In this document: positions 1 to 64,000 of the stretch, piece after piece | How positions within the stretch are numbered: position 1 is the first letter of the stretch | Layout: each line of letters starts with the position of its first letter | DNA from: a virus | Strand: one strand, 5' to 3' | DNA length: 64,000 bases | Virus record (IMG/VR): IMGVR_UViG_3300050014_000073 | Span: 1 to 64,000 of that record | Position numbers and translations under genes: made by a program | The notes under the pieces: model-generated | What the model saw: only the letters and a program-made list of their open reading frames with translations | Databases searched by the model: none | Told to the model about the DNA's origin: nothing

Positions 1-119
1 TCCCGTTCCGAGACGGGGACAAAGTCTGACAGGCGGACCAGATGAACCGGGTTGAAGCTTTCGCAGTCACAGGACGCAGCAGGCTCCCCGCAAAACTCAC
101 ATACAGGCTCTTGTTGCAT
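1..119 (-). CDS. small Cys-rich protein, partial at window edge
   Basis: Leftward gene that runs off the window after 39 codons. The visible N-terminus holds CEFCGE and CDC cysteine motifs, which suggests a small zinc-binding protein; no function can be named. The ATG at 119 is preceded by AAGGAGAGCAA, the same ribosome-binding leader found before the next genes at 581, 1787, 2911 and 3219, so these genes look like one expression group. Confidence 0.6.
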   Translation of the reverse strand, partial: MQQEPVCEFCGEPAASCDCESFNPVHLVRLSDFVPVSER

Positions 120-224
120 TTGCTCTCCTTGTTTTCCCTCTGTGTTTGGTACGGGCTTGGGACCGTTCTCTTTCGAGAGCCACATTACCTTCAGCCCTGG
201 GGAGAGCTGAAGTGTTGAAAGAAG

Positions 225-581
225 TTAGGGATGGGACTGTTTCCAGCGAATGTTCCAGTCACTGATGATTTGATCCATTTCAACCGTTCCGAGAACCTTG
301 AATGGCACAATAGGTGCAACTATCGCGCAGCAGAAGTGGATCTTCAGCTCCATGCTAAATTTGTTGTTGATCTCAGTCACCAAATCCCGATAATGCTGAG
401 TTGACCAACCTGAAATCATCATAAACCCTTTCGCGAGGGGCTTGCTCAATGCTTGAGCGATAGGTTCCGTCATGTCAATAAACGGACCTGGATGAACCGG
501 CTGCACGAAAAGTGAGACCTGCTTGCCTTGTGACATGACGCTAATCATATTGCAAGACTTGAGTAAGTCAGTAGGGGTCAT
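225..581 (-). CDS. hypothetical phage protein, 118 aa
   Basis: Unrecognised soluble protein. The frame is open further upstream, but the start at 581 is chosen because AAAGGAGAGCAAA lies directly before this ATG and because the upstream stretch holds a hairpin and a conserved intergenic motif rather than coding sequence. Residues are mixed hydrophobic and basic with no membrane segment or clear motif. It lies downstream of a copy of the phage two-box promoter element (711-732). Confidence 0.6.
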   Translation of the reverse strand: MTPTDLLKSCNMISVMSQGKQVSLFVQPVHPGPFIDMTEPIAQALSKPLAKGFMMISGWSTQHYRDLVTEINNKFSMELKIHFCCAIVAPIVPFKVLGTVEMDQIISDWNIRWKQSHP

Positions 582-603
582 TTTGCTCTCCTTTATTTCG
601 TCC

Positions 604-648
604 TCCGCTTTCTTCCCGCTGGACTTGGAACCAGCCGTTGGCGCGTTA
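604..648 (-). repeat. intergenic 45-nt repeat, copy 1
   Basis: Two conserved blocks, TCCGCTTTCTTCCCG and CCGTTGGCGCGTTA on the + strand, separated by a variable 16 nt. The same blocks with the same spacing recur at 1828-1872. Both copies lie just upstream of a leftward gene start that uses the AAGGAGAGC leader, so they may be part of a duplicated 5' control region. Confidence 0.6.
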
Positions 649-660
649 CGAGACCGTGCA

Positions 661-688
661 GGTGGGGGCTTAACCGTCAGCCCCCACC
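661..688. terminator. perfect 10-bp hairpin, terminator-like
   Basis: GGTGGGGGCT and AGCCCCCACC form a perfect stem with an 8-nt loop. No clear T-tract follows on either strand, so it may be a leader structure in the mRNA of the 225-581 gene rather than a terminator. Confidence 0.45.
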
Positions 689-710
689 TATCTCCCACCC
701 GACCGCTCCG

Positions 711-732
711 GGACCGTCCTAGCGACCCGGAG
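711..732 (-). promoter_or_regulatory. box-1 copy of the phage two-box element
   Basis: On the minus strand this reads GGGTCGCTAGGAC, the core shared with elements at 8474-8572, 11781-11795, 41687-41746 and 53232-53320. It points leftward toward the gene at 225-581, as the other copies point toward the gene they precede. Candidate phage-specific promoter or operator. Confidence 0.5.
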
Positions 733-758
733 AGGTCAAGTTTTCGGTGTTTTAGGCG

Positions 759-778
759 TCCCGGGAGTCTTCCCGGGA
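759..778. terminator. short perfect hairpin after the 780-1787 gene
   Basis: TCCCGGGA, a 4-nt loop, then TCCCGGGA: a self-complementary 8-bp stem immediately after the stop codon of the leftward gene ending at 780. Probably ends or attenuates its transcript; no T-tract is visible. Confidence 0.45.
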
Positions 779-779
779 G

Positions 780-1787
780 CTACGAGACCGTGATAGCACC
801 TCTTGCTTGAGCAGTACTGACCGCCCAGCCCACGTAGTCTCGCAGACCGATTGCTTGGAGCGCCTGCTTGTAGTCGGCGAGCGTCATCCCGTCGCGCAGG
901 ACGTTGATAGCTACCATCCGCTTGCCACCCACGCGAACCAGTCCAAGGTTGATGACGTGAATCGTAGCATGAGGCGAAACTTTTGGTGCACGAGGACCAG
1001 CTGCGGGACGCGGCGCTCCGGGAGTTGCAGCCTTCCGGCTTGCTCGTCCTGCCTTGGGAACCTTACCAACGGGCTTCATCAGACGGTCGGCTTTCGCAGC
1101 CCAGTCATATACGTTGCTGAGGACCGTAGGCAGCGTCGCGATGTACTTGACTCCGTCGAGCGAGGCAGTACCCTCTTCATCAGTCACGATGCTGAGAACC
1201 TGCGTGACCGTGGGAACTTCCCCAAGTACCGTTTTCAGCGGAGGGCGTCCGATCATCTGGTCGAGTTCAGCAGATGGGATCAGAACCTCTCCGTTGAGGA
1301 ACTCACGATCAGCGTTGAACGTGATCCGGAACTTTGTACCTGAGACAGCGAAGGCACCATTCAGGTTACCAAGTACCGTCATCACGTCCTGTACATGCTG
1401 TCCTTTCTGAGGAGCAGCAGCGTCCACTAGCGGCAAGCTGTTCTTCATAGCCCAGAGCTTCTCGAACAGCCGGATGGCCGTCGTCAGTGCCTGAGCCTTT
1501 TCACCTTCGGACGTATTGTTCTCGCCAAGAGCCTTCGCCTTGAGCGCCCTGTCATACGTCTTGATCTGGTCACTGTCCAACGGAGCGCCTGCAATCATCA
1601 TCGTGATGTTGTTGGCGTACCATTCGATTGCTAGCTGTAAGCCCAGCGTGACGCTGAGTGCCTTCCATTCGTAGGCTGTTTGCAAACCTGTGAGGTCCAG
1701 TCGGAGGGGCTGAACTGCGATGGGCGGCGGTACGGTGTTGGTGTTCACACCATACCCGTACCCACGCCTTCTACCGAATCTTGGCAT
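780..1787 (-). CDS. hypothetical phage protein, 335 aa
   Basis: Unrecognised. The N-terminus is Arg/Gly/Tyr-rich (MPRFGRRRGYGYG), the middle is a globular alpha/beta region, and residues about 240-270 form an Ala/Pro/Arg linker (AGRASRKAATPGAPRPAAG). This is followed by a compact C-terminal domain of about 65 residues. The linker suggests two domains, possibly nucleic-acid binding. The start is supported by GGAGAGCAAC before the ATG. It is next to a vWA protein in the same direction. Confidence 0.7.
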   Translation of the reverse strand: MPRFGRRRGYGYGVNTNTVPPPIAVQPLRLDLTGLQTAYEWKALSVTLGLQLAIEWYANNITMMIAGAPLDSDQIKTYDRALKAKALGENNTSEGEKAQALTTAIRLFEKLWAMKNSLPLVDAAAPQKGQHVQDVMTVLGNLNGAFAVSGTKFRITFNADREFLNGEVLIPSAELDQMIGRPPLKTVLGEVPTVTQVLSIVTDEEGTASLDGVKYIATLPTVLSNVYDWAAKADRLMKPVGKVPKAGRASRKAATPGAPRPAAGPRAPKVSPHATIHVINLGLVRVGGKRMVAINVLRDGMTLADYKQALQAIGLRDYVGWAVSTAQARGAITVS

Positions 1788-1827
1788 GTTGCTCTCCTTC
1801 TCTACTTACTTATTAGAACTTGATCCT

Positions 1828-1872
1828 TCCGCTTTCTTCCCGTCAGGCTGAGGACTGACCGTTGGCGCGTTA
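1828..1872 (-). repeat. intergenic 45-nt repeat, copy 2
   Basis: Same two sequence blocks and spacing as 604-648, here upstream of the leftward 780-1787 gene. Duplication of a control region is the simplest reading. Confidence 0.6.
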
Positions 1873-1887
1873 ATCATTAGGAGTAGG

Positions 1888-1909
1888 GGGGAGGCTGAAG
1901 AACCTCCCC
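1888..1909 (-). terminator. hairpin after the vWA gene
   Basis: GGGGAGG, an 8-nt loop, CCTCCCC: a 7-bp GC stem located 22 nt beyond the stop of the 1931-2911 gene. Likely 3' end of that transcript; the T-tract is weak. Confidence 0.4.
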
Positions 1910-1930
1910 TTCGATTGTACGTGATGTGAA

Positions 1931-2911
1931 CTACGAGTTGGTGGGTGGCGGTAGGAGTTTGCGGTGAACGGCTTCGACGAACTTGGCTTCGAACTCTCTC
2001 TCAGAATTAACTACGCAGTATTCCCCGCCAAGTGCGACGCAAGCGGCGCGGAGTTCAGCATTGGCGCAGCCCTCTTCGCCAATGTGGATGTAGTCAAGAA
2101 CGATGCCGGAGGCTTTCAGATTTGGGACCCACGAGCTGATTGCCATGCTGGCGCTCCCATCTTCGCCGTCTGTCACCAAGATGAAGTGATGCAGCCCGAC
2201 GACGCTGGGGTGTTTGCGGCAGCAGTCAACGCCTTTCTTGATAGCCTTGAGAATGTCCGTCCCGCCGCCAAGCCCTTCGGCTAGGTTGCCCACGATCGGC
2301 CAGAGCTGTTCGGGCTTGCCGTCGTCAAATCGAACTTCGGCGGTTGACGCGAACGGGATGACGGCCACACGGGAGTTGGGGAACTTTGCGAACCGGGCTT
2401 GCAGTTCACTCTTGGCTAGCTTACGGACTAGCTCCAAACGCGTGGGAGGCTGCTGGTGCTTTTTGCTGAAGTCGACTGCGACTCCGAGGTACGCGATGAG
2501 ATCAGTCCGTAGGATGCGGGCTTTGAGGTCCTCGTCATCTTTGGGGTTGAACGCCGGACCAGCATTCACGGCTCCGACCGGAGCGTCGTCCACCAGTTTG
2601 AGCAAGTCGGACTCGTTGCAGCCCATCCCTCCGGACATGATGAACTCGTTGATTGCAGCAGCAACGCGGGTGCGGACGTCAGCGAGTAGTGCAGCTGGCC
2701 AAAGGTACTGGTCGGTGTAGGTTTGGCCCGTCTTGTCTGCCGCAACGCGCATACCCATCGAACCGCTGACGTCGAACAGGAAGACAATCTTGGCATGCTC
2801 GGTGTAAGTGTCTGAAACGGACTTGAGAACGGAAGTCTTTTGCACTTCGGTTTGGCGCAAGGTCAAGGCGCTACCCATGCTGCCGGAAAGATTCATGTTG
2901 TCGAGTTTCAC
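1931..2911 (-). CDS. von Willebrand factor A domain protein
   Basis: A 326-residue protein with a vWA fold. The MIDAS motif DVSGSM is near residue 47, and a conserved GGTDI and FILVTDGEDG follow in the C-terminal half, giving the DxSxS, Thr and Asp metal ligands. vWA domains bind protein partners through a metal ion; in phages the partner is usually unknown, although vWA proteins often pair with MoxR-type ATPases (none seen here). ATG with an upstream GGAGAGCAAA leader. Its 5' end overlaps the stop of the next upstream gene by 4 nt. Confidence 0.85.
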   Translation of the reverse strand: MKLDNMNLSGSMGSALTLRQTEVQKTSVLKSVSDTYTEHAKIVFLFDVSGSMGMRVAADKTGQTYTDQYLWPAALLADVRTRVAAAINEFIMSGGMGCNESDLLKLVDDAPVGAVNAGPAFNPKDDEDLKARILRTDLIAYLGVAVDFSKKHQQPPTRLELVRKLAKSELQARFAKFPNSRVAVIPFASTAEVRFDDGKPEQLWPIVGNLAEGLGGGTDILKAIKKGVDCCRKHPSVVGLHHFILVTDGEDGSASMAISSWVPNLKASGIVLDYIHIGEEGCANAELRAACVALGGEYCVVNSEREFEAKFVEAVHRKLLPPPTNS

Positions 2912-3219
2912 TTTTGCTCTCCTTTTGATAGCCCTCGCAGGTTATTTAGCGCTTCGATACCTATGCCGATCACGTCCATGTGCGTGGACGTTTCCGGGTC
3001 GGCAACGGCTTCGATCAGCTTACGAGTGTTGCGAATTACTTCCTGCAAGCGATTGAGTTCAGAACTCATGTCCGCTGCGTCCGGTTTCCCGCTTCCGCCT
3101 TTGTACCAGTCACTCACAGTGCAGTCACGCATTGCGCCACGCGCCACTTGCAACCGCTTTTCGCGATCCAGGTAAATCTTTTCGCCTGGTTTCAGATCTA
3201 GCGTTCTAAACTTTGTCAT
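2908..3219 (-). CDS. hypothetical phage protein, 103 aa
   Basis: Unrecognised, largely helical and charged, starting MTKFRTLDLKPGEK. The start at 3219 is chosen because ACAAGGAGAGCAAA precedes it, matching the leader of its neighbours. It ends in an ATGA overlap with the vWA gene, so the two are probably translationally coupled. Confidence 0.65.
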   Translation of the reverse strand: MTKFRTLDLKPGEKIYLDREKRLQVARGAMRDCTVSDWYKGGSGKPDAADMSSELNRLQEVIRNTRKLIEAVADPETSTHMDVIGIGIEALNNLRGLSKGEQK

Positions 3220-3413
3220 TGGATTTGCTCTCCTTGTTTTGTCCCGTTGGCATACTGCTTCCAAGCGCACCTCGTGGCGGTGGGATCTTGCGCTCTGGGA
3301 ACGAGGATGTTTTCTCGCTCCCCTTGAAATTCAAAATTTTCCGTTTTCGTGATGAGTATTTGCCGGTTCCTTAAGAGCCGCACGGCGCTCGTCCTTGCAC
3401 TCGCCGTCTCCAA
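3216..3413 (-). CDS. possible small protein, 65 aa
   Basis: Weakly supported. The frame begins at a TTG, has no good ribosome site, and ends in an ATGA overlap with the gene at 3219. The composition (Arg, Gln, Thr) is not distinctive. It could equally be leader sequence of the 2908-3219 gene. Confidence 0.25.
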   Translation of the reverse strand: METASARTSAVRLLRNRQILITKTENFEFQGERENILVPRAQDPTATRCAWKQYANGTKQGEQIQ

Positions 3414-3914
3414 CTCGCTTGTGGTATACGGCTAACGGCCCGGTTTGCGGTGCGGTCGCTATATATAGGTTGCGTTTGGCGCCTTTCCGGTTTTGGGGTA
3501 CTAGCTTCGGCCTCTCCTGCGCCTAACCCTCGTTGCTCCCAATGGCGTTTGCTAGTGGCTGTCCTAGCCGTCTGGGTACGGGGTGCGGCACGGTATGGGC
3601 GCTGCGTTCCGCCTCACGGTGTGGCTATTTAGTTGTCTAAAGAACTGGGCTCGGTACGGCCAGGGTGGCGTAATACCTAGCGCTCCCGGAGTTGCACCGT
3701 GGCGCTACTGGTACCGGGCGTCCCGCCCGTCCCGCCGCTACTGTCCGTACCGTTTTCATAACCTAATACCTTTATAAACCCTAGCGGGAGGTTTCGGGTG
3801 GTTTTGCGGAACTATTTTTTGAGTTCTAAGCCCTTTGTTTGCAACGGGGACCTGAACTTTGCGAATAAAAGCACATTGCGAAAGTTCGGATTTGACCAGT
3901 TTACGGCGTTACGA
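3414..3914. other. 500-nt gap with no supported gene
   Basis: No convincing gene is seen. The stretch is GC-rich with recurring GGTACGG/CCGTACC words. Near 3557 it has a degenerate leftward copy of the two-box element core (GGCTAGGACA on the minus strand). Near 3765-3790 there is CGCTAGGGTTTATAAAGG (minus strand), which resembles box 1 fused to a -10. It probably holds promoters for the leftward genes at 1-3.2 kb. Confidence 0.4.
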
Positions 3915-4433
3915 CTACGCTCCTTGAAAACGACGACGGACAAACTCCGCGAGAAGCAACGCCTCTGCACGGCCATCATCTTTCTTTCGAGTGAGCATCG
4001 GAGCAGCTTGGGGAAAGAGCATCTGTGCCCGAACGATAGAGGCAGACTTGTCGAATCCAGAACCTTTTCCTAACATCTCCTTCTTCCAAGCCTGCGGTGT
4101 CACTCGCTCTAAAGGCAGTCCGAGAGCTGCAATAATCCCTCTCCAGATCCCAACTCCTTCTCCCATAACGAACATTGAGTGAGTACCCTGGCCTGGCATA
4201 GCTCCTACAAGTTCCAGTCCTACCATTCCTACCGTTCCTTCATTCGCAATATCGATAAGGACTTGCGCCATTGTTCGAGGAAGGTAGACGTGCTGATGCT
4301 TCTTGCCTTTCTTGACTTCAGTGATTGGGGTGTCAACGATCTTGACAAGCTTCTTTTCAGAAGTCAGGACAGCAACAGCTCCGAAAAACCCGGGATCAAT
4401 CCCAACAAAAAGTTCAGATGGTTTCATGTACAT
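3915..4433 (-). CDS. RuvC-like Holliday junction resolvase
   Basis: A 172-residue RNase H-fold nuclease of the RuvC type. It has FVGIDPGFFGA at the N-terminus (first catalytic Asp), a Glu in VGLELVGAMPGQG (second), and a C-terminal KKDDGRAEALLLAEF with the paired acidic residues. Such enzymes cut four-way DNA junctions made by recombination-dependent replication before packaging. AGGAGAAG precedes two in-frame ATGs (4433 and 4427); the second has the better spacing. It overlaps the small upstream gene by 20 nt. Confidence 0.85.
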   Translation of the reverse strand: MYMKPSELFVGIDPGFFGAVAVLTSEKKLVKIVDTPITEVKKGKKHQHVYLPRTMAQVLIDIANEGTVGMVGLELVGAMPGQGTHSMFVMGEGVGIWRGIIAALGLPLERVTPQAWKKEMLGKGSGFDKSASIVRAQMLFPQAAPMLTRKKDDGRAEALLLAEFVRRRFQGA

Positions 4434-4617
4434 CTTCTCCTATAACAAGTTCAGTTTCGTAGGCTTTCAGCTTACGAAGCGGGATGTTGAACCGAGGATT
4501 GACCGGGAACTCCAACTTGCTCTTTCGGGTCGTCCCGCAAAGCGTACAGGTCTGCACTCCATTCTGTGGCCAGCCGTATTCGTGAGTCCACGGAGTTTCA
4601 CAAGCAAAGATCTTCAT
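4414..4617 (-). CDS. small zinc-ribbon-like protein, 67 aa
   Basis: Unrecognised. It contains CTLCGTTRKSK, half of a zinc-ribbon, and an N-terminal Cys that could complete the site. It sits directly upstream of the resolvase with an overlapping 3' end, which suggests co-translation. Function unknown. Confidence 0.5.
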   Translation of the reverse strand: MKIFACETPWTHEYGWPQNGVQTCTLCGTTRKSKLEFPVNPRFNIPLRKLKAYETELVIGEDVHETI

Positions 4618-4822
4618 GTTCTACGTTTCCGTTGCAGTCCCTGAAGTCGCTATCGCTTATACACTTCCACAACCAACGCTTCCACGTTCGCACTGCTGTG
4701 CCTAACCACCTATAGCTACGAAAATCGGAAAGTCCTTCCGGGTAGGCAGGCCACATTTCACCGAACTCGTTTATGTTGTTTGTCACCCAGCTCCCAAGCA
4801 CTGTATAACAAAAGCTTCGCAC
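4598..4822 (-). CDS. small hypothetical protein, 74 aa
   Basis: Unrecognised, Trp/Arg-rich, GTG start. It overlaps the next gene by 20 nt and fills the gap before the coiled-coil gene, which is the main reason to accept it. No motif is visible. Confidence 0.4.
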   Translation of the reverse strand: MRSFCYTVLGSWVTNNINEFGEMWPAYPEGLSDFRSYRWLGTAVRTWKRWLWKCISDSDFRDCNGNVEHEDLCL

Positions 4823-4831
4823 GGACCACAG

Positions 4832-5611
4832 TTAATGATTATCTTGAACATTGCCTTTGACTCCCTTCATTGCATTGCGGAGCGCACGGATAGTCAACAC
4901 CTTACAGTGAATACTGTTCTCCGGCATCCATTTCTCAACTAGCGCCAACGCTTCCTCTATGTCAAGCACCTGCTCCGCAATCGCGGCCTGCAAGTCGTTA
5001 CGTTCAAGTGCTGTCTGCGCTAACGTGGAAGAGAGTTGCGTCCGCTCTACGTTGGCAATCGCGTACAACTCTTTCTGGGTTGCAAGCGTGGCCTGGACAG
5101 TCATCAATTTCTCCCGCATGTCGTCATAGCCTTCCAGCCGCGCCACCCGTCGGCCGTGGTCGTTGTCTTGGACAAGGGCCGCGAACTCATCCGGCGTAAT
5201 AAGCTCAGTCCCGAATAGTTCATGCCGCTGGTAGCGGACAAGATCGGTGAGGCGCTGGTTCACGGTCCCAAGTTTCTCCATCCCTGCCCTCAGAGGTTGC
5301 AACTTGGTCACATCCCAATTTAGAAGCGAACCCGCCAGGTCGGCATTCGCCTTCCTCAGCTGCTTGATCTCTGCCTCAGCAGTTTCGGCGCGCTTCTTCC
5401 ACTCCAGTGATTTGCCCAGGCTGATCCCAGGTGTGACGTTGATCGCCCGGAGTTCTCGGATGACACACAGACGCTCATTAGACTCTTGTGTGAGCCTATC
5501 GATCTCCGCCGCAGCCCGGCACAGAGGACACTTCTCATGCTCGCTGTCCAAATGCCCGATCTGTTGATGCCCATCACGGCACATGTGTGGATAACTTTCG
5601 GTGTTAGCCAT
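4832..5611 (-). CDS. coiled-coil protein with N-terminal zinc-finger-like motif
   Basis: A 259-residue protein. Residues 10-33 hold C, H and CPLC residues that could bind zinc. Most of the rest is predicted helical and heptad-rich (AEIKQLRKANADL, QATLATQKELYAI, LQAAIAEQVLDIEEAL), so it is probably an elongated coiled coil. It is preceded by GGAGG at a good distance from the ATG. A GTATAAT motif at the end of the upstream SbcDC gene may serve as its promoter. Function unknown. Confidence 0.7.
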   Translation of the reverse strand: MANTESYPHMCRDGHQQIGHLDSEHEKCPLCRAAAEIDRLTQESNERLCVIRELRAINVTPGISLGKSLEWKKRAETAEAEIKQLRKANADLAGSLLNWDVTKLQPLRAGMEKLGTVNQRLTDLVRYQRHELFGTELITPDEFAALVQDNDHGRRVARLEGYDDMREKLMTVQATLATQKELYAIANVERTQLSSTLAQTALERNDLQAAIAEQVLDIEEALALVEKWMPENSIHCKVLTIRALRNAMKGVKGNVQDNH

Positions 5612-5647
5612 TTCGCACCTCCAACACTGATATTATCTTAGACTTTG

Positions 5648-5657
5648 ATTATACGGG
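5648..5657 (-). promoter_or_regulatory. GTATAAT junction motif
   Basis: Minus-strand CCCGTATAAT overlapping the TAA stop of the SbcDC fusion. Same motif family as at 13511, 18073, 26288, 26642, 27801 and 36865. Candidate -10 element for the 4832-5611 gene, here with a 36-nt leader. Confidence 0.4.
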
Positions 5658-8462
5658 AAGTTCTCTTAGAGTTGAAATCCCGTCCTTCTTTGTAACTTCC
5701 CAATGGCGATCTGGTTCCAGTTCCGACAAGACGTAAGGTGAATGCGAAATCACGATGACGTGCTTGAACCGTTCAATTACGGAACTCAGTCCCTGTGCAA
5801 AAGCTCTTGCGTTCGAGGCATCTAGTCCCTCCGTAGGCTCGTCCATCACTAGGAGGTTATGAGGAACAAGTGCATCCCGGAAAGCAAGAGCCGTTATCAG
5901 GCCCGCGAGACGCATCTCTCCAGCGCTCTGGTCCTTTATGGATTTCCCCCCATGAAGATTGCAAACTCGGACGTCAATGTCTCCTCCCGAAATCTCGAAT
6001 TGGATTCCAATCTCTCCTTCCGAGAAGATCTCGCTGTATTTAGAAGCTGCAGAGTTGAGTGCCGGTGCTACGACGGAGCACAAGTAAGCCGGGAGCCCAT
6101 CACGTCCTACAACTTTGACACAAGTCTCAAGAAACTGAACTTCTTCTAACCAGGCAAGATTTGCTCTTTCATGAACAGACCGCTTTTGCTTCAGTTCTGC
6201 TCCACGTGACATCTTGGAAGAGAGAATTGTTTCCAGACGCCGACGAGCATCAGCTTGCTCTTTTAGAACGGTCAAACTGCTGTTCAAGGCAGTCAAAGTT
6301 CGTCGCATCTTATCGCTCTGGAAATTATTCGCTTGGATCTTTTCAATGAGAGTTCGACGAGTAGTTCGGTTCTCGTTTTGCAATCCTTCATAGCGTTCAA
6401 GAGTGACTTCTTCACAGGCAATCTTCGACTTGATCTCCTCTTGGTATTTCTCGAGAGTTTCAACGGATACTTTCCCTCCGCAGACATAGCAGCGTCCAGA
6501 GACTTTTGCACTCGCGTCGTACTGTTCCTTAAGAGTTTCGATCTTCGTTTCCGATTCCGTTGCTTTCGAGAGATAGCTTTCAAACTCCTGCTGGTTCTTT
6601 TCCATTGTTGGCTCCAGCGTCTTATTCATTAGGGCGTTCCGACGAATTGAAGCCTCTTCCTCAGCAACGGCTTTCTCTGTCTCGGAAACTTTCTTCGAAT
6701 CAACTTCGGGAGTTGTTGTAAGAGTCTCCTGTATCTCGGTCAGTCCTCTGACAGTCTCTTCAAGAGCGGAATCAAGCGAACGGATTTCACCTTCGGTATC
6801 TTCGACATTATTACGGCAGCGTGAAAGGACTTTCCGGATCTTCTCCTGAGCTTCCAGGAATCGGTCAAGTCCAAGAAGACGGCTGAACAGTTCCTTCCTG
6901 TCTTTCTCGGTTCCGAACACTGAACCAATCTCGCGCTGCCCAATATAGACAGCATTCGTCAGAACAGACCAGGTCAAGTTTGTCAGGCGTTCAATGCGCA
7001 TCTGAGTGGCCTCAGCTGTTCCCATTGAAATCTCACTTCCGTCAAGATAAATCCGCAGCCGTCCAGGACGCCGTCCTCGTTCGATTCGGAGACTTCGTCC
7101 GTCCGGTATCTCCAAACTTTGTGTGACAAGTGCTGGAAGAGTGGACTCCTGACGCGCCCAGCCGTCAAATGTCTGGCCTTTGAAAGTTCGTCCGAAAAGA
7201 GCAAGAAAGGGCAATGCAGTAACGCTTGATTTCCCACTTCCGTTACTTACACTCTCGTCCGGGTTCCAGTCCAGGTTCTTTCCGGTGATGAGAGTGAGTC
7301 CTTTTTGGTCCAGGTTCAGCTTGATGTCTTTGAAACAGAGAACTTCCTTCGCAGTGACCTCTCCGAACTTCAATCCCTGAACGCCGAATACTCCAATTGA
7401 CTTGAGGTACGTCTGCAAATATGCAATAACTTGATCGACTGTCACTCCTGCTGGAAGCACCAGCTTCTCAAGGTAGTCACGAAGAAGTCCCTCGTCGTTC
7501 TTGGTTGTGTCAATACTGGTGGGAACAGCTTGTGGAGCAACAAACTCGGGAACGAGGTGAAGGTTTGCTCCTGGATAATGCTTTTCGCAGATCTTTCTAG
7601 CTGAGGCGAGTTCCTTTGGAACGTCGTTCTCAATGGGCACTGAAATGCGAACTCTTGTTCCCGTCCAGTCTATCGGGGAAAAGAAGTCTTTCTTAGAAGG
7701 GTCGTACCAGCCGGGAACTCGACTGGGAACGAGAGTGACGCAGTGCTTGAGGGTCTTCTCATCGATGTCAAGGCAGAAGATGCTCTTCAGTTCATTCACT
7801 TCGCTCCAAGTTTGGCAAAACGGGGAACCTGCGAAATAGATTGGAGTTCCTTTTCCTCCCTTGGGAACTAATAGTTGTGGGAGGTGAATGTGACCTCCAA
7901 CGCAGATATTATAAGTTTCAGCAGAGAGGTAAGGACGAATGAGACCTTTCCCTTTCGTATAGGTGCTTTGCTGACACCCTTCGACCTCGTTGTGGAAAAC
8001 AAGGATGCCAAAATCGCTAGAAGGGTATTTCGTAGCTTCCTGAGCGGCTGCTGCAAACTCCTTCCGTTGAGATTCCGGATCACGCAGGTATGGAACTAAG
8101 AACAGCCGGACGTGAGGTCCTAGCTTCGCAACTTTCCAACCGTGATCCGCGACAACGTCTGCTCCAAGAGCTTCGATAAGAGTAGCGCAGGACGGTGAAC
8201 CATCATGAATAGTCACGCTGTCATGATTTCCGCGAAGGAAATAAACTCCTTGACACTGTTCCCGAATCCTTCGAACGGATTCAACCAGGAAATTTGTAAC
8301 TCTCTGATCAATCAAAGTTGCTGGACCGTTGGCGCTCCCGACAATGTCTCCCAGATGAACAACGAAATCTGGTTTCAGGGAAAGGATCTGATCGACGATG
8401 ATTTGGCAGCGATCTAAGTTCTCGAGGAAGCAATGCCAATCTCCACTCATGATGACACGCAT
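5649..8462 (-). CDS. fused SbcD-SbcC (Mre11-Rad50-like) nuclease/ATPase
   Basis: A 937-residue fusion. Residues 1 to about 250 are a calcineurin-type metallophosphoesterase (GDWH, HLGDIVGS, LRGNHDS, GGHIH), the SbcD/gp47 nuclease. From about residue 365 an SMC-type ATPase begins: Walker A NGSGKSS, two long coiled-coil arms around the zinc hook CYVCGG, signature QSAGE, Walker B LLVMDEPTEGLDAS. Separate SbcD and SbcC (T4 gp47 and gp46) normally assemble to resect DNA ends and open hairpins; here both are in one chain. It ends in CCCGTATAAT overlapping the stop. Upstream lie a two-box element and the CRISPR mini-array. Confidence 0.92.
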   Translation of the reverse strand: MRVIMSGDWHCFLENLDRCQIIVDQILSLKPDFVVHLGDIVGSANGPATLIDQRVTNFLVESVRRIREQCQGVYFLRGNHDSVTIHDGSPSCATLIEALGADVVADHGWKVAKLGPHVRLFLVPYLRDPESQRKEFAAAAQEATKYPSSDFGILVFHNEVEGCQQSTYTKGKGLIRPYLSAETYNICVGGHIHLPQLLVPKGGKGTPIYFAGSPFCQTWSEVNELKSIFCLDIDEKTLKHCVTLVPSRVPGWYDPSKKDFFSPIDWTGTRVRISVPIENDVPKELASARKICEKHYPGANLHLVPEFVAPQAVPTSIDTTKNDEGLLRDYLEKLVLPAGVTVDQVIAYLQTYLKSIGVFGVQGLKFGEVTAKEVLCFKDIKLNLDQKGLTLITGKNLDWNPDESVSNGSGKSSVTALPFLALFGRTFKGQTFDGWARQESTLPALVTQSLEIPDGRSLRIERGRRPGRLRIYLDGSEISMGTAEATQMRIERLTNLTWSVLTNAVYIGQREIGSVFGTEKDRKELFSRLLGLDRFLEAQEKIRKVLSRCRNNVEDTEGEIRSLDSALEETVRGLTEIQETLTTTPEVDSKKVSETEKAVAEEEASIRRNALMNKTLEPTMEKNQQEFESYLSKATESETKIETLKEQYDASAKVSGRCYVCGGKVSVETLEKYQEEIKSKIACEEVTLERYEGLQNENRTTRRTLIEKIQANNFQSDKMRRTLTALNSSLTVLKEQADARRRLETILSSKMSRGAELKQKRSVHERANLAWLEEVQFLETCVKVVGRDGLPAYLCSVVAPALNSAASKYSEIFSEGEIGIQFEISGGDIDVRVCNLHGGKSIKDQSAGEMRLAGLITALAFRDALVPHNLLVMDEPTEGLDASNARAFAQGLSSVIERFKHVIVISHSPYVLSELEPDRHWEVTKKDGISTLRELPV

Positions 8463-8473
8463 GTATTTTCCTT

Positions 8474-8572
8474 TTTAGCGACCCTAGGACCGTCGCTGCA
8501 TCCTAACCTATGGAAAAGTACCTAACAACCCGTCCGGACGTGTCCTAGCGACCCGTAGCGATCAGGTTTAGG
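8474..8572 (-). promoter_or_regulatory. two-box element plus palindrome upstream of SbcDC
   Basis: Read leftward: box 1 (GCTACGGGTCGCTAGG) lies inside a 32-nt block (8541-8572) identical in reverse complement to 41687-41718. After 19 nt comes box 2 TAGGTACTTTTC (8513-8524). A box B palindrome-like block (GACGGTCCTAGGGTCGC, 8474-8496) lies next to the gene start. The 19-nt spacer holds the palindrome CGTCCGGACG. It probably is the promoter and operator for the SbcDC gene. Confidence 0.6.
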
Positions 8573-8587
8573 TCCCTAATGGACAGT

Positions 8588-8687
8588 GTTTCAATCCACG
8601 CCGCTCGCGCGGGCAGCGACGACATTTTAGTTACGCTCCTAATGCCACCACCTGATTTCAATCCACGCCGCTCGCGTGGGCGGCGAC
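8588..8687 (-). CRISPR. type I-C-like CRISPR mini-array: two repeats, one 34-nt spacer
   Basis: Two 33-nt repeats (8588-8620 and 8655-8687) flank a 34-nt spacer (8621-8654). On the minus strand each runs from GTCGC to GTGGATTGAAAC/T, the ends typical of type I-C repeats, with an internal GCNGC/GCGGC hairpin. No cas genes are in the window. The minus-strand first repeat ends in T instead of C and continues CAGGT, exactly as the solitary repeat at 36494 does. It lies between the clamp-loader gene and the SbcDC promoter and is transcribed leftward if it shares that direction. Confidence 0.85.
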
Positions 8688-8762
8688 TTCTCGCCTCTCA
8701 AACTGTAATTGCTCCGCCGAGGAATACAGATAACAGAACCAGACTTCCGTATTCTAGAAGCT

Positions 8763-9752
8763 TCACTGTCTAGCTCCGTAACGTGAACATATCTGATAGA
8801 GTTCAGCGTGTAGCCAATGAACCCACATCGCGTCATCGTAAGGAGGCGAGCAAAGCTCTAACAAACATTTCGCTGCCCGGGCTTGCCCTACTGGAGTGGG
8901 CTCCTTGACGAGAATCCCCTTGAGCCATCCTGCCATACAAGCGCGAAGAAAGCGGCTGTCTTCTGGAGTTGTGTCTTTCAGAAGAGTGCAGGTCTCTTTC
9001 CAGTTCCCGGAAGTCACTGCTCGACAAAGCCGGAACGTGTCAACCGAAGATCCGTCAGCTCCAGCAGCAGCATCACTTGCTGTTGCACCAGCAGCGTACT
9101 TCTCGAGAGCTTGAAGCAGAAGCCCTGGAGCGCTGACGCGCATGATATGAACAGCTTCAATTAAAGGATCAAGAGCACGAGTCACTTCAGCTTTGGCTGC
9201 ATACTTCTTAAGAAAGTTCTCAGTGTCTGTAATTCCAAGAGTCTTCAACTGGTACTTCGTGCAGCGCCGGATGCTTGCTACAGGAACTTTCCGTATCTCA
9301 GACGTGCAGAGAATCCAGACGGTGAATTCAGGAGGCTCCTCCATAGGAGTCAAGATGGCATTCCAAGCCTGTTTACTCAGACCGTGGCATTCGTCGAGTA
9401 TGATAATGCGCTTCATCCCAGTGATAGGACGGTGCTGGCTTAGTTCGGCGATCTTCTCGAGTTCGTCTACTCCGGAATGCTCTGATGCATTGATCTCGTG
9501 AATTGGGAAGTTGGAGAAATTCTTCCAGCAGTCTTCACAAGGGTCACCCCAGAGTTTCATGTGGGAGCACTGGAATGCAAGCGCAATAATACGTGCCAAT
9601 GTTGTTTTCCCTGATCCGGATTCACCGTAGAACAACCAGGTTCTTGGTGGGCGTTTTGCCATGTGCTGCCGGATCGCGGAAACAATTGCCGTCTGCCCGT
9701 ATAGTCCACTTAGAGTTCTCGGGCGCATTGAGAGATTGAGCGTTCTTGGCAT
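8763..9752 (-). CDS. DNA polymerase clamp loader (DnaX/RFC-like)
   Basis: A 329-residue AAA+ ATPase. Walker A GESGSGKTT near residue 44, a CEDC zinc-type insertion at about 74, Walker B IIILDECHGL, sensor 1 (LCTSE), and an arginine-finger region RRCTKY equivalent to the SRC motif. These are features of gamma/tau and RFC small subunits, which open the sliding clamp and place it on primed DNA. A clamp gene (16829-17887) and polymerase are in the same operon-like run. Confidence 0.88.
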   Translation of the reverse strand: MPRTLNLSMRPRTLSGLYGQTAIVSAIRQHMAKRPPRTWLFYGESGSGKTTLARIIALAFQCSHMKLWGDPCEDCWKNFSNFPIHEINASEHSGVDELEKIAELSQHRPITGMKRIIILDECHGLSKQAWNAILTPMEEPPEFTVWILCTSEIRKVPVASIRRCTKYQLKTLGITDTENFLKKYAAKAEVTRALDPLIEAVHIMRVSAPGLLLQALEKYAAGATASDAAAGADGSSVDTFRLCRAVTSGNWKETCTLLKDTTPEDSRFLRACMAGWLKGILVKEPTPVGQARAAKCLLELCSPPYDDAMWVHWLHAELYQICSRYGARQ

Positions 9753-9755
9753 GGT

Positions 9756-9968
9756 TTACCAGCGACTAGGATTGCGTGAAGCTTTGATTATGAAAACGAC
9801 GAAGGCTCCTAAACAGATTAAAAGAACTATCCCTGCCGTAATCCAAATCGGCGGCAGAACCCACCACCAAGACCAGTTGATCTTCCCAATTAGCTTCAGC
9901 GTAATGAAAACAATCGTAAGGAGACCGGCAAATCCGATTCCTCCTGAACTGCTACTTGACTCACTCAT
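9756..9968 (-). CDS. small membrane protein, 70 aa, two TM segments
   Basis: Ser/Gly-rich N-terminus followed by two hydrophobic segments (about residues 13-28 and 36-60) separated by a Trp-rich turn. It ends with a basic tail. It lies 3 nt from each neighbour, between clamp loader and recombinase, so it is co-transcribed with replication genes. Function unknown. Confidence 0.65.
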   Translation of the reverse strand: MSESSSSSGGIGFAGLLTIVFITLKLIGKINWSWWWVLPPIWITAGIVLLICLGAFVVFIIKASRNPSRW

Positions 9969-9970
9969 TG

Positions 9971-11695
9971 TTACTCTCCTTCCTTCTTCTTGACATCGTC
10001 AGCCGGGACAAATTCTAGCGGTCCGTTGAAAAGTAATCTGTAGCCAATCTCCGAGGATTCTCCTCCACCCGTCTTGTTCTTGAGGCATTTCATGATTCCA
10101 CGAATACCGATCACTTCGCCCTTATCCATAATCTTGCTCCCCGCAACGCGGTGAACTCGAACTCGAACGTGGCTGTAGAACTTTGGGGCATTGCCTCCCG
10201 GTGTATGAGAAGAGTCACCAAACGATGATTTGGGGCCTTCACGAAGCTGGTTGACAAGAATGATAAGTGCATTATGAACTTGCGCACATCCTACCCAACG
10301 CCGAAGAAGCCTCCCCATGAAAAGAGGAAGGTCCATATTCGTTCGCATGTTGGCATCTTCAAGGCCCGTGAGGGATTCACCTTCAGTAAGGAGTGCTGCG
10401 ATGGAGTCTAAGACAACAACTCGTTTCGTATGCCCTTTTTGTTGCATTGACGCTTCGATCTCACTACAGAGCTCTTGAGCAGTCGAGAGCCGAGGATTCT
10501 TCTCTTGGTGAGTCTTCCCGGTCTTCTTGTCAACGTAACTGAACTGACCAACATAGGGCTGAATCAAAGTCAGTTTGGATACATCGAGACCAGCCGTCGT
10601 AGCTTCAGGACCGCCGCAGGAAATGCATTCGGTAAGAATAGCAGGGTCTTTCACTGTTGGACGGGTTCCAGTTCCATTGCAGTGCGGGCACTTTGCCATC
10701 CCACGGACCCTTGCCCAACCGGGATCGAAACTGTTCTCGACGTCACCGTATACAACATGGGCCCCGTCGTATTGAGCAAGAGCCGCGATTGACATCACGA
10801 GGGCCGACTTTCCCTGTGAGTTATGGACCACGACGCCGTTCGCAACGAAGTTGTCGATCCCTGGAACGGTCATGTCGTAGACGTCTTCGTAGCCGTAGAA
10901 TTCCACCTTCTTGACTTTGCCGGATCTTCCTTCTAAGTTCCGTTTTGTTGCGTGGTACGAGAGGTGATCGAAGCAAGTCTTCCATTCGAGGTTGTCGACG
11001 GAATGATTATGGTCGTTCTCGTCTTTATGATGCCCGTCCCATTCATCTGTCGGACGATCACCATAAATCTCTGAAAGAATGAACCGATGCTCCGAAAAAT
11101 TCTCACCGTTGTTCAAATGAATTACAGAATGCCCGTTCGTCAGCTTCCGAAAGAAGGGCATGATGCGATCTCCCGGCTTCAGATCTGAAAGTTTTCGGTA
11201 TCCTTGTGACTCCCAATCGTAAGCGGAACTGTACTTCGATCGAGAGGTTGAACGTTCACGAAGCATGAACGGATGAGAAGCAGTCGCGATAATGAACTCG
11301 GGTTGCTTTCCATAGATACGAACTGAGTTCTTAGGGACTTGGAAGGTTACTTTGTAGACAGGACGCTTTCCTACTTTCCAGACACAAGACGCCTGTCGAA
11401 GTACGATGCGTCCTAACTTCTGATCAAAGCCATACACCCATGGCTTGGTCCCGACAAGGTTTTTGATGGGGATTCCTTTCGGGAATCTATCAAGGTCTCG
11501 CGGACAGTCGATTAAAGTTTCTCCGGCGAGACACTCCCACCCAGAAACTTCGATCATCCTCCCATACGGGATTCCGCGATCCTTGTGTCCTAGAACAGTA
11601 TTCAGTCCGGGGATTTTCGTGTCAAGCCAGAGCTGAGGCGTCCATTTGAGAGTAAGATGCCCCAGAGCTTGCCGTATCCTGTCTAATTCAGTCAT
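9971..11695 (-). CDS. RecA-like recombinase interrupted by an intein
   Basis: A 574-residue precursor. The host protein (residues 1-54 plus 293-574) is a RecA/UvsX-type strand-exchange ATPase. The P-loop is rebuilt as GWESQGKSA after splicing, Walker B is VVVLDSIAALL, L1/L2-like glycine regions (HTPGGNAPKFYSH) follow, and there is a CPHCNGTG...CISC zinc-ribbon insertion about 35 residues after the P-loop. An intein occupies residues 55-292. The spliced recombinase would pair with the ssDNA-binding protein encoded immediately upstream. A box-1 copy of the two-box element lies before the gene. Confidence 0.92.
   Translation of the reverse strand: MTELDRIRQALGHLTLKWTPQLWLDTKIPGLNTVLGHKDRGIPYGRMIEVSGWECLAGETLIDCPRDLDRFPKGIPIKNLVGTKPWVYGFDQKLGRIVLRQASCVWKVGKRPVYKVTFQVPKNSVRIYGKQPEFIIATASHPFMLRERSTSRSKYSSAYDWESQGYRKLSDLKPGDRIMPFFRKLTNGHSVIHLNNGENFSEHRFILSEIYGDRPTDEWDGHHKDENDHNHSVDNLEWKTCFDHLSYHATKRNLEGRSGKVKKVEFYGYEDVYDMTVPGIDNFVANGVVVHNSQGKSALVMSIAALAQYDGAHVVYGDVENSFDPGWARVRGMAKCPHCNGTGTRPTVKDPAILTECISCGGPEATTAGLDVSKLTLIQPYVGQFSYVDKKTGKTHQEKNPRLSTAQELCSEIEASMQQKGHTKRVVVLDSIAALLTEGESLTGLEDANMRTNMDLPLFMGRLLRRWVGCAQVHNALIILVNQLREGPKSSFGDSSHTPGGNAPKFYSHVRVRVHRVAGSKIMDKGEVIGIRGIMKCLKNKTGGGESSEIGYRLLFNGPLEFVPADDVKKKEGE
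10820..11533 (-). other. HNH-containing intein within the recombinase
   Basis: It begins at Cys55 (CLAGETLID, block A), has block B TASHPFM, and a central HNH endonuclease domain (WDGHHKDENDHN, then NLEW). It ends with block F and G sequence NFVANGVVVHN before the +1 Ser293. The insertion is exactly inside the Walker A motif of the host protein, a classic intein site that makes activity dependent on splicing. At 238 residues it is a small bifunctional intein with an HNH rather than LAGLIDADG homing domain. Confidence 0.92.
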
Positions 11696-11780
11696 TGTTT
11701 GATTTACCTTAAAACGGGTGGGATCTTGCGAACGACCCCACCCTAATTTTATAAACTACCAAGCTGACCCGACCGCGCTG

Positions 11781-11795
11781 CCCTAGCGATTCGTA
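11781..11795 (-). promoter_or_regulatory. box-1 copy upstream of the recombinase gene
   Basis: Minus-strand TACGAATCGCTAGGG, followed 23 nt later by TAGTTTATAAAA, a -10-like box. It lies in the short gap between the ssDNA-binding gene and the recombinase and points toward the recombinase. Confidence 0.5.
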
Positions 11796-11802
11796 ACGTT
11801 CG

Positions 11803-12828
11803 CTATCGACGTCTTGCAGGAGTAGCGGGAGCCGGAGCCGTCCGTTTTGGCGGCGTTGCGGTTGGTGCTGCTCTTCGCGTGGGAGGCGGAGGAGAGGCAC
11901 GTCTGCTCGGGGCAGGACGAGCCGGTTCCGGTTCCGGTTCGGGTTCTGGCTCTTGCTCCTCTTCTTCAGCGGGAGGCTCTTCGTCAGGTGCGTACTCTTC
12001 GGGAACCTCCGGATCGGAGGCTTCCTCAAAAGGGGTTTCTTCGTCCTCGACAATCGTTCCTTCACCTGCTTCTTCTACTGCTTCGGTCTCGGATGATTGC
12101 TCCGTCTCTTCCGTAGCTTCGGACTCTGGCTCGGAGTCAGTTGCCTCGTCCTTACGAGGACGGCCGAAATACCGGCTCTTTTGGTCCTCTTCGTCATAAG
12201 CCGGAATGAGACTGTCGAGATCCTTGATTTGAAGCCGGACGCTCAACGGAACCTTGGACGGCGACTCGTCGCCTTCGATTTCGGGATACCGCGTTTTGAG
12301 GCCCTCGCCCGTCCGAGTGATGTTGAGGTTGTACCCCTTGTCAGGATCAACGTAGTCCTTCTTCGAAGAAGTCAGTTTGGAATAGATGCGAACGGCAAGG
12401 CTCCCGCCTCCGCCAGATCCCATCCACCAGGCTTTCGGGGGTTGAAACTTCTGGGTGTTTGGATCGAATCGCGAAGCTTGAACTAGAAGCTTCTCCTGGT
12501 AGCCGATCTTGCCTGCAACGACGCGCTTCTGTGCGTTGCCGCTTGCTTCCAGTTCCGGTATCTTCACGTCGCAGAGCCAACAGCTACCAACACCCGCGAT
12601 GTTCTTTCCGCATCCTGTCATTGCGCTGTCGGGACCGACGTTGCTATGGATTCGAAATTCACGGATGGGTGGATGAATCACACCCTTCGGACCGAGACGC
12701 CCGTCAGGCAAAAAGTCCTTCTTGTCGGGGAGAACACGGATGCAGTTTTCACCTGCTAGCATCTTTAGAGTGTTCCCTTCACTTTTCTCTTTCACACGAT
12801 CGCGACCTTGCGATCTCCAGTCAGCCAT
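11803..12828 (-). CDS. gp32-like single-stranded DNA-binding protein
   Basis: A 341-residue protein. The N-terminal about 220 residues look like a phage gp32-type core with a possible zinc site (GCGKN...CWLC). It is followed by a long acidic tail (EEEEQEPEPEPEPEP) and a final basic Pro/Ala/Arg stretch. Acidic C-termini are typical of SSBs and recruit replication partners; the extra basic end is unusual. Its place directly upstream of the recombinase fits a role in coating ssDNA for replication and recombination. No OB-fold signature can be proved by eye. Confidence 0.65.
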   Translation of the reverse strand: MADWRSQGRDRVKEKSEGNTLKMLAGENCIRVLPDKKDFLPDGRLGPKGVIHPPIREFRIHSNVGPDSAMTGCGKNIAGVGSCWLCDVKIPELEASGNAQKRVVAGKIGYQEKLLVQASRFDPNTQKFQPPKAWWMGSGGGGSLAVRIYSKLTSSKKDYVDPDKGYNLNITRTGEGLKTRYPEIEGDESPSKVPLSVRLQIKDLDSLIPAYDEEDQKSRYFGRPRKDEATDSEPESEATEETEQSSETEAVEEAGEGTIVEDEETPFEEASDPEVPEEYAPDEEPPAEEEEQEPEPEPEPEPARPAPSRRASPPPPTRRAAPTATPPKRTAPAPATPARRR

Positions 12829-12836
12829 GGTAGTTA

Positions 12837-13010
12837 TTACTCCTTGTCCTTGTTATCGTTGTCTTTAGAGTTGTCGAAGTTCAACATGCGACGTAGATGT
12901 TGCCGTTTCTCTTCGAAGAATGTTCGTACGGAAATTCTGATGACCGCCGTCACCGCAATCACAACGAGAAGCGGCCCAGCTACGAATTCGATGACGGGAG
13001 TGAGTGCCAT
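12837..13010 (-). CDS. small membrane protein, 57 aa
   Basis: Short gene with an N-terminal hydrophobic segment (FVAGPLLVVIAVTAVI), then a basic and finally highly charged Asn/Asp/Lys tail, so one TM helix with a cytosolic tail. It fills exactly the gap between the gene at 13017 and the SSB start, with AAGGAG near its 3' end serving the SSB start. Function unknown. Confidence 0.6.
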   Translation of the reverse strand: MALTPVIEFVAGPLLVVIAVTAVIRISVRTFFEEKRQHLRRMLNFDNSKDNDNKDKE

Positions 13011-13016
13011 AATTAT

Positions 13017-13505
13017 TTACTCTCCGGGGAAGCGATCTTTCAGTCGGCGGCGGGACTCTTTCGTTTTCTCAGCAGCAGCTTCGATGGATCGCCCCATCGA
13101 ATACTCGGACTGCACCATATTCTCAACAATACGCAAACAGTCTCTCCGCATCCGAAACGCTTCCACAACAAGTTGGGAATAGATATCGAGAGTCTCGGTG
13201 CGAGCCAACTTCTTTGCGAAGTCTTCGACGATTGTGTTGGTGAGAAGCAGTGCGTCAATGTTCCCTTCAGTAAGCTTATTGCCGTTGGCGCGGGCGTCTT
13301 CTCGGATTTTGAGCTCCTTCTCAGCACGAATCTTCTCCCACGCCATTTTCGCTGCTGTCTTGTTTTCGAGGCATTGAAGACGATAGTCTATCGCTGTCAC
13401 GAAGAGGACACTATTTTCAGCAGCTGCTTGTACGACGTTATCGGGAGAGAAGTCAATCTTCTCAAGAAGGACTGAGACGTTGATAGGTTTGCTAACGGGA
13501 TTCAT
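13017..13505 (-). CDS. helical hypothetical protein, 162 aa
   Basis: Mostly alpha-helical, with charged heptads in the centre and C-terminus (KIRAEKELKIREDARANG, AAEKTKESRRRLKDR). Lying beside the SSB and recombinase it could be a recombination mediator of UvsY type, but that is inference from position only. The ATG follows ACCGTATAAT by 5 nt, so the transcript may be leaderless. Confidence 0.6.
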   Translation of the reverse strand: MNPVSKPINVSVLLEKIDFSPDNVVQAAAENSVLFVTAIDYRLQCLENKTAAKMAWEKIRAEKELKIREDARANGNKLTEGNIDALLLTNTIVEDFAKKLARTETLDIYSQLVVEAFRMRRDCLRIVENMVQSEYSMGRSIEAAAEKTKESRRRLKDRFPGE

Positions 13506-13510
13506 AACTG

Positions 13511-13520
13511 ATTATACGGT
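13511..13520 (-). promoter_or_regulatory. ACCGTATAAT junction motif before 13505
   Basis: The motif contains the GTA TAA end of the upstream TSCPD gene and a perfect -10 hexamer 5 nt before the ATG at 13505. One of several identical arrangements; candidate leaderless promoter. Confidence 0.5.
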
Positions 13521-13880
13521 CTTGCCGTCTTTTCCTTTCGATAGAAAACGTAGTGCGAGCCACTTTCCAATGTAGTCTGCTATCGAACTGACGAAGGGTA
13601 TCTGCGGGTCACCTGTAACTCCCTGAGGTTCGAAATGAAGATTCGTTAACTTCTCAGAAATCTTTTCGAGAGGGACGCCGTACTGAAGCGCCAAGCTGAT
13701 CATAAGAGCCAATGCGTGACAGAGACCTCGTTCAAATGATCCCATTTGTTTGATTACGAGGAATACTTCACCGGGAGTTCCATCTGGCCATAAGCCTACG
13801 GTGATGAAACCTTTCATATTCCCGATTTTGAGCTTCTTCGTAACAGACTCGCGATCTTCGGACATCGGCTTTCGAATCAT
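13512..13880 (-). CDS. TSCPD-domain protein (ribonucleotide reductase-type)
   Basis: A 122-residue protein with the sequence pattern of the TSCPD domain found at the C-terminus of vitamin B12-dependent ribonucleotide reductases and as free proteins in phages. It shows FITVGLWPDGTPGEVFL, then GSFERGLCHALALMIS, then YGVPLEKI, ending with PFVSSIADYIGKWL. In full reductases this region is involved in metal binding and regeneration of the active-site thiols; no reductase gene is in this window. It ends with the stop-codon/-10 motif for the next gene. Confidence 0.75.
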   Translation of the reverse strand: MIRKPMSEDRESVTKKLKIGNMKGFITVGLWPDGTPGEVFLVIKQMGSFERGLCHALALMISLALQYGVPLEKISEKLTNLHFEPQGVTGDPQIPFVSSIADYIGKWLALRFLSKGKDGKTV

Positions 13881-14138
13881 TCAGTTTGCTCCGTAAACAG
13901 GCTTCCCGTCTTTCATGATCCAGATGGGCGCTCCGTGGACTTCTTTCTCTTCGAACGCAGGCCGGATCTTAACAGGATACTTGGGCTTATATCCTGTCAC
14001 TGTCGCAGGAACGATGAACTTTAGGCAGATATCGTTTGGCTCGGGATCTCTGCTTGAGACATAATGCTGCGTAGGAAGTCCTTTAGCTCTCTGCCTCTCT
14101 CGCCACTGCCGAATACGTTCTTTCCCAGGAGTAGTCAT
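13881..14138 (-). CDS. hypothetical protein, 85 aa
   Basis: Starts MTTPGKERIRQWRERQRAKG, a basic helix often seen at the N-terminus of small phage proteins. The start at 14138 is chosen because its ATG overlaps the TGA of the polymerase fragment (ATGA). Function unknown. Confidence 0.6.
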   Translation of the reverse strand: MTTPGKERIRQWRERQRAKGLPTQHYVSSRDPEPNDICLKFIVPATVTGYKPKYPVKIRPAFEEKEVHGAPIWIMKDGKPVYGAN

Positions 14139-15049
14139 AATGAAACTACCGGCATCAGGTCGTTCCAATCCTTTGCGTCTATCTCTTTCTGCTTCACACG
14201 CCACTTTGTGAGGAACTCATCTAGAGGCTCGCCTTCGTATTCGATCATGCTTCCCATTGTCATTCCGGCTGTTGCTTCAGCTAGGATAGGAACACGAAGC
14301 TTCAACTTGAACTGCGTTTGGGCGTACTCATAAGCACCAACTTCGAACAAATGCATGAGCTGTTGATGCGCTTTAGCAATATCGCCGAGACGGACAATGA
14401 AATACAACGCATCGTGAACTTCCATGATGCAACGCTGGAGCAGATTATAAGTTCGTGGTTTCAGGTCCAGAAGGGCCAACGCAATGAGAAGGAACTGGTG
14501 AGCCGTTCCTTGAACAGGAGTGTTGATTGCTTGATTCCCCCAGTAGGTACTTCGAGTCGAGTCGTTCTCTCGAATCTCGCGCCGGAATCCGAACAGAGTC
14601 TCTACATAGTGGTTCTTCATAGCGAAGTCTCGCTGGCTATCGATGTAAGCAGCTACTCCACGGTACTTCTTGAAGTAATTGCGATGAAGTTGAATCATTC
14701 GGACTTTAGTGATTCCGGTTAGATCTGCGTTGGCGCCGTCTCTAGCACGTATTCGCGAGACAGTTGAAGGATAGATACTCTCCTCACCAAGACCAAACAC
14801 AATTCCGAAGTGGAGCTCTTTGCACATGCGACGAGTTTTCTTGTCTTTGGCTATACGCTCGAAATCCCATCCTGTGAGAGTATGACCAACTTGGCAGTGG
14901 ATGTCCTTCAACTTATTCTTGCGGTCCAGGGCAGCTTCCTGAAGCTGACGGATGAGTAACGGATCACCAGATATCTCTGCCAAAGCTCTTATCTCTATCT
15001 GGCTTCCATCTGCAGCTAACAAACAAAGAAGATCGGAAACATCTTTCAT
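14135..15049 (-). CDS. family A DNA polymerase, C-terminal catalytic part
   Basis: A 304-residue palm and fingers region of a PolA-type polymerase. Motif A is AADGSQIEIRALAEISGDP (metal Asp retained; Gly replaces the usual Tyr), motif B is RRMCKELHFGIVFGLG (the O-helix), and motif C is IMEVHDALYF. It starts at an ATG overlapping the stop of the N-terminal part (ATGA), with GGAGA 8 nt upstream. The polymerase is therefore encoded as two chains, or the genome carries a -1 shift here. Together the two parts make a complete enzyme. Confidence 0.85.
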   Translation of the reverse strand: MKDVSDLLCLLAADGSQIEIRALAEISGDPLLIRQLQEAALDRKNKLKDIHCQVGHTLTGWDFERIAKDKKTRRMCKELHFGIVFGLGEESIYPSTVSRIRARDGANADLTGITKVRMIQLHRNYFKKYRGVAAYIDSQRDFAMKNHYVETLFGFRREIRENDSTRSTYWGNQAINTPVQGTAHQFLLIALALLDLKPRTYNLLQRCIMEVHDALYFIVRLGDIAKAHQQLMHLFEVGAYEYAQTQFKLKLRVPILAEATAGMTMGSMIEYEGEPLDEFLTKWRVKQKEIDAKDWNDLMPVVSL

Positions 15050-16824
15050 AGAGCTTGTCTCCAATCCTCGTCTGCGATAAGAAGGTTTTGCAGCAAAATG
15101 TTTCCGTGGAGGTTCTGGAAATTTGTGATCCCCTCGGCTTCGGCACGGTCACCTTTTCCGCTTCGCAGCCTCCCAGTGATTGCGCCTGTGAGCCACCAAA
15201 TTGTACGGAGTTCCCCGTCATAAAGGCGTGCTCCCGTCTCATAACCTTTCAAGAACGTTGATTTAATCACACCTAAAGACCGGCGTTTTAGCACAATGTC
15301 TAAGGTGTTATTCTGCGTCTCGGCTTGAAGCAGACGGAGAACGTCTTTCTGAGTGGATCGGCCTTCATCTCCTTGCGGTAGCTGTAAGACGTCGTAGATC
15401 AACTTAGCAACCTGCTCTGGTGCGTTGCAATTGAAATTTGGATCCCCTGAAATCTGTTGGAGTTGCCGGTCGAGCTTCTCGATCATCTCCGGAACGATCT
15501 CCATAGCTTTCTTCCAATTGGGCCAGTCTAAACGGGGACCCCGAGTCTCCATTCGGTCTAGAGTTTTCCCGGCATGAATATAGACCTCGACAAGAGGCTG
15601 GCTGACTTGTGAAGAGAACCGTTGTTCTAGACGTTGCGTGATGTCACAGTCCCCAGAGTTCCTAAGAGAGAGACGGTCTATTGGTGCGTCGGCGAAATGT
15701 CCGCTCCATTCATCAACCGTACTCTTATAGTCACAAAATTCCGGGAAGAACCGATATGTTAAGTTCTCAAGGCTGCAACTTCTCAGAAAGCTGTAGCGCA
15801 AATATGTTCCGTATTGAGTATCATACGAGTAGCCTCGCAACGGAACACGAATAGTTTCTATACAGACGTCTGAATCGTACGAGCCATTCTGCAACGACTT
15901 TTTCAAGTCATGGTCAGCTACTAGTTTTGCAACTCGCTTCCGGATCTCTGAGAGATGAGTAGGCTCGTATCCTGATTGCGGATGATCAACTACAACTGAG
16001 AAGCATCGTCCCGTCCATGAACTAAAATCCTTTGGGTTCTGGTAATGACCCGTCCCGAATCCTGCGAGGAGTAACAGACGCTTCCCGTCTACGACATCAT
16101 CTTCAATGTCGAAACTGACTCGTCGATGCTGCCGTTGTTCAGTTCGTAGAATGCGTTCCATCTCATCGAACTCAGCGAGAGTCCTGACCGTTGTGTAGTT
16201 TTGTGCTTTGACGTAACCCCACCTCCCTGGATGGTCTAGGATCGCTCTAACAGCACGGAAGCGGTCACGCCAGGTAAAGTACTCCCATCCTGCTTGGACG
16301 CCTCCCTGCTGGTAGATGTAGCTTGGATGCCAGGACAATACAACGTAGCAGTCCCACGGTGGGAACCAAAATATGGGCTTGTCTTTCTTGAAGTTCTTTC
16401 CGAGAAGCTGATTCCCGGCAACGTCTCCAAGTATGACGTGAACAGCAGCACGTCCCGCGTTGAGGCGCAAGGCTTCGTCATTATACGGACTACAACACTG
16501 AAGTTCACGTTTGGTAGGTTCATGCTCTTCACCATCCGTCCCAAGAGGTTGACAGCGAAGGACATTGTTCACATCGAACTCTTCTCGCGAAAGTCCGGAG
16601 AGCTTCATCGTATCCCAAAGAAAAGTTCCTGTCGGTCCAACAAGTTCTATACGCTTCGCGTTCTCGTGGCCATCTGGCGACTGAGCCCATAGGAACCCCT
16701 TTCGTCCCTTAATTCGTTCGAGTCTCTTGACTTTGTTGACTCCAGGCATCTTGTCGAGAGGGCACTGCGAACATCCAAGGATTCCTTCACGAGATACCGG
16801 CTGCTCGAAGAGATTGAAAGGCAT
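15046..16824 (-). CDS. family A DNA polymerase, N-terminal part with UDG-like and exonuclease domains
   Basis: 592 residues. The first about 200 resemble the uracil-DNA-glycosylase superfamily (CSQCPLDKMPG, then WHPSYIY), as in the polymerase of phage SPO1. Next comes a 3'-5' exonuclease with SFDIEDD and NGSYDSDV, and then the thumb-like region up to ITGRLRSGKGDR. It stops just before motif A. The start at 16824 is chosen because the clamp gene stops 4 nt earlier. The longer in-frame extension upstream would overlap the clamp gene by 230 nt. Confidence 0.85.
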   Translation of the reverse strand: MPFNLFEQPVSREGILGCSQCPLDKMPGVNKVKRLERIKGRKGFLWAQSPDGHENAKRIELVGPTGTFLWDTMKLSGLSREEFDVNNVLRCQPLGTDGEEHEPTKRELQCCSPYNDEALRLNAGRAAVHVILGDVAGNQLLGKNFKKDKPIFWFPPWDCYVVLSWHPSYIYQQGGVQAGWEYFTWRDRFRAVRAILDHPGRWGYVKAQNYTTVRTLAEFDEMERILRTEQRQHRRVSFDIEDDVVDGKRLLLLAGFGTGHYQNPKDFSSWTGRCFSVVVDHPQSGYEPTHLSEIRKRVAKLVADHDLKKSLQNGSYDSDVCIETIRVPLRGYSYDTQYGTYLRYSFLRSCSLENLTYRFFPEFCDYKSTVDEWSGHFADAPIDRLSLRNSGDCDITQRLEQRFSSQVSQPLVEVYIHAGKTLDRMETRGPRLDWPNWKKAMEIVPEMIEKLDRQLQQISGDPNFNCNAPEQVAKLIYDVLQLPQGDEGRSTQKDVLRLLQAETQNNTLDIVLKRRSLGVIKSTFLKGYETGARLYDGELRTIWWLTGAITGRLRSGKGDRAEAEGITNFQNLHGNILLQNLLIADEDWRQAL

Positions 16825-16828
16825 TTCC

Positions 16829-17887
16829 TTACAAATCTGCTGCGAGAATGACGTTGTTCCGCGTTCCGTCCGTACAACGGAACACGCTGGCATTCGAGGT
16901 CTTAGCGAAAGTGACTTCGCATTCATCGTCGATCCCCGTAACGTATTCGAACCATGACGTAATACGGCGAACGGGCCACTTGACAGAAGCTGGCAGCGGA
17001 GTTCCTGTTTTGACAAGATCAATCGAACGTTGGAACTTGCTCGTATTAAGATCAACTGTCACAGTCAGGACGTTTGCCTTGACTTCGATCTCAGCAGCTT
17101 CGTTTTTGTCTACCAGAAATTGACTTGCTACCTGAAGAGCTTTGAGAAGCTCAGATCCTTTGATGACTGCGACGGCTGGGGATTTGACTCTCTCAGCAAG
17201 AGCATCTTTGCACTTGTCGATGGGGTATCCGGCAAGTTTCACGGACAGTGACTGGTAGACGTATCCGTTGGAGAGATCGACGCCGACGCCCGTCTTGTCA
17301 GCGGCAATCTTCCCGTCGTGACCAACGAGGAACTTTGCTACTTCAGCCGGTAGCATGAAATCGTGTTTGACGAGACTTCCAAGACATGCCATCATGAACA
17401 GCGTGTCCGTGACGAGAACTCCGTATCCAGAGCCAAAATAGACAGCCTCGACGTTTTCAGTTCCAGCCATGTTCGGGAGATACTTCACGGCAGTCTTGAG
17501 AGTGGTCTTCTGGTCGTCAGTCAAATCGAACGAGGCAGCGGGCTTCCAGCTTTCATATCCCGTGACGGGAGTGCGTGCGGCGACTTCGAGACGCTGACCG
17601 GACTTCAGCGTGAGCTTGTCTTTCGCGCAGTAAATCTCGATCTCGGTTCCGGTCGCAGTATCTAAGAACGCTTTCAAAGGGCGGCGGTCTAGGAACGACG
17701 TCCAGGCTCCTTTTCCTTCCGTTCCAGCGGCGTGAGCTTCCGCCCAGAGAGCTCCGGTAAGAGCAAGTGATATACTCTTGCCATCTGACTTCAGTCTAAC
17801 GAATTGACTGGAGTCTAGGACGGGACTTGTCTGAACGGAGTCAACGATCTTGAAAGCAGCTTGTAGGTCTTTGGTAGAGATTTTCAT
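16829..17887 (-). CDS. sliding clamp (DnaN-like processivity factor)
   Basis: A 352-residue protein with three repeated alpha/beta segments and the end CTDGTRNNVILAADL, resembling the last strand of bacterial beta clamps. Sequence similarity is distant, but the length, the location directly upstream of the polymerase and the presence of a clamp loader support the call. It starts in an ATGA overlap with the upstream small gene. A clamp would tether the polymerase to DNA. Confidence 0.65.
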   Translation of the reverse strand: MKISTKDLQAAFKIVDSVQTSPVLDSSQFVRLKSDGKSISLALTGALWAEAHAAGTEGKGAWTSFLDRRPLKAFLDTATGTEIEIYCAKDKLTLKSGQRLEVAARTPVTGYESWKPAASFDLTDDQKTTLKTAVKYLPNMAGTENVEAVYFGSGYGVLVTDTLFMMACLGSLVKHDFMLPAEVAKFLVGHDGKIAADKTGVGVDLSNGYVYQSLSVKLAGYPIDKCKDALAERVKSPAVAVIKGSELLKALQVASQFLVDKNEAAEIEVKANVLTVTVDLNTSKFQRSIDLVKTGTPLPASVKWPVRRITSWFEYVTGIDDECEVTFAKTSNASVFRCTDGTRNNVILAADL

Positions 17888-18067
17888 GAAGTTTTCTCGG
17901 CATAGATCCGTTCTAGGATCTCTTCTTGACGGTCAGATAGGGAACCTGAGTCGTCGAACTGTTCCTGAATGGACTCAACGAAGTTTTTCCTCCCACTTCG
18001 TAAGATTCCGTCCTTCTGACTGGATCTTTTCAATCCAGTCTTTGATATCAGAGGCTTTATGAGTCAC
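17884..18067 (-). pseudogene. small conserved phage gene broken by a one-base shift
   Basis: A GTG start at 18067 gives about 30 residues ending KWEEKLR before a stop. In the next frame the conserved continuation reads FVESIQEQFDDSGSLSDRQ and EEILERIYAEKT, ending in an ATGA overlap with the clamp. Removing one A from an A5 run near 17990 restores one continuous protein of about 60 residues of a widespread small phage family (WExxFVES...LSxxQxxILExIYxEKT). Either a real frameshift, programmed slippage, or a homopolymer sequencing error. Confidence 0.7.
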
Positions 18068-18072
18068 AACTA

Positions 18073-18082
18073 ATTATACGGT
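18073..18082 (-). promoter_or_regulatory. ACCGTATAAT junction motif before 18067
   Basis: Contains the GTA TAA end of the 18074 gene and a TATAAT hexamer 5 nt upstream of the GTG start at 18067. Confidence 0.5.
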
Positions 18083-18511
18083 TTCGGGCTTTGGTTTCCC
18101 TAGCAGAGCAAGCTGACAGACTTTTGAATCAGGACAGAGAAACTTACACTCATTCGCAGAAGGGTCATATCCTAGCAGCTCAGTTCCATTGAGGAGAATT
18201 GTTGTTGGCTTCCCAAAACAGGAGATAGAGTAAGGAGCTTTCTGCATTGCTACATAGCAGAACGAACAGATCATCGTCTCGAGACGGTATAGACCTGAAA
18301 TGATCTCCTTCCTGGTAAATCTTCTTTGACAGCGTAAGCACTCAAGTGCCTTGCAGTCTTTAGGAAGCTTGCGGGTCTCTAGGATCGCTGCGTCGGGTAA
18401 GGTCCCCAGCCTAGCTGCTATTCCACCTAACGGACGCGTCCTAGCGACCCGTATGCCTCGCCGTAGCTCTTTAGGGATAGGCGTACCGAAAATATTCGCT
18501 CTAGGAAGCAT
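18074..18511 (-). CDS. Cys-rich zinc-finger protein, 145 aa
   Basis: Contains CLRCQRRF and ICSFCYVAM, spaced as a treble-clef or zinc-ribbon site, followed by a second Cys group (CKFLCPDSKVC). Probably binds zinc and perhaps DNA or RNA. Near its 5' end the coding strand holds a copy of the box-1 motif (18437-18455), so the start may lie downstream of it. Overlaps the sigma-like gene by 11 nt. Confidence 0.6.
   Translation of the reverse strand: MLPRANIFGTPIPKELRRGIRVARTRPLGGIAARLGTLPDAAILETRKLPKDCKALECLRCQRRFTRKEIISGLYRLETMICSFCYVAMQKAPYSISCFGKPTTILLNGTELLGYDPSANECKFLCPDSKVCQLALLGKPKPETV
18437..18455 (-). promoter_or_regulatory. box-1 copy inside the 18074 gene
   Basis: Minus-strand ATACGGGTCGCTAGGACG, 14 matches to the core of the two-box element, followed by TTAGGTGGAAT. 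Either a functional internal promoter or a chance coding match; the spacing (10 nt) differs from the other copies. Confidence 0.35.
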
Positions 18512-19142
18512 AAGTCATAACTGTACGGAAGTCATCTAGCGAAGCATGGCAGCGAGCAAATGTATTGCGAAGGTCTTGAATCATGGAAAGCAGATCAGGA
18601 CTTCCGGCTTTCAGCTCCCCACGAAGTCCAATGAGTACTCCCTCTTGACCGAAGACAATCCAGGTACCGTTCCCATCTGTCTTATAGAATCGTTTCTCGC
18701 GAAGGGCAAATCCGTTCAGCAGACGGTCAACGAATTCCACGACACGATCTGATCCAAATTCGATCACGCGTTCGACAGCGTCGAAAGCAATCTTCCGGCG
18801 TTCGAAACTAGGAATCGACAGATGCTTTGCGTTGCTCAGCTCAACAGTTTCGGCGCTCAGCTTCTTCCGTTGGTAGTGAGCCAGTATCGTGAGGCACTCA
18901 CGCTCGGCGACCCACCAGACCCAGGTACTTTCCTTTACACGAGTCCGGTCGTACTTCTTTCTCTGCTTGTGGATGTGAAGAGCTACGTCGGCAATCATGT
19001 CCTCCACATCATATCCGCTTTGGACGTTGGGAGGAAGCATCTTCCACCAGTGAAGAACTCTCTGACTGACAATACCAAGATTTCGTGTGATCAGATTAGA
19101 CTGATACGCGGCTTGGGAGTACGAACGATAGGAGGAGGGCAC
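18501..19142 (-). CDS. RNA polymerase sigma-factor-like protein
   Basis: A 213-residue protein whose first 100 residues fit sigma region 2. A helical N-terminus is followed by YDVEDMIADVALHIHKQRKKYD, then STWVWWVAERECLTILAHYQRK, matching the core-binding and -10 recognition helices in order. A typical region 4 HTH is not obvious. If real it would redirect host RNA polymerase to phage promoters, and the repeated two-box elements are candidate targets. It overlaps the FEN gene by 52 nt, so its true start may be internal. Confidence 0.5.
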   Translation of the reverse strand: MPSSYRSYSQAAYQSNLITRNLGIVSQRVLHWWKMLPPNVQSGYDVEDMIADVALHIHKQRKKYDRTRVKESTWVWWVAERECLTILAHYQRKKLSAETVELSNAKHLSIPSFERRKIAFDAVERVIEFGSDRVVEFVDRLLNGFALREKRFYKTDGNGTWIVFGQEGVLIGLRGELKAGSPDLLSMIQDLRNTFARCHASLDDFRTVMTYAS

Positions 19143-20116
19143 GAAGGCGGAGTCCTTTCTGTATTTGATTTGACTTCGAAGAACTTGTGACGGAGCGCTA
19201 GAAGCGACACCATGTTGCGGTCCGCAAGAAACTGTTCGAACTTCAGCTTGGCAGCTGCTCGTTCAATATTACTTCTCCAAAACGGTTCGGTTCGGTAAGA
19301 TGGGATTCCATGAGCTTCGATGCAGGACTTGATTCGGGGATCGTACCAGGAAGTAGGAATCTGAGCAGCGTAATATGACTTCTTGATCTCGGGCCAGATT
19401 GGTTCTAGGTTTGCGTGAAGAAGCCGGAAGCTAGGAATCTGGTCTTTAAATCCTGGAAGTCCTAAGTCAGCGCCGTCTTTCAGCAGCTTGATTGCCGTCT
19501 TCGGTCCCATCCCGCGCATTGGCTTGATATTGTCACAGGAGTCCCCGCCAAGTGCGAGGTATTCATCCCAGACGTGAACCGGGATTCCGAACTCCTTCTC
19601 GACGTCGGTGTGTGAGATCCGGCGGAAGTTTCCGTTTTCCTTCTTGGGAACGAGAACTTGTACGCGGGAGTTGAGCAACTGGTAGAAGTCTTTGTCAGTA
19701 CTGAATATGAGCACGTCGTCCTTCAAGATCTTCGACAGTACTCCAATGACATCGTCAGCCTCAAGTCCCATCACGCTGACGCTGGAATAGCCTAGCAATG
19801 TCAGGATGTTGAAAACTTCTGGAAGTTGAGCGAGAATCCCTCGGTACTCGTCATTGTTATGATTGCGGTTTGCTTTGTACTTCGTGACTACGTCTTCGCG
19901 CCAGTTGCGGGGTTTTGCTGCGCCTGGAATTGGAATGCCATGGTCCCATACCCACAAGATCCTTGGAGAGACGTTTTGCCGTAAGTCATGAAGGGTTTTC
20001 AGGATGCCGTATATGATACCAGTGGGTTTGCTTTCGTACGAGAGGTTGTGGAATGCGTAGTGAGCCCGAAATACGGTGTTCATTACATCCACGAGGATTA
20101 CAGGAGACTGTGGCAT
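19091..20116 (-). CDS. 5'-3' exonuclease / flap endonuclease
   Basis: A 341-residue FEN-family nuclease like T5 D15 and the PolI N-terminal domain. Acidic residues appear in ILVDVMNTVFRAHYAF, MGLEADDVIGVLS and IFSTDKDFYQLL. A helix-hairpin-helix follows at DNIKPMRGMGPKTAIKLL. It removes RNA primers and flaps. The polymerase of this phage lacks a 5' nuclease domain, so this separate enzyme fits. Start is 1 nt after the stop of the HTH gene. Confidence 0.9.
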   Translation of the reverse strand: MPQSPVILVDVMNTVFRAHYAFHNLSYESKPTGIIYGILKTLHDLRQNVSPRILWVWDHGIPIPGAAKPRNWREDVVTKYKANRNHNNDEYRGILAQLPEVFNILTLLGYSSVSVMGLEADDVIGVLSKILKDDVLIFSTDKDFYQLLNSRVQVLVPKKENGNFRRISHTDVEKEFGIPVHVWDEYLALGGDSCDNIKPMRGMGPKTAIKLLKDGADLGLPGFKDQIPSFRLLHANLEPIWPEIKKSYYAAQIPTSWYDPRIKSCIEAHGIPSYRTEPFWRSNIERAAAKLKFEQFLADRNMVSLLALRHKFFEVKSNTERTPPSCPPPIVRTPKPRISLI

Positions 20117-20117
20117 G

Positions 20118-20291
20118 TTACGCTACGTTCTTGTAAGTCTTACCACGCAGGATGTTGGAAATGGTTGCTTGGGTGACCCCGAGTTTATCCGCAACCTTTT
20201 TCTGGGTCAGTTCTTCACGAGGCTGAAGAACTTTGCGTACCCACTCGACTTGAGCAGATGAGAGAGAAGCAGAACCTTTTTTACGTGCCAT
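20118..20291 (-). CDS. small helix-turn-helix regulator, 57 aa
   Basis: Starts MARKKGSASLS. Residues about 29-50 read LTQKKVADKLGVTQATISNI, a classic HTH of the XRE/Cro type. It is probably a DNA-binding regulator. A strong sigma-70-type promoter and a perfect 12-bp palindrome sit at its start (20292-20329), which suggests autoregulation. One nucleotide separates it from the FEN gene. Confidence 0.75.
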   Translation of the reverse strand: MARKKGSASLSSAQVEWVRKVLQPREELTQKKVADKLGVTQATISNILRGKTYKNVA

Positions 20292-20329
20292 ACTTTATAA
20301 AGTATAACGTATTGATTGGGAGTAGTAAA
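20292..20329 (-). promoter_or_regulatory. sigma-70-type promoter with operator palindrome for the HTH gene
   Basis: Minus strand: -35 TTTACT (20324-20329), 17-nt spacer, -10 TATACT (20301-20306). The palindrome ACTTTATAAAGT (20292-20303) overlaps the -10 and abuts the ATG. Placement suggests repression by the encoded HTH protein. Confidence 0.65.
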
Positions 20330-20344
20330 GGAATATTTATTCCG

Positions 20345-21235
20345 CTACTTTAGGAGCAGACGAGCTCGGGTTCCCCACGTGTAAGGAACCAAGTTATTCG
20401 TGATCAGAGCTTGTAGTTCTTCTAGCGGAGCTTCATCAGCAGGAAGTCGGACGGGCCACACGATACTGACAGGATTCTTCCAGCGTTCAACGAGCTTCTC
20501 GGCGACGTGAACCGTTCCCTTCCGTCCTACGGAATCCGGGTCAGGATAGAGAACCAAGTGTTTGCAGGAACTCTCGGAAATCTGTTGGAGTTGAATATCC
20601 GTCAAATCGTGTCCTAGGAGTGAAGCGGAGCCGGAATCCGTGACCTGAGCAATCCGGAGTGCTTTGATTGCTCCTTCACTGAGAATCGTCACTTCCTGCT
20701 TCGGGTCAAATCTGAACAGGTATTTTTCCCCGCGACTATTGAGGTACTTCGGCGTAGAGTCGGTGAACGTTCGGGCGTTGATTGCCTTTAGCTCCTTGTC
20801 TACGAAAACCGGGAACAGGATTCGATAAGCATATCTTCCACCGTACGAAACTCCGATACGATTCTCCCGGATCTGCTCTTCCGTGATTCCACGGTCTAGG
20901 ATATACTTCTTGGCTTGGCAATCGAGATCGTCATAGACGCGAGTGAGAACCTGGAAATCCTTTGGGAACTCAACGCGCTCAAAGTTCCCGGAATCTGGAG
21001 CTTTCTCGACTCCTGTGACCTCGGCTGAAATCCCAAGTTGCTTGAGAACAGGAACGATAGCGTATCTATGCTTCCAATTGCACTTCCCGTTAAAACACCT
21101 GCCCCATTGTTGGGTTGTATGCACACACAGAAGAAGTCGAGGATCATTGCAAAAAGGACACGCGATGTGAATCTTACCGTCATGCCCCTGGCGGAACTTA
21201 ATACCTCTGCGAAGGAGAGCTTCCTGGAAAGTCAT
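20345..21235 (-). CDS. DNA primase (CHC2 zinc finger plus TOPRIM)
   Basis: A 296-residue protein. The N-terminal zinc finger is CPFCND, a His, then CFNGKC. The RNA-polymerase-type core has YRILFPVFVDKELKAINAR, and the TOPRIM domain has ILSEGAIKALRI, then LYPDPDSVGRKG. It makes RNA primers for lagging-strand synthesis and would work with the DnaB-like helicase at 23417. Its ATG lies in an 18-bp block that is repeated at 22117-22134. Confidence 0.88.
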   Translation of the reverse strand: MTFQEALLRRGIKFRQGHDGKIHIACPFCNDPRLLLCVHTTQQWGRCFNGKCNWKHRYAIVPVLKQLGISAEVTGVEKAPDSGNFERVEFPKDFQVLTRVYDDLDCQAKKYILDRGITEEQIRENRIGVSYGGRYAYRILFPVFVDKELKAINARTFTDSTPKYLNSRGEKYLFRFDPKQEVTILSEGAIKALRIAQVTDSGSASLLGHDLTDIQLQQISESSCKHLVLYPDPDSVGRKGTVHVAEKLVERWKNPVSIVWPVRLPADEAPLEELQALITNNLVPYTWGTRARLLLK

Positions 21236-21245
21236 GTCAACTTTA
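21228..21245. repeat. 18-bp direct repeat flanking the PEP-CTERM cassette, copy 1
   Basis: AAAGTCATGTCAACTTTA, which includes the primase start codon on the minus strand. An identical copy lies at 22117-22134. The two bracket an 871-bp segment. Confidence 0.85.
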
Positions 21246-21250
21246 TAAAA

Positions 21251-21274
21251 GGGCGGATTACGCGCCGCCCCGCG
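21251..21274. repeat. GC hairpin repeat, copy 1
   Basis: GGGCGGATTACGCGCCGCCC with a 6-bp GGGCGG/CCGCCC stem. A 23/24-identical copy lies at 21927-21950 at the other end of the PEP-CTERM gene. Terminator-like in both orientations. Confidence 0.65.
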
Positions 21275-21298
21275 TGGTTGAACTGCCCTTTTCTTTCG

Positions 21299-21907
21299 CT
21301 ACTGGATGGGCTCTGGCCGCCTGCGCCGCATTAGACTCAATGCCAAAAGTCCCGCCCCGAGCAGAAATAGCGAGGTTGGCTCAGGCGCATTGGAGGATGC
21401 CACGAAAGCCTGGGTGCCACTCCCGGCCACTGGCTCGATATATTCCACCGAGCCGAAATTGAACGTTGGGATCTCGGAGCTTGCCGTCCAGAGGTAGGAA
21501 GCCATACTCGCGGTCGTCGCAAAGGCCCCCTGGTCGAAGACGTTCCACATATCCTGCTGGATGTCGATCTGCGACTGCGGTGTAGGCGTTAGCAGTGTCG
21601 AAAGCACGCCAATCAATTCGTAGCCTTGGAGTGCTCCCCGATCGGCGGAGAACATGCCGGAGGACGCCGCCTCGCCCAGCGTGTCGATATTGGCCATCCA
21701 GCTTTCGCCGGTTGTGATTTCGTTGAATAGGTCGTAGCAGTCGGCGGATATGTCCAGACTTCCGACTGTGAGAAAGTAAGGCAGAACGTAATCGGAGCCG
21801 TTGTTTACCCCGGTTGTCCCGTTGAATGTGACCTGAATCGTTTCCGCATTCAGGCAAATTGTACCCACCAATAAGGCCATGGCGAGCAGTTTAATCGTCG
21901 TTTTCAT
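21299..21907 (-). CDS. secreted PEP-CTERM sorting-domain protein
   Basis: About 202 residues. Sec signal MKTTIKLLAMALLVG with a cleavage site near NAE, a beta-rich middle, and the C-terminal exosortase signal APEPTSLFLLGAGLLALSLM followed by RRRR. PEP-CTERM proteins are exported and processed by a bacterial exosortase, so this is a bacterial-type cargo gene in a replication operon. AGGAGGA precedes this ATG. An in-frame ATG at 22000 with its own AGGAGA could add 31 residues. The gene is bracketed by 18-bp direct repeats and hairpins. Confidence 0.85.
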   Translation of the reverse strand: MKTTIKLLAMALLVGTICLNAETIQVTFNGTTGVNNGSDYVLPYFLTVGSLDISADCYDLFNEITTGESWMANIDTLGEAASSGMFSADRGALQGYELIGVLSTLLTPTPQSQIDIQQDMWNVFDQGAFATTASMASYLWTASSEIPTFNFGSVEYIEPVAGSGTQAFVASSNAPEPTSLFLLGAGLLALSLMRRRRPEPIQ

Positions 21908-21926
21908 GTTGTGTTCATTCCTCCTG

Positions 21927-21950
21927 GGCGGATTACGCACCGCCCCGCGC
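21927..21950. repeat. GC hairpin repeat, copy 2
   Basis: Same 24-nt sequence as 21251-21274 except one base; lies between the two possible starts of the PEP-CTERM gene. Confidence 0.65.
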
Positions 21951-22116
21951 TGTACCTGGTCCACTAGATTCTGCAAGGCGTGATAGGTTTTCTCAAGCAT
22001 CTTCGTCTCCTTTTTGATCCAGTTTCTAATCCCTTAATTTGCTCTCAGTCCGGGATCGACATTATTGGGACTTGCAAGATAGACTGTCATGTGTTTGCTC
22101 AACAGGGTGAGTCTTT

Positions 22117-22134
22117 AAAGTCATGTCAACTTTA
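22117..22134. repeat. 18-bp direct repeat flanking the PEP-CTERM cassette, copy 2
   Basis: Identical to 21228-21245. Here it contains the stop codon of the 22121 gene, whose TGA would overlap a primase-like ATG, showing that the original gene junction was duplicated when the cassette arrived. Confidence 0.85.
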
Positions 22135-22532
22135 CAGGAATCAGGTACTCTTGTATACAGTCGAGAGTGTAGTTCTGATTCGGATTCGGATCGTGGGCAA
22201 TATCCGCCTTCCAATAGACCTTATTTGGATCGGGGCCTTCTTCTGAAAGGAATTTCAAAACGACGGAATGTCTCTCCTCAGTTCCTACTACTGAAAAGAA
22301 CCCTAGTCCGTATACTCCGATAGCACAGACGGAGTCTTCCGGGTGGAAGTAGAGAAATCCATATCCTTGCTCTTCTAGCCAGTCCATTGCAGGATCAAAC
22401 CAAGCCTTTCCCGGTCCAAATTCAGAGAAGTTAGGTACCTCGTCGAGAGGCAGGTCCAAGATACTAGCAAAAGCTGCTTGCAGACAATTGCCTTGAAGCT
22501 TCCCGAACTTATTTTTGAAATACCGGCGTCAT
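22121..22532 (-). pseudogene. conserved small protein, N-terminus displaced by a one-base shift
   Basis: GGAGGAACC precedes an ATG at 22532 giving MTPVFQK then a stop. In another frame the conserved body continues KLQGNCLQAAFASILDLPL and EVPNF. Removing one A from an A5 run near 22513 joins them into about 136 residues. The NCxxAAxASIL motif suggests a papain/C39-like cysteine-protease fold, but this is tentative. If the shift is real, translation could still start at TTG 22459, giving 112 residues without the Cys motif. Confidence 0.6.
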
Positions 22533-22553
22533 GGTTCCTCCGGGAACACTAGG

Positions 22554-23420
22554 TCATATCACAAGTTTTCTTGCAAGAACTCTTTGTATTCCAGCATCAG
22601 TATCAAGAACAGACCACGACTTGATTTTACTGCTTGCCTTCTTGATCTCTATAGCAATTGCTTCCGCGACGGCGGGAACGACTGCGTTCCCACACATTCG
22701 TTTACGAACGGCATCAGAAAATCCCGAAGTCCAGCCAATTGGAAATCCAAATCCGTATTCATACTCTTCCGCCAAAAGACGCCGTAACCCTTTTCCGGAC
22801 TTCCAAACGAAATTTGCATTACGAACATTTCCGCCTTCTTGTGACATAAGACAACCCAAAACTGCATGTTGAACTTTAGACAGCGCTTTACGAGATGATG
22901 GATTAGTTGCTTGGACATGAAACATTCGAATTGCAGTTTTGGAAGTACAGCCAACGACAAAGGCTCTTTCGCGGTTTTGAGGTACAAATTGGGAGGCGTT
23001 CGCCCAGATAACAACGACTGCGTATCCGCAGGCTTCCAGTGCGAGAGCGAACTCGTTAACATTTGGTGAAGGAACATTCTCGCGGACCACCCACCGAGGC
23101 GCGAGTCGTGCTGCCACGGCAAGGTAGTATCCGGACAAGTCGGGATGACGGCTTTCATGATTTCCTTTCGCAATAGAGCGCGCGGGGCAGGGGTCTCCTC
23201 CGATGATTACATCTGGAACTGGAATGGGATTGTTCCCTAAAAGTCTAGTTTTTAGAAGATCCTTGACATCAGAATAAATTGGAACTCCAGGAAACTTGTT
23301 ATGAAGCCGTTGACAGGATCGGTCTTTCTCACAGAACCAGATTGTCTTGAATCCTGCGTTGCAAAAGCCGAGATCCATTCCTCCGATTCCTGAGAACAGA
23401 CTTCCAACCGTCAGCTTCAC
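22554..23420 (-). CDS. DNA (cytosine-5) methyltransferase
   Basis: 288 residues. Motif I is VGSLFSGIGGMDLGF, motif IV GGDPCPARS with the catalytic Cys, motif VI VRENVPSP, motif VIII PQNRERAFVVG, and motif X KRMCGNAVVPAVAEAIA. It transfers a methyl group from SAM to cytosine C5 in DNA, probably protecting phage DNA from host restriction; no partner endonuclease is seen. It overlaps the helicase gene by 4 nt (ATGA type). Confidence 0.9.
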   Translation of the reverse strand: MKLTVGSLFSGIGGMDLGFCNAGFKTIWFCEKDRSCQRLHNKFPGVPIYSDVKDLLKTRLLGNNPIPVPDVIIGGDPCPARSIAKGNHESRHPDLSGYYLAVAARLAPRWVVRENVPSPNVNEFALALEACGYAVVVIWANASQFVPQNRERAFVVGCTSKTAIRMFHVQATNPSSRKALSKVQHAVLGCLMSQEGGNVRNANFVWKSGKGLRRLLAEEYEYGFGFPIGWTSGFSDAVRKRMCGNAVVPAVAEAIAIEIKKASSKIKSWSVLDTDAGIQRVLARKLVI

Positions 23421-24787
23421 GGTTCCTCCGGAACGGCATTCATTTTCGCATACCGGGCCGTCGCTTCTGCGTCGTATATGCTTCCCTGCTTCAAGTCCGG
23501 GACGATCTCACACCCAATTTCCATCCGGGCGTTTTTATGCGCCGCAACCCATAAGTAAATCGAATCTTCAGTCCAGTCCCCTTTTCCCATCGAGATTCCA
23601 CAAGCGACTTTCCGCATCTTGCCGATGTCTTCGGCAACACGATCCCCGCTCAGGATCTTGAGATTCCGCGTATCACGCTGGGTCTGAGCAGCTACCCAGC
23701 CCACCTGGTTGTACCGAGCCATGAACTGCCGCAAGCCTCGATAGACATCGTCAGATTCAAACCGCTTCTCGGAATATTTCCGGCTCGGTCGGATTTCCTC
23801 ATCATAGTCAATGAGCGTCGCATCAGGTATGAATCCCTCATCTCGAAATGACCCGACGGCAGATTCAAGAGTTGCAAGAGTAAATCCCCCCTCCGTCCCA
23901 TCATAGATCTTGATCTTCCCGTGAACTGAGTTCTTGAACTTCTCAAATCTCTTGGTAAGAGTCTGAGGATAGTCTGCCAGTCCAATCATCGAAATATGCG
24001 AGACGATTGCGTCCAGCCGGTCCTCGACAGTTTTTCGTGGGTCTTCAAGTGTGACGTACAGTACATTGAGCCTCTGCCGTGCGTAGGCGATCGCTAGCCA
24101 CTCTAAGAACATACTTTTGCCCCGTTTGTACGGGGCCAGGACCATGCCCAGCTCCTTAGGTGCTACAAGAGGGACGATCTGGTCGAGAGGTTCAATAAGA
24201 GAGTAGGGAACCCGAACATGCTTTCGTTCAGCTAGACGGCGGGCGATACGGTCATCGAGAGTTGACAGATAGTCAGTAGTCCGGTTCTCGTTCTGGAGAA
24301 CAAGAACTCCCTTCCTGACGATCTCTGCCCACTTCTCGTCTGTGAGCTGTCCCGAAGAGTGAAGATCGACTAACTCTTCTATCGCGTTCTTGCGAAGCTG
24401 GTTGCTTTTGAACTTGACAACCTTTTCTACTAAGGCATCCGGAGCTGAGAGCTTGAGTTTCTCTATTGAAGCAACGTACTCGAAAAGTTCGGCTTTCTGC
24501 ATTGCCCCAAGATCAAGCTGATGGGCATACTCTAAGACGTCGGACTGCGCCAGTTTCCCGAGAGGTTCGTGATGTTTCTTCCAGAACTCCAACGCTCGTT
24601 CCGCTACAATCCAGCGAGCTCGGCCGCGAGGCGCTGCTTTGTCAGGACGGAAATCTTCGGGTGACAGTAACGTTCCACACTGCTTCAGAGTATGATGATC
24701 GAGAACGAGAAGAGCAACCAGACTGTCCTGGAAGTGTGTGTCGTCCCACCAGCGGCTTGGAGATGGATGTTTGGAGGCTATAGACAT
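23417..24787 (-). CDS. DnaB-like replicative helicase
   Basis: 456 residues with an N-terminal DnaB-type helical domain (about 1-110), a linker, and a RecA-like ATPase. Walker A is the variant APYKRGKSMF, Walker B is ATLIDYDEEI, and later come WVAAQTQRD and a sensor region. It unwinds DNA at the fork and would bind the primase at 20345. A hexanucleotide repeat array lies immediately upstream of its start. Confidence 0.82.
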   Translation of the reverse strand: MSIASKHPSPSRWWDDTHFQDSLVALLVLDHHTLKQCGTLLSPEDFRPDKAAPRGRARWIVAERALEFWKKHHEPLGKLAQSDVLEYAHQLDLGAMQKAELFEYVASIEKLKLSAPDALVEKVVKFKSNQLRKNAIEELVDLHSSGQLTDEKWAEIVRKGVLVLQNENRTTDYLSTLDDRIARRLAERKHVRVPYSLIEPLDQIVPLVAPKELGMVLAPYKRGKSMFLEWLAIAYARQRLNVLYVTLEDPRKTVEDRLDAIVSHISMIGLADYPQTLTKRFEKFKNSVHGKIKIYDGTEGGFTLATLESAVGSFRDEGFIPDATLIDYDEEIRPSRKYSEKRFESDDVYRGLRQFMARYNQVGWVAAQTQRDTRNLKILSGDRVAEDIGKMRKVACGISMGKGDWTEDSIYLWVAAHKNARMEIGCEIVPDLKQGSIYDAEATARYAKMNAVPEEP

Positions 24788-24799
24788 TGAACTAGGTTA

Positions 24800-24973
24800 T
24801 GACCGCGACTCCGACCCCGACCGCGACCCCGACCCCGACCGCGGCCTCAACCCCGACTGCGACCACGACCGCGACCCCGACCCCGACCACGACCTCGACC
24901 ACGACCGCGACCCCGACCCCGACCGTGACCTCAACCCCGACTGCGACCACGACCGCGACCCCGACCCCGACCA
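24800..24973. repeat. degenerate hexanucleotide array (GACCNC)n, copy 1
   Basis: About 29 tandem hexamers of the form GACCNC (+ strand), the fifth base varying freely, with an occasional CTCAACC. It ends in a 29-nt unique block (24969-24997) that is identical after the second array. Open frames through it (VG/AV or WS/GS repeats) follow from the period and are not taken as genes. It sits between the helicase and the 24999 gene. Confidence 0.85.
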
Positions 24974-24998
24974 TTTATGAAGTTTGTTCCAACGCATA

Positions 24999-25568
24999 TC
25001 ACGCTCTCCTGAAATTCCTTCTGGGATGAAGTTCCCGAAATCGCTGTCGACGAATCTCGTTCTCGAATTGAATCCGTTTCTGAGGTATTGTCTTTAGATA
25101 GTTTTTCAGTTCCCTATCCGGATCGAGATCTTCTTTTCCCGACCAAGCTAGTTTTATACTTGGTAGATTGTAGGACTTCCGGTTCTCACCATTCGGATAT
25201 GTCTTGATGACGGCTTCTTCGAGACGCTGTCGAGCTGAGGCGCTTGCAATGAGAGAAGCCGGAAGCCCAAGGTGGAGTTCCTTATCGTTGTTCGGATCGT
25301 ACTTCCGTCCCTGCTTATAGACAAGAGTCAAGACGTCGAGAATAAACTCAGGCGTAACGCAGTAGCGCATCGACCATACTTTGAGAGTAAGTAGTAGGAG
25401 TTCAGCATTCGGTCCTAGAGGCATCCATACAATGACATCTTCTGAATAAGGTTTCCGGTTGGTTCGCTGTCTACGAGAGTTCTCGACTTGCAATAAAGCT
25501 TTCTCAAGTCGAGACGCCCAGGCAGTGACAGCCTCCCGCAGTGCATGTTTAAGTTCAAGGTCTACCAT
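24999..25568 (-). CDS. hypothetical protein, 189 aa
   Basis: Unrecognised, helical, with a basic C-terminus (RIQFENEIRRQRFRELHPRR). Located just upstream of the replicative helicase, where phages often keep a helicase loader, but no ATPase motif is present and the role is unknown. Overlaps the next gene by 7 nt. Confidence 0.6.
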   Translation of the reverse strand: MVDLELKHALREAVTAWASRLEKALLQVENSRRQRTNRKPYSEDVIVWMPLGPNAELLLLTLKVWSMRYCVTPEFILDVLTLVYKQGRKYDPNNDKELHLGLPASLIASASARQRLEEAVIKTYPNGENRKSYNLPSIKLAWSGKEDLDPDRELKNYLKTIPQKRIQFENEIRRQRFRELHPRRNFRRA

Positions 25569-25783
25569 CTGGAGTGGTCTTGGAGAAGCGTACCATCTAT
25601 GAAATGAGAGGGTAGTACGACGATGCCTCCGGGAAGGTCAAGGGTAACGAAAGCGTAGGATTGCCGCATTACTAGACCTTCCTGTCCTGCGAAAGCTCCT
25701 TGATTGATGCGAAGCTGAAGGCCATCGCGGTCGAACACTTCGCCTACAATATAGATTTTTTCGCCTTTGATGACTTTGGGCAT
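25562..25783 (-). CDS. small beta-rich protein, 73 aa
   Basis: MPKVIKGEKIYIVGEVFDR followed by beta-strand-like sequence (AFVTLDLPGGIVVLPSHF). It could be an SH3-like or KOW-like fold. The frame is open upstream only through the hexanucleotide array, so the ATG at 25783 is taken as the start. Function unknown. Confidence 0.6.
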   Translation of the reverse strand: MPKVIKGEKIYIVGEVFDRDGLQLRINQGAFAGQEGLVMRQSYAFVTLDLPGGIVVLPSHFIDGTLLQDHSRW

Positions 25784-25804
25784 TGTGTTAGATTTTCTAT
25801 AGCT

Positions 25805-25985
25805 GCGACCCCGACCCCGACCCCGACTCCCGACCGCGACTCCGACCCCGACCGCGACCTCAACCCCGACCACGACCACGACCGCGACCACGACCCCGAC
25901 CGCGACCTCAACCCCGACCACGACCACGACCGCGACCCCGACCACGACCCCGACCACGACCGCGACCCCGACCACGACCCCGACC
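25805..25985. repeat. degenerate hexanucleotide array (GACCNC)n, copy 2
   Basis: About 30 GACCNC hexamers, longer-period structure around CTCAACCCC, and the same 29-nt block (25982-26010) at its right end as copy 1. The two arrays are about 1 kb apart and bracket two genes (24999 and 25562). Confidence 0.85.
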
Positions 25986-26018
25986 ATTTATGAAGTTTGT
26001 TCCAACGCATCGGAAATC

Positions 26019-26282
26019 CTACTTCCCTTCGCCGAAACTTTCGATAGCTCCACGCTGCACATACCAAGACGTGCCCGGAAGCGGTTGAGCATCTTTGTAG
26101 CCCCGTTCGGTAAACGCACCCGTTTCGTAAACGATCTTGGCGTCGGTTAGCAGAACGCAAGACTCATTCACTCCGGAAAGAGTTCCGGCATAGATGTAGT
26201 TCAAGCAGAATAGAAGGACTGACTTTCCAATAAGAGAAAGCAATCCTTCTTCGTCTTCGGAAACTTCAATAAGCTTTTTCAT
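26019..26282 (-). CDS. conserved small phage protein, 87 aa
   Basis: Begins MKKLIEVSEDEEGLLSLIGK. Beta-rich middle ALLFCLNYIYAGTL-like (LFCLNYIYAGTLSGVN) and end SWYVQRGAIESFGE match a small protein seen in many phages and plasmids; function unknown, perhaps Sm-like. ATG is 5 nt from a TATAAT motif, so it may be translated from a leaderless mRNA. Confidence 0.7.
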   Translation of the reverse strand: MKKLIEVSEDEEGLLSLIGKSVLLFCLNYIYAGTLSGVNESCVLLTDAKIVYETGAFTERGYKDAQPLPGTSWYVQRGAIESFGEGK

Positions 26283-26287
26283 GATTG

Positions 26288-26297
26288 ATTATACGGT
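26288..26297 (-). promoter_or_regulatory. ACCGTATAAT junction motif before 26282
   Basis: Overlaps the stop codon of the 26289 gene; TATAAT ends 5 nt upstream of the ATG at 26282. Confidence 0.5.
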
Positions 26298-26624
26298 TAC
26301 TGGATCACTGTTCCTTCTGGCAATTTTCCTAGACTGTAACACAGCGCGCCTTTGATGGTTAACGGAATGCAGGTAGGGAGTACCCACGCCCTCTCCAAAG
26401 TTCTCAGCGATTTCCGGTGCGAAGGTGAAGTAGCAGTATAGTGGGTCTTTCAGGACTGGCATAAGCATCCTCTCCGCGTGGGCCTTTCCTATGCCGCGAG
26501 ACCGCAGGTAGAACAGCGCCTCTTCGGGGAAACCCGCCGTGGACGGAGACAGGAAGTGCTGCTGTTGGAGTTTATCGTCTTCGCCTGGAGTCCATTCGGG
26601 ATTCGGAATCATTTTGGGAATCAC
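26289..26624 (-). CDS. hypothetical protein, 111 aa
   Basis: Unrecognised. Contains EEALFYLRSRGIGKAHAERM, reminiscent of the short R-G-I/ML helix motif found in SufBD-like and some phage proteins. The start at GTG 26624 is chosen because GGAGG lies 6 nt upstream; a TTG at 26642 is also open. It ends with TV-stop inside the TATAAT motif. Confidence 0.5.
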   Translation of the reverse strand: MIPKMIPNPEWTPGEDDKLQQQHFLSPSTAGFPEEALFYLRSRGIGKAHAERMLMPVLKDPLYCYFTFAPEIAENFGEGVGTPYLHSVNHQRRAVLQSRKIARRNSDPVTV

Positions 26625-26641
26625 GCAGAACCTCCACTTCA

Positions 26642-26651
26642 ATTATACGGT
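26642..26651 (-). promoter_or_regulatory. ACCGTATAAT motif upstream of 26624
   Basis: Same 10-nt sequence as at the other gene junctions, here 18 nt before the GTG start. It also closes a tiny frame ending TTV-stop, perhaps the remnant of a former gene. Confidence 0.45.
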
Positions 26652-26679
26652 TGTGAAAAGACCACGGAATAAAAATCGC

Positions 26680-26708
26680 TTTACTTTGCACTGCTACCGT
26701 AGTATAAA
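26680..26708 (+). promoter_or_regulatory. sigma-70-type rightward promoter
   Basis: TTTACT (26680-26685), 17-nt spacer, TATAAA (26703-26708). Same -35 and spacing as the HTH promoter at 20292 and a weaker one at 36010. It faces the structured region and the rightward modification genes, so it may be an early host-polymerase promoter. Confidence 0.6.
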
Positions 26709-26762
26709 AAAGGTAGCGTCGTTGGCTGGCAAGCTGGTGGCGTCGGACTTCTTCTGAGAAGT

Positions 26763-27128
26763 TCAAGGAATCGGGGCGGGTTTCAGTTCCACGAAACCTG
26801 TTACCCGCCCCTTCCGTTTTGTGGAAATGACAACTTCTTCAAATTCGGCCAGCAGCAAAATATCCCCTAGGCATACCGTAAGCCTCTCTAAGAGGCAAGG
26901 ACTGGCGCTTAGGGTAATACGCTCTGCAAGTACTAGCGGTCTCCATACGTTCGGTTGCAGGGTGGGTAGTGTCTCTATGAAGCCCGTAAGGGCGGTTCCA
27001 CAAGAGACAGCGCGGGGGTTTGAGACAGAAGCGCGGAACCGATCGAACTGCAACAGAGGAAACTCTCGGTCAAATTCTGTCAACGTCACCATCCTACAAA
27101 TTCCCATATCTGGAATACCAAATGGCAC
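26763..27128 (-). CDS. possible leftward protein, about 110-120 aa, uncertain
   Basis: An open frame whose C-terminal part (LAEFEEVVISTKRKGRV) looks protein-like. No clear start or ribosome site is visible; ATG 27092 is possible. It overlaps strong RNA-type hairpins and a 184-codon open frame on the other strand, so coding is doubtful. Confidence 0.3.
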   Translation of the reverse strand: MPFGIPDMGICRMVTLTEFDREFPLLQFDRFRASVSNPRAVSCGTALTGFIETLPTLQPNVWRPLVLAERITLSASPCLLERLTVCLGDILLLAEFEEVVISTKRKGRVTGFVELKPAPIP

Positions 27129-27500
27129 AGATTCACGCCAGGTCGTGAGGAGAGACGTAAGAGTTGCATCTTACGTCACGTCTGCGGACGCGGCGATTTC
27201 TTACATTCAAGGTACGCTAGAGAAAAATCCTAGCGTGAAAGTTTTCTTATCAGGCAGCAGTCAACATTTCTTAAGCCTCGATATGGGCGTCTTGAGTGGC
27301 TTACGCTTCGCGCAGGGCAGGTTCTCCCTAGAGTCCTTTCGAGTAGTAAACTTCCTTCATGTACTGGGGTCTTAGAACCTCTTAAATTTGTGAAGAGGAA
27401 GTTTGCGTTTTGACCTCGATTGGGCCTAGGGGGAGCTCTGCCCCTTTCAAGAGAGGAAACCGCAGCTACGCTGCTCTTCCTATTCTCTTGAAAGTGTCTT
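26774..27500 (+). ncRNA. candidate large structured RNA between the divergent gene blocks
   Basis: The + strand holds many strong stems: ACCCGCCCC pairing (26774-26812), GCCTCT/AGAGGC, an outer TGTCTCT/AGAGACA stem enclosing GCCC-GTAA-GGGC, CGGTTCC/GGAACCG in pseudoknot register, GTTGCAG/CTGCAAC, AGAG-GAAA-CTCT, GACGTAAGA/TCTTACGTC (27154-27177) and a long interrupted hairpin at 27444-27494. The GTAA and GAAA loops are GNRA only on the + strand. A rightward promoter lies just upstream. Family not identified; large phage RNAs (GOLLD, ROOL) or an intron are possibilities. Confidence 0.4.
27444..27494 (+). terminator. long interrupted hairpin
   Basis: CTTTCAAGAGA pairs with TCTCTTGAAAG (11 bp), with inner GGAA/TTCC and GCAGC-TAC-GCTGC stems. 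It is likely the 3' end or a domain of the structured RNA; no T-tract follows, so termination is not certain. Confidence 0.45.
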
Positions 27501-27809
27501 TACATCGCTTCGCGATACAAGCGGCCTGCTCAACCAAAGCGAAAATCAAGAAAGTATCCTTTACGAGAAACAAAAGGAAAAAGCTCGTTTTATCGTACAT
27601 ACATCCATTCTCCTGAGTGGTTCTCTTTCCGAGAACGGATTCTTCTTGCCCGCGGAAGTCACTGTGAAGTATGCAAAGCATACCGAAGTCCACTTCATCT
27701 CCACCACGACACTTATGAAAACCTTGGGCACGAGAAAGACGAAGACGTCCGTTTGCTTTGCGTTCCTTGCCACGAGACTTTCCACGGAAGGAAATTCAGA
27801 AACGTATAA
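27492..27809 (+). pseudogene. HNH endonuclease reading frame without a start codon
   Basis: 105 codons open from a TGA at 27489. The C-terminal 60 residues form an HNH nuclease: HCEVCKAYRS, LHLHHDTYENLG, then DVRLLCVPCHETFHGR. No ATG, GTG or TTG occurs in the frame, so it is either a broken gene, needs a frameshift, or is the 3' part of an intron-like element joined to the structured RNA upstream. It ends in GTATAAT, the -10 motif for the next gene. Confidence 0.65.
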
Positions 27810-27810
27810 T
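27801..27810 (+). promoter_or_regulatory. GTATAAT junction motif before 27819
   Basis: AACGTATAAT overlapping the HNH stop codon, 8 nt before the ATG of the P-loop gene; same arrangement as at five other junctions. Confidence 0.5.
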
Positions 27811-27818
27811 TAGCTATC

Positions 27819-28157
27819 ATGATTACCGTAACCGTTTCCGGTCCTTCCAAGTGCGGAAAAACCGCCGTTGCTGTATTCCTTGCTCGTCAGTTAGACGGTC
27901 TAACGAAATCCGTTCAGCTCCGTGACGAGACAAGCAATACTCTTACTTTCCAAGCCGTCCTTGACGTTCTCGAAGATGCTGAAGTAACCGTCATTGCAAA
28001 AGATGACATAGAGATAAAACTTCCCCATGAACAAGACATCCTCTTCCCCGACGAGAAGAGCTACACTCCTCCTGTTCCTGAGACGGAGCATCCCGAACCG
28101 GAAGAGAATCTGCTCACCGAAGACGAAGCTCTTTCCCGAATCCTTACGAACGCCTAG
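27819..28157 (+). CDS. small P-loop protein, 112 aa
   Basis: Starts MITVTVSGPSKCGKTAVAVF, a Walker A motif (GPSKCGKT). It has no evident Walker B and an acidic Pro/Glu-rich tail (PETEHPEPEENLL). At this length it can hold only a mini-NTPase; its function is unknown. First gene of the rightward run that leads into the base-modification island. Confidence 0.7.
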   Translation: MITVTVSGPSKCGKTAVAVFLARQLDGLTKSVQLRDETSNTLTFQAVLDVLEDAEVTVIAKDDIEIKLPHEQDILFPDEKSYTPPVPETEHPEPEENLLTEDEALSRILTNA

Positions 28158-28167
28158 GATTTAAATT

Positions 28168-28371
28168 ATGGAATCCTATGCACTTGTCATATCGGAACAG
28201 TATCGTATCCTAGTTCACGAAGCAGGACTGAAAGAGGGTCGGAGTGGGAAGATTATGTATCCCGGTCCACTTCCTGTAGGAGCAATCCTGAAAGCTGACT
28301 GGGATCAGGGAGTTGAAGAGGGTCTCAAGGTGTTCAAGCAATCCAAGTCTCGCGAGAGGCTAGATTGCTAG
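28168..28371 (+). CDS. small hypothetical protein, 67 aa
   Basis: Unrecognised. Overlaps the following pyrophosphorylase gene by 7 nt and follows the P-loop gene by 10 nt, so it belongs to the same transcript. Confidence 0.55.
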   Translation: MESYALVISEQYRILVHEAGLKEGRSGKIMYPGPLPVGAILKADWDQGVEEGLKVFKQSKSRERLDC

Positions 28372-29162
28372 ACGTCATCACTTTCGGAGAGACGCTCTTA
28401 CAAACACGGGACCTCGATCCAGTATACGTTATGCTGTACCGTTCTCAATTTTCGTTCTTCCAAAAAGAACGCTTTACCGTAGCGTACTGGCTATTCTATC
28501 ATTCAGGAGTTTCTGCACTGCTTTCTGAAAAGATGGGGCATGCGTTCTGGGACGCTTGCCAGGAACAGTTAACTCTTGCTCCAAGGGGAACGGAGAGACG
28601 ACACTTCCGTGGATCTGCTGCAACGAAAGCAGTCCAGGCTCTTCATAGTCTCTATCCAGATCCTGAAGATTTTGTGGAAGCAATGTGTCCATCTCAGAGT
28701 ACATGCGAGACGTTCCACACAGTTTCATCGCGAGTGGAAAAGCTTCCGCAGTTCGGACCTTGGATTGCTTTCAAAGTCTGTGATATGCTAGAACGTGTTC
28801 TAGATCGTCAGATTGATTCCTCAGGATGCATAGATCTTTGGTTTCGAGAGCCTCTTACTGGTGCAGAGAAAGCTGCTACTGCTTTCTCTCTTCCTTCCCG
28901 CGATGCTGCGATTCAGTTCCTTCTTGAGAAGTTTCATAGCTGGGGCGCTCCACCTGACTACAAGCGTAAAGTCAACTTGCAGGAGATCGAAACAATCTTA
29001 TGCAAGTGGAAGGCACATCTTGGAGGCCATTACGAGATTGGGAAGGATACTTACGAGATATTGCATGGACTCCGAAAGTATTCCTCACGCTCTTCTAGTG
29101 CTGCGCACCTGATAGACTGTTTGCAAGAAGGGACTTTGTGCAAGAGGAATACTCTTTGCTGA
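28365..29162 (+). CDS. alpha-glutamyl/putrescinyl-thymine pyrophosphorylase-like (amino acid:DNA transferase)
   Basis: 265 residues, TTG start. Motifs RFTVAYWLFYHSGVSALLS, PRGTERRHFRG and FGPWIAFKVCDMLERVL match the helix-hairpin-helix DNA-glycosylase-derived family that displaces pyrophosphate from 5-(PP-oxymethyl)uracil in DNA and attaches an amino acid or polyamine. A DNA-base kinase that would make the substrate is the next gene and a second member of the superfamily follows. The nucleophile added cannot be told from sequence. Confidence 0.8.
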   Translation: MLDVITFGETLLQTRDLDPVYVMLYRSQFSFFQKERFTVAYWLFYHSGVSALLSEKMGHAFWDACQEQLTLAPRGTERRHFRGSAATKAVQALHSLYPDPEDFVEAMCPSQSTCETFHTVSSRVEKLPQFGPWIAFKVCDMLERVLDRQIDSSGCIDLWFREPLTGAEKAATAFSLPSRDAAIQFLLEKFHSWGAPPDYKRKVNLQEIETILCKWKAHLGGHYEIGKDTYEILHGLRKYSSRSSSAAHLIDCLQEGTLCKRNTLC

Positions 29163-29737
29163 AACCACCTCACGTTCCGGTTATCAACATCCGTGGAGTA
29201 AACGGAAGTGGGAAGAGTTATCTAGTCCGTTCTTGGATGAAACTGCTTGGAGCGAAACCATATCCGCAGCGGTCAAATTTGTTTGGAGGAGAGACTGCAA
29301 CTGGAGCGGAGTACTATTTGCTTTCAGACGATGGAAGGGTGATCGGGGACTACCGTACCAATTGCGGAGGCTGTGACCGCATCCACTCCCAAGATGAAGT
29401 TGCGGACCATATTCGGTTAGGGATTTCCTCTGGTTCACGTTACGTTCTGTTCGAAGGTGTGATTCTCTCAACAGTGTTTGAGTATTGGCATCAGTTCAGC
29501 CAGTCCATCAACGGGATGCTCTGGGTCTATCTTGACACCCCACTGGAAGTTTGTTTGAAGAGGGTTTCCGAGCGAAACAAGAACAAGGCATTCAAAGAGA
29601 ATCTCGTTCGGGACAAGTTCCGGCAGGTTGCTTCCACGCGCCGTCGAGCAGAAGCCGCTGGAGAGAAAGTGTTTGAGATTCATTGGGAGAACGCAGAGAA
29701 AGAGCTAGAAAACCTCATAGCAGGATTAAACATATGA
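29138..29737 (+). CDS. P-loop 5-hydroxymethyluracil DNA kinase-like
   Basis: 199 residues, GTG start. Walker A GVNGSGKSYLVR, a Cys-rich loop (RTNCGGCDRIH), a VLFEGVIL strand as Walker B, and a lid with CLKRVSERNKNKAF. It resembles the P-loop kinases that phosphorylate 5-hydroxymethyluracil in phage DNA to 5-(PP-oxymethyl)uracil. Its overlap with one pyrophosphorylase gene and ATGA coupling to the next supports this. Overlaps the upstream gene by 25 nt. Confidence 0.75.
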   Translation: MQEEYSLLKPPHVPVINIRGVNGSGKSYLVRSWMKLLGAKPYPQRSNLFGGETATGAEYYLLSDDGRVIGDYRTNCGGCDRIHSQDEVADHIRLGISSGSRYVLFEGVILSTVFEYWHQFSQSINGMLWVYLDTPLEVCLKRVSERNKNKAFKENLVRDKFRQVASTRRRAEAAGEKVFEIHWENAEKELENLIAGLNI

Positions 29738-29859
29738 AACTTCCTAAAGTTCGTATGCTCCGGCAGATTCTATATTGGATGGAGGAGCGACAGAGACGAA
29801 TGCGCCTGGCAAACGCCGCCGTATGGGTGTTACGGAAACAGAAGAGGAGACTTATATGA
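29734..29859 (+). CDS. 41-aa paralogue of the next protein's N-terminus
   Basis: MKLPKVRMLRQILYWMEERQ repeats the start of the following protein (MKLPPVRNLKKFLWFMEERQ). It is joined at both ends by ATGA overlaps. It looks like a duplicated and truncated N-terminal helix module; it may be a fragment, or a small partner peptide, since the frame is intact and translationally coupled. Confidence 0.6.
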   Translation: MKLPKVRMLRQILYWMEERQRRMRLANAAVWVLRKQKRRLI

Positions 29860-30773
29860 AGTTGCCTCCGGTAAGGAACTTGAAGAAGTTTTTGTGGTTT
29901 ATGGAGGAGCGCCAAAGGGTTTATTTAAGGCGACAGGCAGGTGAACCTTATCCTTGGACTTCGGATCCCATCTTACGCCGCTTTCGATTTTGCAATGTTT
30001 ATCGAGAGCAGGATCGGGTGACGACTTTTTGGCGAGAACGTTGGGCAAAGAAATACGCTGATCACTCGAACTTATGGTTTGCTGCTTGCTTGTTTCGGCA
30101 CATCAACTGGCCCAATACGCTCGAAGAAATTGGATTCCCCAAAGAGTGGAATCCTCGTAAGGTCCTTCGCATTCTCGAGAAGCGGAAAGCACGGGGAGAT
30201 AAAGTCTACACAAGTGCTTATCTTCTCGGAGGCGGAAACACCAAGCATGAAACCAAAGTCCGCTACACGGTGATGACAGTATTGAATCCTGTGTGGAAGT
30301 GGGTTGAGAAGGCTCTTCCTGGAACGGGTCGTATTGCTCCTTGGTTAACTGACGGAACTGATGACGTTCCCTGTACGTTACGCGAAATGTTCGATTGGCT
30401 CTGCCAGTTCCACGGCTTCGGGAAGTTTCTCTCCTACGAAATCGTCACCGATCTTCGTCATACTCGTTATCTATGCAACGCTCCTGACATAATGACTTGG
30501 GCGAATCTCGGTCCGGGAGCGCAGCGCGGATTGAACCGTCTTTACGAACGGGAGCTGAATCAGTCACATCCCCAGGCTCAGCTTCTCGAAGAGCTTCTGG
30601 CAATTCAAGAGTGGGTGGTTAAGAACCGTGATTCGAGAGTTCTTCCTACGATAGAGCCACGAGATCTCGAACATAGTTTTTGCGAGTGCGACAAACTTCT
30701 TAGAGCCAAGGAGCGCCTTGTGCAAGGACGTATAATCGGTCTAGAAAGATTCAGACATCCAGGCTTGATTTGA
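29856..30773 (+). CDS. alpha-glutamyl/putrescinyl-thymine pyrophosphorylase clade 1-like
   Basis: 305 residues. EPYPWTSDPILRRFRFCNVYRE with EQDRVTTFW is characteristic of clade 1 of this family, followed by FHGFGKFLSYEIVTDLRHT in the helix-hairpin-helix part and a C-terminal DLEHSFCECDKLLR. Predicted to add an amine-bearing group to pyrophosphorylated 5-hydroxymethyluracil in DNA. Start at 29856 is chosen because the 41-aa upstream gene ends there (ATGA) and AGAGGAGA precedes it. Confidence 0.82.
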   Translation: MKLPPVRNLKKFLWFMEERQRVYLRRQAGEPYPWTSDPILRRFRFCNVYREQDRVTTFWRERWAKKYADHSNLWFAACLFRHINWPNTLEEIGFPKEWNPRKVLRILEKRKARGDKVYTSAYLLGGGNTKHETKVRYTVMTVLNPVWKWVEKALPGTGRIAPWLTDGTDDVPCTLREMFDWLCQFHGFGKFLSYEIVTDLRHTRYLCNAPDIMTWANLGPGAQRGLNRLYERELNQSHPQAQLLEELLAIQEWVVKNRDSRVLPTIEPRDLEHSFCECDKLLRAKERLVQGRIIGLERFRHPGLI

Positions 30774-30791
30774 CGAAGGAGAAATCATAAC

Positions 30792-31274
30792 ATGATAAAC
30801 GCAAGTGAGTTTTACGGACCGCGCCGTCTCAAGGCGCGAAACAACAATACGCTGCTCAAGGGCAACATGATCCCGCGACGGTTCAAGTCCATCGTCATTC
30901 GTGTGACGGGAGTTCGTTCAGCTCCTTCTGACTGGGACTGCCGGCTTATTCTGGACTTCGATTTCCATCCCGAAGCTCTCGAAGCTCTTCGAGGATCGGA
31001 AGCAGCTAGTGCTCATTCCTGGGCTGTAAACAAGACTAATGGCCAGCGGCTTCGTTCGTACTTATCAGCTTCTGACGACTTCGAGGAACTGGTCGACTGC
31101 CGTGTCCGTCTCAAGGTCATTCCGCAACGTGACCCGAAGTCGGGCGAGCGTGTTCGTTCGCTGGAAGTGACTTCTCTAGCACGCGAAGGGTCAACTCATT
31201 GGGAAGTGCTGGCCTCCTCCGGTAGAGATTGCGGAAGAAGACGAAACGTATTTTTCGTATCCTCCTGTTTTTGA
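30792..31274 (+). CDS. hypothetical protein of the modification island, 160 aa
   Basis: Unrecognised; AAGGAGAAATCATAAC precedes the ATG. Beta-rich, with a plausible globular body to about residue 130. The last about 30 residues look out of frame. A neighbouring frame gives an acidic tail (PPPVEIAEEDETYFSYPPVF) that fits better and would be reached by losing one G near 31189. The true C-terminus is therefore uncertain. Confidence 0.6.
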   Translation: MINASEFYGPRRLKARNNNTLLKGNMIPRRFKSIVIRVTGVRSAPSDWDCRLILDFDFHPEALEALRGSEAASAHSWAVNKTNGQRLRSYLSASDDFEELVDCRVRLKVIPQRDPKSGERVRSLEVTSLAREGSTHWEVLASSGRDCGRRRNVFFVSSCF

Positions 31275-31296
31275 GGAGGAGAAAACGGAACTGTTT

Positions 31297-32190
31297 TTGA
31301 AGATCTTCATCCCCACTAAAGGACGTCCGGTTCGGATCAGTACTCACAAGTACTTCCCTTCCGCTTACGTTGTTGTACACAACGAGCAGGAAGCGGAGCA
31401 GTATCGCGCGAATGCAACGATCGATCCTAAACGGATTCTCATTAGTGGAGCGAAGACCGATGCGTTCGGCCTAACTCGACAACGTGAATGGGTGTGCCAG
31501 ACGCAAGCAAAGAAGAATGAGTGGATTCTGTTCGCTGACGATAACATCTATTACTTGCTAGCGATGGATAAGGAACACTATGGTTTTCCAGAAGTTCTAC
31601 TGACGGCAGACCATACCAGATTGTCGGAAGAAGAGAAAGCGACGGCTCGCAAGGAAGGTGCGATCTGGCGTCCTCGTTTCAACACGCGAGTCCCGGTAGA
31701 ACGGTTCTTGAGGGAGATCGTTCCGGATACAGTTTCTCATTGTGAGATTATCGGAGCACACCTTGCAGGGTTTTCTCTTACAGATAACATCTTATTTCGG
31801 CGAAAGAAGTTTGTTGACGTCGGATACGTCATAGGCAAGTTGATGCTCTGGCACAACACTGGGCATGTCCCCTTCGACCATACAGTCACGATGGAAGACT
31901 TCTATCACACAGCCGAGAACCTGAAGCGATACGGAGTTTGCGTAGTAAACAACTTCGTTGCGGTCCGCCCGACGAATTGTCACTATCTTCCAGGCGGAAT
32001 GGGAACGTATGACGAGCGAGTTCCGTATCGCAAGCGGGACGTGGAAACTTTGTTAGCACGGTATCCTGGGATGTTGGCAGTGAAGGACAGAGAGGGATTT
32101 GTTCCAGGAACTGACTTGCGTCTTCTCTTGCATTCACGTGAGGATGTTCAACGATGGCAACGAGCGCAGAAGCGCACAAGATTGTTTTAG
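31297..32190 (+). CDS. TAGT-like DNA-base glycosyltransferase
   Basis: 297 residues, TTG start. GT-A type features: IFIPTKGRPVRISTH at the N-terminus, GLTRQREWV, then the metal-binding WILFADDNIYYLLAMD, and later GAHLAGFSL. This resembles the TET-associated glycosyltransferase family, which adds sugars to hydroxymethylpyrimidines in phage DNA. The neighbouring kinase and pyrophosphorylases support a DNA-base role. Could also act on another acceptor. Confidence 0.65.
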   Translation: MKIFIPTKGRPVRISTHKYFPSAYVVVHNEQEAEQYRANATIDPKRILISGAKTDAFGLTRQREWVCQTQAKKNEWILFADDNIYYLLAMDKEHYGFPEVLLTADHTRLSEEEKATARKEGAIWRPRFNTRVPVERFLREIVPDTVSHCEIIGAHLAGFSLTDNILFRRKKFVDVGYVIGKLMLWHNTGHVPFDHTVTMEDFYHTAENLKRYGVCVVNNFVAVRPTNCHYLPGGMGTYDERVPYRKRDVETLLARYPGMLAVKDREGFVPGTDLRLLLHSREDVQRWQRAQKRTRLF

Positions 32191-32199
32191 GAGGATTTG

Positions 32200-33222
32200 A
32201 TGCGAACTGTGGATCTTAGTCGTGGTGAGCAGGTTCGTCTGTTCAACGGTTTGGCAATCGAGATTGCAAGCAAGTGCAATCGAACTTGCTACTTCTGCCC
32301 GAACGGATACAACCAGCGTGAAGATGTCTTCATGCTGGAGGAAACGGTCTCACGTTTGCTGGAAGAGCTCTCACGCTTGAAGTACTCTGGGCGTATCGAG
32401 TGGTACATCTACAACGAACCGACACGTGACGAACGGCTGAAGATGTTCATTCGTTGGGCGCGAGTTCAGGTTCCGCGCGCTTGCCAGATGATCAACACGA
32501 ACGGTGACTATTTCAAGGATAAGTTTGACATCGCTGCATTGTTCTTTGCTGGTCTCAATCAGATGCAGATCAACATCTACAGCGCGCAGGATAACGCAGA
32601 GAATGATAAGACGTTTGAGAACGGCGTTGCGCAAGCGCGAAAGCGTGAAGCGCAGCTACAATCGTGGGTTGATAAGATCTCCCCAACAATGAATATCCAT
32701 TCGGATGCGAGTCTCTACTTGAACTCAGGCCCGCGAAAGCGTATTTGCAAAGTCGTGGCGAAGTATGGCGTCCGTCCCAGTTTCAAGGATAGTGATCTCG
32801 AGGGGCCAAATCACTTCTCGAACCGCAGTGGAAACATTCCTGGTTTCCGCAATGGGCTTACAGAACCACTGAAGAAGATGTGTGTGCGCCCGTTCAGGTT
32901 TCTCAATATAGATTACCAGGGCGATGCCCTTCTTTGTTGTAACGACTACCATGGAGTTGTTAAGATCGGGAACGTGAAGGACCATACGCTGGTGGAATTG
33001 TGGAACTCTTCGGTTCTCAATCGTTATCGTGTCAAGTTGCAAGGTCATGATCGTAATTCAGCACTGTGCGACAAATGCGACTACAACGGGGGACACTATC
33101 AACATCAGGTGGGACACGTTACGACGGGGTCAGCGGAACAGGATGTGGAGTGGGTACAGGAGCCGTTTTATCCGGGCGGACTGGTTCAGATCGCGCCGAA
33201 GACGGATAAGAGGTTGATTTAG
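32200..33222 (+). CDS. radical SAM enzyme with SPASM domain
   Basis: 340 residues. The [4Fe-4S]-SAM motif CNRTCYFC is near residue 27. The TIM-barrel core is followed by a C-terminal SPASM-type Cys cluster (CVRPF, CCNDY, CDKC) for auxiliary iron-sulfur clusters. In phage thymidine hypermodification, radical SAM enzymes rearrange amino acid groups already attached to the base; SPASM members also act on peptides. Start at ATG 32200 with GGAGG just upstream. Next to the glycosyltransferase with a 9-nt gap. Confidence 0.85.
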   Translation: MRTVDLSRGEQVRLFNGLAIEIASKCNRTCYFCPNGYNQREDVFMLEETVSRLLEELSRLKYSGRIEWYIYNEPTRDERLKMFIRWARVQVPRACQMINTNGDYFKDKFDIAALFFAGLNQMQINIYSAQDNAENDKTFENGVAQARKREAQLQSWVDKISPTMNIHSDASLYLNSGPRKRICKVVAKYGVRPSFKDSDLEGPNHFSNRSGNIPGFRNGLTEPLKKMCVRPFRFLNIDYQGDALLCCNDYHGVVKIGNVKDHTLVELWNSSVLNRYRVKLQGHDRNSALCDKCDYNGGHYQHQVGHVTTGSAEQDVEWVQEPFYPGGLVQIAPKTDKRLI

Positions 33223-33228
33223 AGCTAT

Positions 33229-33316
33229 TACGGATTGCTAGGTCGTTTCCGTGGCATCCGGTTTGTGGAAAGTACCGTATAACTAGTCTAGCGACGGTCC
33301 TAGGGTCGCTAAACAC
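33229..33316 (+). promoter_or_regulatory. two-box element upstream of the thymidylate-synthase-like gene
   Basis: A degenerate box 1 (TACGGATTGCTAGG, 33229-33242), then ACCGTATAACTAG, then box B (GACGGTCCTAGGGTCGC, 33291-33316), whose first 23 nt equal the copy before SbcDC. Candidate promoter and operator for 33361-34374. Confidence 0.55.
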
Positions 33317-33360
33317 AAACGTCTTCGACTTCTTTCTGGAAATCGGAAAGGAAAGAAACA

Positions 33361-34374
33361 ATGCAAGTAATACGAGTAAGAAACATCAACCAAGCGTGGG
33401 ATCATGCAAAGATCCTTCTCAATGCCAATCACACAACTCGTCCCAGTCGGGTCGGGGAGGTGATTGAATACCCCGACCCAGTCACGACGGTCTACGAGAA
33501 GCCGTGTGAGCGTGTCCTCTTCAATGAGAAGCGGAATGCTAATTGCTTTTTCAATTTCATGGAAGCAATGCATATGCTTGCGGGCCGAAATGATGTCGCG
33601 TGGCTGGAACGATTCAATTCCAAGATTCGCGATTTCATCGGTAACGTGGAAGTGCAGCATGGTGCATACGGCTACCGCTGGCGAAAGTTCTTCGACATGG
33701 ACGGGGGCGCAGAGGATGACTATGCGGACCAGATTCTCAAGATCATTCGGATGCTGAAGAAGAACCCCGATGAACGCCGCGCTGTTCTTACCATGTGGAG
33801 TCCGTTGGCGGACTTGGAACGACCAGATCTTGCAGACGTGCCGTGCAATTTGATCTGCACGTTCAAGATTCGAGGCGGTGCTCTCGACATGATTGTCTTC
33901 TGTCGTTCAAATGACATTGTGTTTGGCGCGTATTCTGCAAATCAAGTGCACTTCAGCTTTCTGCTGGAGTACATGGCTTCTATGATCGGAGTACCGGTTG
34001 GGCGTTACTTTCAGATCTCGGACTCTTGGCACGCTTACACTTCTCGTTGGTCCGAATTTGGCGGTCTTGATCCCACTCCGACGATTGATCGCTATGCGTT
34101 GGGCATGGTTCCGTTCCCGCTGGTTGATCATCCTGAGACGTGGGACGAAGATCTGAAGCGGTGGATGGAACGAGACTTCACGCAAGAGTTCTCCAATCGG
34201 TTCTTCTCACGAGTTGCTGAGCCGATGTGGCTCTCATGGTCAGAATACAAGCATAACAATCTCGACAACGCAATTAGGGTTATACGGAATTGTGATGCAG
34301 CTGACTGGCGCTGGGCGGGAACAGAGTGGTTGCTCAACATCCAGAGGAAGCGAGCAGAGAAGGGGAAGAAATGA
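33361..34374 (+). CDS. thymidylate synthase family, probable dUMP hydroxymethylase
   Basis: 337 residues. HGAYGYRWRKF, the catalytic Cys in DVPCNLICTF, RSNDIVFGAYSANQVHFSF and FQISDSWHAY are in thymidylate-synthase order. The Asn of SANQ that reads the uracil ring is kept, so dUMP rather than dCMP is the likely substrate. Beside a 5hmU kinase and pyrophosphorylases a dUMP hydroxymethylase is more likely than a plain thymidylate synthase, but the two cannot be separated by sequence alone here. Confidence 0.8.
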   Translation: MQVIRVRNINQAWDHAKILLNANHTTRPSRVGEVIEYPDPVTTVYEKPCERVLFNEKRNANCFFNFMEAMHMLAGRNDVAWLERFNSKIRDFIGNVEVQHGAYGYRWRKFFDMDGGAEDDYADQILKIIRMLKKNPDERRAVLTMWSPLADLERPDLADVPCNLICTFKIRGGALDMIVFCRSNDIVFGAYSANQVHFSFLLEYMASMIGVPVGRYFQISDSWHAYTSRWSEFGGLDPTPTIDRYALGMVPFPLVDHPETWDEDLKRWMERDFTQEFSNRFFSRVAEPMWLSWSEYKHNNLDNAIRVIRNCDAADWRWAGTEWLLNIQRKRAEKGKK

Positions 34375-34562
34375 GACAGGAAGATCCAAAGTCGACTTTA
34401 ATTGAACGATTTCGGGTATGGCGTCTCTTCTGGGTTGCTTGCCGTGTCCCGAGACGGAACGATCTCTATATCAACAAGAACGGCTTGCTTCAACGTTGTA
34501 AGACGACGAACTACTCGCGTCGCGCTCAAAAGCGTACAATTGTGAAAGAGGGATGGAAGTGA
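34371..34562 (+). CDS. small basic protein, 63 aa
   Basis: Unrecognised, Arg/Lys-rich (RVWRLFWVACRVPRRND). Start ATG overlaps the synthase stop (ATGA) and its end overlaps the HD gene by 10 nt, so it is accepted as a coupled gene. Confidence 0.55.
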   Translation: MRQEDPKSTLIERFRVWRLFWVACRVPRRNDLYINKNGLLQRCKTTNYSRRAQKRTIVKEGWK

Positions 34563-35149
34563 AGAATCTTTTTGAAAATCTGATGTGGTTCCGAAGATTT
34601 GGTTCAACGAGACGCTTCCATTCTGAGACGTTCATCGGAACACCAGAGACAGTTCTACACCACTCTGCTAGTACAGCTCTTATCCTGATTCAGGTCTTAG
34701 GAGAAAACGTCTCCGTCAACTTGCTCAAGGCTGCTCTGTGCCACGATCTCGAAGAGGGACTTACAGGCGACGTCCCCGCGCCGGTCAAGTGGGCTATTGG
34801 AAATACGTTCGAAGAGTTGGAGCGTCGGATTCGTGTGTTCCACGATATTCCGTTCCCAGGATTGAACGGCGAGGAACAGCATCAGCTCAAGGCTGCGGAT
34901 TTTCTGGACTGCGCGATGACGTGTCTCATGCAGCGAAAGATGGGGAACTCTCTAATTGATACGGTTTTCGAGAACTTAGTCGAGTATGAAAACCGAAGTC
35001 CGATCTTGGGCTACGTTGAGACAATTCTGTTCCTCTATCTCTGGCGAGAAGTCAAAGCGGAATACAGACAGACGGTTAGCGGAAGCCGATATGGAAGCGT
35101 CGGTCACCCCTTCTGGAGTCAAGATGCCAAAAGTGAGAAGCAAAGCTGA
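34553..35149 (+). CDS. HD-domain deoxynucleotidase (YfbR/DatZ-like)
   Basis: 198 residues. RRFHS, ETVLHHSAS, ALCHDLEEGLTGDVPAPVK and KAADFLD supply the H...HD...D metal site of HD phosphohydrolases. This fold includes YfbR 5'-deoxynucleotidases and phage DatZ, which removes dATP in 2-aminoadenine phages. Here it could clear a competing normal nucleotide (dTMP/dTTP or dATP). A PurA/PurZ relic lies 600 nt downstream, which makes the DatZ reading worth testing. Confidence 0.75.
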   Translation: MEVKNLFENLMWFRRFGSTRRFHSETFIGTPETVLHHSASTALILIQVLGENVSVNLLKAALCHDLEEGLTGDVPAPVKWAIGNTFEELERRIRVFHDIPFPGLNGEEQHQLKAADFLDCAMTCLMQRKMGNSLIDTVFENLVEYENRSPILGYVETILFLYLWREVKAEYRQTVSGSRYGSVGHPFWSQDAKSEKQS

Positions 35150-35741
35150 GTTCTTCCGGCTGTCACAGGAAATGGTCTTCGGGAATCGTCTTCAGCAATT
35201 CGGGTGGAAACTCTTCGATGAAATGTTTCAAGACTGCCGGAACGCAAGATGTATTGGTCGCGAACCTTGGTACGATAGCGAACTTCCTCCTATGCCTGAA
35301 AAGGTCAGTGTTAGGAACGTACTTGCAGGTGGCGATGAACGGGTTCAACGGTATCGTCTCGGACCAGCTTTCGCTCATGCTCATTGTGTCTCGTTGATCA
35401 AGACCCACATCGTCACTCCTGAACAGCTCATACTTGATGAGAGTGCTCCAGATCATCTAGTCACGTTGCAAGCAGAAGTCCGGAATAGCGAAAGGTTTAT
35501 TGACATGCGATTCGCGCTGCATTCTGGAGTAGGGATGCGACCTGCTTATGCCGCAATGAAGCCCGTGAGTGGGATTCGGGCCGTGACAATCCTGAAAGAG
35601 TACCTGGACGCACCGTCTTGGGACAACCTCTGTGAAATTCTTCATGTATATAGCGAAAGTGTCGTAGAGCTGAGTTCGTACTCAGTTCCAGTAGGAGTTC
35701 TGGGTCTCTCGACAATTATTTGGGAAGTGAGGAATTATTGA
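35124..35741 (+). CDS. hypothetical protein, 205 aa
   Basis: Unrecognised. Starts MPKVRSKAEFFRLSQ, helical, with the repeated pattern FGNRLQQFGW. The ATG at 35124 is chosen for the GGAG 6 nt upstream. It overlaps the HD gene by 26 nt and ends just before the PurA/PurZ relic. Position suggests a part in base modification; no motif proves it. Confidence 0.6.
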   Translation: MPKVRSKAEFFRLSQEMVFGNRLQQFGWKLFDEMFQDCRNARCIGREPWYDSELPPMPEKVSVRNVLAGGDERVQRYRLGPAFAHAHCVSLIKTHIVTPEQLILDESAPDHLVTLQAEVRNSERFIDMRFALHSGVGMRPAYAAMKPVSGIRAVTILKEYLDAPSWDNLCEILHVYSESVVELSSYSVPVGVLGLSTIIWEVRNY

Positions 35742-35742
35742 T

Positions 35743-35978
35743 ATGAGAGTTCTTGTTGTTGTTGGTGGCCAGCCTGGATCTGAAGCTAAAGGAAAGGCAT
35801 GCGTATTTGTCTGGATTACCTAGACGCAAAGGACAGAAACGTTCGTAGGAGCGTCGATTTGGGTAAGAGATCTCACAAGTTCCTTCACGAGTTGGAGACC
35901 CGTACGGAACTGAGAGTAGGTCTTGCATTCACAGGTCCGCATCAAGACGATCTCGTTTATTGGGATTCTGTTTTGTGA
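35743..35978 (+). pseudogene. relic of adenylosuccinate synthetase (PurA/PurZ)
   Basis: ATG 35743 encodes MRVLVVVGGQPGSEAKGKA, the N-terminal P-loop of PurA/PurZ (GGQxGSExKGK), then stops after 26 codons. In another frame ICLDYLDAKDR, then KFLHELETRTELRV and TGPHQDDLVYWD resemble the C-terminal end of the same family. About 260 internal residues are missing. PurZ makes the precursor of 2-aminoadenine DNA. The gene is clearly dead or reduced to a 59-codon open frame (ATG 35799). Confidence 0.7.
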
Positions 35979-36009
35979 TGTCAATCTCCTTTTGCCAAAA
36001 ACCATTCGC

Positions 36010-36038
36010 TTTACTTTTCTATCGCGTTAGGGTAAAGT
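36010..36038 (+). promoter_or_regulatory. possible sigma-70-type promoter
   Basis: TTTACT, 17-nt spacer, TAAAGT. The -35 side shares CGCTTTACTTT with the promoter at 26680. The -10 is weak (4 of 6). It lies in the gap after the PurZ relic and would serve the small genes from 36146. Confidence 0.4.
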
Positions 36039-36062
36039 AGTAAGTTAAAGTACTCTTTGGGG

Positions 36063-36081
36063 TCCTATCTCGTTGATAGGA
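36063..36081 (+). terminator. short hairpin in the 36.0-36.1 kb gap
   Basis: TCCTATC-TCGTT-GATAGGA, a 7-bp stem. No T-tract; a leader structure or weak terminator. Confidence 0.35.
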
Positions 36082-36145
36082 TTAGCTTGCGGCGCGAGTA
36101 GAGACGTTTTCAACGGCTCGTTTGCCAGACAGGTGACCATACTCC

Positions 36146-36523
36146 GTGTCTCCTCGTAAATCACACAAGCTTCTTAAGGGCCCAGCTCTGTCCGAGATCC
36201 TTCGGGTCACAGTTCACCAAGTCAAGTGGTTCGTCGCGGGCCAGCCTACTCTTTTGATTCCTCCTTCAACGGCGCTTGCTCTTGTGAGAGAGGGCGAGTA
36301 TGAAGGTAAGGCAAGTGCCCAGCGAGTCTACTACATACGTGAAATTGACAATTGTCCAAAGCCTGTATGCAATCCTTCGTATTGGGACGACCGTGCTGTC
36401 TACCCTGGTGAAACAGATTCGCCTTCACGACATACTGTAGACCTCTGGGACCAAATTCTCAAGCGCCGTTCCAGTCGCGTAGCTGTTCAAGTTGTCGCCG
36501 CCCACGCGAGCGGCGTGGATTGA
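36146..36523 (+). CDS. hypothetical protein whose 3' end is a CRISPR-like repeat
   Basis: 125 residues from a GTG. The N-terminus (SEILRVTVHQVKWFV) could be a short helix-turn-helix; the rest is unrecognised. The last 10 codons, including the stop, are the solitary type I-C-like repeat at 36494-36526, so either the repeat was inserted at the end of the gene or the frame is only open by chance. Confidence 0.5.
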   Translation: MSPRKSHKLLKGPALSEILRVTVHQVKWFVAGQPTLLIPPSTALALVREGEYEGKASAQRVYYIREIDNCPKPVCNPSYWDDRAVYPGETDSPSRHTVDLWDQILKRRSSRVAVQVVAAHASGVD

Positions 36524-36526
36524 AAT
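36494..36526 (+). CRISPR. solitary type I-C-like CRISPR repeat 1
   Basis: 33 nt, GTCGCCGCC... to GTGGATTGAAAT, with a GCCGC/GCGGC stem. Identical over 33 nt, plus CAGGT beyond, to the first repeat of the mini-array at 8655-8687 (reverse strand). No second repeat lies nearby. Candidate RNA-based anti-CRISPR (Racr) unit. Confidence 0.85.
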
Positions 36527-36540
36527 CAGGTATTTGAAGA

Positions 36541-36873
36541 ATGGCTTCTCCTTCTTCCGGTTTCCTCGCAGCGTCGCTTTCATCTGCAGCTCCCGCTATT
36601 AGTTCCCGCCTTCGTTCCTCTGTTCGTTCCGCTCTTAACTCGCATCAGTCATTGAAAGCCGTCCGCGGTCGCGGATCAGAAGTTCAGTCACATCGTTCAG
36701 CTCTTGTCTACTTGCGCGAGCTTGAAGCTGAACTTTGTTTGGTCCAGAACTTGTTGTTGGACGCTTGGAAAGAGTGCGACTACTCGCGGGATTTCCGGAA
36801 GTTTATTCGTCATACTGACCAGGCTCAGCAGCGACTTCATCAAGCGATCAAGAAGCTTGCCAGGACCGTATAA
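36541..36873 (+). CDS. hypothetical protein, 110 aa
   Basis: Ser/Ala-rich N-terminus then helical sequence (LVYLRELEAELCLVQNLL, AQQRLHQAIKKLA). Unrecognised. It ends ARTV-stop, the stop lying in the ACCGTATAAT motif for the next gene. Confidence 0.55.
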   Translation: MASPSSGFLAASLSSAAPAISSRLRSSVRSALNSHQSLKAVRGRGSEVQSHRSALVYLRELEAELCLVQNLLLDAWKECDYSRDFRKFIRHTDQAQQRLHQAIKKLARTV

Positions 36874-36874
36874 T
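36865..36874 (+). promoter_or_regulatory. ACCGTATAAT junction motif before 36881
   Basis: Overlaps the stop of the 36541 gene; the TATAAT hexamer ends 6 nt before the ATG at 36881. Candidate leaderless promoter. Confidence 0.5.
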
Positions 36875-36880
36875 CAGGTT

Positions 36881-37054
36881 ATGAGAAATTGGAAAGACGA
36901 TCCAAAGGCAGTTGAGGCAGTTGAGTATCTTCTGGGCATCGGAATGAATGCGGACGAGTTCCTTCAAGCAGATATAGAAGAGAGCAGTGATTTGGAATCT
37001 GATGATGCCGATCCGGAAGTAGAAAGCCGTATTCATGAGGTTGTTGAGGAATAG
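36881..37054 (+). CDS. small acidic protein, 57 aa
   Basis: Starts MRNWKDDPKAVEAVEYLL and becomes strongly acidic (EESSDLESDDADPEVE). The start is defined by the TATAAT motif 6 nt upstream. Function unknown; highly acidic small phage proteins sometimes mimic DNA, which is only a suggestion. Confidence 0.6.
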   Translation: MRNWKDDPKAVEAVEYLLGIGMNADEFLQADIEESSDLESDDADPEVESRIHEVVEE

Positions 37055-37055
37055 T

Positions 37056-37319
37056 ATGCCTATCCGTCAATGCAAGAACGGCCACCTGACAGGCTTTCGA
37101 AACTGTTCACTATGCGGCAGCAAGCAGACTCGTGATGTAGCGTGGAAGGCAGTTGCATCTCCTGATGTTGAGGAAGTTGCATCTCCTGCTGCAGAAGTGA
37201 AGCCTCTTCACGTTTCGTTCCTCAATCAGTTCCGGGTTTGGAGAGAGAAGCATCGGAAGGCTGTTCAGCTTCGATTGCGTACTGCACGTTGGGGATTCAA
37301 GGTGCACGAGAGGATATGA
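37056..37319 (+). CDS. small zinc-ribbon protein, 87 aa
   Basis: CKNGHLTGFRNCSLCGSK gives a C-x3-H...C-x2-C type site, followed by an Ala/Val/Glu linker and a basic tail (WREKHRKAVQLRLRTARW). Probably nucleic-acid binding. ATG is 1 nt after the upstream stop; it ends in an ATGA overlap. Confidence 0.6.
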   Translation: MPIRQCKNGHLTGFRNCSLCGSKQTRDVAWKAVASPDVEEVASPAAEVKPLHVSFLNQFRVWREKHRKAVQLRLRTARWGFKVHERI

Positions 37320-37534
37320 GCAGTGAAAGGCAGAGACAAGAGGCGAAGAGCCCAGTCGCGAAGGCGGACAGCTTTGGAGCACCGCTATACGACGAGCAAT
37401 ACGACTACTGGCTCCTCAAGTCTTACAGCAATCCCCGAAATGGTCTCTGGATCAGAATTGAGCTGGTCCGAGCAATTCGAGACACAGGCCAATCCAGAAA
37501 GTCCGATCTTTTTGGAGGGGGTGGAATGAAATGA
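37316..37534 (+). CDS. small hypothetical protein, 72 aa
   Basis: MSSERQRQEAKSPVAKADS, then a Tyr/Trp-rich middle (YDEQYDYWLLKSY). The frame is preferred over an overlapping one because both its start and stop form ATGA overlaps with neighbours. Confidence 0.55.
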   Translation: MSSERQRQEAKSPVAKADSFGAPLYDEQYDYWLLKSYSNPRNGLWIRIELVRAIRDTGQSRKSDLFGGGGMK

Positions 37535-37794
37535 GCACTCACGTTGTTATCATCGACCGTGACAGCTTCACTCCTCGGCATCTGGAAGCACCGAATCAGT
37601 TCATCATTGAAGTCAACTCCCAAGGCTTCAACGCATACCAGACTACGAGCAAAGGCGAGCGTGAACTGATAGCAACTAGTGCCTCCGTTCTCACGTTTGC
37701 TGCAGTCATGGCGAGGATTATCCATGACGCAGGCTTTGCTGAGCAAGTTCACTTCCTGGCCGTGAAGCTGGACCCGATGGAGGTCAAGCCGTGA
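37531..37794 (+). CDS. small hypothetical protein, 87 aa
   Basis: Unrecognised alpha/beta protein; ATGA-type overlaps on both sides. No motif beyond a possible dimer-like helix (FAAVMARIIHDAGF). Confidence 0.6.
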   Translation: MSTHVVIIDRDSFTPRHLEAPNQFIIEVNSQGFNAYQTTSKGERELIATSASVLTFAAVMARIIHDAGFAEQVHFLAVKLDPMEVKP

Positions 37795-38066
37795 TCACGA
37801 TTTGGAAATACCCTCTTCGTGTTCAATGTGAACAGAACATTGATATGCCTGAAGGTGCTCAGGTCCTCTGCGTACAGAATCAAGGTCCTGTTCATACACC
37901 TCTTCCTTTCCTTTGGGCGAAGGTTAACACTGAGAAGAAACTCGTTCCGAAAAAGATCTTGATTCGGGGAACAGGACACCCATTGGAAGGGGACGCGCAT
38001 TATATAGGAACGTTCCAGATAGATGGAGGAGATCTTGTCTTCCACGTCTTCGAGAGGTTTCTATGA
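37791..38066 (+). CDS. conserved phage protein, 91 aa (DUF7352-like)
   Basis: GTG start. The pattern IDMPEGAQVLCVQNQ, LWAKV, IRGTGHPL and FHVFER matches a small beta-sandwich family common in phages. Function unknown. Coupled to both neighbours by 4-nt overlaps. Confidence 0.7.
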   Translation: MITIWKYPLRVQCEQNIDMPEGAQVLCVQNQGPVHTPLPFLWAKVNTEKKLVPKKILIRGTGHPLEGDAHYIGTFQIDGGDLVFHVFERFL

Positions 38067-38377
38067 TCATTCGTGCTCTCGATCTTCAAGGAGTTCCAGT
38101 CCCGATGAAGGCTATGCGTCTTCATGGTATCTTTTCTTTAGAGGCACGATCTCATGAACATCTATACGTTGGTCCAATCGAGATCGAATCTGACGAAGAG
38201 TATGAACGGGAAGAAAGACAAGCATACGTTCCAATGGGGGTTTGCATCATGAACTGCCAGCCTCGAAAGAACTATAAGGAAGTTCCTCCCTGCGAGAAGT
38301 CAATCTCGTTGAAGGAGTACCTCCTGTGGTTCGGCTTCGTCGTACTCCTGGCAATCCTCAGTCGGTGGTGGAGTTAA
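38063..38377 (+). CDS. small protein with C-terminal membrane anchor, 104 aa
   Basis: A soluble acidic N-terminal part followed by one hydrophobic helix at the end (YLLWFGFVVLLAILSRWW), so it is probably tail-anchored. Function unknown. Confidence 0.6.
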   Translation: MIIRALDLQGVPVPMKAMRLHGIFSLEARSHEHLYVGPIEIESDEEYEREERQAYVPMGVCIMNCQPRKNYKEVPPCEKSISLKEYLLWFGFVVLLAILSRWWS

Positions 38378-38598
38378 TGACTGCAATCCTCGAACGCCTG
38401 AACCGCTGGGTCCAAGCTCTTCCCAGCAATGATTCAATACCTGTAACGCATCGGGAAGCTGATATCCTGGCAGAAGGCCTCTCAAAGAACTCTTTCTACT
38501 TCAAGATGTCAAACGCGAGTTCTGATCCTCACGTCCTCCGCAACTCCCTCCAGAAGGGAACATTCCGGTTCTGTAATCATAAGGTGTTCGTGCTATGA
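38377..38598 (+). CDS. small hypothetical protein, 73 aa
   Basis: Starts MTAILERLNRWVQAL at an ATG sharing one base with the previous stop (TAATG). Its C-terminus CNHKVFVL is encoded by a 17-nt sequence repeated at 38857-38873. Function unknown. Confidence 0.6.
   Translation: MTAILERLNRWVQALPSNDSIPVTHREADILAEGLSKNSFYFKMSNASSDPHVLRNSLQKGTFRFCNHKVFVL
38578..38594. repeat. 17-bp direct repeat around the 38595 gene, copy 1
   Basis: CATAAGGTGTTCGTGCT, identical at 38857-38873. The two bracket one small gene. Confidence 0.75.
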
Positions 38599-38861
38599 TG
38601 ACCCCTCACAATTCAAAAGCAATCCAAGAGATGATCGCAGTCGGCGTCATTCCCCAAAACTGCCAGAAGTTTGAGATGCTATCCGACGCCGAAGGAGCTG
38701 TTCTGTTCAAGTACGAAGTCTTTGCTACCGAGGAACAGGTTCAGCAGATTGCCGATGCTCTTAAACGGAATCCAGAAGAAGCTCAGCGGATTACCAGAAC
38801 AGTGTTGTTCGGGGTAAATGACAAGGACAGTTCCCCTACAGCTAAAGTAGAACTTCCATAA
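38595..38861 (+). CDS. small hypothetical protein, 88 aa
   Basis: Unrecognised, helical (EEQVQQIADALKRNPEEAQRI). ATGA overlap with the upstream gene. Bracketed by 17-bp direct repeats, as the PEP-CTERM gene is by 18-bp repeats, so it may be an acquired cassette. Confidence 0.6.
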   Translation: MMTPHNSKAIQEMIAVGVIPQNCQKFEMLSDAEGAVLFKYEVFATEEQVQQIADALKRNPEEAQRITRTVLFGVNDKDSSPTAKVELP

Positions 38862-38873
38862 GGTGTTCGTGCT
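38857..38873. repeat. 17-bp direct repeat around the 38595 gene, copy 2
   Basis: Identical to 38578-38594. It lies 17 nt upstream of the second solitary CRISPR repeat and ends in a -10-like GCTGTGAT. Confidence 0.75.
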
Positions 38874-38890
38874 GTGATTGATATCGTTCA

Positions 38891-38923
38891 GTCGCTGCCC
38901 GCGCGAGCAGCGTGGATTGAAAC
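38891..38923 (+). CRISPR. solitary type I-C-like CRISPR repeat 2
   Basis: 33 nt, GTCGCTGCC... to GTGGATTGAAAC, with a GCTGC/GCAGC stem. It differs from the 36494 unit at paired positions in a way that keeps pairing. It lies in the gap before the terminase small subunit. Candidate Racr unit. Confidence 0.85.
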
Positions 38924-38949
38924 AACCCTTACCTCCTATTAAAATTCCA

Positions 38950-39306
38950 ATGGCACAAGGAAGTCAGTATCACGTCAACGCCCGGGATAAAGACCGGGTC
39001 CAGTGTATGGCAGAGGGCGGAGTTCCAGAGACTCGGATTGCAGAAATCCTCGACATGGCTCCGAAGACCCTACGCAAGTATTACGGAAAGCTCATCAAGG
39101 ATTGTTTGGACGAAACCGTAGGCAAGATTGGTCACTCGATTGTCCAGAGAGCCTTAGATCTGAACTGCCGTGACGGGGCTTCCTGTGCAATGTTCTATCT
39201 CAAGACCCGAGGCAACAAGTACGGATGGTCCGAGAAGATTGGGTTTGATGACGCAGCTGCTAGCTTGATTAAGCGGGTCATTGGCGTGAAAGACGACGAA
39301 ATCTGA
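38950..39306 (+). CDS. terminase small subunit-like DNA-binding protein
   Basis: 118 residues. A helix-turn-helix, ETRIAEILDMAPKTLRKYY, is followed by an oligomerisation-type region (CAMFYLKTRGNKYGWSEK), as in small terminase subunits and related HTH proteins. Its place two genes before TerL supports a role in recognising the packaging site. The ATG at 38950 is used; an upstream TTG frame would run through the CRISPR repeat. Confidence 0.7.
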   Translation: MAQGSQYHVNARDKDRVQCMAEGGVPETRIAEILDMAPKTLRKYYGKLIKDCLDETVGKIGHSIVQRALDLNCRDGASCAMFYLKTRGNKYGWSEKIGFDDAAASLIKRVIGVKDDEI

Positions 39307-39323
39307 TCCAGGTTGGAAACCCT

Positions 39324-39716
39324 TTGCGTGAACATCGTGTTACTCACCCAACGTTCGGAGTTGTTACCTGGTTCGAAATCAAAGCTGGAACTGCTTCTCT
39401 TACCAAGTCTCTCAAAAAGCGGATTTGTAGCTGGTGCCTTAAGGAAGTTCATGGGTCTCGCCGGACACGTTGTGGAAGTAAGGAATGCGATGAGGCCTTG
39501 CACCGTGCGCAGCGTTATTCATATTGTCGAGGCATTCAGCTTCGTGAACACCGATTCTGCGAGTGTGGAGTACGCGGATCTGAAGTTGACCACGTTGTTC
39601 CAGTCAGTCTTGGTGGAACTGGTGACAAGAGCAACCTCCGTACTTTGTGTCGTGCCTGCCATAAGGTTGCAACTGCTTTGCTTCGCGCAATGAAATCCAA
39701 GTACAAGGCTATATAA
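39324..39716 (+). CDS. HNH homing-type endonuclease
   Basis: 130 residues, TTG start. Zinc Cys pairs (CSWC, CGSKEC, CECG, CRAC) frame the HNH core EVDHVVPVSLGGTGDKSNL. HNH genes next to terminase genes are frequent in phages, acting as homing nucleases or as packaging cofactors of TerL. Confidence 0.82.
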   Translation: MREHRVTHPTFGVVTWFEIKAGTASLTKSLKKRICSWCLKEVHGSRRTRCGSKECDEALHRAQRYSYCRGIQLREHRFCECGVRGSEVDHVVPVSLGGTGDKSNLRTLCRACHKVATALLRAMKSKYKAI

Positions 39717-39720
39717 AGCA

Positions 39721-41259
39721 GTGGCTGCTCTCGCTCAACCTCCGATCAAGAAGCAAAAGTGGATACCGAGGAAGGAATTTCTCAAGCAGATCCACGACCC
39801 TGCTTTTCAAGCACCTAAGGTTCAGTACATCGACTACGAACCGAGGGGCAACGTCAAGGAGATGTTCCGTCATAAGGAACGTGAGATTATCCTTGCAGGT
39901 CCGGCTGGAACAGGTAAGAGCCGAGGGGCTCTTGAGAAGCTTCATTGGATTTGTGAGAAGTATCCTCGCGCTCGCTGCCTCATGCTGCGCAAGACTCGTC
40001 GCAGTTTGACGCAGTCGGGTATTATTACGTATGAGCAGCGTGTTCTTCCCGCTCCCAACTACGTTCCGTTCCACGGTGGCGAACAAGCCTACATCTATCC
40101 GAACGGGAGCATCCTAGCAGTAGGAGGCCTTGACGATCCGAACAAGCTGTTCTCTTCGGATTGGGATGTCATCTTCGTCCAACAGACTGAGGAGTTGAAC
40201 TTAGGGGAATGGGAGAGCTTGCTCCGGTCTCTTCGTTCATGGAAGGTTCCATATCAGCAGGTCATTGGTGACTGTAACCCTGGGCCTCCTACCCATTGGA
40301 TTCTGTCCCGCAAGTCAGCGGGGTCCTGTACCTTTTTAGAGACGCGTCATGAAGACAATCCGGAACTGTGGAACGGCTACTGCCCGATGCACGGGAAGAT
40401 CGAACCGGAGTGGACCTGTCGAGGACGCGAATACATCTCGGTGCTTGACGCCTATACAGGAGTCCGGTTCCTTCGTCTCCGCAAAGGGATCTGGGCAGCT
40501 GCTGAAGGGATTGTCTATGAAGACGTCTGGGATGTAGCGGTTCACGTCATTGATCGCTTTGTCACAACTCCTTTAGATAAGGACCAGGTTCCTAAGAGCT
40601 GGCCACGCTATTGGGGCGTTGACTTTGGCTATACGAACCCCTTCGTCTGGAGCGCCTTTGCGGAAGACCCTGACGGACGTCTGTTCCGGTACAAAGAGAT
40701 CTACCGGACGAAGACTCTTGTTGAGGACCATGCCAAGCGGATTCTAGAAGTGACGCAGGACGAACCTAAGCCTCAGTGGATTGTCTGCGATACGGATGCT
40801 GAAGACCGCGCTACTTTAGAGAAGCATCTTGGGATGAAGACAGTCGGAGCTTGGAAGTCCGTCAGTCCTGGAATCCAGGCGGTCTCAACGCGCCTCAAGA
40901 TTGCCGGCGACGGGAAGCCTCGGTTGTTCTATCTTAAGAACTCTGTCGTGGACGTTGATCCTTTGCTCCTGGCGGAACATAAGCCAACTTGCACTGAAGA
41001 AGAGTACCCAGTATATGTTTGGGACACATCGAACAACCGGAAGCGCGGTGAAGAGCCTGTAAAGGAATTTGACCACGGGCAAGACTTGAGCCGGTACGTC
41101 ATAACTAAAAAAGATGACACTTCCGGCAAGAAGCCGAAGTTCTTTGCGATTGGTTCCGTGACGAAGACGGGTGGTTCAGGAGAAGGTGGCAGCTTGGCTC
41201 GTCCTTCGCCTTGGAGAATGGGTGGAGGAATCGGATTGGGAACGCGGTGGGGACAGTGA
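39721..41259 (+). CDS. terL: terminase large subunit
   Basis: 512 residues, GTG start. The N-terminal ATPase has Walker A AGPAGTGKSR and Walker B DVIFVQQTEEL. The C-terminal RNase H-like nuclease has GVDFGYTNP, CDTDAED and a late Asp. It cuts and pumps concatemeric DNA into the prohead through the portal at 51610. The gene order small subunit, HNH, large subunit is standard. Confidence 0.92.
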   Translation: MAALAQPPIKKQKWIPRKEFLKQIHDPAFQAPKVQYIDYEPRGNVKEMFRHKEREIILAGPAGTGKSRGALEKLHWICEKYPRARCLMLRKTRRSLTQSGIITYEQRVLPAPNYVPFHGGEQAYIYPNGSILAVGGLDDPNKLFSSDWDVIFVQQTEELNLGEWESLLRSLRSWKVPYQQVIGDCNPGPPTHWILSRKSAGSCTFLETRHEDNPELWNGYCPMHGKIEPEWTCRGREYISVLDAYTGVRFLRLRKGIWAAAEGIVYEDVWDVAVHVIDRFVTTPLDKDQVPKSWPRYWGVDFGYTNPFVWSAFAEDPDGRLFRYKEIYRTKTLVEDHAKRILEVTQDEPKPQWIVCDTDAEDRATLEKHLGMKTVGAWKSVSPGIQAVSTRLKIAGDGKPRLFYLKNSVVDVDPLLLAEHKPTCTEEEYPVYVWDTSNNRKRGEEPVKEFDHGQDLSRYVITKKDDTSGKKPKFFAIGSVTKTGGSGEGGSLARPSPWRMGGGIGLGTRWGQ

Positions 41260-41366
41260 ACGAGCAGAACCGCTTCCATAAGCATCATCGCGCCGTTCGG
41301 TTCTGTCTTCGTGTTATGGTTATCAGTCATCATCATTTCTGGGAAGAAAACAAAAGGAGAAAGCAT

Positions 41367-41684
41367 ATGAACAACTACAACGATGGACAGAATCTTTTGA
41401 TCCAAGTGGTCAATGTCGTCGATGTTTTCGGGCAACCGGCAGTATTGACTGTGGTCCCGTTCTGGAGTACTTCAGATGCAACGGTCTTCAATCCAGTTGC
41501 TGCTGCTGACGGTTTGTCAGCAACGGGAGTTGCCTTGAAGACCGGAACAGTGACTATCACTGCAACGACAACCGATCAGGGATCAGCGTCGGTTACGCTT
41601 CCTGTTGGAGCGGGCCAAGCGGTCAGTTTCCAGCTCCAGGTTAGTATAGTACCAGTGGCAACTACTCTCAATCCGATTGCCTAG
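41367..41684 (+). CDS. Ig-like (Big_2-type) domain protein, 105 aa
   Basis: One bacterial immunoglobulin-like domain: PFWSTSDATVFNP, then ADGLSATGVALKTGTVTITA. Ig-like domains decorate phage capsids and tails and bind surface glycans weakly. AAAAGGAGAAAGC supports the ATG at 41367. The upstream 107 nt after terL hold no gene. Confidence 0.75.
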   Translation: MNNYNDGQNLLIQVVNVVDVFGQPAVLTVVPFWSTSDATVFNPVAAADGLSATGVALKTGTVTITATTTDQGSASVTLPVGAGQAVSFQLQVSIVPVATTLNPIA

Positions 41685-41686
41685 AC

Positions 41687-41746
41687 CCTAAACCTGATCG
41701 CTACGGGTCGCTAGGACAGTCTGTAGACTCTGGATAGGTACTTTTC
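41687..41746 (+). promoter_or_regulatory. two-box element upstream of the 41785 gene
   Basis: A 32-nt block (41687-41718) identical to the reverse complement of 8541-8572, a 19-nt gap, then TAGGTACTTTTC (41735-41746). Candidate late promoter for the secreted-protein block. Confidence 0.6.
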
Positions 41747-41784
41747 TACGCCATAGTCAACGCTAGCCTTAAACGGTCTCTAAT

Positions 41785-42111
41785 ATGGGGACTTCATCCA
41801 CTAACAAAGGACCTGTCGCGGACGCCAAAGTCCCAATCGTTCCGGGCGTCTATCCTGTAAAGGATCTGATGCAGCGGATCGAGGAGACTAAAGAATCCAA
41901 GACTCCTTCCCCACCAATGTCAATGAAGTCCTCTCCACTTGCTGTGAAGTCTGCTTGGTACGAGATGGACTATCTTGTCAAGTATCGCGATCCGCTGCTG
42001 GCAGTTGGATTCGGATTGGTAGTTGTGGGAATCTTTCGTATCTATGTTCCAGCGGGGTTTGTGGTTCTGGGGCTAGGACTGACGGCAGCAAGTTTGTTCC
42101 TGTCGAAGTAG
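41785..42111 (+). CDS. small membrane protein, 108 aa
   Basis: Pro/Lys/Ser-rich N-terminal half, then two hydrophobic segments (LLAVGFGLVVVGIFRIYV and GFVVLGLGLTAASLF). First gene after a promoter element; function unknown, a holin-like role is possible but unproved. Confidence 0.65.
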   Translation: MGTSSTNKGPVADAKVPIVPGVYPVKDLMQRIEETKESKTPSPPMSMKSSPLAVKSAWYEMDYLVKYRDPLLAVGFGLVVVGIFRIYVPAGFVVLGLGLTAASLFLSK

Positions 42112-42118
42112 AGGAGAA

Positions 42119-42472
42119 ATGAAAATGAAACTTCGTTCAATCTTGTTGGTTCTGTTCCTGAGCATTGCAAGCGCCCAGGGACTTCTTGCTCCTGTCAGTA
42201 TCCCGGACATCTCGGGGACGGGATCAGCCGTTGCAATCGCAGCGTCAGGAACAGTAGTCCGCTTCTGTCAGCTCGTTGCTCCTTCGACGAACACGAACAA
42301 CGTTCGTTGGGGAGACTCAGCGATTACGACGTCACGAGGATCAATCATTGCTCCTGGAGGAGGACAGTTCATTCCTCCTGGCGGAGTTGGTTCTCCTTAC
42401 ACGATTGACCTTGGTCATTGGTACGTTCTGGTTCAGTCAGGCGACTATCTGACAGAGACTTGCGCGAAGTAA
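42119..42472 (+). CDS. secreted protein with Sec signal peptide, 117 aa
   Basis: Signal MKLRSILLVLFLSIASAQ, then a small beta-rich domain with Gly-Gly turns (APGGGQFIPPGGVG). Unrecognised. AGGAGAAATG precedes the start. First of a run of signal-peptide proteins. Confidence 0.65.
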   Translation: MKMKLRSILLVLFLSIASAQGLLAPVSIPDISGTGSAVAIAASGTVVRFCQLVAPSTNTNNVRWGDSAITTSRGSIIAPGGGQFIPPGGVGSPYTIDLGHWYVLVQSGDYLTETCAK

Positions 42473-42485
42473 GGAGAGTACTACA

Positions 42486-44003
42486 ATGAAACGACTTCTT
42501 CTTCTTGTACTTCTTCCACTCGGACTATTTGCGCAGTACGTGCCGGGGAGCAGATCGTTCACCGCGCTCACTGGCGGTGCTACCAGCACGGCCACGGGCG
42601 GCGCAACCACGATCAACGGCCTGTACGTGGTCACCGACACTGGAACGGCCAACACCTACACGTCGGCAGTGGACGCGAGCGCCCCGGCCCTAGCAGACGG
42701 CATTCTCATCGACTTCGTGGCTGTTCATGCGAGCACCGGAGCCTCCACGTTTGCGTATCAGGGTGGGTCGGCCCGAGCCATTGTGGACCAGACCGAAACC
42801 GCGCTTACGTCGGGTATGATTCCAGTGGGGCACGTCTTACTGAAATACAAGGCGACGGGAACGAAGTGGATCTTGCTCGACGCATTGAATCAAAGTACGA
42901 CCGCCAACGCGGGGACGGCCACGACAGCGGCGAACCTCAGCGGAACGCCTGCCTTACCCAATGGGACCACTGCGACCACACAATCTCAGGCAGACGGCAC
43001 GACCAAGCTGGCGACCACGGCCTATGTGGATACTGGATTGGGCGGCAAGGCCGCGTCGGGTGCTTCCACGTCCGTCAATTCTCAAACATGCGCACTCGGC
43101 GGATCTTGCACCGTGACCGTTACACCGACCGGGGCTGGACTCAGCAACGTCACCAACGATACCCAAACCAAAGCGGCAGTCGTGCCTAACACCGCGCCAT
43201 CTGCTGGGCAGATTCTTGTGGGCAACGCGGGCGGGTCGGCCTACGCTCCTGTGTCGGTGAGTGGATGCACTCTCACAAGTACCGGGGAGCTGTCATGTAG
43301 CGGTTTGCAATGCCTCGACACCGGCGCGGTTAACGCGATCACCTGCACTCAGGCGGGCGTGACAGCTTACGCTGCCGGGCTCCAACTGACCGTTACCCCC
43401 TTGCATACAAATACCGGCGCAGCCACTTTGACTGTGAACTCGCTGGCATCTTTACCCGTGCAGCGCAATGGGGCGGCGTTGACAGGTGGCGACTACCTGA
43501 TCGGCCAGCCGGTCACAGTTATCTGCGGTCTGACGGCGTGCCAGATAGGGGGATCTGGCCCGTGGTCCGACGATGGCTCGACGATCAGCGCGGCGAGTGG
43601 GAGGAGCGTAGCGATACCGACTGCGTTGCCTGGAGCGTTGCCCACAACGACGGGAGGCAGCGGAGTGCTTGTCCCGGTTCTGATCTCCACCTCTGGGCCT
43701 GTATCGCCCGTCGCCACGGGTTTTTACATCAACAACGCGAGCAGGGCGCTCACCTACACACTGCCCGCCATCACATCGGCTAACGTCGGCCTTCAGGTTT
43801 GCGTCCGCAACGCTGTCACCAAGACGGGCGCAATCACGCTTACAGCACCAGCATCCACGTATATTGACGTTTCCGGTGCGGTGGGCAGCGCAGCGGGAAC
43901 GCTGGTAAGCGGTGGCGCGCTGGGGGATGCAGCGTGTGTGGTGGCGGTTGATACGACGCATTACTACGCTTTTATCGGCGTGGGGACTTGGAATAATAAC
44001 TAG
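42486..44003 (+). CDS. tail-fibre-like protein with Sec signal peptide, 505 aa
   Basis: Signal MKRLLLLVLLPLGLFAQ. The body has phage-fibre-like repeats, for example TAANLSGTPALPNGTT and TTKLATTAYVDTGLGGKA, and Thr/Ala/Gly-rich beta sequence. These repeats occur in fibres and collar proteins; a cleavable signal on such a protein is unusual. It may be exported by the infected cell rather than built into the virion. Confidence 0.65.
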   Translation: MKRLLLLVLLPLGLFAQYVPGSRSFTALTGGATSTATGGATTINGLYVVTDTGTANTYTSAVDASAPALADGILIDFVAVHASTGASTFAYQGGSARAIVDQTETALTSGMIPVGHVLLKYKATGTKWILLDALNQSTTANAGTATTAANLSGTPALPNGTTATTQSQADGTTKLATTAYVDTGLGGKAASGASTSVNSQTCALGGSCTVTVTPTGAGLSNVTNDTQTKAAVVPNTAPSAGQILVGNAGGSAYAPVSVSGCTLTSTGELSCSGLQCLDTGAVNAITCTQAGVTAYAAGLQLTVTPLHTNTGAATLTVNSLASLPVQRNGAALTGGDYLIGQPVTVICGLTACQIGGSGPWSDDGSTISAASGRSVAIPTALPGALPTTTGGSGVLVPVLISTSGPVSPVATGFYINNASRALTYTLPAITSANVGLQVCVRNAVTKTGAITLTAPASTYIDVSGAVGSAAGTLVSGGALGDAACVVAVDTTHYYAFIGVGTWNNN

Positions 44004-44005
44004 CC

Positions 44006-46351
44006 ATGCGAAAACTCTCTATTCTCACTCTGCTGGTGTTAGCCGGATCTCTCGCCGCGCAGATCCTTGCACCGATTGTGGCCGGCGGCCCTCAGTGCTG
44101 CACCTACTATATCTCAAACACAGGCTCTGACTCAGCCAACGGCCTCACGCCTACAACTGCAAAGCAAACTATCGCAGCGGTCAATGCACTTACACTCTTG
44201 CCAGGTCAGTCGGTCGGTTTCAAGCGCGGCGGCACGTGGCGCGAGACGCTGACGCCGGGGCAGAGCGGCGCGGCGGGGAGCCCGATCACGTTCGGGTCGT
44301 ATGGGAGCGGAGCGCAGCCAATCATCAACGGGGCGGACGTATTTACTCCCTGGACTTCTCAGGCAGTTGGCGCTAGCGGTAATGTAGCTAAGGCCGACAT
44401 GAGGTTGAGTACAATCTCAGGGACGGCGTTCGTGGATTTTGGCGCGGCGGGCTCCCTGACTCCATACCTGGGATCTACATTGGTAATCACTGACAGCGCA
44501 GGAAAACATCTTACGGGCTACATTAAAGCCGCTGGGTCAAGTGAGACCCTTGGCACAACCGAGTACGTCCCCAATACCGCGTTTTCCAACACGTCTAATG
44601 TCTGGACAAGCAACGCCAACATGGCAACCTCAAGCGGTACGGGTTACGGCGGCAGCAACGCCCTTCAGGTAACCACCACGGCCGGATTTGGGTCTGCCCA
44701 TGAGAGCTTGACTACCTCGGCGGGAATGTTGATAAAGAGTTCTGCGTACCTGAAAGTGGGGACTGGATCAAGCGGCCAAAAACTTGAAATCACTGATACC
44801 GCATACGGATCTCTTGCGGTGACTGCTTGGGTTGCTCCCGCCAACTGGACACAGTACGTTCTCTACGCTACCTCGGGAGTAACGAACCAAGTCGGCAATC
44901 AGTATTACTCCAACTACAACAACGGTACGATGTCGCAGTACTCGGTGCCAAGTAGCAAACAGGTTATCACACCGAGCGCCACGGGCGTGACGATTACTTC
45001 TACTGCGGGCGGCTCTACCTATGCGTGGGCATCAGAGGAATCGGGGTTTAATCGCAACGACACAACCTATTCGTATGCGATCACCAGCAGCACGGTCTAT
45101 TACATTTCCTACACGACGGCCCCAACGCAAGTCTTTGAGGACGGCAGTCGCCTATCTCAGAATGTGACTTCTTACGCTTCCCTTGTGCCTGGACAATGGT
45201 ATCTGGATATGGTAGCCACCAAGATTTGGGTACGGCTGACCGGAGACGATGCCCCATCTAACGGGCACACCATTCAGGCCAGCCAGCGGGCAATGGCTAT
45301 TGACATTGGCGATGGCAACGCCTACGCGGGGGTGAGCTACATCACCGTGCAGGGAATCCATGCCACAATGTCAAACGGCGGCTATGGCAACATTGGGCTG
45401 GTTCACGCCGCGACGAACCACGTAATTATATCCGGGGTAACATCCGACTACAGCGCCAATGACGGGATCAAGATAAGCTCCACGGTTGAGGGCGGGGATA
45501 TCAACATCACCGGCAATGTCAGCAACAATAACCTGGGCATCGGGGTCAGCACTAATCAGTACTCGGGGGCATCGCTTGGGCACGAAGTCTACATTCAGTA
45601 CAACAATGTTTCCGCCAATCAAGCGGATGGCATCGAAACCTATGGGAATTACGCGATCATTCAGTACAACACCGTCCACGATAGCGGCACGACCTCGACC
45701 GACTGCATCGGCATTCACATTTATTCCGCGAGCGGTTCCGATGGGCTTGGGCAACACAACATTATTCGATACAATACGGTCTACAATCAGATGTCAAACG
45801 GTTTCGATGGTTCCGGCATAGAGACTGACCACTACGCGGCTAACAACTCACTGTATGGAAATGTGATTTACAACAACCAAGGTCCATGCATCGACCTGTG
45901 GGACAGTGCCTCTGTGCTGGTTTACAACAACACCTGCTACGGAAATTTGCGGAACCCGGCTTTCCCCGGAGGGCACGGCGAAATCGTCCTCGGTCAAGCT
46001 CTAGGGCTGACTAACAACATCACGGTGGAGAACAATATCACCTACCCCACAAGCTCAGGCGCGTATTCGATTTACATTGACGCGACGACGGCTGCAAAGA
46101 CCCTGGCATTCGTCCACAATCTTTGGTACGATCCGTCAAACTCGGATTGGTGGTATGCGGGGTCTGCCGGGAGTACGCTCGCGGCGTGGAACTCCCAAAC
46201 ATTCGCAGGGTCGGACTTGTATGGTAACCCGCTGATGGTCGCTCCCGCTAGTGCAAACTTCCTGCTACAGCCCACTTCCCCGGCCCTAGCCGCTGGTGTC
46301 TTCATCCCCGGCGTGAGCACGGCGAATCCGCCGAACATTGGAGCCAAATGA
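44006..46351 (+). CDS. secreted right-handed beta-helix protein (pectate-lyase-like), 781 aa
   Basis: Signal MRKLSILTLLVLAGSLAAQ, an N-terminal YISNTGSDSANGLTP motif typical of polysaccharide-lyase-like beta-helix proteins, an inserted carbohydrate-binding-like region (about 190-300), and parallel beta-helix coils in the C-terminal half (NNISVN-type Asn ladders such as IQYNTVHDSG and NNSLYGNVIYNNQG). It probably degrades or binds a polysaccharide. Follows the fibre-like gene by 2 nt. Confidence 0.75.
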   Translation: MRKLSILTLLVLAGSLAAQILAPIVAGGPQCCTYYISNTGSDSANGLTPTTAKQTIAAVNALTLLPGQSVGFKRGGTWRETLTPGQSGAAGSPITFGSYGSGAQPIINGADVFTPWTSQAVGASGNVAKADMRLSTISGTAFVDFGAAGSLTPYLGSTLVITDSAGKHLTGYIKAAGSSETLGTTEYVPNTAFSNTSNVWTSNANMATSSGTGYGGSNALQVTTTAGFGSAHESLTTSAGMLIKSSAYLKVGTGSSGQKLEITDTAYGSLAVTAWVAPANWTQYVLYATSGVTNQVGNQYYSNYNNGTMSQYSVPSSKQVITPSATGVTITSTAGGSTYAWASEESGFNRNDTTYSYAITSSTVYYISYTTAPTQVFEDGSRLSQNVTSYASLVPGQWYLDMVATKIWVRLTGDDAPSNGHTIQASQRAMAIDIGDGNAYAGVSYITVQGIHATMSNGGYGNIGLVHAATNHVIISGVTSDYSANDGIKISSTVEGGDINITGNVSNNNLGIGVSTNQYSGASLGHEVYIQYNNVSANQADGIETYGNYAIIQYNTVHDSGTTSTDCIGIHIYSASGSDGLGQHNIIRYNTVYNQMSNGFDGSGIETDHYAANNSLYGNVIYNNQGPCIDLWDSASVLVYNNTCYGNLRNPAFPGGHGEIVLGQALGLTNNITVENNITYPTSSGAYSIYIDATTAAKTLAFVHNLWYDPSNSDWWYAGSAGSTLAAWNSQTFAGSDLYGNPLMVAPASANFLLQPTSPALAAGVFIPGVSTANPPNIGAK

Positions 46352-46461
46352 AACCCCTTCTCATCCTCTTGCTCTGCGCTCCGGCGTGGGGCACAAACAC
46401 CCAATCGCTGGCGGAAGCGGAGCAGCGGGCGGCAGATTTCGATGTAGCAGGAGACTTATGA
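46348..46461 (+). CDS. tiny secreted peptide, 37 aa
   Basis: MKPLLILLLCAPAWGTNTQS: a signal peptide followed by a short acidic tail. ATGA overlaps on both sides. May be the remnant of a larger exported protein. Confidence 0.45.
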   Translation: MKPLLILLLCAPAWGTNTQSLAEAEQRAADFDVAGDL

Positions 46462-46595
46462 AACGATCCGTTATCTTCTTGGTATTCGCAGCAATCGCGG
46501 CGGGGAATCCGCGCCCGGCCTCCGGCTCTTGGGACATCGGGGCGTATCAGTACGTGGCCGCTCCAGCATCCAACCTGCTGGCGGTGAGGCGGTAA
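46458..46595 (+). CDS. signal peptide joined to a beta-helix C-terminal tail, 45 aa
   Basis: MKRSVIFLVFAAIAAGN followed by SGSWDIGAYQYV, the end motif (DIGAYEY) of many secreted beta-helix proteins. The 781-aa protein upstream lacks this ending, so the short gene looks like a shuffled C-terminal remnant. Confidence 0.5.
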   Translation: MKRSVIFLVFAAIAAGNPRPASGSWDIGAYQYVAAPASNLLAVRR

Positions 46596-46760
46596 TGGCC
46601 CAAAACGACGCGGTGAGGATGGGCAGGGGTAAGCCCGGTGAAGCGTAGCGCACGGAAAGCCAAAATGATCGAATCCTCTGGTAGGTGTTTAATTGTGAAG
46701 TATAAGGTGGCAAAACAGATTTGCAATTTGGAGCAAAGAGTCAAAGAACTGGAGAATAAA

Positions 46761-47042
46761 ATGGCAACATTTGCAGCAGACTTGGCGGCCTTGCAGGCTG
46801 TCGTGACGAAGATGACGGGCGACTTGACCGCGATTGCGTCAGGTATCTCAAACCTAGTAACGGAAGTAGCTACGCTTACCAGCGAACTGGCGTCGGGAAG
46901 CATTACTCCAGCTCAGCAAGATGCGCTGGACACGGTTACAGCATCCCTCGCCTCTCTGGGGGTGACTGCCGACGCCGCTGTAGCTAGTCTTCCAGCTTCC
47001 TCAGCTCCCCCAGTGCCTGCACCTCCCGCCCCGCCCGCTTAG
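46761..47042 (+). CDS. coiled-coil protein with Pro-rich tail, 93 aa
   Basis: Heptad-type sequence (LAALQAVVTKMTGDLTAIAS) then PAPPAPPA at the end. GGAG lies before ATG 46761; the coiled coil actually starts upstream (ICNLEQRVKELENK), so a GTG at 46695 may be the true start. Typical of small trimeric accessory proteins; role unknown. Confidence 0.55.
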   Translation: MATFAADLAALQAVVTKMTGDLTAIASGISNLVTEVATLTSELASGSITPAQQDALDTVTASLASLGVTADAAVASLPASSAPPVPAPPAPPA

Positions 47043-47053
47043 GAGTGGTATAT

Positions 47054-47740
47054 ATGCGGCGGTTGATTCCATTTCTTCTGCTGGCGTCTGGTTCACTCAT
47101 GGCACAGACGCCAGTAGGGCCTGGGCAGGTTGGCACGATGTACTGCATGGCTGTTCAACGGGCAGTCTGTGTGCTTCCGCCTGCTAACTGCCCGCCAGCA
47201 CAGGTGCAGACGTATTGCTATCAGTATCCCGCAAACCCAACTTGGGTGCTGGTTCATAACTCTATCGACAGTCTTCCTGCTAGCGGCGGATCGTTGACGG
47301 TCTCGTTTAATTGGGCGAGTGACCTCATCACTTGGTATTTTGTCTTGTCCGGCCCGGGCGATGGCGGAGGCACTGTAACTGCGCCAGCAGCCTTGGAATG
47401 GGAATACACGGCTGACCAAGATCCTATCCAGTATGGAATCTTCGGTCCGTTGACTTCCGCCGCTTGCGTCAGTACGCTTTGCACAGTCTACACGGACGCC
47501 TACGGCGCTGACATGATGGTGGGGATCGGGGCTTATCCAGCGGGAGTCAGCGGGCCGAGTTCGTTGGTCATTTTAGCTGGGTCCACTACGGCGCAGTTCA
47601 CTATTGTGTTTGCGGGCACTCCGGTAGTGGTAAGTCCTACAGTGACAAATTGGAACTATGGGGCGCTGCCGGGAAGCAATATGCTTTATACCCCTGGGCC
47701 AAACTTCCAGCCTACAGTATGGATGGGTGGAGTAAATTGA
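47054..47740 (+). CDS. secreted protein with Sec signal peptide, 228 aa
   Basis: Signal MRRLIPFLLLASGSLMAQ, four Cys in the first 60 mature residues and a beta-rich body. Unrecognised; probably exported and disulfide-bonded. A GTG at 47045 would add three residues. Confidence 0.6.
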   Translation: MRRLIPFLLLASGSLMAQTPVGPGQVGTMYCMAVQRAVCVLPPANCPPAQVQTYCYQYPANPTWVLVHNSIDSLPASGGSLTVSFNWASDLITWYFVLSGPGDGGGTVTAPAALEWEYTADQDPIQYGIFGPLTSAACVSTLCTVYTDAYGADMMVGIGAYPAGVSGPSSLVILAGSTTAQFTIVFAGTPVVVSPTVTNWNYGALPGSNMLYTPGPNFQPTVWMGGVN

Positions 47741-48045
47741 AGAACATTCGTACCTGTGTTAAGTGTGGCCATCCGTTTCCTGCTTTTCAGCGTGAATCGA
47801 AATGTCAGCCTTGTAAGCAAGTTCCTGGCACGGTAGTTTGTCCCCCAGGAAGGGAGATGGGGATATTGGCGCTGCTTGAAACTGGAGCGACCAATAAAGA
47901 GATTGGCGCCGCACTGGCTCTTACTAAGGGGGCTATCAAGCAGTATATAATGGGTCTGCGTGTAAAATACCAATGCAAGAATCGCACAGACCTCGCGGTA
48001 CACTTTGCGACTGGAACGCTTCTTAAGGAGAACACCAATGCATAA
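47719..48045 (+). CDS. LuxR-type HTH protein with zinc ribbon, 108 aa
   Basis: N-terminal CVKCGHPF...CQPC zinc ribbon, then a GerE/LuxR helix-turn-helix: GREMGILALLETGATNKEIG, LTKGAIKQYIMGLRVKY, RTDLAVHF. Probably a DNA-binding regulator, odd inside a block of exported proteins. The start may instead be TTG 47737, which overlaps the upstream stop and has GGAG before it. Confidence 0.75.
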   Translation: MDGWSKLKNIRTCVKCGHPFPAFQRESKCQPCKQVPGTVVCPPGREMGILALLETGATNKEIGAALALTKGAIKQYIMGLRVKYQCKNRTDLAVHFATGTLLKENTNA

Positions 48046-48562
48046 GTTTTCTATTTTCGCCGCCGTTGCTCTGCTCCTGCCGCTCGTAGGATGCAATGCT
48101 CCAGTCGTCACGGCTGTCACTCAGGCGACTATCGACAACGCTGCTCTAATCGCGTTGCTCTCAGACCCGAACCTTACATCCGTGCAGAAAACCGAAGTGA
48201 TGAACTACGCTCAGGCAGCCTCAGTCGCTGTCGGGCAGGTGAGCATCATTCTGGCAGCAGGCGGGACCGCTGCGCAGATGAGTTTGGAGATTGCGTCGGC
48301 GCTGGCGCCGGTCGCTTCTCCGCTTCTGCCAGGACTGCCTGCGGATATCGTGACAGCCATCGGGTATGAGGCGCGGGACATTCAAGCTATCCTGACGGCC
48401 TACGGCGTGCCCGTGGCAGCAACAGCGTCCAGCGCACGCACCGCAACGGTACAGACACAAGGCAAGGTTATCAATCTCAGTTCCGGAGACATTGCCAATC
48501 TGAAGGCAGCACATGCCAAGGTAGTGTTGAATGAGGCAGCCATCGCACAGGCAAAGAAATGA
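48038..48562 (+). CDS. lipoprotein, 174 aa
   Basis: Signal MHKFSIFAAVALLLPLVGC with a lipobox (LVGC) and lipidated Cys19, then an Ala-rich helical body. AAGGAGAACACCA precedes the ATG. Predicted outer- or inner-membrane lipoprotein; possible roles include superinfection exclusion or spanin-like lysis, neither shown. Confidence 0.65.
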   Translation: MHKFSIFAAVALLLPLVGCNAPVVTAVTQATIDNAALIALLSDPNLTSVQKTEVMNYAQAASVAVGQVSIILAAGGTAAQMSLEIASALAPVASPLLPGLPADIVTAIGYEARDIQAILTAYGVPVAATASSARTATVQTQGKVINLSSGDIANLKAAHAKVVLNEAAIAQAKK

Positions 48563-49128
48563 AATCTTCTCTACTCATCTTCATTGTCCCTCTCGTTGCC
48601 TTTGGGCAGACCTCTGGTTCTGGTATTCCTGTCCCGAACCCACCCGCTGTGCCGCAGTTCACGCAGCTCGTGGTTGGGACCGTGTACGACCAGCTCTATG
48701 GCTGGCGAGCCGCCTTCGCCGGTCTGCTTCCAGTGTCTAAGGGTTTCTGGTTCGCGGTCACAGCACTCGTGTCCCCAGAGCACTTGAACGACCCGAATAC
48801 AGGTACGCGTGTGATGAGTCTGACTTCTACATTGTATGCGGAAGGCTATAAGTCACTCTACACGGGTCACAAGTTCAGTGCATGGATTGGTAGTGGCCTT
48901 CGTGTTAATATATCAAACTCTGGACAGGTTCAATCATTGAATGGTTCTACCGGACTGAACCCTCCGATTAGCACGATGGTCCGCTATGCCATAAGCAGCA
49001 AGTGGTCCGTGGATGTCGGCACTCGAACTACGTACATCTCACCGCCCAACGGGAGCACTGCGAAGGGCTGGTGGGACTTCGCTCTAACGACAGGGATTGG
49101 GTACGACCTCCCGAAATCGCTGAACTAG
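48559..49128 (+). CDS. exported beta-barrel-like protein, 189 aa
   Basis: Signal MKSSLLIFIVPLVAFGQ. Alternating beta strands (AWIGSGLRVNISNSG, KWSVDVGTRTTYIS, WWDFALTTGIGYDLP) resemble small outer-membrane barrels. ATGA overlap with the lipoprotein gene. Function unknown. Confidence 0.6.
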   Translation: MKSSLLIFIVPLVAFGQTSGSGIPVPNPPAVPQFTQLVVGTVYDQLYGWRAAFAGLLPVSKGFWFAVTALVSPEHLNDPNTGTRVMSLTSTLYAEGYKSLYTGHKFSAWIGSGLRVNISNSGQVQSLNGSTGLNPPISTMVRYAISSKWSVDVGTRTTYISPPNGSTAKGWWDFALTTGIGYDLPKSLN

Positions 49129-49137
49129 GATAAGTAC

Positions 49138-50142
49138 ATGGACCCGCTTAATCTTGAAGTCATCCAAGCTGCAGTCAAGACCGTCAACGAGAACACCATC
49201 CCGCTTCTCGAAGCAGCGTTCGCTAGGCAGCTGGCGCAGGCGACGAAGGACATGACCGACGTTGTGGATCGTGCCAACGTGCAGATAGCGAACCAGGTTC
49301 AGGGAGCACTGATTGGCTTTCAGGCAGTAGCTGACAAGGCCGCAAAGGATCATGCCCCAGAATCCGGCGCTCTGGTGCTCCGGCCACGATGGCGAGGCGG
49401 TGGGGGCCGTGCCGTTCTGCGCGGGCGGGAAGGTGCTGCTGGGGACGATGGGGGCGTTATGAAGCAGGAGAGCACAATGGTAAACACAACGGACATTCCG
49501 AACCTGCCGAGTTTCGATGAGCAGATCCGCGACTTGACCGGCCGCCAGGGGGATCTCCAGCGCGAGATCGACAACCTCAGCGAAGATTATCGGAGTGAGA
49601 TCGACATACTGGTTTCTTCAAAGCAAACCATCCAAGCAAAGATAGATCGCTGCCGGTCTGAGGAGGACGCCCGTAAGGAAGGTGGATGGCGTTGCCCGCT
49701 TTGCGGAAACCGATACAGCTTTGCGGATGGGGTTCGTTATCTCACGGCTTCCAAGGTTTGCCCGTGTCCAGAGATGCCTGCGGGAATCCGCACGGTGCGC
49801 GAAAGAAGGAATCAGCAGGTTCTCCAGTGCAACGTCGGTTATCAGACGGGCGTTGACCATACCGTCGGGGCACAGAAACATCACGGCGAGACACCGACGC
49901 TATGGGCAAAGGTCCGCCTGAAAGACGGGGGCGAATGGGAGTCGGGAGGAATCCTGAGCGTTCACCCCGCGGCTGATGTCAACCTCCAGTTCGATAAGCC
50001 CAACAACCTCGGGGTTGTGTTCTTTCTGGATAAAATCGAGTCGGTCACGCTTCGGGTTGAACGGGAGCCCACGAGCTTGGGAGCAGGCGGTTATGACTGC
50101 CGTTCCGACATTGATGGAGAGGATACGTTAGGAAGTAGGTAA
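49138..50142 (+). CDS. composite frame: helical protein plus zinc-ribbon protein, 334 aa
   Basis: Residues 1-75 are helical (NENTIPLLEAAFARQLAQAT). Residues 80-108 are an atypical Gly/Arg-rich stretch. From residue 114 a coiled coil (LQREIDNLSEDYRSEID) and a ribbon CPLCGNRYSF...CPCPE follow. AGGAGAGCACA before the ATG at 49477 suggests the second half is its own gene. A 35-codon frame starting at 49350 in another phase fits the middle better. Probably two or three genes read as one. Confidence 0.5.
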   Translation: MDPLNLEVIQAAVKTVNENTIPLLEAAFARQLAQATKDMTDVVDRANVQIANQVQGALIGFQAVADKAAKDHAPESGALVLRPRWRGGGGRAVLRGREGAAGDDGGVMKQESTMVNTTDIPNLPSFDEQIRDLTGRQGDLQREIDNLSEDYRSEIDILVSSKQTIQAKIDRCRSEEDARKEGGWRCPLCGNRYSFADGVRYLTASKVCPCPEMPAGIRTVRERRNQQVLQCNVGYQTGVDHTVGAQKHHGETPTLWAKVRLKDGGEWESGGILSVHPAADVNLQFDKPNNLGVVFFLDKIESVTLRVEREPTSLGAGGYDCRSDIDGEDTLGSR

Positions 50143-51042
50143 GTGCGATACATTATTTCAATTCAAGGGGGTGGCCTTCGTGGCATCATCCCCTGCCTGG
50201 CACTAGCCAAACTCGAAGCCCAAACCGGGATGCTTACGCGTGATTGGATCACGAGGCATGATGGCCTTATTGCAGGCACTTCAACTGGCGCTCTACTGGC
50301 TGCGTGTGTGGCCTGTGGCGTTCCGGCCGCCGATGCCTTGAAGGTCTACACCGAACAGGGCGCCAAAGTGTTCAGCCCGACGAATGACGTGGAACGTAAA
50401 GTCAGGCTCGTCGTCACTGGCCACCAGTTTGACAATCAGGTACTCGCGTCGGTCGTGAGGAACACATTGAAGTTTGATCCTATTCTCAACGACTTGCCGA
50501 TTAGGGTGCTCATCACAGCCACGGCCATGGACGGGAATCCTTGGTATTTCGTCCGAGATAACCCGAACAATTCCCAGGTGATTGGAACGTACAAGTTGGC
50601 AGACGCCGCGATAGCTTCTGCTTGCGCTACGACGTATCACGCGCCTTGGCCGATTGATGGTCTTGGCTGGTTTGCGGATGGTGGGTGCGGTGGGTTGTGC
50701 GACCCAGTCTACCAGGCTGCGGTGGAAGCGTTCTACTATGATGCGTTTGATCCAGCGCAAACGCGGATTATCAGCCTGGGGACAGGTTGCTTACCGGCGA
50801 ACACGCAACCGAAACCTCCGAGTGACCTACTAGAGAACATCTCTTGGGTGATTGATGCTTTGCTGGGTGATTCCAAGACGTTCGCAGAACAGGCGGTGGA
50901 TCGGCACTGGCCGGATCTATTGACAGTCTTCAATCCTCAGCTTCCTTACAGCATCGATGAAGCTGAAGTTAACCAGATCCCGACATTGTTGAAGATAGGA
51001 CAGGCAGCAGCGGACAAGATGGACTGGAGCATATTTTCATGA
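50143..51042 (+). CDS. patatin-like phospholipase
   Basis: 299 residues, GTG start. GGGLRGI oxyanion loop, nucleophile elbow GTSTGA, and the catalytic Asp in DGGCGG. Patatins cleave phospholipid acyl chains. In bacteria they serve as CBASS effectors; in a phage, next to a possible holin, the enzyme may help lysis or entry through the membrane, or counter a host system. Confidence 0.85.
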   Translation: MRYIISIQGGGLRGIIPCLALAKLEAQTGMLTRDWITRHDGLIAGTSTGALLAACVACGVPAADALKVYTEQGAKVFSPTNDVERKVRLVVTGHQFDNQVLASVVRNTLKFDPILNDLPIRVLITATAMDGNPWYFVRDNPNNSQVIGTYKLADAAIASACATTYHAPWPIDGLGWFADGGCGGLCDPVYQAAVEAFYYDAFDPAQTRIISLGTGCLPANTQPKPPSDLLENISWVIDALLGDSKTFAEQAVDRHWPDLLTVFNPQLPYSIDEAEVNQIPTLLKIGQAAADKMDWSIFS

Positions 51043-51353
51043 ACGGCAACGGCAACATGAAAGCAAGCTCCTGGGTAGTGCTCGAATGCCTGATCATCTT
51101 AGCCGTGCTGGGTGGTGCGTGTTTCTTCGTGACTCCGAAATATGAGGCAGGCGTGTCCATCGTTCTCGGTGCGGTAATCGCGGTTCTCAATCATCAGATG
51201 GGATCGGTTGCGGGCGGCAAGCTGCCTGAGCAGATTGGTTCCCCGCAACCCGGCCAAACATCACAGACAGATACCCACACGCAGTCCACGGAACCAGCAC
51301 CGGCGCATCTTCCCCCGAATCCTCAATCTGAAAGCCTTCACAACCCTCAATGA
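51039..51353 (+). CDS. holin-like membrane protein, 104 aa
   Basis: Two hydrophobic helices (VVLECLIILAVLGGACFFV and SIVLGAVIAVLNHQM) with a short turn and a long polar Pro/Gln tail. This is a class II holin-like layout. ATGA overlap with the patatin gene suggests coordinated use. Confidence 0.55.
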   Translation: MNGNGNMKASSWVVLECLIILAVLGGACFFVTPKYEAGVSIVLGAVIAVLNHQMGSVAGGKLPEQIGSPQPGQTSQTDTHTQSTEPAPAHLPPNPQSESLHNPQ

Positions 51354-51580
51354 CGCCTTCAAACAGCGATGTTGAAAAATTAGCGTTCCCAGTCTGTCCT
51401 TACTGCGGAGCCGATCCGATGAACATCTCCAGTCTTCCGTTCAATATTGGACCTGCTCAGTTCCTAATAATCTTCTGCGGAAATGATGCCTGCCGGAAGC
51501 ATCTGAGTATGCAGATGGTTGGTGTGCAGCAGACGGATATTCTGACTCCCTTTCACCGTGGCCCGAAGCTGGTAGTGTAG
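51350..51580 (+). CDS. small zinc-ribbon protein, 76 aa
   Basis: CPYCGADP...CGNDACRKH forms a four-Cys/His zinc site. ATGA overlap with the upstream gene. Function unknown. Confidence 0.6.
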   Translation: MTPSNSDVEKLAFPVCPYCGADPMNISSLPFNIGPAQFLIIFCGNDACRKHLSMQMVGVQQTDILTPFHRGPKLVV

Positions 51581-51609
51581 CCCCCTTCAGAAAAACAGGT
51601 AGAAACTCC

Positions 51610-53193
51610 ATGGCACTCACTGACAGAATCGTGAAGTCCTTTAGTGGGCCAGTCTATTCTGGGACCGGTCAGGAGTTTACTCCGATTCCGGGAAGCGAGT
51701 ACAGTGCTCTTCCTAAGACTCCTCCGTTTTCGGAAATTGGCGTTTCTGGAGTTCTCAGGACTCGCGGCGTCGGGTATCTATACGAGGAATGGTTAGCTTC
51801 TCTATCCACTTCTCGAGGCAAGATGGTCTACCGTGAGATGCGGGACAACGACGCGGTTATTGGGTCGATGTTCTTCGCTCTCGAAATGATTCTCCGCCGC
51901 GCTCAGTGGCATATGGAACCCGGACCCGGAAAGAAAGGCGACGACTACGGACAGTTCATTGATGAGTGCTTCAACGATATGAGCCATACGTTCGAGGACT
52001 TCATTGCTGAGTGCGTCAACATGTTTGTCTTCGGGTATTCACTGTTCGAGACAGTCTACAAACGCCGCCAGGGACCCAAAGGAAAGAAAGCTTCCAAGTT
52101 CGACGATGGGTTGATCGGCTGGAGGAAGTTTGCCCCTCGCGCTCAAGAGAGCATCCTCTACTGGATTTGGGATGACGAAGGAGGACTGCAAGGTGCCGTT
52201 CAGCTTGCTGCTCCCGATTACCATACCGTCCCGATCCCAATCTCGAGATTGCTTCTCTTCCGCACAACTTCTGTCAAGAACAACCCTGAAGGGCGGTCTC
52301 TTCTCCGTAACTGCTTCCGAAGCTGGTTCTTCAAACGCCGTATTGAAGAGGTTGAGGGGATTGGTATTGAGCGCGACCTTTGCGGCATTCCAGTATTGTA
52401 CGCAAGCGCTGAAGCTCTCGCTGCAATGGGAGGACAAGCTGCTGCTGAGAAGTTGGTTAGTAACATCCGAGTTGATGACCAGGCCGGAATCATCCTCCCG
52501 TTGGCGTTTGACGAGAAGGGGAATCAGCTTGTTAAGATTGAACTGATGCGGACTGCCGGTCAGAAGCAGATGAATCCGTCGGAGACAATCGGACGTTATA
52601 ACTCCGACATGTTGAATACTATGTTGGCAGGGTTCGTTCAGTTCGGACAGACGTCAGTTGGATCTCGGGCGCTTCACATGAGCGCCACACAGATCTTCAG
52701 TCTGGCGATCACGGCATTCATGGACTCAATTGCAGCAATCATCAACCGTATTGCGATTCCCCGGCTGATGGCAATGAACTCGATGGACCTCTCGTCCGCG
52801 CCAAAGCTGGTTCCTGGTGAAATCGGGGTTCGTGATCTCGAAGAACTGAGTCAGTATGTTTATCAGTTGAGTCAGTCAGGTCTGACGTTCTTCGACAAGG
52901 AAACTACCAACTACCTTCGGAAGACTGCACGCCTGCCTGAAATGCCTGAGGACGACGAAGCCGGACCGGAAGAGAATCCGAATCAGGCTCCTCCTCCCCA
53001 ACTGACTCCTGATCAGCAAGCTCAAGCACAAGTACAAGGTGAACCTCCAGATCCCAACGCACCTCCAGCTCCGGCAGCTCCCAGTGCTGCGTCTCCGAAA
53101 ACACCTCCGGCGCTGAAGCCGAAGAAGCCGATTGCGGCAACTCCGCCTTCCAGTCAAGCTTCTGCTGGTGAAAAACTTAGGCAAACCGCGTGA
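51610..53193 (+). CDS. portal protein
   Basis: 527 residues. REMRDNDAVIGSMFFALEMI, the clip/stem-like PIPISRLLLFRTTS with NPEGRSLLRNCFRSW, and a helical crown region followed by a Pro/Gln-rich tail are the pattern of Mu gp29/DUF935-type portals. Twelve copies form the channel for DNA entry and exit and dock TerL. Confidence 0.85.
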   Translation: MALTDRIVKSFSGPVYSGTGQEFTPIPGSEYSALPKTPPFSEIGVSGVLRTRGVGYLYEEWLASLSTSRGKMVYREMRDNDAVIGSMFFALEMILRRAQWHMEPGPGKKGDDYGQFIDECFNDMSHTFEDFIAECVNMFVFGYSLFETVYKRRQGPKGKKASKFDDGLIGWRKFAPRAQESILYWIWDDEGGLQGAVQLAAPDYHTVPIPISRLLLFRTTSVKNNPEGRSLLRNCFRSWFFKRRIEEVEGIGIERDLCGIPVLYASAEALAAMGGQAAAEKLVSNIRVDDQAGIILPLAFDEKGNQLVKIELMRTAGQKQMNPSETIGRYNSDMLNTMLAGFVQFGQTSVGSRALHMSATQIFSLAITAFMDSIAAIINRIAIPRLMAMNSMDLSSAPKLVPGEIGVRDLEELSQYVYQLSQSGLTFFDKETTNYLRKTARLPEMPEDDEAGPEENPNQAPPPQLTPDQQAQAQVQGEPPDPNAPPAPAAPSAASPKTPPALKPKKPIAATPPSSQASAGEKLRQTA

Positions 53194-53231
53194 CGAGCTC
53201 GAAATGGACCGCTACAGTCGTAAAACTGAGT

Positions 53232-53320
53232 GCTACGGGTCGCTAGGGCAGCTTGCAAGGGTCTAACTAGTATATTTCATAGGGTAGCCGGTCAGAGACC
53301 GTCCTAGGGTCGCTAAACAC
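53232..53320 (+). promoter_or_regulatory. two-box element plus palindrome upstream of the 53333 gene
   Basis: Box 1 GCTACGGGTCGCTAGGG (53232-53247), the palindrome CTTGCAAG, then TAGTATATTTC 20 nt after box 1, and box B CCGTCCTAGGGTCGCTAAAC (53297-53320) just before the gene. Confidence 0.6.
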
Positions 53321-53332
53321 CTCGTAATTACA

Positions 53333-53812
53333 ATGCCAGTCAAAATGAGATTCCGGACCGACGGTTGGCACTACGCTAACTTGAAAACTCATGGCTGGAC
53401 GCGGGAGAGGTTCGTTGCTGAGATGCATCACGAGCCTGATTACATCAATACGTTTGAAGCAACTCCTATTGCAGAACCCGGCGATGTCTGGAGGATGTAC
53501 TGGTACAAAGAAAACGGCGATCGCCCCTTGAATGGATACGCCATCTGTTGCATCAAGTGCGGTCACGTTCATCTATGGGGAACGGCGGGCAACTGCCAGA
53601 CTGATGTTCAGGAAGTTCACTACAAGGACGATGCTGGGAACGCCAAGTCGTATAAGTCTTGTGTGCATAAGCGGACTGGAACCGGGTCGTGCTGGAACTG
53701 GACGGGATGCGCGGAAGACAACACTCTTGATTGTAAGCCTTCCTTGTTAGTGACGCACAGCGATTGCAACTTCCACGGATTTCTTGATAATGGAATGCTG
53801 AGATTTTGTTAG
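53333..53812 (+). CDS. Cys/Trp-rich hypothetical protein, 159 aa
   Basis: Contains CCIKCGHVHLWG and several later Cys (GSCWNWTGCAED), so likely zinc-binding or disulfide-rich. Unrecognised. Has its own promoter element inside the head-gene block. Confidence 0.6.
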   Translation: MPVKMRFRTDGWHYANLKTHGWTRERFVAEMHHEPDYINTFEATPIAEPGDVWRMYWYKENGDRPLNGYAICCIKCGHVHLWGTAGNCQTDVQEVHYKDDAGNAKSYKSCVHKRTGTGSCWNWTGCAEDNTLDCKPSLLVTHSDCNFHGFLDNGMLRFC

Positions 53813-53832
53813 AGAGGAGGTGAAAAGCAAAA

Positions 53833-54126
53833 ATGGAAAGACCTGACTTGTCGGGACTTCTAGTTGGAGGCAGGGTTATTTATGTTGATCCTGTTGCAGT
53901 CCAGCATGAAGCTCTGGTGACAACTGTTTTCGGCGATCCTTCAACTTGCGTTCCTTGCGTAAATGTCGTCTATGTTTCCGACGAAGAGAAGATGCAAGAT
54001 CCGTATGGACGGCAGATCGCGCGTCAGTCGTCACTTTGTCATCGGTCTGTCAATCCGGCACATGGGAACTATTACATGATGCCTGGCGATGAACCGAATT
54101 TGATCCAAGAAGCCTTTCAGAAGTAG
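53833..54126 (+). CDS. hypothetical protein, 97 aa
   Basis: Unrecognised beta-rich protein; AGAGGAGGTGAAAAGC is a very strong ribosome site. Tandem with the 53333 gene. Confidence 0.6.
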   Translation: MERPDLSGLLVGGRVIYVDPVAVQHEALVTTVFGDPSTCVPCVNVVYVSDEEKMQDPYGRQIARQSSLCHRSVNPAHGNYYMMPGDEPNLIQEAFQK

Positions 54127-54199
54127 GATCATTTAGGTTATCTGCGGAACCGATGAGGGACCACAAGCAGATAGCCTCCAAATTGCTTTTCACAATTCC

Positions 54200-55201
54200 A
54201 TGCCTCTCTCTTTCATCCGAAAAGCCAAAGCCACCGACGCAGTACTGCAAGCTGCGTCGCGTATGGAAGCTTCGCTGGCGCAGGCTTTTCTGGACGCCGT
54301 CGACGCGATGCAGGACGACGTTGCTCTTACCAAGCTCTCTGCTGCTATCGAAGCTGGTGACATGAACCAGGCTCTGGCGATTATGGCAGTGGATCAGGGG
54401 TTCGTACAGGCGCTTCAGGGGAAGGGACTTGAAGCCGGAGTGAAATCATTCCGAGATGCCGTTCAAGCAACGTTTGCAGCGGGAGCTCAAGCAGCTATTA
54501 CTCAACTCCCGAAATCCGTATCATTGGATCTGGCATTCAACTTGATGAGTCCCGAAGCGATCAATCATCTTGAGACATACTCGTTCAGCCTCATCCAGCA
54601 GATCTCCGAACAGACTCGTGAAGCAATTCGACAGACGATCTTGCGGGCATTCAAAGAGGGTGGTCATCCTTACGAACAAGCGCGCAGCATTCGGAACGTC
54701 ATTGGACTGACGGCGCGACAAGAGCAAGCTGTAGCGAACTACGAAGCTTCGTTGTCTGGGAACTCTGCTACACGAGACGCCCTGACTCGTGCTCTCCGAG
54801 ACGGAAGGTTCGACTCAACGGTTGCCCGTTCAATCACCAACCAGACTCCGCTGTCTCAAGCCCAGGTTGACAAGATGGTTGACCGATACCGAAGTCGGTT
54901 CATTGACTATCGGGCAAAGACCATTGCGAGAACAGAGTCCGTGCGAGCTTCAAATCTAGGACAACGAGAAGTCTGGCGTCAGGCAAAGCAACAGGGATTG
55001 ATCGAAGAGGATCAGAAGCGGGTCTGGATCACTTCAGGCGACGACAAAACTTGCGATGACTGCGCCGGTCTTGACGGAACTGAAGTCGGTCTTGATGAAG
55101 AGTTTGAGGATGGAGTCATGGACCCACCTGACCCCCATCCGGATTGCCGGTGTACTACTGCTCTATCAATTAAGAAACGGGACTCATTACGAGTTGCATA
55201 A
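54200..55201 (+). CDS. minor head protein (Mu gpF/SPP1 gp7-like)
   Basis: 333 residues. Helical N-terminus, then FIDYRAKTIARTESVRASN, WITSGDDKTCDDCAGLDG and the terminal DPPDPHPDCRCTT, the hallmark of the phage Mu F-like family. These proteins sit inside the prohead at the portal and help DNA ejection. Position right after the portal is standard. Confidence 0.88.
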   Translation: MPLSFIRKAKATDAVLQAASRMEASLAQAFLDAVDAMQDDVALTKLSAAIEAGDMNQALAIMAVDQGFVQALQGKGLEAGVKSFRDAVQATFAAGAQAAITQLPKSVSLDLAFNLMSPEAINHLETYSFSLIQQISEQTREAIRQTILRAFKEGGHPYEQARSIRNVIGLTARQEQAVANYEASLSGNSATRDALTRALRDGRFDSTVARSITNQTPLSQAQVDKMVDRYRSRFIDYRAKTIARTESVRASNLGQREVWRQAKQQGLIEEDQKRVWITSGDDKTCDDCAGLDGTEVGLDEEFEDGVMDPPDPHPDCRCTTALSIKKRDSLRVA

Positions 55202-55217
55202 AAGAGGGAGATGAAAA

Positions 55218-55718
55218 ATGATTAATATTTATGATCCGGAAAACAGAGATGCGCAAAACAAGGATGCATCTCTCGAACCCGAACAGGAGCCCGTCATTCT
55301 GGCAAACAACCAGCGCGTCCGTTACGCCATCCATAGCGTTCCTGAGCACAACATCATCAAGGCAGTTGTGACCTCGTCTGACGCGTCGGCTATCAAAGTC
55401 GTTCCCGACGTCAACACGGAACAGGGGACCGTTGCTTCCGGATTTCTGGTTGGAGGTTACTCAGTTCGACGGAGCGCACTGCCAGGAGGTAGAGAATCTG
55501 AAGCACCTCTCGTGGTGGTTTCCGCCGAACTGACTTACGGAAACGACGGTGTCACGCGAACCATATCACAGACTTTCGGCGTGGAGGACCCGTTCGAAGG
55601 AGTTCATGAGTTCACTTTCGGTGAACCAGAACTCACACCGGCACCTCCGACGGCCGAAGAGTTGCAAGAGAGAGCTTCGCATCCTGCGGAGTTTCCGGTC
55701 TCGAAGAATCGGAGATAA
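55218..55718 (+). CDS. hypothetical virion-associated protein, 166 aa
   Basis: Acidic N-terminus and beta-rich body (PLVVVSAELTYGNDGV, HEFTFGEPELT). GAGGGAGATGAAAA precedes the ATG. Lies between minor head protein and terminator, so perhaps a structural component; not recognised. Confidence 0.6.
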   Translation: MINIYDPENRDAQNKDASLEPEQEPVILANNQRVRYAIHSVPEHNIIKAVVTSSDASAIKVVPDVNTEQGTVASGFLVGGYSVRRSALPGGRESEAPLVVVSAELTYGNDGVTRTISQTFGVEDPFEGVHEFTFGEPELTPAPPTAEELQERASHPAEFPVSKNRR

Positions 55719-55726
55719 TTCCTATG

Positions 55727-55760
55727 GAGTCCCGTTTCGGCGGGACTCCGGTTCTTTTAT
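55727..55760 (+). terminator. rho-independent terminator
   Basis: GGAGTCCCG, a short TTTCGG loop, CGGGACTCC, then GGTTCTTTT. A strong 9-bp GC stem with a T-rich tract right after the 55718 stop. Confidence 0.8.
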
Positions 55761-55765
55761 CTGGT

Positions 55766-56149
55766 ATGACTTGTCTTATCTGCTCAGGGAAATGCGTGAA
55801 GAACGGGCGCTGGCCTAATGGCGGACAACGCTGGAAGTGTAAGTCGTGTCGTAAATGGTACAGTGACGAACTCCATCCCATTCCAGGTTTCTACCTGCGA
55901 CCTGGGCAGATTGTGACATTGAAAAGAAACTTCCTTTATGGGATTTCCGTTCAGGCAACAGTCGCAGAGTACCAGTATAATGACAGGACTATCCTGAAGT
56001 TCTTTCGCTATTGCCATTCTATCGGAATGAAGCGCAGTCACTGTCCTTGCGGCCGACCAGCAGGACATCGTGCCTGTTGTAGGGAAATGAGACAGATTCA
56101 CGACCATCTCACGAAAAGGAAAGGAAAACGAACATGCCAACTAGCTTAG
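55766..56149 (+). CDS. zinc-ribbon/HTH protein (IS1 InsA-like N-terminus)
   Basis: 127 residues. CLICSGKCVKNGRWPNG then WKCKSCRKWY matches the zinc ribbon of InsA-type transposase proteins. A possible HTH (SVQATVAEYQYNDRTILKFF) and a second Cys cluster (CPCGRPAGHRACC) follow. The start is placed after the terminator; the upstream in-frame ATG lies inside it. Probably a DNA-binding protein, not a transposon, as no partner ORF is present. Confidence 0.6.
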   Translation: MTCLICSGKCVKNGRWPNGGQRWKCKSCRKWYSDELHPIPGFYLRPGQIVTLKRNFLYGISVQATVAEYQYNDRTILKFFRYCHSIGMKRSHCPCGRPAGHRACCREMRQIHDHLTKRKGKRTCQLA

Positions 56150-56307
56150 TTCTTCTGGGCATCATCACACTGGTGCTCCATCTGCTGTTTACGTATCTGC
56201 TGCCAGTTCCGAATCCTCCAAGCCGGTACTTCCGTCCGCTGGTCGCCACAGCGGTGATAATCATCGTACTGCTCCTGTGGTACGTTCTTCCCGTTCACGT
56301 CGGGTAA
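56134..56307 (+). CDS. holin candidate, 57 aa, two TM segments
   Basis: MPTSLVLLGIITLVLHLLFT and LVATAVIIIVLLLWYVL are two strong hydrophobic helices joined by a short Pro-rich turn. It overlaps the upstream gene by 16 nt and lies 4 nt before the cell-wall hydrolase, the usual place for a holin. Confidence 0.65.
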   Translation: MPTSLVLLGIITLVLHLLFTYLLPVPNPPSRYFRPLVATAVIIIVLLLWYVLPVHVG

Positions 56308-56311
56308 CTAC

Positions 56312-56749
56312 ATGCCCCTCGCTCCACTGAATGAACCTTACGCTTCCGATCCTACTCTACTCTTGGCTCTCTGTATCTGGAGAGAAGCAAGAGGGGAGTC
56401 GCATGATGCCAAGGTCGGAGTTGCGTCCGTAGTCATGAACCGTTGCGTTATGGCCCCCGCTCAAGGCTTCAAGAGGTCCGTAACTGGGAATATTCTCCAT
56501 CCGTGGGCCTTCAGTTCGTTTATGGAAGGTGACCCGAATGCAGTGAAGTATCCTGCGAGTGGGGATTCCTCCTGGACTGATTCTCAATTGGTTGCTCAAA
56601 ACGAAATGCGGAATCATCTCAGTACTGATCCAACGGACGGAGCCATCTTCTATCACAGTAACGCGGAAGCTCTGCCTCCTCCTAAAGATTGGGGAAACGT
56701 GACGTTCACTGGAACCATCGATCATCTCCATTTCTTCAAGATTGCCTAA
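56312..56749 (+). CDS. cell-wall hydrolase (SleB/Hydrolase_2-like endolysin)
   Basis: 145 residues. LLLALCIWREARGESHDAKV, GVASVVMNRC and later FYHSNAE are the pattern of SleB-type lytic enzymes with the catalytic Glu in the EARGE motif. No signal peptide, so it would need the holin next door. Degrades peptidoglycan at lysis. Confidence 0.85.
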   Translation: MPLAPLNEPYASDPTLLLALCIWREARGESHDAKVGVASVVMNRCVMAPAQGFKRSVTGNILHPWAFSSFMEGDPNAVKYPASGDSSWTDSQLVAQNEMRNHLSTDPTDGAIFYHSNAEALPPPKDWGNVTFTGTIDHLHFFKIA

Positions 56750-56750
56750 C

Positions 56751-57242
56751 ATGGGAACGTTGGCAGAGTACCTGGTTGAGAAGTACAGTCCGGATCAGTC
56801 TCGCGCTGCGAATGGTGAGTTTGGTGAAGGTAGCATTGAGTTCAAGCCTTCTGCCCGGATGCAACGAGCCCTGGAATCGCGTGTTCCATGCGGAGTTGAA
56901 AAACAGCGTATCGCAGATGAGCAGGAACGGATAGTGAGCAAGGCCGTTGGTATCCCTCGTACGAAAGATAACTCTGCGTTCGACATGCGCAATGATGAAG
57001 TTGGTCTTGAACTTAAGTGTATGCAAGACAGTCGAAATGGCAAAATTACGATGTCAAAGACTGCCCTAGGTCGTAAGCTTGCTGAATCACAAGCTGAGGG
57101 GTTGAAGACTTACACCATCGTTGCAGATAAGCGTTCAGGAGGTGGCGGGACGCGTTACTACATCAAGTCCGGTCTCGGTTCATTTCACGTAAGCAATATG
57201 ACTCCCACAACGCTGTCTGAAATACGGAGCATGGTTCGATGA
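56751..57242 (+). CDS. hypothetical protein, 163 aa, nuclease-like features
   Basis: N-terminus YSPDQSRAANGEFGEGS is a pattern seen in phage head and scaffold proteins. The middle VGLELKCMQDSRNGKI, with Asp and ELK spaced apart, recalls PD-(D/E)XK nucleases, but this is only suggestive. Overlaps the next gene by 4 nt. Confidence 0.5.
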   Translation: MGTLAEYLVEKYSPDQSRAANGEFGEGSIEFKPSARMQRALESRVPCGVEKQRIADEQERIVSKAVGIPRTKDNSAFDMRNDEVGLELKCMQDSRNGKITMSKTALGRKLAESQAEGLKTYTIVADKRSGGGGTRYYIKSGLGSFHVSNMTPTTLSEIRSMVR

Positions 57243-60200
57243 GCATCGAACTCACAAACGAAACTGGTTTGCTTGGGCAGGTGGCTAGCAATGCAGGCTA
57301 CTCTGATCTCATCGAATCTGCGAAGGGCATCCCGGTTCTTAAGACTTTCTTTCAGCAGGGTGCTACTGAAGATGTTCCTCCTGTTGTTGAAGCTCTCAAG
57401 AAGCTGGACGGTCCGAAAGACGTTCTCGAAACGGCATTCTCTCTGGCGAAGCTGATGGAAGGACAGGAGCTGGTCATCATAACGGATGGAACCTCAGACG
57501 ACGAAGTAGAAAAGGGTGGTCCTGGTTCCGGACCTCATGGACAAGGCGGGAACAAGGTTGTTGCTTGGATTCAGCATCCAGCTTTGGGTGTTCGTTCAAT
57601 AGGGAGATCTGGGAATTCATCAGCAGTACGGATTCCTACTCATGCGGAAGTTCTCGATCAAGCGCGAAAAGATACAGGGACGAATGTTAAGTACGACGCG
57701 CTAAATCGCGGCTATGCAACTGTTCGCGGAGGCTTTGCGAACGTTGTGACTCATACTCAGGATTCGTCTAGGGCTCTCGTTGATCGCCCTATGCTGGATC
57801 ACTCCGCCGTTGAAGAGCATCTGAAGAATACTTACGGAGCGAAGGACGCAATCTGGTTGACTGGGAAAGTCGCTGAGGCAGAGAACGAGGAGATTAACAA
57901 GATGAAGCTCTCGGTCATTCACTTCGGTTCCGATGCAGACCTCCCAGCTTCGGTTCGCAATGCTATTCCTTCGTTCGCTCTGTCAGTCTTCCGCAATGCC
58001 TTCAATGAAGCGACAGGCAGCGGCAAGTCCGAGATGAACGCCTATATCAAGGGATACCGGGCTCTTGAAGACGCGGGCTATGTTTATGATGACGCAGGTA
58101 AATGGTCAGTGAAGAAGGACGGTCCTACTCTTGGAACGGTTCACATCAATCGACCTCTTGGTAGAGTACTCCCGAAAGATCAGAATGATCCTTTTGATGA
58201 GGCAATTGATGACGTTCTGCATCCGAAGAAGAGAATCAAAAAGATTGACCTCTCCCTTCCGTTGTTTGAGCATCTCATGATCGAGTGCGGGGATTTCACC
58301 CTGGGTGGTGACGTCGTGATGAAAGAAGATCAGATCACGGTGGACGTTCCTCTGTTCATTCGGCTTCTCGAACTTGCCCGCGAAGACATCAAGACCGATC
58401 CTCCAATCCACGAGGTCACCGAAAAGATCACTGAGCTGATGGGCGACAAGACCTGCCTTGACATGGACGACTACGAAAAGATCGTATCCGTATTGAAGCG
58501 GAAGAAGAAAGAAAAGGACGATCCAGGAACCGAGGACGTTGACATCCCTGACGACATGTTCGTCGAGAACCCTCCTGCTGCTGGTCAGTCTACTACTTTG
58601 AAGAAACGTATCAGCGGCAACTCTGATATCGCACTCAACACTAAGGGTCAGAAACTGGCCGACGCACTAGGGAAGCAGATTGCTCTTCGGGGCGGTCTCG
58701 ATATTTTGTATTCCAGTCCTCTTCCCCGAGCTGTCGAAACAGCCGACGCAATTATCGAAAATGCCAACACGAGTATCAAACGGGCTTCCCCGCTTCCAGC
58801 TCTTTGCCCTTGGCACCTAGGTGAGTATGAAGGACGGATGCCGGATGCTGTTCATAACCTAATCGACGGCTACATCGCCCATCCTGACGAAGCTCCTCCT
58901 GGAAAGTGTGCCGATGGCTCTCCATCCGAGTCATTCAACTCAGCTAAGAACCGGCAGCTTTCTTGCTTGAAGAAGCTCTATGAAGACTGGGCTGAACAGG
59001 ACCCCACTCTCAAGATTGGTGTCGTGATGCACTCCCGGGGGATGGAACTCTTACAGTCCTGGGTTGACGAAGATTGCCCCGAAGACTTCGACCTGAAAGA
59101 CTCTGATCTGGTTCATCCCGATGATCCCGAACACGCTACTATGCTTCGCTGGCACAAAGACAATATCAAGGACGTGGATTTGGACGATGATGCTCCGCTG
59201 ACTCCTGGAGTATATCTCATTCTTCACAGCTTGACTGATGACGATACTGATGAGGGAAATCCTGAACTGACGAAGAGGCAGGAGAGAGAGGAGGCGATCC
59301 ATTCCGTAGTTAAGAAATACCTCCCGCCTCTTGAGGTCCATCAAGCTGCAAAACGCGCGTACGACGTGGGAATGGCAGTCATTGATATCACAGCTCCTTT
59401 GGCTGAAGGTGAAGGGCTTCCTGTTTCCGAAATTCAGAAGATTGCTGATCACTTCGCTGAGACAACCTCTATTACCGAGCCGCAGACAACTCGTGATGCA
59501 TGGGGCGGGAAATACGCAGCTAAGTGGGCAGCACGCGTCTTCAAGAAAGCTGCTAAGGACTTTCCAGAATGGCAAGGCATCGATTTGGACGGGACGTTAT
59601 GCGAACCAACGGAACCTTATGATTCCACGAAAATCGGAAAGCCTATTGACGCGATGGTTGCACATGTCAAGTCTCTCCTCGCTGAAGGGAAGACGATCAA
59701 AATCTTCACCGCTCGTGTTGCTGACGATCCTGACGGTAAAGTCAAAGCTGCTATCGAAGCGTGGTGCAAAAGTCACCTCGGTCAAGTCCTACCTGTTACG
59801 AACGAGAAAGATCCCGGAATGATGGATCTCATCGATGACCGGAGCCACCGACCAGAAGAGGTTACCAAAGCTGGTGACGGAGTCATGGTTGCTCTATGGC
59901 CTGACCCTGATACCGCCAAACAGATTGCTGTAAAGGACGGTGAGTCTTCTGACGATCTTCATATCACGTTGGCGTACTTCGGTAAGAGTGTTGACGCGGA
60001 TAAACTCCCGTTCTTGGAAGCAGCTCTCAAACACTTCGCTGAAACTCACTCTCCAATCAAGCTTCAGCTAGGTGGCTTGGGACGGTTCCCGGCCACTCCT
60101 TCGTCAGACGGTCAGGACGTTGCCTACCTAGGAGTTCACTCTCCCGAAATCCAGAAGTTCCGTCAAGACCTGGTTGACAGCGTAAAGGGAATGGGAGTTG

Positions 60201-60826
60201 ATCCGAAAGCCAACTTCGGTTACAATCCGCACATGACGTTGAAATTCGTTGCTCCTCATGCGCCGCATCTGCTTCCTACTCCTGACTCGAAGAACTTGAA
60301 GTTCACTGAAATCGTGCTCAGTGTCGGAACGGAAAAGAAAGTCTTTCCTCTGACCGGTCTGAAAAGCGCAGTCACGAAGAATACTGATGAGTTCGAAATC
60401 TCTGGCGACATCATCAAGGTTGACAAAGACCGGCAAATGGTTTGGGGATGGTTTTCAATTGTTAGTGTTAATGGAAAGCCATTCGCTGATTCCCAGGGAG
60501 ACGTAATCACGCCCGAAACAATCGAGGAGAGCGCATACGACTTCGTTCTCAATGCTCGTAAGGGTGGTGAGATGCATGAAGCAAAGAAGGACGGTGATGT
60601 TGAAGGTGTAGGACGCCTTATCGAATCGGTAGTCTTCACGGATGAGAAACAGAAGGTAATGCAAGACAGCCTCCGTGAACAGGGGATTGATGCAGTACTC
60701 GCGCTGGGATGTGTGGCATGGTGGGGCGGAATGCACATAGACGATTCTGACACCTGGGATAAGGTAAAGACTGGGAAGCTTCGTGCCTGGTCAATAGGCG
60801 GGCGTGGAAAAAGAGCTTCTCTGTAA
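57239..60826 (+). CDS. 1195-aa multidomain head protein with XkdF-type protease
   Basis: Order of parts: unknown N-terminus; ChaB-like (LPASVRNAIPSFALSVF, near residue 235); histidine-phosphatase-like region (LYSSPLPRAVETADAI, VVMHSRGMELL) without the RHG motif; HAD phosphatase (GIDLDGTLCEPTEPYD, IFTAR); 2H/LigT phosphoesterase with HITL and HMTL; and a C-terminal XkdF-like prohead protease (WGWFSIV, MHEAKK, CVAWWGG). Lies before the scaffold-like gene, where prohead proteases belong. Such a fusion may be cut after assembly, leaving enzymes in the capsid. Confidence 0.8.
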   Translation: MSIELTNETGLLGQVASNAGYSDLIESAKGIPVLKTFFQQGATEDVPPVVEALKKLDGPKDVLETAFSLAKLMEGQELVIITDGTSDDEVEKGGPGSGPHGQGGNKVVAWIQHPALGVRSIGRSGNSSAVRIPTHAEVLDQARKDTGTNVKYDALNRGYATVRGGFANVVTHTQDSSRALVDRPMLDHSAVEEHLKNTYGAKDAIWLTGKVAEAENEEINKMKLSVIHFGSDADLPASVRNAIPSFALSVFRNAFNEATGSGKSEMNAYIKGYRALEDAGYVYDDAGKWSVKKDGPTLGTVHINRPLGRVLPKDQNDPFDEAIDDVLHPKKRIKKIDLSLPLFEHLMIECGDFTLGGDVVMKEDQITVDVPLFIRLLELAREDIKTDPPIHEVTEKITELMGDKTCLDMDDYEKIVSVLKRKKKEKDDPGTEDVDIPDDMFVENPPAAGQSTTLKKRISGNSDIALNTKGQKLADALGKQIALRGGLDILYSSPLPRAVETADAIIENANTSIKRASPLPALCPWHLGEYEGRMPDAVHNLIDGYIAHPDEAPPGKCADGSPSESFNSAKNRQLSCLKKLYEDWAEQDPTLKIGVVMHSRGMELLQSWVDEDCPEDFDLKDSDLVHPDDPEHATMLRWHKDNIKDVDLDDDAPLTPGVYLILHSLTDDDTDEGNPELTKRQEREEAIHSVVKKYLPPLEVHQAAKRAYDVGMAVIDITAPLAEGEGLPVSEIQKIADHFAETTSITEPQTTRDAWGGKYAAKWAARVFKKAAKDFPEWQGIDLDGTLCEPTEPYDSTKIGKPIDAMVAHVKSLLAEGKTIKIFTARVADDPDGKVKAAIEAWCKSHLGQVLPVTNEKDPGMMDLIDDRSHRPEEVTKAGDGVMVALWPDPDTAKQIAVKDGESSDDLHITLAYFGKSVDADKLPFLEAALKHFAETHSPIKLQLGGLGRFPATPSSDGQDVAYLGVHSPEIQKFRQDLVDSVKGMGVDPKANFGYNPHMTLKFVAPHAPHLLPTPDSKNLKFTEIVLSVGTEKKVFPLTGLKSAVTKNTDEFEISGDIIKVDKDRQMVWGWFSIVSVNGKPFADSQGDVITPETIEESAYDFVLNARKGGEMHEAKKDGDVEGVGRLIESVVFTDEKQKVMQDSLREQGIDAVLALGCVAWWGGMHIDDSDTWDKVKTGKLRAWSIGGRGKRASL

Positions 60827-60899
60827 GAAATTTCTGGGATTCGCCCACCAGCCTGCGCCTCACGGGGACGGACAAGGATGGGCCACCCTTAAGATAGAC

Positions 60900-61274
60900 A
60901 TGACTGATTTATCCATCGTACTGACGGCAGCTGGCATGGCGTCAGCCGCGACCGCTTGGGTGTCAATCCAAGTTACCCGCTCCGCTGCCGCTGCACGTAA
61001 AGAAGCATGCCGTGTAGCTAAAGAATTACAGCACTTCAAAGAGCACTTGCCGGTTTACCTGAATGGCACGTATCGCCGCACGCCAGAATGTGAACTCTTG
61101 CACAAGTCTGTTGAGAAACAATTTTCTTCTCTGCCTGCATTACTGGCTGGGTCGGAAGAGTTCCGCCGCCTTATAAGCGTTTCTGTATCAGACGGCATCG
61201 TTTCTGTATCAGACGGCATCTGGGCTTCAAAGGCTAGGCGGCATTCGCATGGGGTGTCAGATGAAACTAAGTAG
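60900..61274 (+). CDS. small membrane-associated protein, 124 aa
   Basis: N-terminal hydrophobic helix (LSIVLTAAGMASAATAWVSI), then charged helical sequence. Contains a perfect duplication VSVSDGI-VSVSDGI from a 21-nt tandem repeat. Start at 60900 is the first ATG after the large gene; an earlier GTG overlaps it. Function unknown. Confidence 0.5.
   Translation: MTDLSIVLTAAGMASAATAWVSIQVTRSAAAARKEACRVAKELQHFKEHLPVYLNGTYRRTPECELLHKSVEKQFSSLPALLAGSEEFRRLISVSVSDGIVSVSDGIWASKARRHSHGVSDETK
61179..61220 (+). repeat. 21-bp perfect tandem duplication
   Basis: GTTTCTGTATCAGACGGCAT plus C, twice in a row, in frame within the 60900 gene. A recent slippage or duplication. Confidence 0.9.
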
Positions 61275-61830
61275 AGTTTGGATCACCATGCTGTGCGTCT
61301 TGCTTTTGTGGACAGTGGTGTCCTTTGCAGAATCAAAAGTCGAAGTTGACCCCCGCGCCAAGTTGGCTGCTTCCGAATCCGCCCGAGCACAGGCGTTGCA
61401 AGAGAAAGCATCTCTGTCCGCCGCCATAGTGCGGTTAAACAAAAGCCAATCCGTTACAAGGACAGCTTCCCAGGATGCTGGACTTGCCCAAGACACAGCA
61501 GAGAGCACTGCCCTTATTATTCAAAAAGCGGCAGCCGATGCTAGTTCGGCAGCAGTTCTCGCTGAGATTGAGGCAAACCGATTCAATAGCAATGCAATGG
61601 CGCTGATTGGTGTGCAGGCCCTTGTCTTATTGGGAATATTAGGAGGCTTTATAAACAGCGCATACTCATCTTCACGTGATCACAAGTGGGCTATGGATGC
61701 CACTGCCCGGACGGAAAAGCAAGTCCAGGAAACGCACTCTGTTATGAGGGCAGTGGAGAAGAATACAAACTCCATGGTTGAAAAAGATGCAAGCGTCGTC
61801 TTACAGGGAAGGATTTACTGCGGGGTCTAA
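61261..61830 (+). CDS. membrane protein with coiled coil, 189 aa
   Basis: Signal or anchor MKLSRVWITMLCVLLLW, Ala-rich coiled coil, a second TM (MALIGVQALVLLGILGGF) and a helical tail. Spanin-like or other envelope role is possible. Overlaps the upstream gene by 14 nt. Confidence 0.55.
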   Translation: MKLSRVWITMLCVLLLWTVVSFAESKVEVDPRAKLAASESARAQALQEKASLSAAIVRLNKSQSVTRTASQDAGLAQDTAESTALIIQKAAADASSAAVLAEIEANRFNSNAMALIGVQALVLLGILGGFINSAYSSSRDHKWAMDATARTEKQVQETHSVMRAVEKNTNSMVEKDASVVLQGRIYCGV

Positions 61831-61850
61831 AGAGTGAGAGGAGGACAACA

Positions 61851-62117
61851 ATGATTTCTAAACTTACGGCCAAAAAGAAAGCAGCGGCAGTGAAATTGAA
61901 GTTGAAAAAGCTTGTTGCTGTGCAAGAGCACATTCGTTTGGAGCACGAAGCTGTGGTGAAAGACATTGAAGAGGTTGAGGTTGCGCTCCACAACCACGAA
62001 ATCCAACAAGAGGCAGATGAACCGGAACCTGTGATCATAGAAAATGATCCTGTCATACAGGAGAAGCCTGTTGTTCTGGAACGCTCGCGGTGGCAACGAT
62101 TTCTGGATTCGTTTTGA
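61851..62117 (+). CDS. small coiled-coil protein, 88 aa
   Basis: Lys-rich then Glu-rich helix (KLTAKKKAAAVKLKLKKL, EAVVKDIEEVEVAL) with an acidic tail. Strong ribosome site GAGAGGAGGACAAC. Function unknown. Confidence 0.55.
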   Translation: MISKLTAKKKAAAVKLKLKKLVAVQEHIRLEHEAVVKDIEEVEVALHNHEIQQEADEPEPVIIENDPVIQEKPVVLERSRWQRFLDSF

Positions 62118-62148
62118 TAGCGTGAATCCACACTTAAAGGAGTAAACA

Positions 62149-63771
62149 ATGCCTCAGTCACTCAGCGAACTTCGGGTCAACGAGATTTCATTAGTTGACG
62201 CCCCGGCCTGCCGCCAGGTAGTCGATGGGAAGAAGATCCCGAGAGCAACTGTTGCGATCTGGAAACGAGACTCTTCCAACTTTGATGATGTTCTCAAAGC
62301 CGCCAAGGGTGTCAAGTTCCTGATCGGTTCCAAGGATGACGTCTCTAAGGTCCAGTCTGTCGTATTCGACGCCGCTCAGTGGAACGAGACTTCTGCTAAG
62401 AAGTGGCTGACGGACAACATATTCAAAGCAGAGACGATGGACAAGACGGAGAAAACTCTGCGGTTCCGTCAGGAGGACGCAGGACAGTTCACTCGGTTCA
62501 CGGTTGTGGACTCAGGTCAGTTCCAGAAAGCTGAGGCTGAGGAGTGGGACGACAAGGACGAGACTTGCAAGGCAGTCGATGGGAAGACGTATGACGGGAC
62601 GTCTTATCCAAAGAGCGACTTTGCCTACACTCCAACGGACACACCATCCGATTGGAAACTACGACTTACGAAAACTCCAGGTGGCAGGCCCGACGCTGGT
62701 ATTGTTGGCGCGGCGGTAGCTGCTCTGGGAAAAGGATTCCGGGGGAAGAAAGTCATTATTCCGGCCGACGCGCTCCCCGGCGTGAAAGCCAAGGTCAGTG
62801 CCGCATGGCACAAAGCAAACCCGGACCGTAAGGAAGAAGAGCTTCCTCCGATCCTCAAATCCGAACAAGGAGAAAATAACACCATGACTCTAGCCGAATT
62901 GGAGACGAAGGTCACCAAGTTGGATGAGAACGTCGTGTCTCTGACTAGCGAGCGCGATGTTCTGAAAGCCGAGAACGCCTTGGTTCTCAAGATGTCGAAG
63001 AAGGAGCGCAAGCTCTACGCTTCGATGGACGAGGCCAAGCGCAAAGACTACATGACTGCCGACGAACAGAAGCGCAAAGCGCTCCTCGACGGTGCGCAGT
63101 CCCAGAAACGCCAGAAGAAGCTCTGTGACACAATGGATGAAGCCACCAAGGGCGCATTCGAGAAAGCAGGGCCGAAGGAACGCGCTACGATGCTGGCTGA
63201 CGCCGACGCAAAGTGCAAGGCAGCGAAGGCCGGCAAGAAAAAGTCGGGTTCCAAGTCAGTTCCCAAGCCGGGCGATGCTGATTTCGATCCTGACGGTGAC
63301 GATGACAACGACAGTGGTGATGACGAGGCAACCAAGACGCTGACCAAGAAGCTTGCCGCTGCCGAAGACAAGATCGCCAAGAACGATGCTCAGTTGGAAG
63401 TGATGACCAAGCGCGACCGGCTGGTCAGCTTCACCAAGCGGGCTGAATCCGAACTGCCTAACACTCCCGGAACGCCGGAAGAGAAGGGTGACATTCTCAT
63501 GAAGCTGGCAGACAGCTTCGGGGAGAAGTCCGAGACTTTCACGAAGATGCTCTCGCAGTTGAAGAAAGCTGACGAGGCTTTCAAGAGCAGCTTCTCTGAA
63601 ATCGGAAAGACCGGTGGCAACATCCCGGCAGCGGCAGCTTGGATGGCCAAAGTCGCGGAGATTCAGAAGCGCGACAACATCAGTGAGGGGCAGGCTTCGT
63701 TGAAAGCCTATGAAGAGGCTCCCGATCTGGTCATGGACTACGACCGCCAGCGTCCGGCGATGCGGGTCTAA
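62149..63771 (+). CDS. scaffold-like head assembly protein, 540 aa
   Basis: N-terminus LRVNEISLVDAPACRQV resembles the processed or XkdF-type head domain. Residues about 240-400 are a long charged coiled coil (ELETKVTKLDENVVSLTS), there is an Asp-rich linker (DPDGDDDNDSGDD), and a helical C-terminus. Position after the protease and before a decoration-like gene fits a scaffolding protein. Confidence 0.65.
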   Translation: MPQSLSELRVNEISLVDAPACRQVVDGKKIPRATVAIWKRDSSNFDDVLKAAKGVKFLIGSKDDVSKVQSVVFDAAQWNETSAKKWLTDNIFKAETMDKTEKTLRFRQEDAGQFTRFTVVDSGQFQKAEAEEWDDKDETCKAVDGKTYDGTSYPKSDFAYTPTDTPSDWKLRLTKTPGGRPDAGIVGAAVAALGKGFRGKKVIIPADALPGVKAKVSAAWHKANPDRKEEELPPILKSEQGENNTMTLAELETKVTKLDENVVSLTSERDVLKAENALVLKMSKKERKLYASMDEAKRKDYMTADEQKRKALLDGAQSQKRQKKLCDTMDEATKGAFEKAGPKERATMLADADAKCKAAKAGKKKSGSKSVPKPGDADFDPDGDDDNDSGDDEATKTLTKKLAAAEDKIAKNDAQLEVMTKRDRLVSFTKRAESELPNTPGTPEEKGDILMKLADSFGEKSETFTKMLSQLKKADEAFKSSFSEIGKTGGNIPAAAAWMAKVAEIQKRDNISEGQASLKAYEEAPDLVMDYDRQRPAMRV

Positions 63772-63835
63772 CTTCGGAGAGCCTTCCGCCAAAGAGGGCT
63801 CGCCAGAACAAATTCACTAACAGGAGAACAACTCA

Positions 63836-64000
63836 ATGGCTTACGATCTCGTACGAACCAAATCGATCGTTTCCGCAATCAACTGCCAGCCGTCGATTCC
63901 GACTCAGGGCTCCCCTTTGCAGTACATCTTCGTTGCCCTGAACTCGTCTGGACAGCTTGTCAAACCGAATCCCTACGGGTATTCCATCGGCGTGTTGCAA
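63836..64000 (+). CDS. probable head decoration-type protein, partial
   Basis: Runs off the window after 55 codons: MAYDLVRTKSIVSAINCQ, then GSPLQYIFVALNSSGQL. CAGGAGAACAACTC precedes the ATG. Location after the scaffold and the beta-rich start suggest a capsid decoration or cement protein; the major capsid protein should follow outside the window. Confidence 0.5.
   Translation, partial: MAYDLVRTKSIVSAINCQPSIPTQGSPLQYIFVALNSSGQLVKPNPYGYSIGVLQ

What the first reader, a model, noticed from the sequence alone, without database searches (positions are those of the whole stretch)
8588..8687. Phage-borne type I-C-like CRISPR mini-array with one spacer
Two 33-nt repeats flank a 34-nt spacer, without cas genes. 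The repeat ends and hairpin fit type I-C. Phages are known to carry such mini-arrays to use host Cas proteins against rival phages, or as decoys. The spacer may name the rival or a host target.
Basis: partly seen in the sequence, partly recalled or inferred. Interest (0 to 1): 0.85.

Follow-up and report, generated by a model that had tools for sequence, protein, structure and literature searches.

The report
Phage copies of a CRISPR repeat
A bacteriophage carries four scattered, slightly damaged copies of a bacterial CRISPR repeat, two of them set up as a one-spacer mini-array, which most likely act as RNA decoys against the immune system of the bacterium it infects.

Summary
All four are read in the direction of their neighbouring genes; no Cas5c or Cas7c gene was found in the 83-kb phage record. 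The best copy is 32/33 identical to a repeat beside a complete I-C cas operon in a Terriglobia (Acidobacteriota) genome. All four share one change, G16 to A, which breaks a stem pair that is intact in 18 of 18 distinct host array repeats; an outer stem pair shows one compensatory change. No protospacer was found, and the flanking repeats are not copies of each other, so recent spacer acquisition against a rival is not supported. Most likely this is a multi-locus I-C repeat mimic that works like the RNA anti-CRISPRs (Racrs), with one pair spaced to give a crRNA of unknown or no target. The kind is known (viral solitary repeats, mini-arrays); the scattered multi-copy layout with one shared stem lesion is a variant. 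Host, expression and activity are untested.

The parts
8655..8687 (-). Repeat A, upstream repeat of the mini-array; identical to repeat B over 38 nt
8621..8654 (-). 34-nt spacer between A and C; no protospacer found
8588..8620 (-). Repeat C, downstream repeat of the mini-array; one base from repeat D
36494..36526 (+). Repeat B, solitary; 14 nt before the ATG at 36541; a called ORF (36146-36523) stops inside it
38891..38923 (+). Repeat D, solitary; 26 nt before the ATG at 38950; 32/33 identical to the repeat of L017 and L022

Best explanation
The phage carries a dispersed set of type I-C CRISPR-repeat mimics: two solitary units and one pair spaced like a one-spacer array. Their hairpins would be made as parts of phage gene transcripts. 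In a host with a I-C system, Cas5c (Cas5d), which binds the repeat stem and leaves the 11-nt 5' handle UGGAUUGAAAY, and then Cas7c would be drawn onto these RNAs and away from the host's own crRNAs. The solitary units would give crRNA-like decoys whose 'guide' is simply the phage's own following RNA. The A-C pair would give a complete crRNA-like decoy with no known target. Shown here: repeat identity, four copies at three loci, orientation, no Cas5c/Cas7c gene, shared stem lesion, one compensatory change in the outer stem, an I-C operon beside the nearest repeat. Inferred: transcription, Cas5c binding, loss of immunity, and that the host bears a I-C system (perhaps an Acidobacteriota).
For: Four copies at three loci, none by chance. 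32/33 identity to a repeat beside a full I-C cas operon. All four read with the neighbouring genes. The 11-nt handle is kept in all four (handle length from PMC5965380, passages). Outer pair 6:19 is C-G, C-G, T-G, T-A in A, B, C, D. Flanking repeats of the pair have their nearest kin elsewhere in the genome, which fits assembly from repeat units and not spacer uptake. Racrs, RacrIC1 included, inhibit CRISPR in a dose-dependent way (shown for RacrIF1), and a non-targeting crRNA also reduces interference (PMC10651486, passages and sections 6, 7, 12).
Against: All four copies have a broken 9:16 pair, and their predicted canonical pairing is 0.02-0.22; in RacrIF1 changes that disrupt Cas6f binding at the stem-loop abolished inhibition, so the lesion could mean decay. 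No promoter of the consensus type upstream of the pair. Host unknown; only 2 of 396 genomes of the phylum of L017, the L017 genome itself included, hold the repeat within 2 mismatches. No acr gene was looked for by a dedicated library. Terminase relatives lack the repeat (0 of 3 records).
Confidence: 0.58

Rival explanations
1. A true virus-borne mini-CRISPR array: the A-spacer-C unit uses host I-C effectors against a competing virus or a host element that matches the spacer, and B and D are stand-alone repeats beside it, as in the archaeal viruses SPV1 and SPV2.
For: Two repeats with a 34-nt spacer, a normal I-C length (192 of 207 spacers are 33-36 nt). SPV1 and SPV2 carry both mini-arrays and stand-alone repeats (PMC6858448, passages). 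Phage mini-arrays without leaders are mentioned there.
Against: No protospacer, although the IMG/VR scans were exact patterns. The flanking repeats differ at 3 of 33 positions and A shares 5 further nt with B beyond the repeat. No repeat identical to A16 forms in 84,980 species genomes.
Confidence: 0.2
2. Decaying remnants: copies of a host repeat that entered the phage by recombination, were duplicated, and have no function now.
For: Shared stem lesion; 5 of 34 distinct viral solitary repeats with an intact outer stem also have a broken 9:16 pair, against 0 of 29 array repeats, p = 0.056.
Against: 38 nt of exact identity between A and B 28 kb apart and the G-C to T-A path at 6:19 suggest recent copying or selection; the handle is untouched; all four keep the sense orientation.
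Confidence: 0.14
3. Cas5c-dependent mRNA processing sites: host Cas5c cuts the phage transcripts at the repeats and so changes expression of the genes that follow.
For: B and D lie 14 and 26 nt before ATG codons; I-C Cas5d cuts pre-crRNA to leave the 11-nt handle (PMC5965380, passages).
Against: C ends 125 nt before the next start codon (8462), with the X and Y elements between. No direct evidence.
Confidence: 0.05

Closest known systems
Solitary repeat units / RNA anti-CRISPRs (Racr), in particular RacrIC1 (Camara-Wilpert et al. 2023, PMC10651486; passages and sections 6, 7, 12 read)
   Same: Viral repeat units without cas genes, of the type of a known bacterial repeat; I-C type; sense orientation; RacrIC1 lies directly behind a gene in one transcript.
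   Different: Four units in one phage, two of them in mini-array spacing, which that survey's SRUFinder discards (full matches within 100 bp); all with one shared stem lesion; activity untested here; no neighbouring acr gene known.
Virus-borne mini-CRISPR arrays of SPV1/SPV2 (Medvedeva et al. 2019, PMC6858448; passages read)
   Same: One-spacer array without cas genes, with stand-alone repeats elsewhere in the same genome.
   Different: There the spacers match close relatives and the arrays have leaders; here no protospacer and no leader were found and the two repeats differ.
IMG/VR record G452 (IMGVR_UViG_3300047539_000079)
   Same: Four I-C-like repeats in one 63.6-kb viral record outside a regular array, all on one strand.
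   Different: There the copies share about 70 nt of upstream sequence (one cassette) and an intact stem; in the window only the repeat itself, plus 5 nt in A and B, is shared.
Type I-C CRISPR arrays of Acidobacteriota (L017, L022, L034)
   Same: Repeat length, handle, outer stem; 32/33 identity to copy D.
   Different: Host repeats keep G16 and all eight stem pairs, and L017 and L034 lie beside cas genes (L017 by NCBIfam; L034 by reading of ORFs only).

Membership tests
Racr / solitary repeat unit (I-C) | At least 90% identity over at least 90% of a known CRISPR repeat | tested here: met
   D 32/33, C 31/33, A and B 30/33 to the nearest array repeat found
Racr / solitary repeat unit (I-C) | Solitary: no other repeat within 100 bp | tested here: not met
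   Met by B and D, not met by the A-C pair (start-to-start 67 nt)
Racr / solitary repeat unit (I-C) | Intergenic position | tested here: inconclusive
   A and C 0 of 33 nt in called genes; D 7 of 33, because the caller used a TTG inside it; B 30 of 33, in the end of an ORF without family
Racr / solitary repeat unit (I-C) | Repeat hairpin kept | tested here: inconclusive
   Outer six pairs can form, pair 9:16 is broken in 4 of 4 copies; predicted canonical pairing 0.02-0.22
Racr / solitary repeat unit (I-C) | Host has a I-C system | tested here: inconclusive
   Host unknown; nearest repeats lie in I-C bearing Acidobacteriota
Racr / solitary repeat unit (I-C) | Expressed as RNA and inhibits CRISPR-Cas | not testable with these tools
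   Needs RNA sequencing and an interference assay
Virus-borne mini-CRISPR array | One or two spacers between repeats, no cas genes | tested here: met
Virus-borne mini-CRISPR array | Spacer matches a related virus or other mobile element | tested here: not met
   IMG/VR by exact patterns only
Virus-borne mini-CRISPR array | Repeats identical to those of the host array | tested here: inconclusive
   No genome held has the A16 form, but the host is unknown
Virus-borne mini-CRISPR array | Leader with promoter (SPV type) | tested here: inconclusive
   No sigma-70-like site at 8400-8900; promoters of other kinds are not covered
Type I-C CRISPR-Cas locus | cas operon with the array | tested here: not met
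   no Cas5c or Cas7c in the record; PADLOC listing showed 25 of 64 families

The most novel reading that the evidence does not exclude
The A16 lesion shared by all four copies is the working part: it leaves the Cas5c-binding outer stem and the handle but shifts or weakens the hairpin, so that Cas5c binds and does not cut or let go properly. The phage would thus spread Cas5c traps over several of its own transcripts: an RNA sponge built into mRNAs, raised in dose by copying the unit, in place of one separate small RNA.
Probability: 0.17. Interest if true: 0.72.

Novelty: new variant of a known kind. Interest (0 to 1): 0.5.

Why it matters
The survey of viral solitary repeats read here discards close pairs and treats units one at a time. 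A phage with four mimics at three loci, from two lineages and all with the same stem lesion, suggests that phages can build up repeat mimicry in dose and inside their own transcripts. It offers a direct test of which parts of the I-C repeat a decoy needs (Cas5c with G16 against A16 hairpins). If the spacer proves to have no target, this would be a natural case of a non-targeting crRNA used as a decoy.

Tried and rejected
Protospacer search: none in phages, plasmids, IMG/VR with a 21-nt pattern with three N positions and an exact 18-mer, 396 Acidobacteriota genomes at up to 3 mismatches, or in the loci held at that time, own genome included (apart from the spacer itself, matches of 15 nt or less, lowest E 1.6; the listing was cut at 60 rows).

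Host by spacers: 207 spacers of the 21 genome stretches against the phage gave no convincing match. The top rows (L029, E 0.003) are a degenerate repeat read as a spacer; next is 17 of 18 nt from a Phascolarctobacterium (E 0.007). The 7 spacers of Acidobacteriota loci gave nothing below E 0.39.

Folding of the mini-array in context: rejected as evidence. The native fold is no better than with 500 shuffled spacers (0.406 at or below), and the host repeat put in the same frame also folds non-canonically, because two GC-rich repeats pair with each other.

Promoters and terminators: no consensus site at 8400-8900. The TTGAAA-N17-TAAAAT hit that begins in repeat D was not taken as evidence: 4 sites against 2.2 expected, and by eye the other copies have no fitting second hexamer.

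Relatives: the terminase gave 3 relatives at 45-51% identity, without the repeat in their whole records at up to 3 mismatches. The clamp loader gave none in IMG/VR. The ORF at 42486 gave 6 that share mostly that module alone; 0 of 6 whole records carry the repeat. The protein of 49138-50139 has no match in phage records. Rfam: 0 families at gathering threshold. tRNAs: 0 in the window.

My errors: the pattern was mis-spelt, so their zero results mean nothing. One search used a filter off by one and was redone. The spacer extraction found 0 spacers and was redone, whose listing was cut to 40 rows and was redone, sorted. The joined phage file was one base too long and was corrected.

Full report
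Observation. On the minus strand the locus reads repeat A (8655-8687), a 34-nt spacer (8621-8654) and repeat C (8588-8620). The window is part of an 83,140-base virus record. With up to 3 mismatches the repeat pattern occurs four times in the window, against a mean of 0.00 in 100 shuffles, and four times in the whole record. The two further copies, B (36494-36526, +) and D (38891-38923, +), were not in the finding.

Anatomy. Genes around 8.6 kb are on the minus strand and genes around 36-39 kb on the plus strand, so all four repeats read GTCGC...GATTGAAA in the direction of the genes. A and C lie in the 300-nt gap between a clamp-loader gene (8763-9752) and a large SbcD/SbcC-like gene (5649-8462); the functions come from PHROG and Pfam hits pooled over 83 ORFs, assigned to these two ORFs by my reading of their sequences, and for the clamp loader also by tblastn. 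D lies between genes, 26 nt before an ATG. B lies 14 nt before an ATG, and a called ORF (36146-36523) runs into it and stops inside it. A 33-nt stretch wholly outside called genes occurs at about 10% of positions. A and B are identical over 38 nt, the repeat plus 5 nt; C and D differ at one position. So the two flanks of the mini-array are not sisters: each has its nearest kin elsewhere in the genome.

Which CRISPR type. In the collection of 84,980 species genomes the phage form (A at position 16) has 0 exact matches. A looser pattern gives 21 stretches, 5 of them Acidobacteriota by record title (L017, L022, L023, L033, L034). The repeat of L017 and L022 is 32/33 identical to D. The genes beside it in L017 are Cas3, Cas5c, Cas8c, Cas7c, Cas4 and Cas1c by NCBIfam, so the repeat belongs to type I-C. 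Only one repeat is seen in L017, because the contig ends there; L022 holds five. The mini-array region also matches many places in Nitratidesulfovibrio vulgaris and Leptolinea plasmids (that this Nitratidesulfovibrio gave the subtype its old name is recalled). Of 396 genomes drawn from the phylum of L017, 2 hold the repeat within 2 mismatches, the L017 genome being one of them. Acidobacteriota is a lead for the host, not a result.

The shared lesion. In 18 of 18 distinct repeats present at least twice in the genome stretches all eight canonical stem pairs can form, and 17 of 18 are predicted to fold canonically (pair probability 0.97 or more). In A, B, C and D pair 9:16 is C-A and cannot form, and predicted canonical pairing is 0.22, 0.22, 0.02 and 0.14. 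The search pattern fixed position 9 but left position 16 free, so the contrast there is not made by the search. The outer pair 6:19 is C-G in A and B, T-G in C and T-A in D: a compensatory path, consistent with selection on an outer stem, but a single event among four copies; both end states also exist among host repeats, so separate origins are possible. The gap between canonical and best fold is only 1.1 to 2.2 kcal/mol, which a binding protein could overcome.

Census in viruses. GTCGC-N15-CGTGGATTGAAA occurs in 62 stretches of IMG/VR. After merging identical repeats 42 are solitary or paired and 11 are arrays; 34 of the 42 have an intact outer stem. Pair 9:16 is broken in 5 of these 34 and in 0 of 11 viral and 0 of 18 host array repeats (Fisher p = 0.056); any break in the two inner pairs: 10 of 34 against 2 of 29 (p = 0.028). 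Of 50 records searched whole, one (G452) has three or more copies outside a regular array: four, in a cassette with about 70 nt of shared upstream sequence. The window's layout, with little but the repeat shared, is therefore uncommon among I-C repeats of this length; other repeat lengths and types were not counted.

Spacer. No match in the phage or plasmid collections, in two IMG/VR scans, or in 396 Acidobacteriota genomes. The IMG/VR scans were exact patterns, so a diverged protospacer would be missed.

Mechanism. In the paper on RNA anti-CRISPRs (PMC10651486: passages and sections 6, 7 and 12) solitary repeats act as decoys, RacrIC1 protected a phage from a I-C system, inhibition by RacrIF1 depended on dose, and a non-targeting crRNA also reduced interference, which would fit the A-C pair. 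I-C crRNAs carry an 11-nt 5' handle made by Cas5d (PMC5965380, passages), and all four units keep it. I therefore favour decoy RNAs, with the mini-array a complete decoy crRNA or, less likely, a guide against an unknown target. That transcripts are made, and that Cas5c accepts the A16 form, is inference. The lesion cuts both ways: it may be decay, tolerated change, or the point of the element.

Novelty. Viral mini-arrays and stand-alone repeats are known, also together in SPV1/SPV2 (PMC6858448, passages; review PMC11656645, passages). In the searches (open-licence papers only; listings read, plus the passages named) I saw no report of dispersed multi-copy I-C units with a shared stem lesion. 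Verdict: a new variant of a known kind.

Noticed in passing
8541-8572, 41687-41718, 53223-53250, 74243-74271 (weaker 715, 11779, 18437); 8474-8502, 33285-33313, 53291-53317 (weaker 66769): Two families of dispersed intergenic elements, X (CCTGATCGCTACGGGTCGCTAGGACA) and Y (AGCGACGGTCCTAGGGTCGCTAAA), sometimes as an X-Y pair with AT-rich DNA between, in the sense direction before genes; they look like promoter or operator modules of the phage. One pair lies between repeat C and the SbcD/SbcC-like gene.
   Followed up: partly
window 29138-33219 and elsewhere in the record: Set of thymidine-hypermodification genes: 5-hmdU DNA kinase parts, TET-associated glycosyltransferase, SPASM protein, with ADDT, thymidylate synthase and a uracil-DNA-glycosylase-like hit among the pooled ORFs; a C-5 cytosine methylase at 22557-23420. 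The phage DNA is probably modified, another shield against nucleases.
   Followed up: partly
window 9971-11695 (-): RecA-like ORF of 574 aa that seems to hold an intein by my reading; RecA and intein-splicing families were each hit by one of 83 ORFs.
   Followed up: no
window 38578-38599 and 38857-38878: A 22-nt direct repeat (21 of 22 identical) of a gene junction; its second copy lies 12 nt before repeat D, perhaps a footprint of the event that brought D in.
   Followed up: no
window 36541-38861: A run of small genes between repeats B and D; one has a confident PHROG family (phrog_3848, unknown function), the others none or weak hits. Small unknown genes beside repeat mimics are candidates for anti-CRISPR proteins.
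   Followed up: partly
L004 2684-2788; L121 (G452:16115-30735): Other viral repeat units from one metagenome (3300047539): in L004 a repeat and its upstream hairpin are duplicated in tandem, so that it looks like a mini-array; in G452 a cassette of about 100 nt with the repeat occurs four times.
   Followed up: partly
window 24768-25045 and 25793-26058: Two blocks of low-complexity DNA with a 12/18-nt period that resemble each other.
   Followed up: no

What the first reader, a model, noticed from the sequence alone, without database searches (positions are those of the whole stretch)
28365..35149. Thymidine hypermodification island with an unusual enzyme set
The sequence shows two members of the thymine pyrophosphorylase (amino acid:DNA transferase) superfamily, a P-loop kinase, a GT-A glycosyltransferase of TAGT type, a radical SAM/SPASM enzyme, a thymidylate-synthase homologue keeping the uracil-reading Asn, and an HD nucleotidase, mostly overlapping or coupled. 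Established work on phages such as M6, ViI and SP10 shows that 5-hydroxymethyl-dU in DNA is phosphorylated, an amino acid is installed, and the product is tailored by radical SAM and other enzymes. A glycosyltransferase together with two transferases and a SPASM-type radical SAM would be a new combination, possibly giving a glycosylated aminoacyl thymidine.
Basis: partly seen in the sequence, partly recalled or inferred. Interest (0 to 1): 0.92.

Follow-up and report, generated by a model that had tools for sequence, protein, structure and literature searches.

The report
Phage thymine-modification island with sugar cassette
This virus carries an operon that predictably replaces thymine with hydroxymethyluracil and then decorates it, and it joins two decoration routes (attaching an amino acid, and attaching and oxidising a sugar) that related viruses almost always keep apart.

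Summary
The island at 28365-35149 is real; seven of its eight genes fall in the expected families. One reading changes: the second "pyrophosphorylase" is the helical subunit of the 5-hmdU DNA kinase (HEL, PF18723, 2e-51), not a second amino-acid transferase. Five genes (ADDT, kinase, HEL, hydroxymethylase, HD) are orthologues of phage M6 gp51, 54, 55, 58 and 59. M6's tailoring genes gp52 and gp53 are absent. In their place stands a coupled pair: a divergent TAGT glycosyltransferase and a radical SAM enzyme whose only good structural match is BtrN (5e-26), which oxidises a ring alcohol of an aminocyclitol.

Sister phage L149 has the same order without this pair, so the pair is a cassette. Across viral contigs, TAGT plus BtrN-like enzyme recurs beside HEL and a uracil-type hydroxymethylase without kinase or ADDT. 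That points to a sugar, not an amino acid, as the radical enzyme's substrate. Of 162 distinct HEL islands, 76 carry kinase/ADDT without TAGT, 70 TAGT without kinase/ADDT, and 2 both; only this one has TAGT, BtrN-like enzyme and ADDT together.

Predicted: aminoacyl-thymidine and an oxidised glycosyl-5hmU, as separate marks (favoured) or one composite. No product has been shown. The core pathway is known; the radical-SAM sugar branch and the hybrid appear new.

The parts
28365..29162 (+). ADDT: amino acid:DNA transferase (M6 gp51 orthologue, 37%)
   Evidence: PF18724 2.1e-16; phrog_6364 2.5e-66; keeps every column invariant in 18 aligned sequences, such as DLDP, ERRH, FGxW, QExETxLCKWK; family solved as PaMx glycinyltransferase 8z2m. 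TTG start.
29138..29737 (+). 5-hmdU DNA kinase, P-loop domain (M6 gp54 orthologue, 40%); GTG start, overlaps ADDT
   Evidence: PF18748 1.9e-14; RGxxGSGKS P-loop kept
29735..29855 (+). Short ORF resembling the HEL N-terminus (MKLPKVRMLRQILYWMEERQR), possibly a partial 5' duplication
   Evidence: direct translation; DNA repeat search found no direct repeat of 20 nt or more there
29856..30773 (+). HEL: helical subunit of the 5-hmdU DNA kinase (formerly aGPT-Pplase; M6 gp55 orthologue, 40%)
   Evidence: PF18723 1.9e-51; AlphaFold pLDDT 92.6; weak, non-significant fold matches to MagIII, OGG1 and the ADDT structure 8z2m
30792..31274 (+). U160: 160-aa protein of unknown family; weak homologue in sister phage L149 at the same place
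   Evidence: no Pfam/PHROG/NCBIfam match; 26% to L149:3769-4239, pairwise E 1e-5
31297..32190 (+). TAGT: divergent TET-associated glycosyltransferase with an insertion in the middle; TTG start
   Evidence: PF20691 3.8e-9; profile of 102 other TAGTs 67.8 bits, E 1.3e-18, both halves; D81, D82, D201, W287 kept
32200..33222 (+). BtrN-like twitch radical SAM enzyme; its Shine-Dalgarno (AGGAGG) overlaps the TAGT stop codon
   Evidence: BtrN 4m7s/4m7t 4.9e-26; CxxxCxxC plus C229, C247, C248, C291, C294; SD overlap
33361..34374 (+). dUMP hydroxymethylase (thymidylate synthase homologue; M6 gp58 orthologue, 43%)
   Evidence: PF00303 3.8e-21; phrog_5131 7.9e-93; C162, R182, D185, N194, H224, Y226
34553..35149 (+). 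HD-domain 5'-deoxynucleotidase (YfbR-like; M6 gp59 orthologue, 32%)
   Evidence: PF12917 4.6e-9; HD present in 48 of 65 distinct ADDT islands
34986..35741 (+). U251: backbone gene after the island, conserved in sister phages L068 and L149
   Evidence: 44% in L068, 28% in L149

Best explanation
A hybrid 5-hydroxymethyluracil DNA-modification island. Steps: (1) the TS homologue makes 5-hmdUMP and the HD enzyme trims competing deoxynucleotides (inferred from M6 orthology); (2) the polymerase incorporates 5-hmdU in place of T (inferred); (3) HEL presents the 5-hmdU base in DNA to its partner enzymes (inferred from its repeated partner swapping); (4a) kinase plus HEL phosphorylates the hydroxymethyl group, and ADDT replaces the phosphate with an amino acid, probably glycine (family chemistry established for relatives, not shown here); (4b) TAGT instead puts a sugar on the hydroxymethyl group, and the BtrN-like radical SAM enzyme removes two electrons from a carbinol of that sugar to give a keto-sugar (inferred from homology and gene pairing). 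Branches 4a and 4b most likely make two different marks on different thymidine positions.
For: Families. Synteny with M6 gp51, 54, 55, 58, 59 and absence of gp52/gp53. Cassette: L149 has ADDT (44%), kinase (50%), HEL (51%), a U160-like ORF, TS (57.5%) and TerL (64%) in order, with no TAGT or rSAM. The sugar branch stands on its own: 48 distinct HEL islands carry TAGT alone and 22 carry TAGT plus BtrN-like rSAM, all without kinase/ADDT in view; their TS keeps the uracil-type Asn. TAGT and rSAM are coupled: in 30 of 30 loci with a strong TAGT they share a strand, 18 within 4 nt or overlapping; in the window the rSAM Shine-Dalgarno overlaps the TAGT stop. The branches rarely coexist (2 of 162; HEL-scan-only subset 0 of 70, Fisher P 1.6e-7), as expected if both use the same hydroxyl. 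[quoted passage not shown]
Against: No product is measured. The window TAGT is divergent; its closer relatives stand second in a TAGT tandem (L132), fused to another radical SAM family (L296), or beside a TET/JBP gene (L304), so it may act on something other than bare 5-hmdU. The TAGT fold model is weak (pLDDT 68; best fold match E 0.013). The radical SAM enzyme is only about 25-29% identical to its viral relatives, and residues 111-208 do not align with BtrN. Contigs are fragments and scans keep the best 80, so co-occurrence counts depend on sampling.
Confidence: 0.5

Rival explanations
1. One composite mark: TAGT glycosylates the aminoacyl-thymidine (or its tailored form) made by kinase and ADDT, and the radical SAM enzyme oxidises the result.
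For: Both branches sit in one operon in the window and in G044 (L046/L063), where TAGT overlaps both HEL and TS. The window TAGT belongs to a divergent subfamily whose relatives co-occur with a first TAGT or are fused to a radical SAM domain, hinting at a non-standard acceptor.
Against: The TAGT/rSAM pair exists in 22 distinct islands with no kinase/ADDT in view, so it does not need an aminoacyl acceptor; glycine on thymidine offers only amine and carboxylate groups.
Confidence: 0.25
2. The radical SAM enzyme replaces M6 gp53: it rearranges or oxidises the amino-acid side chain, while TAGT makes an independent sugar mark.
For: M6 gp53 is a radical SAM enzyme in the same operon; the window lacks gp52 and gp53. 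In two short contigs (L275, L295) the BtrN-like enzyme abuts a kinase gene with no TAGT hit.
Against: Different radical SAM families (gp53 matches PA0069-like models; this one BtrN). The BtrN-like enzyme occurs in none of the other 64 full ADDT islands but is coupled to TAGT in dozens of ADDT-free ones. No gp52-like PLP enzyme is present to finish the M6 route.
Confidence: 0.15
3. One branch is dead or works on something else, for example virion or host glycans.
For: Rarity of the combination; extra glycosyltransferase-like ORFs sit among late genes at about record 68.9-75.0 kb.
Against: All catalytic motifs examined are intact in both branches; no stops; gene order is operonic; third-position GC does not single the cassette out.
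Confidence: 0.1

Closest known systems
Pseudomonas phage M6 hypermodification cluster (gp51-gp59; 5-aminoethyl-dU)
   Same: ADDT, kinase, HEL, hydroxymethylase and HD orthologues at 32-43% identity; M6 has 5-NedU (PMC6449724)
   Different: No gp52 (PLP enzyme) or gp53 (radical SAM); TAGT and BtrN-like radical SAM stand between HEL and TS
PaMx phage 5-PmdU glycinyltransferase (PUGT, PDB 8z2m)
   Same: Same ADDT family; profile match 8.3e-115
   Different: Amino acid used here is unknown
[quoted passage not shown]
   Same: HEL beside TAGT and a uracil-type TS; this neighbourhood was reported in 2022
   Different: The passages read mention no BtrN-like radical SAM; the contigs of this kind fetched here lack kinase and ADDT
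T-even phage TAGT (second glucose on alpha-glucosyl-5hmC in T6-like phages; PMC13390438)
   Same: Family PF20691
   Different: Cytosine pathway; the window hydroxymethylase is of the uracil type
BtrN, butirosin radical SAM dehydrogenase (PDB 4m7t)
   Same: Only significant structural match; radical SAM motif and four auxiliary-cluster Cys
   Different: About 70 residues longer; substrate proposed to be a sugar on DNA, not a free aminocyclitol
Yersinia phage YerA41 (about 1 kDa oligosaccharide-like T substitution; PMC9023294)
   Same: Sugar on thymidine in phage DNA
   Different: Genes and chemistry unresolved; that genome was not compared here

Membership tests
M6/ViI-type 5-hmdU hypermodification island | Uracil-type pyrimidine hydroxymethylase (Asn177 equivalent) | tested here: met
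   N194; 198 of 199 relatives with a residue there have Asn
M6/ViI-type 5-hmdU hypermodification island | 5-hmdU DNA kinase (P-loop) with helical domain | tested here: met
   PF18748 and PF18723 over cut-off; 40% to gp54 and gp55
M6/ViI-type 5-hmdU hypermodification island | ADDT amino acid:DNA transferase | tested here: met
   PF18724 over cut-off; invariant columns kept
M6/ViI-type 5-hmdU hypermodification island | M6 tailoring genes gp52 (PLP) and gp53 (radical SAM) | tested here: not met
   no BLASTP hit in the 83-kb record; present together in 20 of 65 full ADDT islands
M6/ViI-type 5-hmdU hypermodification island | Hypermodified thymidine in virion DNA | not testable with these tools
   needs LC-MS
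TAGT (PF20691) | Family profile over curated cut-off | tested here: met
   37.2 vs 27.5 bits; left-out profile 67.8 bits
TAGT (PF20691) | GT-A fold with acidic metal-binding motif | tested here: inconclusive
   D81, D82, D201 kept; model pLDDT 68, Foldseek best E 0.013 to CMP-KDO synthetase
TAGT (PF20691) | Association with a TET/JBP oxygenase | tested here: inconclusive
   none found in own record, but the control genomes did not ring either
BtrN-like twitch radical SAM dehydrogenase | CxxxCxxC and one four-Cys auxiliary cluster | tested here: met
   C27, C31, C34; C229, C247, C291, C294 aligned with BtrN
BtrN-like twitch radical SAM dehydrogenase | Two-electron oxidation of a carbinol | not testable with these tools
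   needs an anaerobic assay
Two-cluster SPASM enzyme | Seven C-terminal auxiliary-cluster Cys | tested here: not met
   five Cys, none after C294
   only PF18723 matches; HEL against ADDT profiles P 0.0024, probability 12%

The most novel reading that the evidence does not exclude
Viral DNA carries keto-sugars made in place by a BtrN-like radical SAM dehydrogenase acting on glycosylated 5-hmdU. The pathway (HEL, TAGT, radical SAM, TS) is widespread in uncultured viruses, and here it is joined with amino-acid hypermodification in the same genome.
Probability: 0.4. Interest if true: 0.86.

Novelty: new variant of a known kind. Interest (0 to 1): 0.7.

Why it matters
[quoted passage not shown] The islands here predict it, predict a radical-SAM oxidation of the sugar on DNA (which I found in no paper I could search), and give a named gene set to test. 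The near-exclusion of the two branches, and HEL's repeated partner swapping, suggest that HEL is a general 5-hmdU presenting module rather than just a kinase domain, which can be tested with purified proteins. This phage and G044 are the natural cases in which both branches meet.

Tried and rejected
Single-protein scans of viral contigs with the window TAGT and radical SAM found no other locus; alignments were needed. The TAGT search of named phages found nothing. Radical SAM hits in Campylobacter phages and in MT835743 were dropped: the latter lies among bacterial genes, not a modification island. A genome-contig scan with the radical SAM alignment found no relative. The idea that HEL is a second transferase was rejected. 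The idea that TAGT co-occurrence with ADDT is common was rejected (2 of 65). An adenylosuccinate-synthetase (PurZ-like) remnant at 35743-35980 was suspected by eye, but no family matched. TAGT and HEL folds gave no significant PDB match. The key papers (Lee 2018, Lee 2022, Iyer 2013, Hutinet 2021) are not in the library, so what they say on M6 tailoring steps and on glycosyltransferases is recalled, not checked; a prior report of the radical SAM pairing there cannot be excluded.
Full report
WHAT IS THERE. The window is part of an 83,140-base IMG/VR virus record. On the + strand from 28365 to 35149 lie ADDT, kinase, HEL, a 160-aa unknown (U160), TAGT, a radical SAM enzyme, a thymidylate-synthase homologue and an HD enzyme. 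Pfam and PHROG place seven of the eight in the expected families with E-values from 4e-9 to 8e-93. Active-site columns are intact: ADDT keeps every column invariant among 18 aligned sequences, the kinase its P-loop, the TS homologue its Cys, Arg, Asp, His, Tyr and the uracil-reading Asn (N194; 198 of 199 relatives), TAGT its four invariant residues, and the radical SAM enzyme its CxxxCxxC plus five C-terminal Cys.

RELATION TO M6. Phage M6 carries gp51 ADDT, gp52 PLP enzyme, gp53 radical SAM, gp54 kinase, gp55 HEL, gp58 TS and gp59 HD. The window has orthologues of gp51 (37%), gp54 (40%), gp55 (40%), gp58 (43%) and gp59 (32%), and none of gp52, gp53 or gp56. ADDT relatives have been solved as a 5-phosphomethyl-dU glycinyltransferase (8z2m) and another ADDT (25qc). 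So the backbone is a known pathway: 5-hmdU is phosphorylated in DNA and the phosphate is replaced by an amino acid.

CORRECTION. ORF 29856-30773 matches only PF18723, the helical domain of the 5-hmdU DNA kinase, at 2e-51. Its profile resembles ADDT only faintly (P 0.0024, probability 12%). Its confident model (pLDDT 92.6) gives only weak, non-significant fold matches; the most plausible are DNA glycosylases and the ADDT structure. That is suggestive of a base-flipping role, no more.

THE SUGAR CASSETTE. TAGT (31297-32190) and the radical SAM gene (32200-33222) are coupled: the AGGAGG of the second overlaps the stop of the first. Against a profile of 102 other TAGTs with the window left out, TAGT scores 67.8 bits over both halves, with an insertion in the middle. 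The radical SAM enzyme's only strong structural match is BtrN (4.9e-26; 1e-29 by profile). [quoted passage not shown] the same four Cys align here. Sister phage L149 shares ADDT (44%), kinase (50%), HEL (51%), a weak U160 homologue, TS (57.5%) and TerL (64%) in the same order, with nothing between the U160-like ORF and TS. Another relative, L068, shares replication genes, HEL (52%), TS (54%), HD and U251, but in place of kinase and ADDT has an ORF that looks to me like a GT-B glycosyltransferase (no Pfam match). Third-position GC does not mark the cassette as a recent arrival.

HOW COMMON. ADDT-seeded scans and the other loci gave 88 distinct ADDT proteins (window and M6 included); 65 have kinase, HEL and TS in view. 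Among those, TAGT occurs in 2 (window and L046/G044) and BtrN-like rSAM in 1 (window). In G044 TAGT overlaps HEL and TS by four bases each, at the place where the window cassette lies. A HEL-profile scan returned 80 loci, 59 of them with TAGT, most in the order HEL-TAGT-TS-PolA without kinase or ADDT; this resembles the pelagiphage cluster reported in 2022 (PMC9599517). A radical-SAM-profile scan returned 80 loci: TAGT in 38, HEL in 35, TS in 34, ADDT in none, kinase in 2. Of 30 with a strong TAGT, all are on one strand and 18 within 4 nt or overlapping. Nine of the 45 radical SAM contigs without HEL in view carry a TET/JBP oxygenase, another route to hydroxymethyl pyrimidines. Over 162 distinct HEL islands: 75 kinase/ADDT only, 48 TAGT only, 22 TAGT plus radical SAM, 1 TAGT plus kinase/ADDT (G044), 1 all three (window), 5 radical SAM without TAGT (one of them with kinase), 10 none. 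In the HEL-seeded subset alone TAGT and kinase/ADDT never meet (0 both, 49 TAGT, 11 kinase/ADDT, 10 neither; P 1.6e-7). These counts are stratified by query, capped at the best 80, and drawn from fragments.

WHAT FOLLOWS. On the HEL tree the kinase label needs 18 changes (at least 13 forced) and the TAGT-plus-radical-SAM label 15 (at least 11); the window HEL groups with L149 and L067 (kinase/ADDT) and L068 (bootstrap not fully settled). So HEL has changed partner many times. The simplest reading is that HEL presents 5-hmdU to whichever transferase it is paired with, that kinase and TAGT normally compete for one hydroxyl, and that the radical SAM enzyme works on the sugar. The last point rests on guilt by association and on BtrN chemistry; it is not shown.

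OPEN POINTS. The window TAGT is of a divergent subfamily. L132 (39%) stands behind a normal TAGT; L296 (43%) is fused to a PA0069-like radical SAM domain; the remaining 27-28% relatives include L304, which lies beside a TET/JBP gene. Its acceptor may therefore not be bare 5-hmdU. U160 may continue in the +1 frame into an acidic tail running into TAGT; fusion, frameshift or sequencing error cannot be told apart. Lee 2022, Lee 2018 and Iyer 2013 could not be read, so absence of earlier reports is not established.

VERDICT. It is a new variant of a known kind, with a testable and possibly new radical-SAM sugar branch.

Noticed in passing
window 24801-24972 and 25806-25985: Two GACCCC-like hexanucleotide arrays (28.7 and 29.8 copies) about 1 kb apart, flanking the ORF 24999-25568; related ORFs with MRWNKLHKW run through both.
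   Followed up: partly
window 9971-11695 (-): RecA-like ATPase that appears to carry an intein inserted at the Walker A motif (CLAGETL...VVHNSQGKS).
   Followed up: no
window 14135-17055 (-): Family A DNA polymerase split over two ORFs that meet at 15046-15064; they match consecutive parts of phrog_17. Frameshift, true split or sequencing error is unknown.
   Followed up: partly
window 21299-22000 (-): Predicted secreted protein ending in a PEP-CTERM-like signal (APEPTSLFLLGAGLLALSLMRRRR), odd in a phage and a hint at an exosortase-bearing host.
   Followed up: no
window 29735-29855: Short ORF whose protein resembles the HEL N-terminus, directly upstream of HEL; perhaps a partial duplication.
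   Followed up: partly
window 35743-35980: Two short reading frames resembling the ends of an adenylosuccinate synthetase (GGQPGSEAKGK...FTGPHQDDLVY); no family matched.
   Followed up: partly
window 30792-31330: U160 continues in the +1 frame as an acidic tail that is open into TAGT.
   Followed up: partly
record 68.9-75.0 kb (L062:4888-11035): Run of several glycosyltransferase-like ORFs among virion genes.
   Followed up: no
L296:9001-11085: Window-type TAGT fused to a PA0069-like radical SAM domain in one 694-aa protein.
   Followed up: partly
L125:8913-13170: Island with two TAGTs and two BtrN-like radical SAM genes; one neighbour looks like a PIG-L deacetylase by eye (no Pfam match).
   Followed up: partly
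L067:3136-5006: Two 5-hmdU kinase genes in one ADDT island, with a FAD-oxidoreductase-like ORF upstream.
   Followed up: no

What the first reader, a model, noticed from the sequence alone, without database searches (positions are those of the whole stretch)
35743..35978. Dead PurA/PurZ gene beside an HD nucleotidase
The N-terminal P-loop of an adenylosuccinate synthetase-type enzyme and a C-terminal fragment remain, with the middle lost and the frame broken. PurZ plus an HD dATPase (DatZ) make 2-aminoadenine (Z) DNA in some phages. The ancestor of this phage may have had Z DNA and replaced it with thymine hypermodification, or carried both.
Basis: partly seen in the sequence, partly recalled or inferred. 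Interest (0 to 1): 0.72.

Follow-up and report, generated by a model that had tools for sequence, protein, structure and literature searches.

The report
Dead PurZ-type gene in hypermodified-thymine phage
A phage whose genes predict elaborately modified thymine also carries the two ends of a broken gene of the kind that makes the alternative base 2-aminoadenine, so its lineage once held that gene, but nothing else of the pathway is left.

Summary
The pseudogene is real. A PurZ profile searched against all 1,859 six-frame open stretches of the window ranks the two pieces first (19.0 bits, E 5.6e-5) and second (10.5 bits, E 0.022). They lie on the same strand, in the right order, and match the two ends of the protein. 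One NCBIfam adenylosuccinate synthetase model matches both, at positions 1-23 and 281-330 of 337. The P-loop reads GGQPGSEAKGK, with the serine that marks phage PurZ where PurA has catalytic Asp13. About 270 codons are missing, across an out-of-frame junction near 35,799.

The HD part of the reading fails. The neighbouring HD gene belongs to the thymine-hypermodification cassette: it lies just downstream of the thymidylate synthase homologue in M6, Bordetella CN2 and many metagenomic phages, and falls outside DatZ. No MazZ-type, dUTPase, DmtZ-type, DatZ or convincing DpoZ gene was found in the 83-kb record. None of 48 PurZ-type records carried the hypermodification marker; none of 25 hypermodification records carried PurZ.

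Most likely an acquired PurZ-type gene died by one internal deletion. An ancestral Z genome is possible but unsupported. No close relative was found, so an assembly artefact is not excluded.

The parts
35743..35799 (+). N-terminal piece of PurZ-type gene: start codon and P-loop, MRVLVVVGGQPGSEAKGKA
35797..35803 (+). deletion junction with frame change (approximate, inferred from where homology stops and resumes)
   Evidence: sequence
35799..35978 (+). C-terminal piece of PurZ-type gene, ending ...TGPHQDDLVYWDSVL and a stop codon
34553..35149 (+). HD-domain nucleotidase of the thymine-hypermodification type (not DatZ), HD motif intact
35124..35741 (+). orphan gene, 205 aa, no relatives found, between the HD gene and the remnant
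33361..34374 (+). thymidylate synthase homologue, probable dUMP hydroxymethylase
32197..33222 (+). radical SAM/SPASM protein
31297..32190 (+). TAGT-type glycosyltransferase
29775..30773 (+). HMUDK_hel (aGPT-PPlase-type) protein, used here as hypermodification marker
29138..29737 (+). 5-hmdU DNA kinase
28365..29162 (+). amino acid:DNA transferase (ADDT)

Best explanation
A PurZ-type gene (serine-bearing short adenylosuccinate synthetase family, the kind that joins aspartate to dGMP on the way to dZTP) was once an intact gene just downstream of the thymidylate synthase/HD genes of a thymine-hypermodification cassette. A single out-of-frame internal deletion of about 270 codons (about 800 bp) removed the substrate-binding core and left a non-functional relict of 236 bp. 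The sequence shows the two ends, the order, the serine and the broken frame. Inferred: that one deletion did it, that it is recent (no further stop in either piece), and that the gene arrived by horizontal transfer. The HD enzyme is a separate part of the hypermodification cassette, probably a nucleotidase that lowers competing thymidine (or other) nucleotides; this function is inferred from context only.
For: The two pieces are the first and second best PurZ-profile matches among 1,859 frames, beyond shuffles, and match the two ends of one NCBIfam model. Ser stands at the PurA Asp13 column, where E. coli PurA has Asp; PMC12884076 reports Ser in all 147 phage PurZ/PurZ0 sequences. TS followed by HD is conserved in M6, Bordetella CN2, MW202897 and 11 metagenomic loci. 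All 25 hypermodification records tested lack PurZ. In the relatives inspected the HD gene is followed by other small genes or the polymerase, not by PurZ, so the orphan gene and the PurZ remnant look like a lineage-specific addition.
Against: Each piece alone is weak by sequence. No relative with the intact gene at this site was found, so insertion and deletion are inferred rather than seen. The contig is a metagenomic assembly, so the deletion could be an assembly join.
Confidence: 0.7

Rival explanations
1. The ancestor had a 2-aminoadenine genome, or Z paired with hypermodified T, and PurZ is the last remnant of that pathway.
For: PurZ-type Ser in the P-loop; position directly after a DNA-modification cassette.
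Against: No MazG/MazZ, PF04447, dUTPase or DmtZ-type domain in the record and no tblastn match to Z-phage accessory proteins except a weak HD match. The HD gene is not DatZ. The family A polymerase is at best 27% identical to DpoZ over short stretches. None of 48 PurZ-type records carries the hypermodification marker.
Confidence: 0.13
2. The deletion is an assembly artefact or present only in part of the viral population, and the real phage has an intact gene.
For: Metagenomic contig with no independent copy; both pieces are well preserved and have no stop inside, as expected if the gene is intact elsewhere.
Against: No direct evidence for a misjoin; the flanking genes are continuous and in frame.
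Confidence: 0.12
3. The ancestor gene was a PurA-like enzyme for ordinary adenine synthesis (auxiliary metabolism), not a PurZ.
For: The top NCBIfam model for both pieces is a plain adenylosuccinate synthetase model, marginally ahead of the PurZ model for the N piece. The C piece is nearest to a Bacillus phage purA whose product was not tested.
Against: Ser instead of the catalytic Asp13, which PMC12884076 reports as Asp in 99% of PurA and Ser in all phage PurZ.
Confidence: 0.12
4. The 59-aa C-terminal ORF, which starts ATG behind AGGAAAGG, is now a small gene of its own.
For: Open frame with a purine-rich stretch upstream (sequence).
Against: That stretch is the P-loop coding sequence; the piece lacks any complete fold or active site of the family, and no conserved short homologue was found.
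Confidence: 0.04

Closest known systems
PurZ / PurZ0, 2-amino(deoxy)adenylosuccinate synthetase of Z phages (phrog_1211; phiVC8, SH-Ab 15497, Arthrobacter phages)
   Same: P-loop GGQxGSExKG with Ser at the Asp13 column, and a C-terminal segment ending in a TGP motif, at the expected ends
   Different: About 270 central codons missing, frame broken; no companion Z genes; this phage has a thymine-hypermodification cassette
PurA-like protein of Bacillus phage vB_BpsS-140
   Same: Best match of the C piece in 50,697 phage records (33% over 48 residues, at its C-terminus); GSE P-loop
   Different: Intact 373-aa gene in a phage without the HMUDK_hel marker
Yuavirus M6 TS-HD module (gp58-gp59)
   Same: Thymidylate synthase homologue directly followed by an HD hydrolase, with ADDT, kinase and HMUDK_hel homologues
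   Different: M6 lacks PurZ; two small proteins and the polymerase follow the HD gene instead of the orphan gene and the remnant

Membership tests
PurZ-type adenylosuccinate synthetase (ancestry of the remnant) | Homology to the family at both termini in the right order | tested here: met
PurZ-type adenylosuccinate synthetase (ancestry of the remnant) | Ser replacing the catalytic Asp13 of PurA | tested here: met
   criterion from PMC12884076
PurZ-type adenylosuccinate synthetase (ancestry of the remnant) | Complete catalytic core | tested here: not met
   profile positions about 22-288 absent; 236 bp in all; so a pseudogene, not a working member
PurZ versus PurZ0 subgroup | Placement in a supported clade | tested here: inconclusive
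   GGQxGSE resembles PurZ0 and vB_BpsS-140 more than phiVC8 (DLQFGST), but under 80 residues remain
Z-DNA pathway | Companion genes MazZ, DatZ, DpoZ or DutZ/DmtZ | tested here: not met
   the record may be incomplete
DatZ | HD protein groups with characterised DatZ | tested here: not met
   small FastTree of 16 sequences separates DatZ+YfbR (0.949) from the window HD; best PHROG is 6047 (E 4.7e-21) against the dATPase PHROG 7076 (E 2e-6)
DatZ | dATP triphosphohydrolase activity | not testable with these tools
   needs an enzyme assay
Thymine-hypermodification cassette (M6-like) | TS homologue, 5-hmdU kinase, HMUDK_hel and ADDT homologues together | tested here: met

The most novel reading that the evidence does not exclude
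An ancestor of this phage made DNA in which both partners of the A:T pair were replaced, 2-aminoadenine opposite a hypermodified thymine, and dropped the Z half.
Probability: 0.08. Interest if true: 0.75.

Novelty: new member of a known kind. Interest (0 to 1): 0.36.

Why it matters
In the records searched here, PurZ and the thymine-hypermodification marker never occur together, and this remnant is the only trace of PurZ in a hypermodification phage. It shows that the gene can reach such a phage and be lost, and it names a place to look for a doubly modified phage. It also corrects a tempting inference: an HD nucleotidase beside a thymidylate synthase homologue is a hypermodification gene, not evidence of Z DNA.

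Tried and rejected
Relatives of the HD protein and of the orphan 205-aa protein in viral contigs: none. Relatives by TS, HMUDK_hel and terminase: distant only, none with PurZ. One degenerate DNA search for the SEAKGKA P-loop found L013, an unrelated phage with a PurZ-type gene cut by the contig end; the same search in 84,980 genomes and a C-terminal pattern in viral contigs found nothing. The orphan protein is unrelated to the second Z gene of SH-Ab 15497 and PSA28, and its structure prediction was too poor to use (pLDDT 38). Literature searches for PurZ together with 5-hydroxymethyluracil found no paper; a search for PurZ with hypermodified thymidine listed four papers, of which only one was opened on this point, and it did not report both in one phage.

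Full report
Observation. The window is bases 1-64,000 of an 83,140-base metagenomic virus record. At 35743 an ATG opens a 26-codon frame carrying VVVGGQPGSEAKGKA; 35799-35978 in another frame carries a segment ending TGPHQDDLVYWDSVL. A profile built from PurZ-type proteins of viral contigs (extracted) and two phage proteins was run without filters on every six-frame stretch of at least 20 residues. The two pieces came first and second of 1,859 (E 5.6e-5 and 0.022; next best 3.1 bits). Shuffles do not reproduce this. The N piece covers profile positions 3-21 and the C piece 297-343 of 347; by eye the C piece extends back to about 289 (MRICLDYLD against VRLALTMLD). NCBIfam places both pieces at the two ends of one adenylosuccinate synthetase model. 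Pfam's model found neither, as expected for such short pieces.

What kind. The P-loop has Ser where E. coli PurA has Asp. Poubanne et al. 2026 (PMC12884076) report Asp13 in 99% of PurA and Ser in all 147 phage PurZ/PurZ0 sequences. The remnant is therefore PurZ-type by this mark. Under 80 residues remain, so the subgroup cannot be resolved; plain PurA ancestry is not fully excluded.

How it broke. Homology stops near codon 19 (35,799) and resumes at the same place in another frame, with about 270 codons missing. A single out-of-frame deletion is the simplest account. No stop interrupts either piece within its own homologous part, which suggests a recent event; this is inference.

The HD neighbour. 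The HD protein matches YfbR-like Pfam and PHROG 6047 better than the dATPase PHROG. In M6 (gp58-gp59), Bordetella CN2, MW202897 and 11 of the metagenomic loci an HD gene follows the TS homologue. In five of these loci (L108-L111, L120) a gap of about 0.7 kb separates the two. Among 83 phage records matching the HD protein most are Pseudomonas (M6-like) and Bordetella phages. A small tree puts it apart from DatZ and YfbR (only 16 sequences, moderate support). So its presence says nothing about Z DNA. What the HD enzyme acts on was not tested.

The Z pathway. MazG, PF04447, dUTPase and nucleoside deoxyribosyltransferase families have no match in the record, and proteins of Z phages match nothing but the HD gene weakly. 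The polymerase is not clearly DpoZ. Of 48 records with PurZ-type genes none carries HMUDK_hel (two other records being positive controls); of 25 hypermodification records none carries PurZ. Many of these records are fragments, HMUDK_hel marks only one kind of hypermodification, and several records are near-duplicates, so the absence is suggestive, not proof.

Relatives. No close relative of this phage was found by HD, orphan, TS, HMUDK_hel or terminase proteins. The decisive comparison, the same site in a close relative, is missing.

Conclusion. A genuine PurZ-type pseudogene, best read as an acquired gene that died by deletion in a thymine-hypermodification phage. The ancestral-Z reading is possible and weakly supported.

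Noticed in passing
window 8589-8620 and 8656-8687 (-), 36494-36525 (+), 38891-38922 (+): Four copies of a 32-nt sequence GTCGC(C/T)GCCC(A/G)CGCGAGC(G/A)GCGTGGATTGAAA that resembles a type I-C CRISPR repeat: two as repeat-35 nt-repeat, two solitary, none expected by chance. Solitary repeats can be RNA anti-CRISPRs (PMC10651486); no exact copy in 84,980 genomes, no Rfam match over 34000-38000, and the 35-nt spacer has no good phage match. Resemblance to type I-C is from memory.
   Followed up: partly
window 9971-11695 (-): RecA/UvsX-like gene interrupted by an intein-splicing domain with HNH-like matches.
   Followed up: no
window 14135-15064 and 15046-17055 (-): Family A DNA polymerase in two overlapping ORFs, the first with an N-terminal uracil-DNA-glycosylase-like domain.
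   Followed up: no
window 35124-35741 (+): Orphan 205-aa gene without detectable relatives, between the HD gene and the PurZ remnant.
   Followed up: partly
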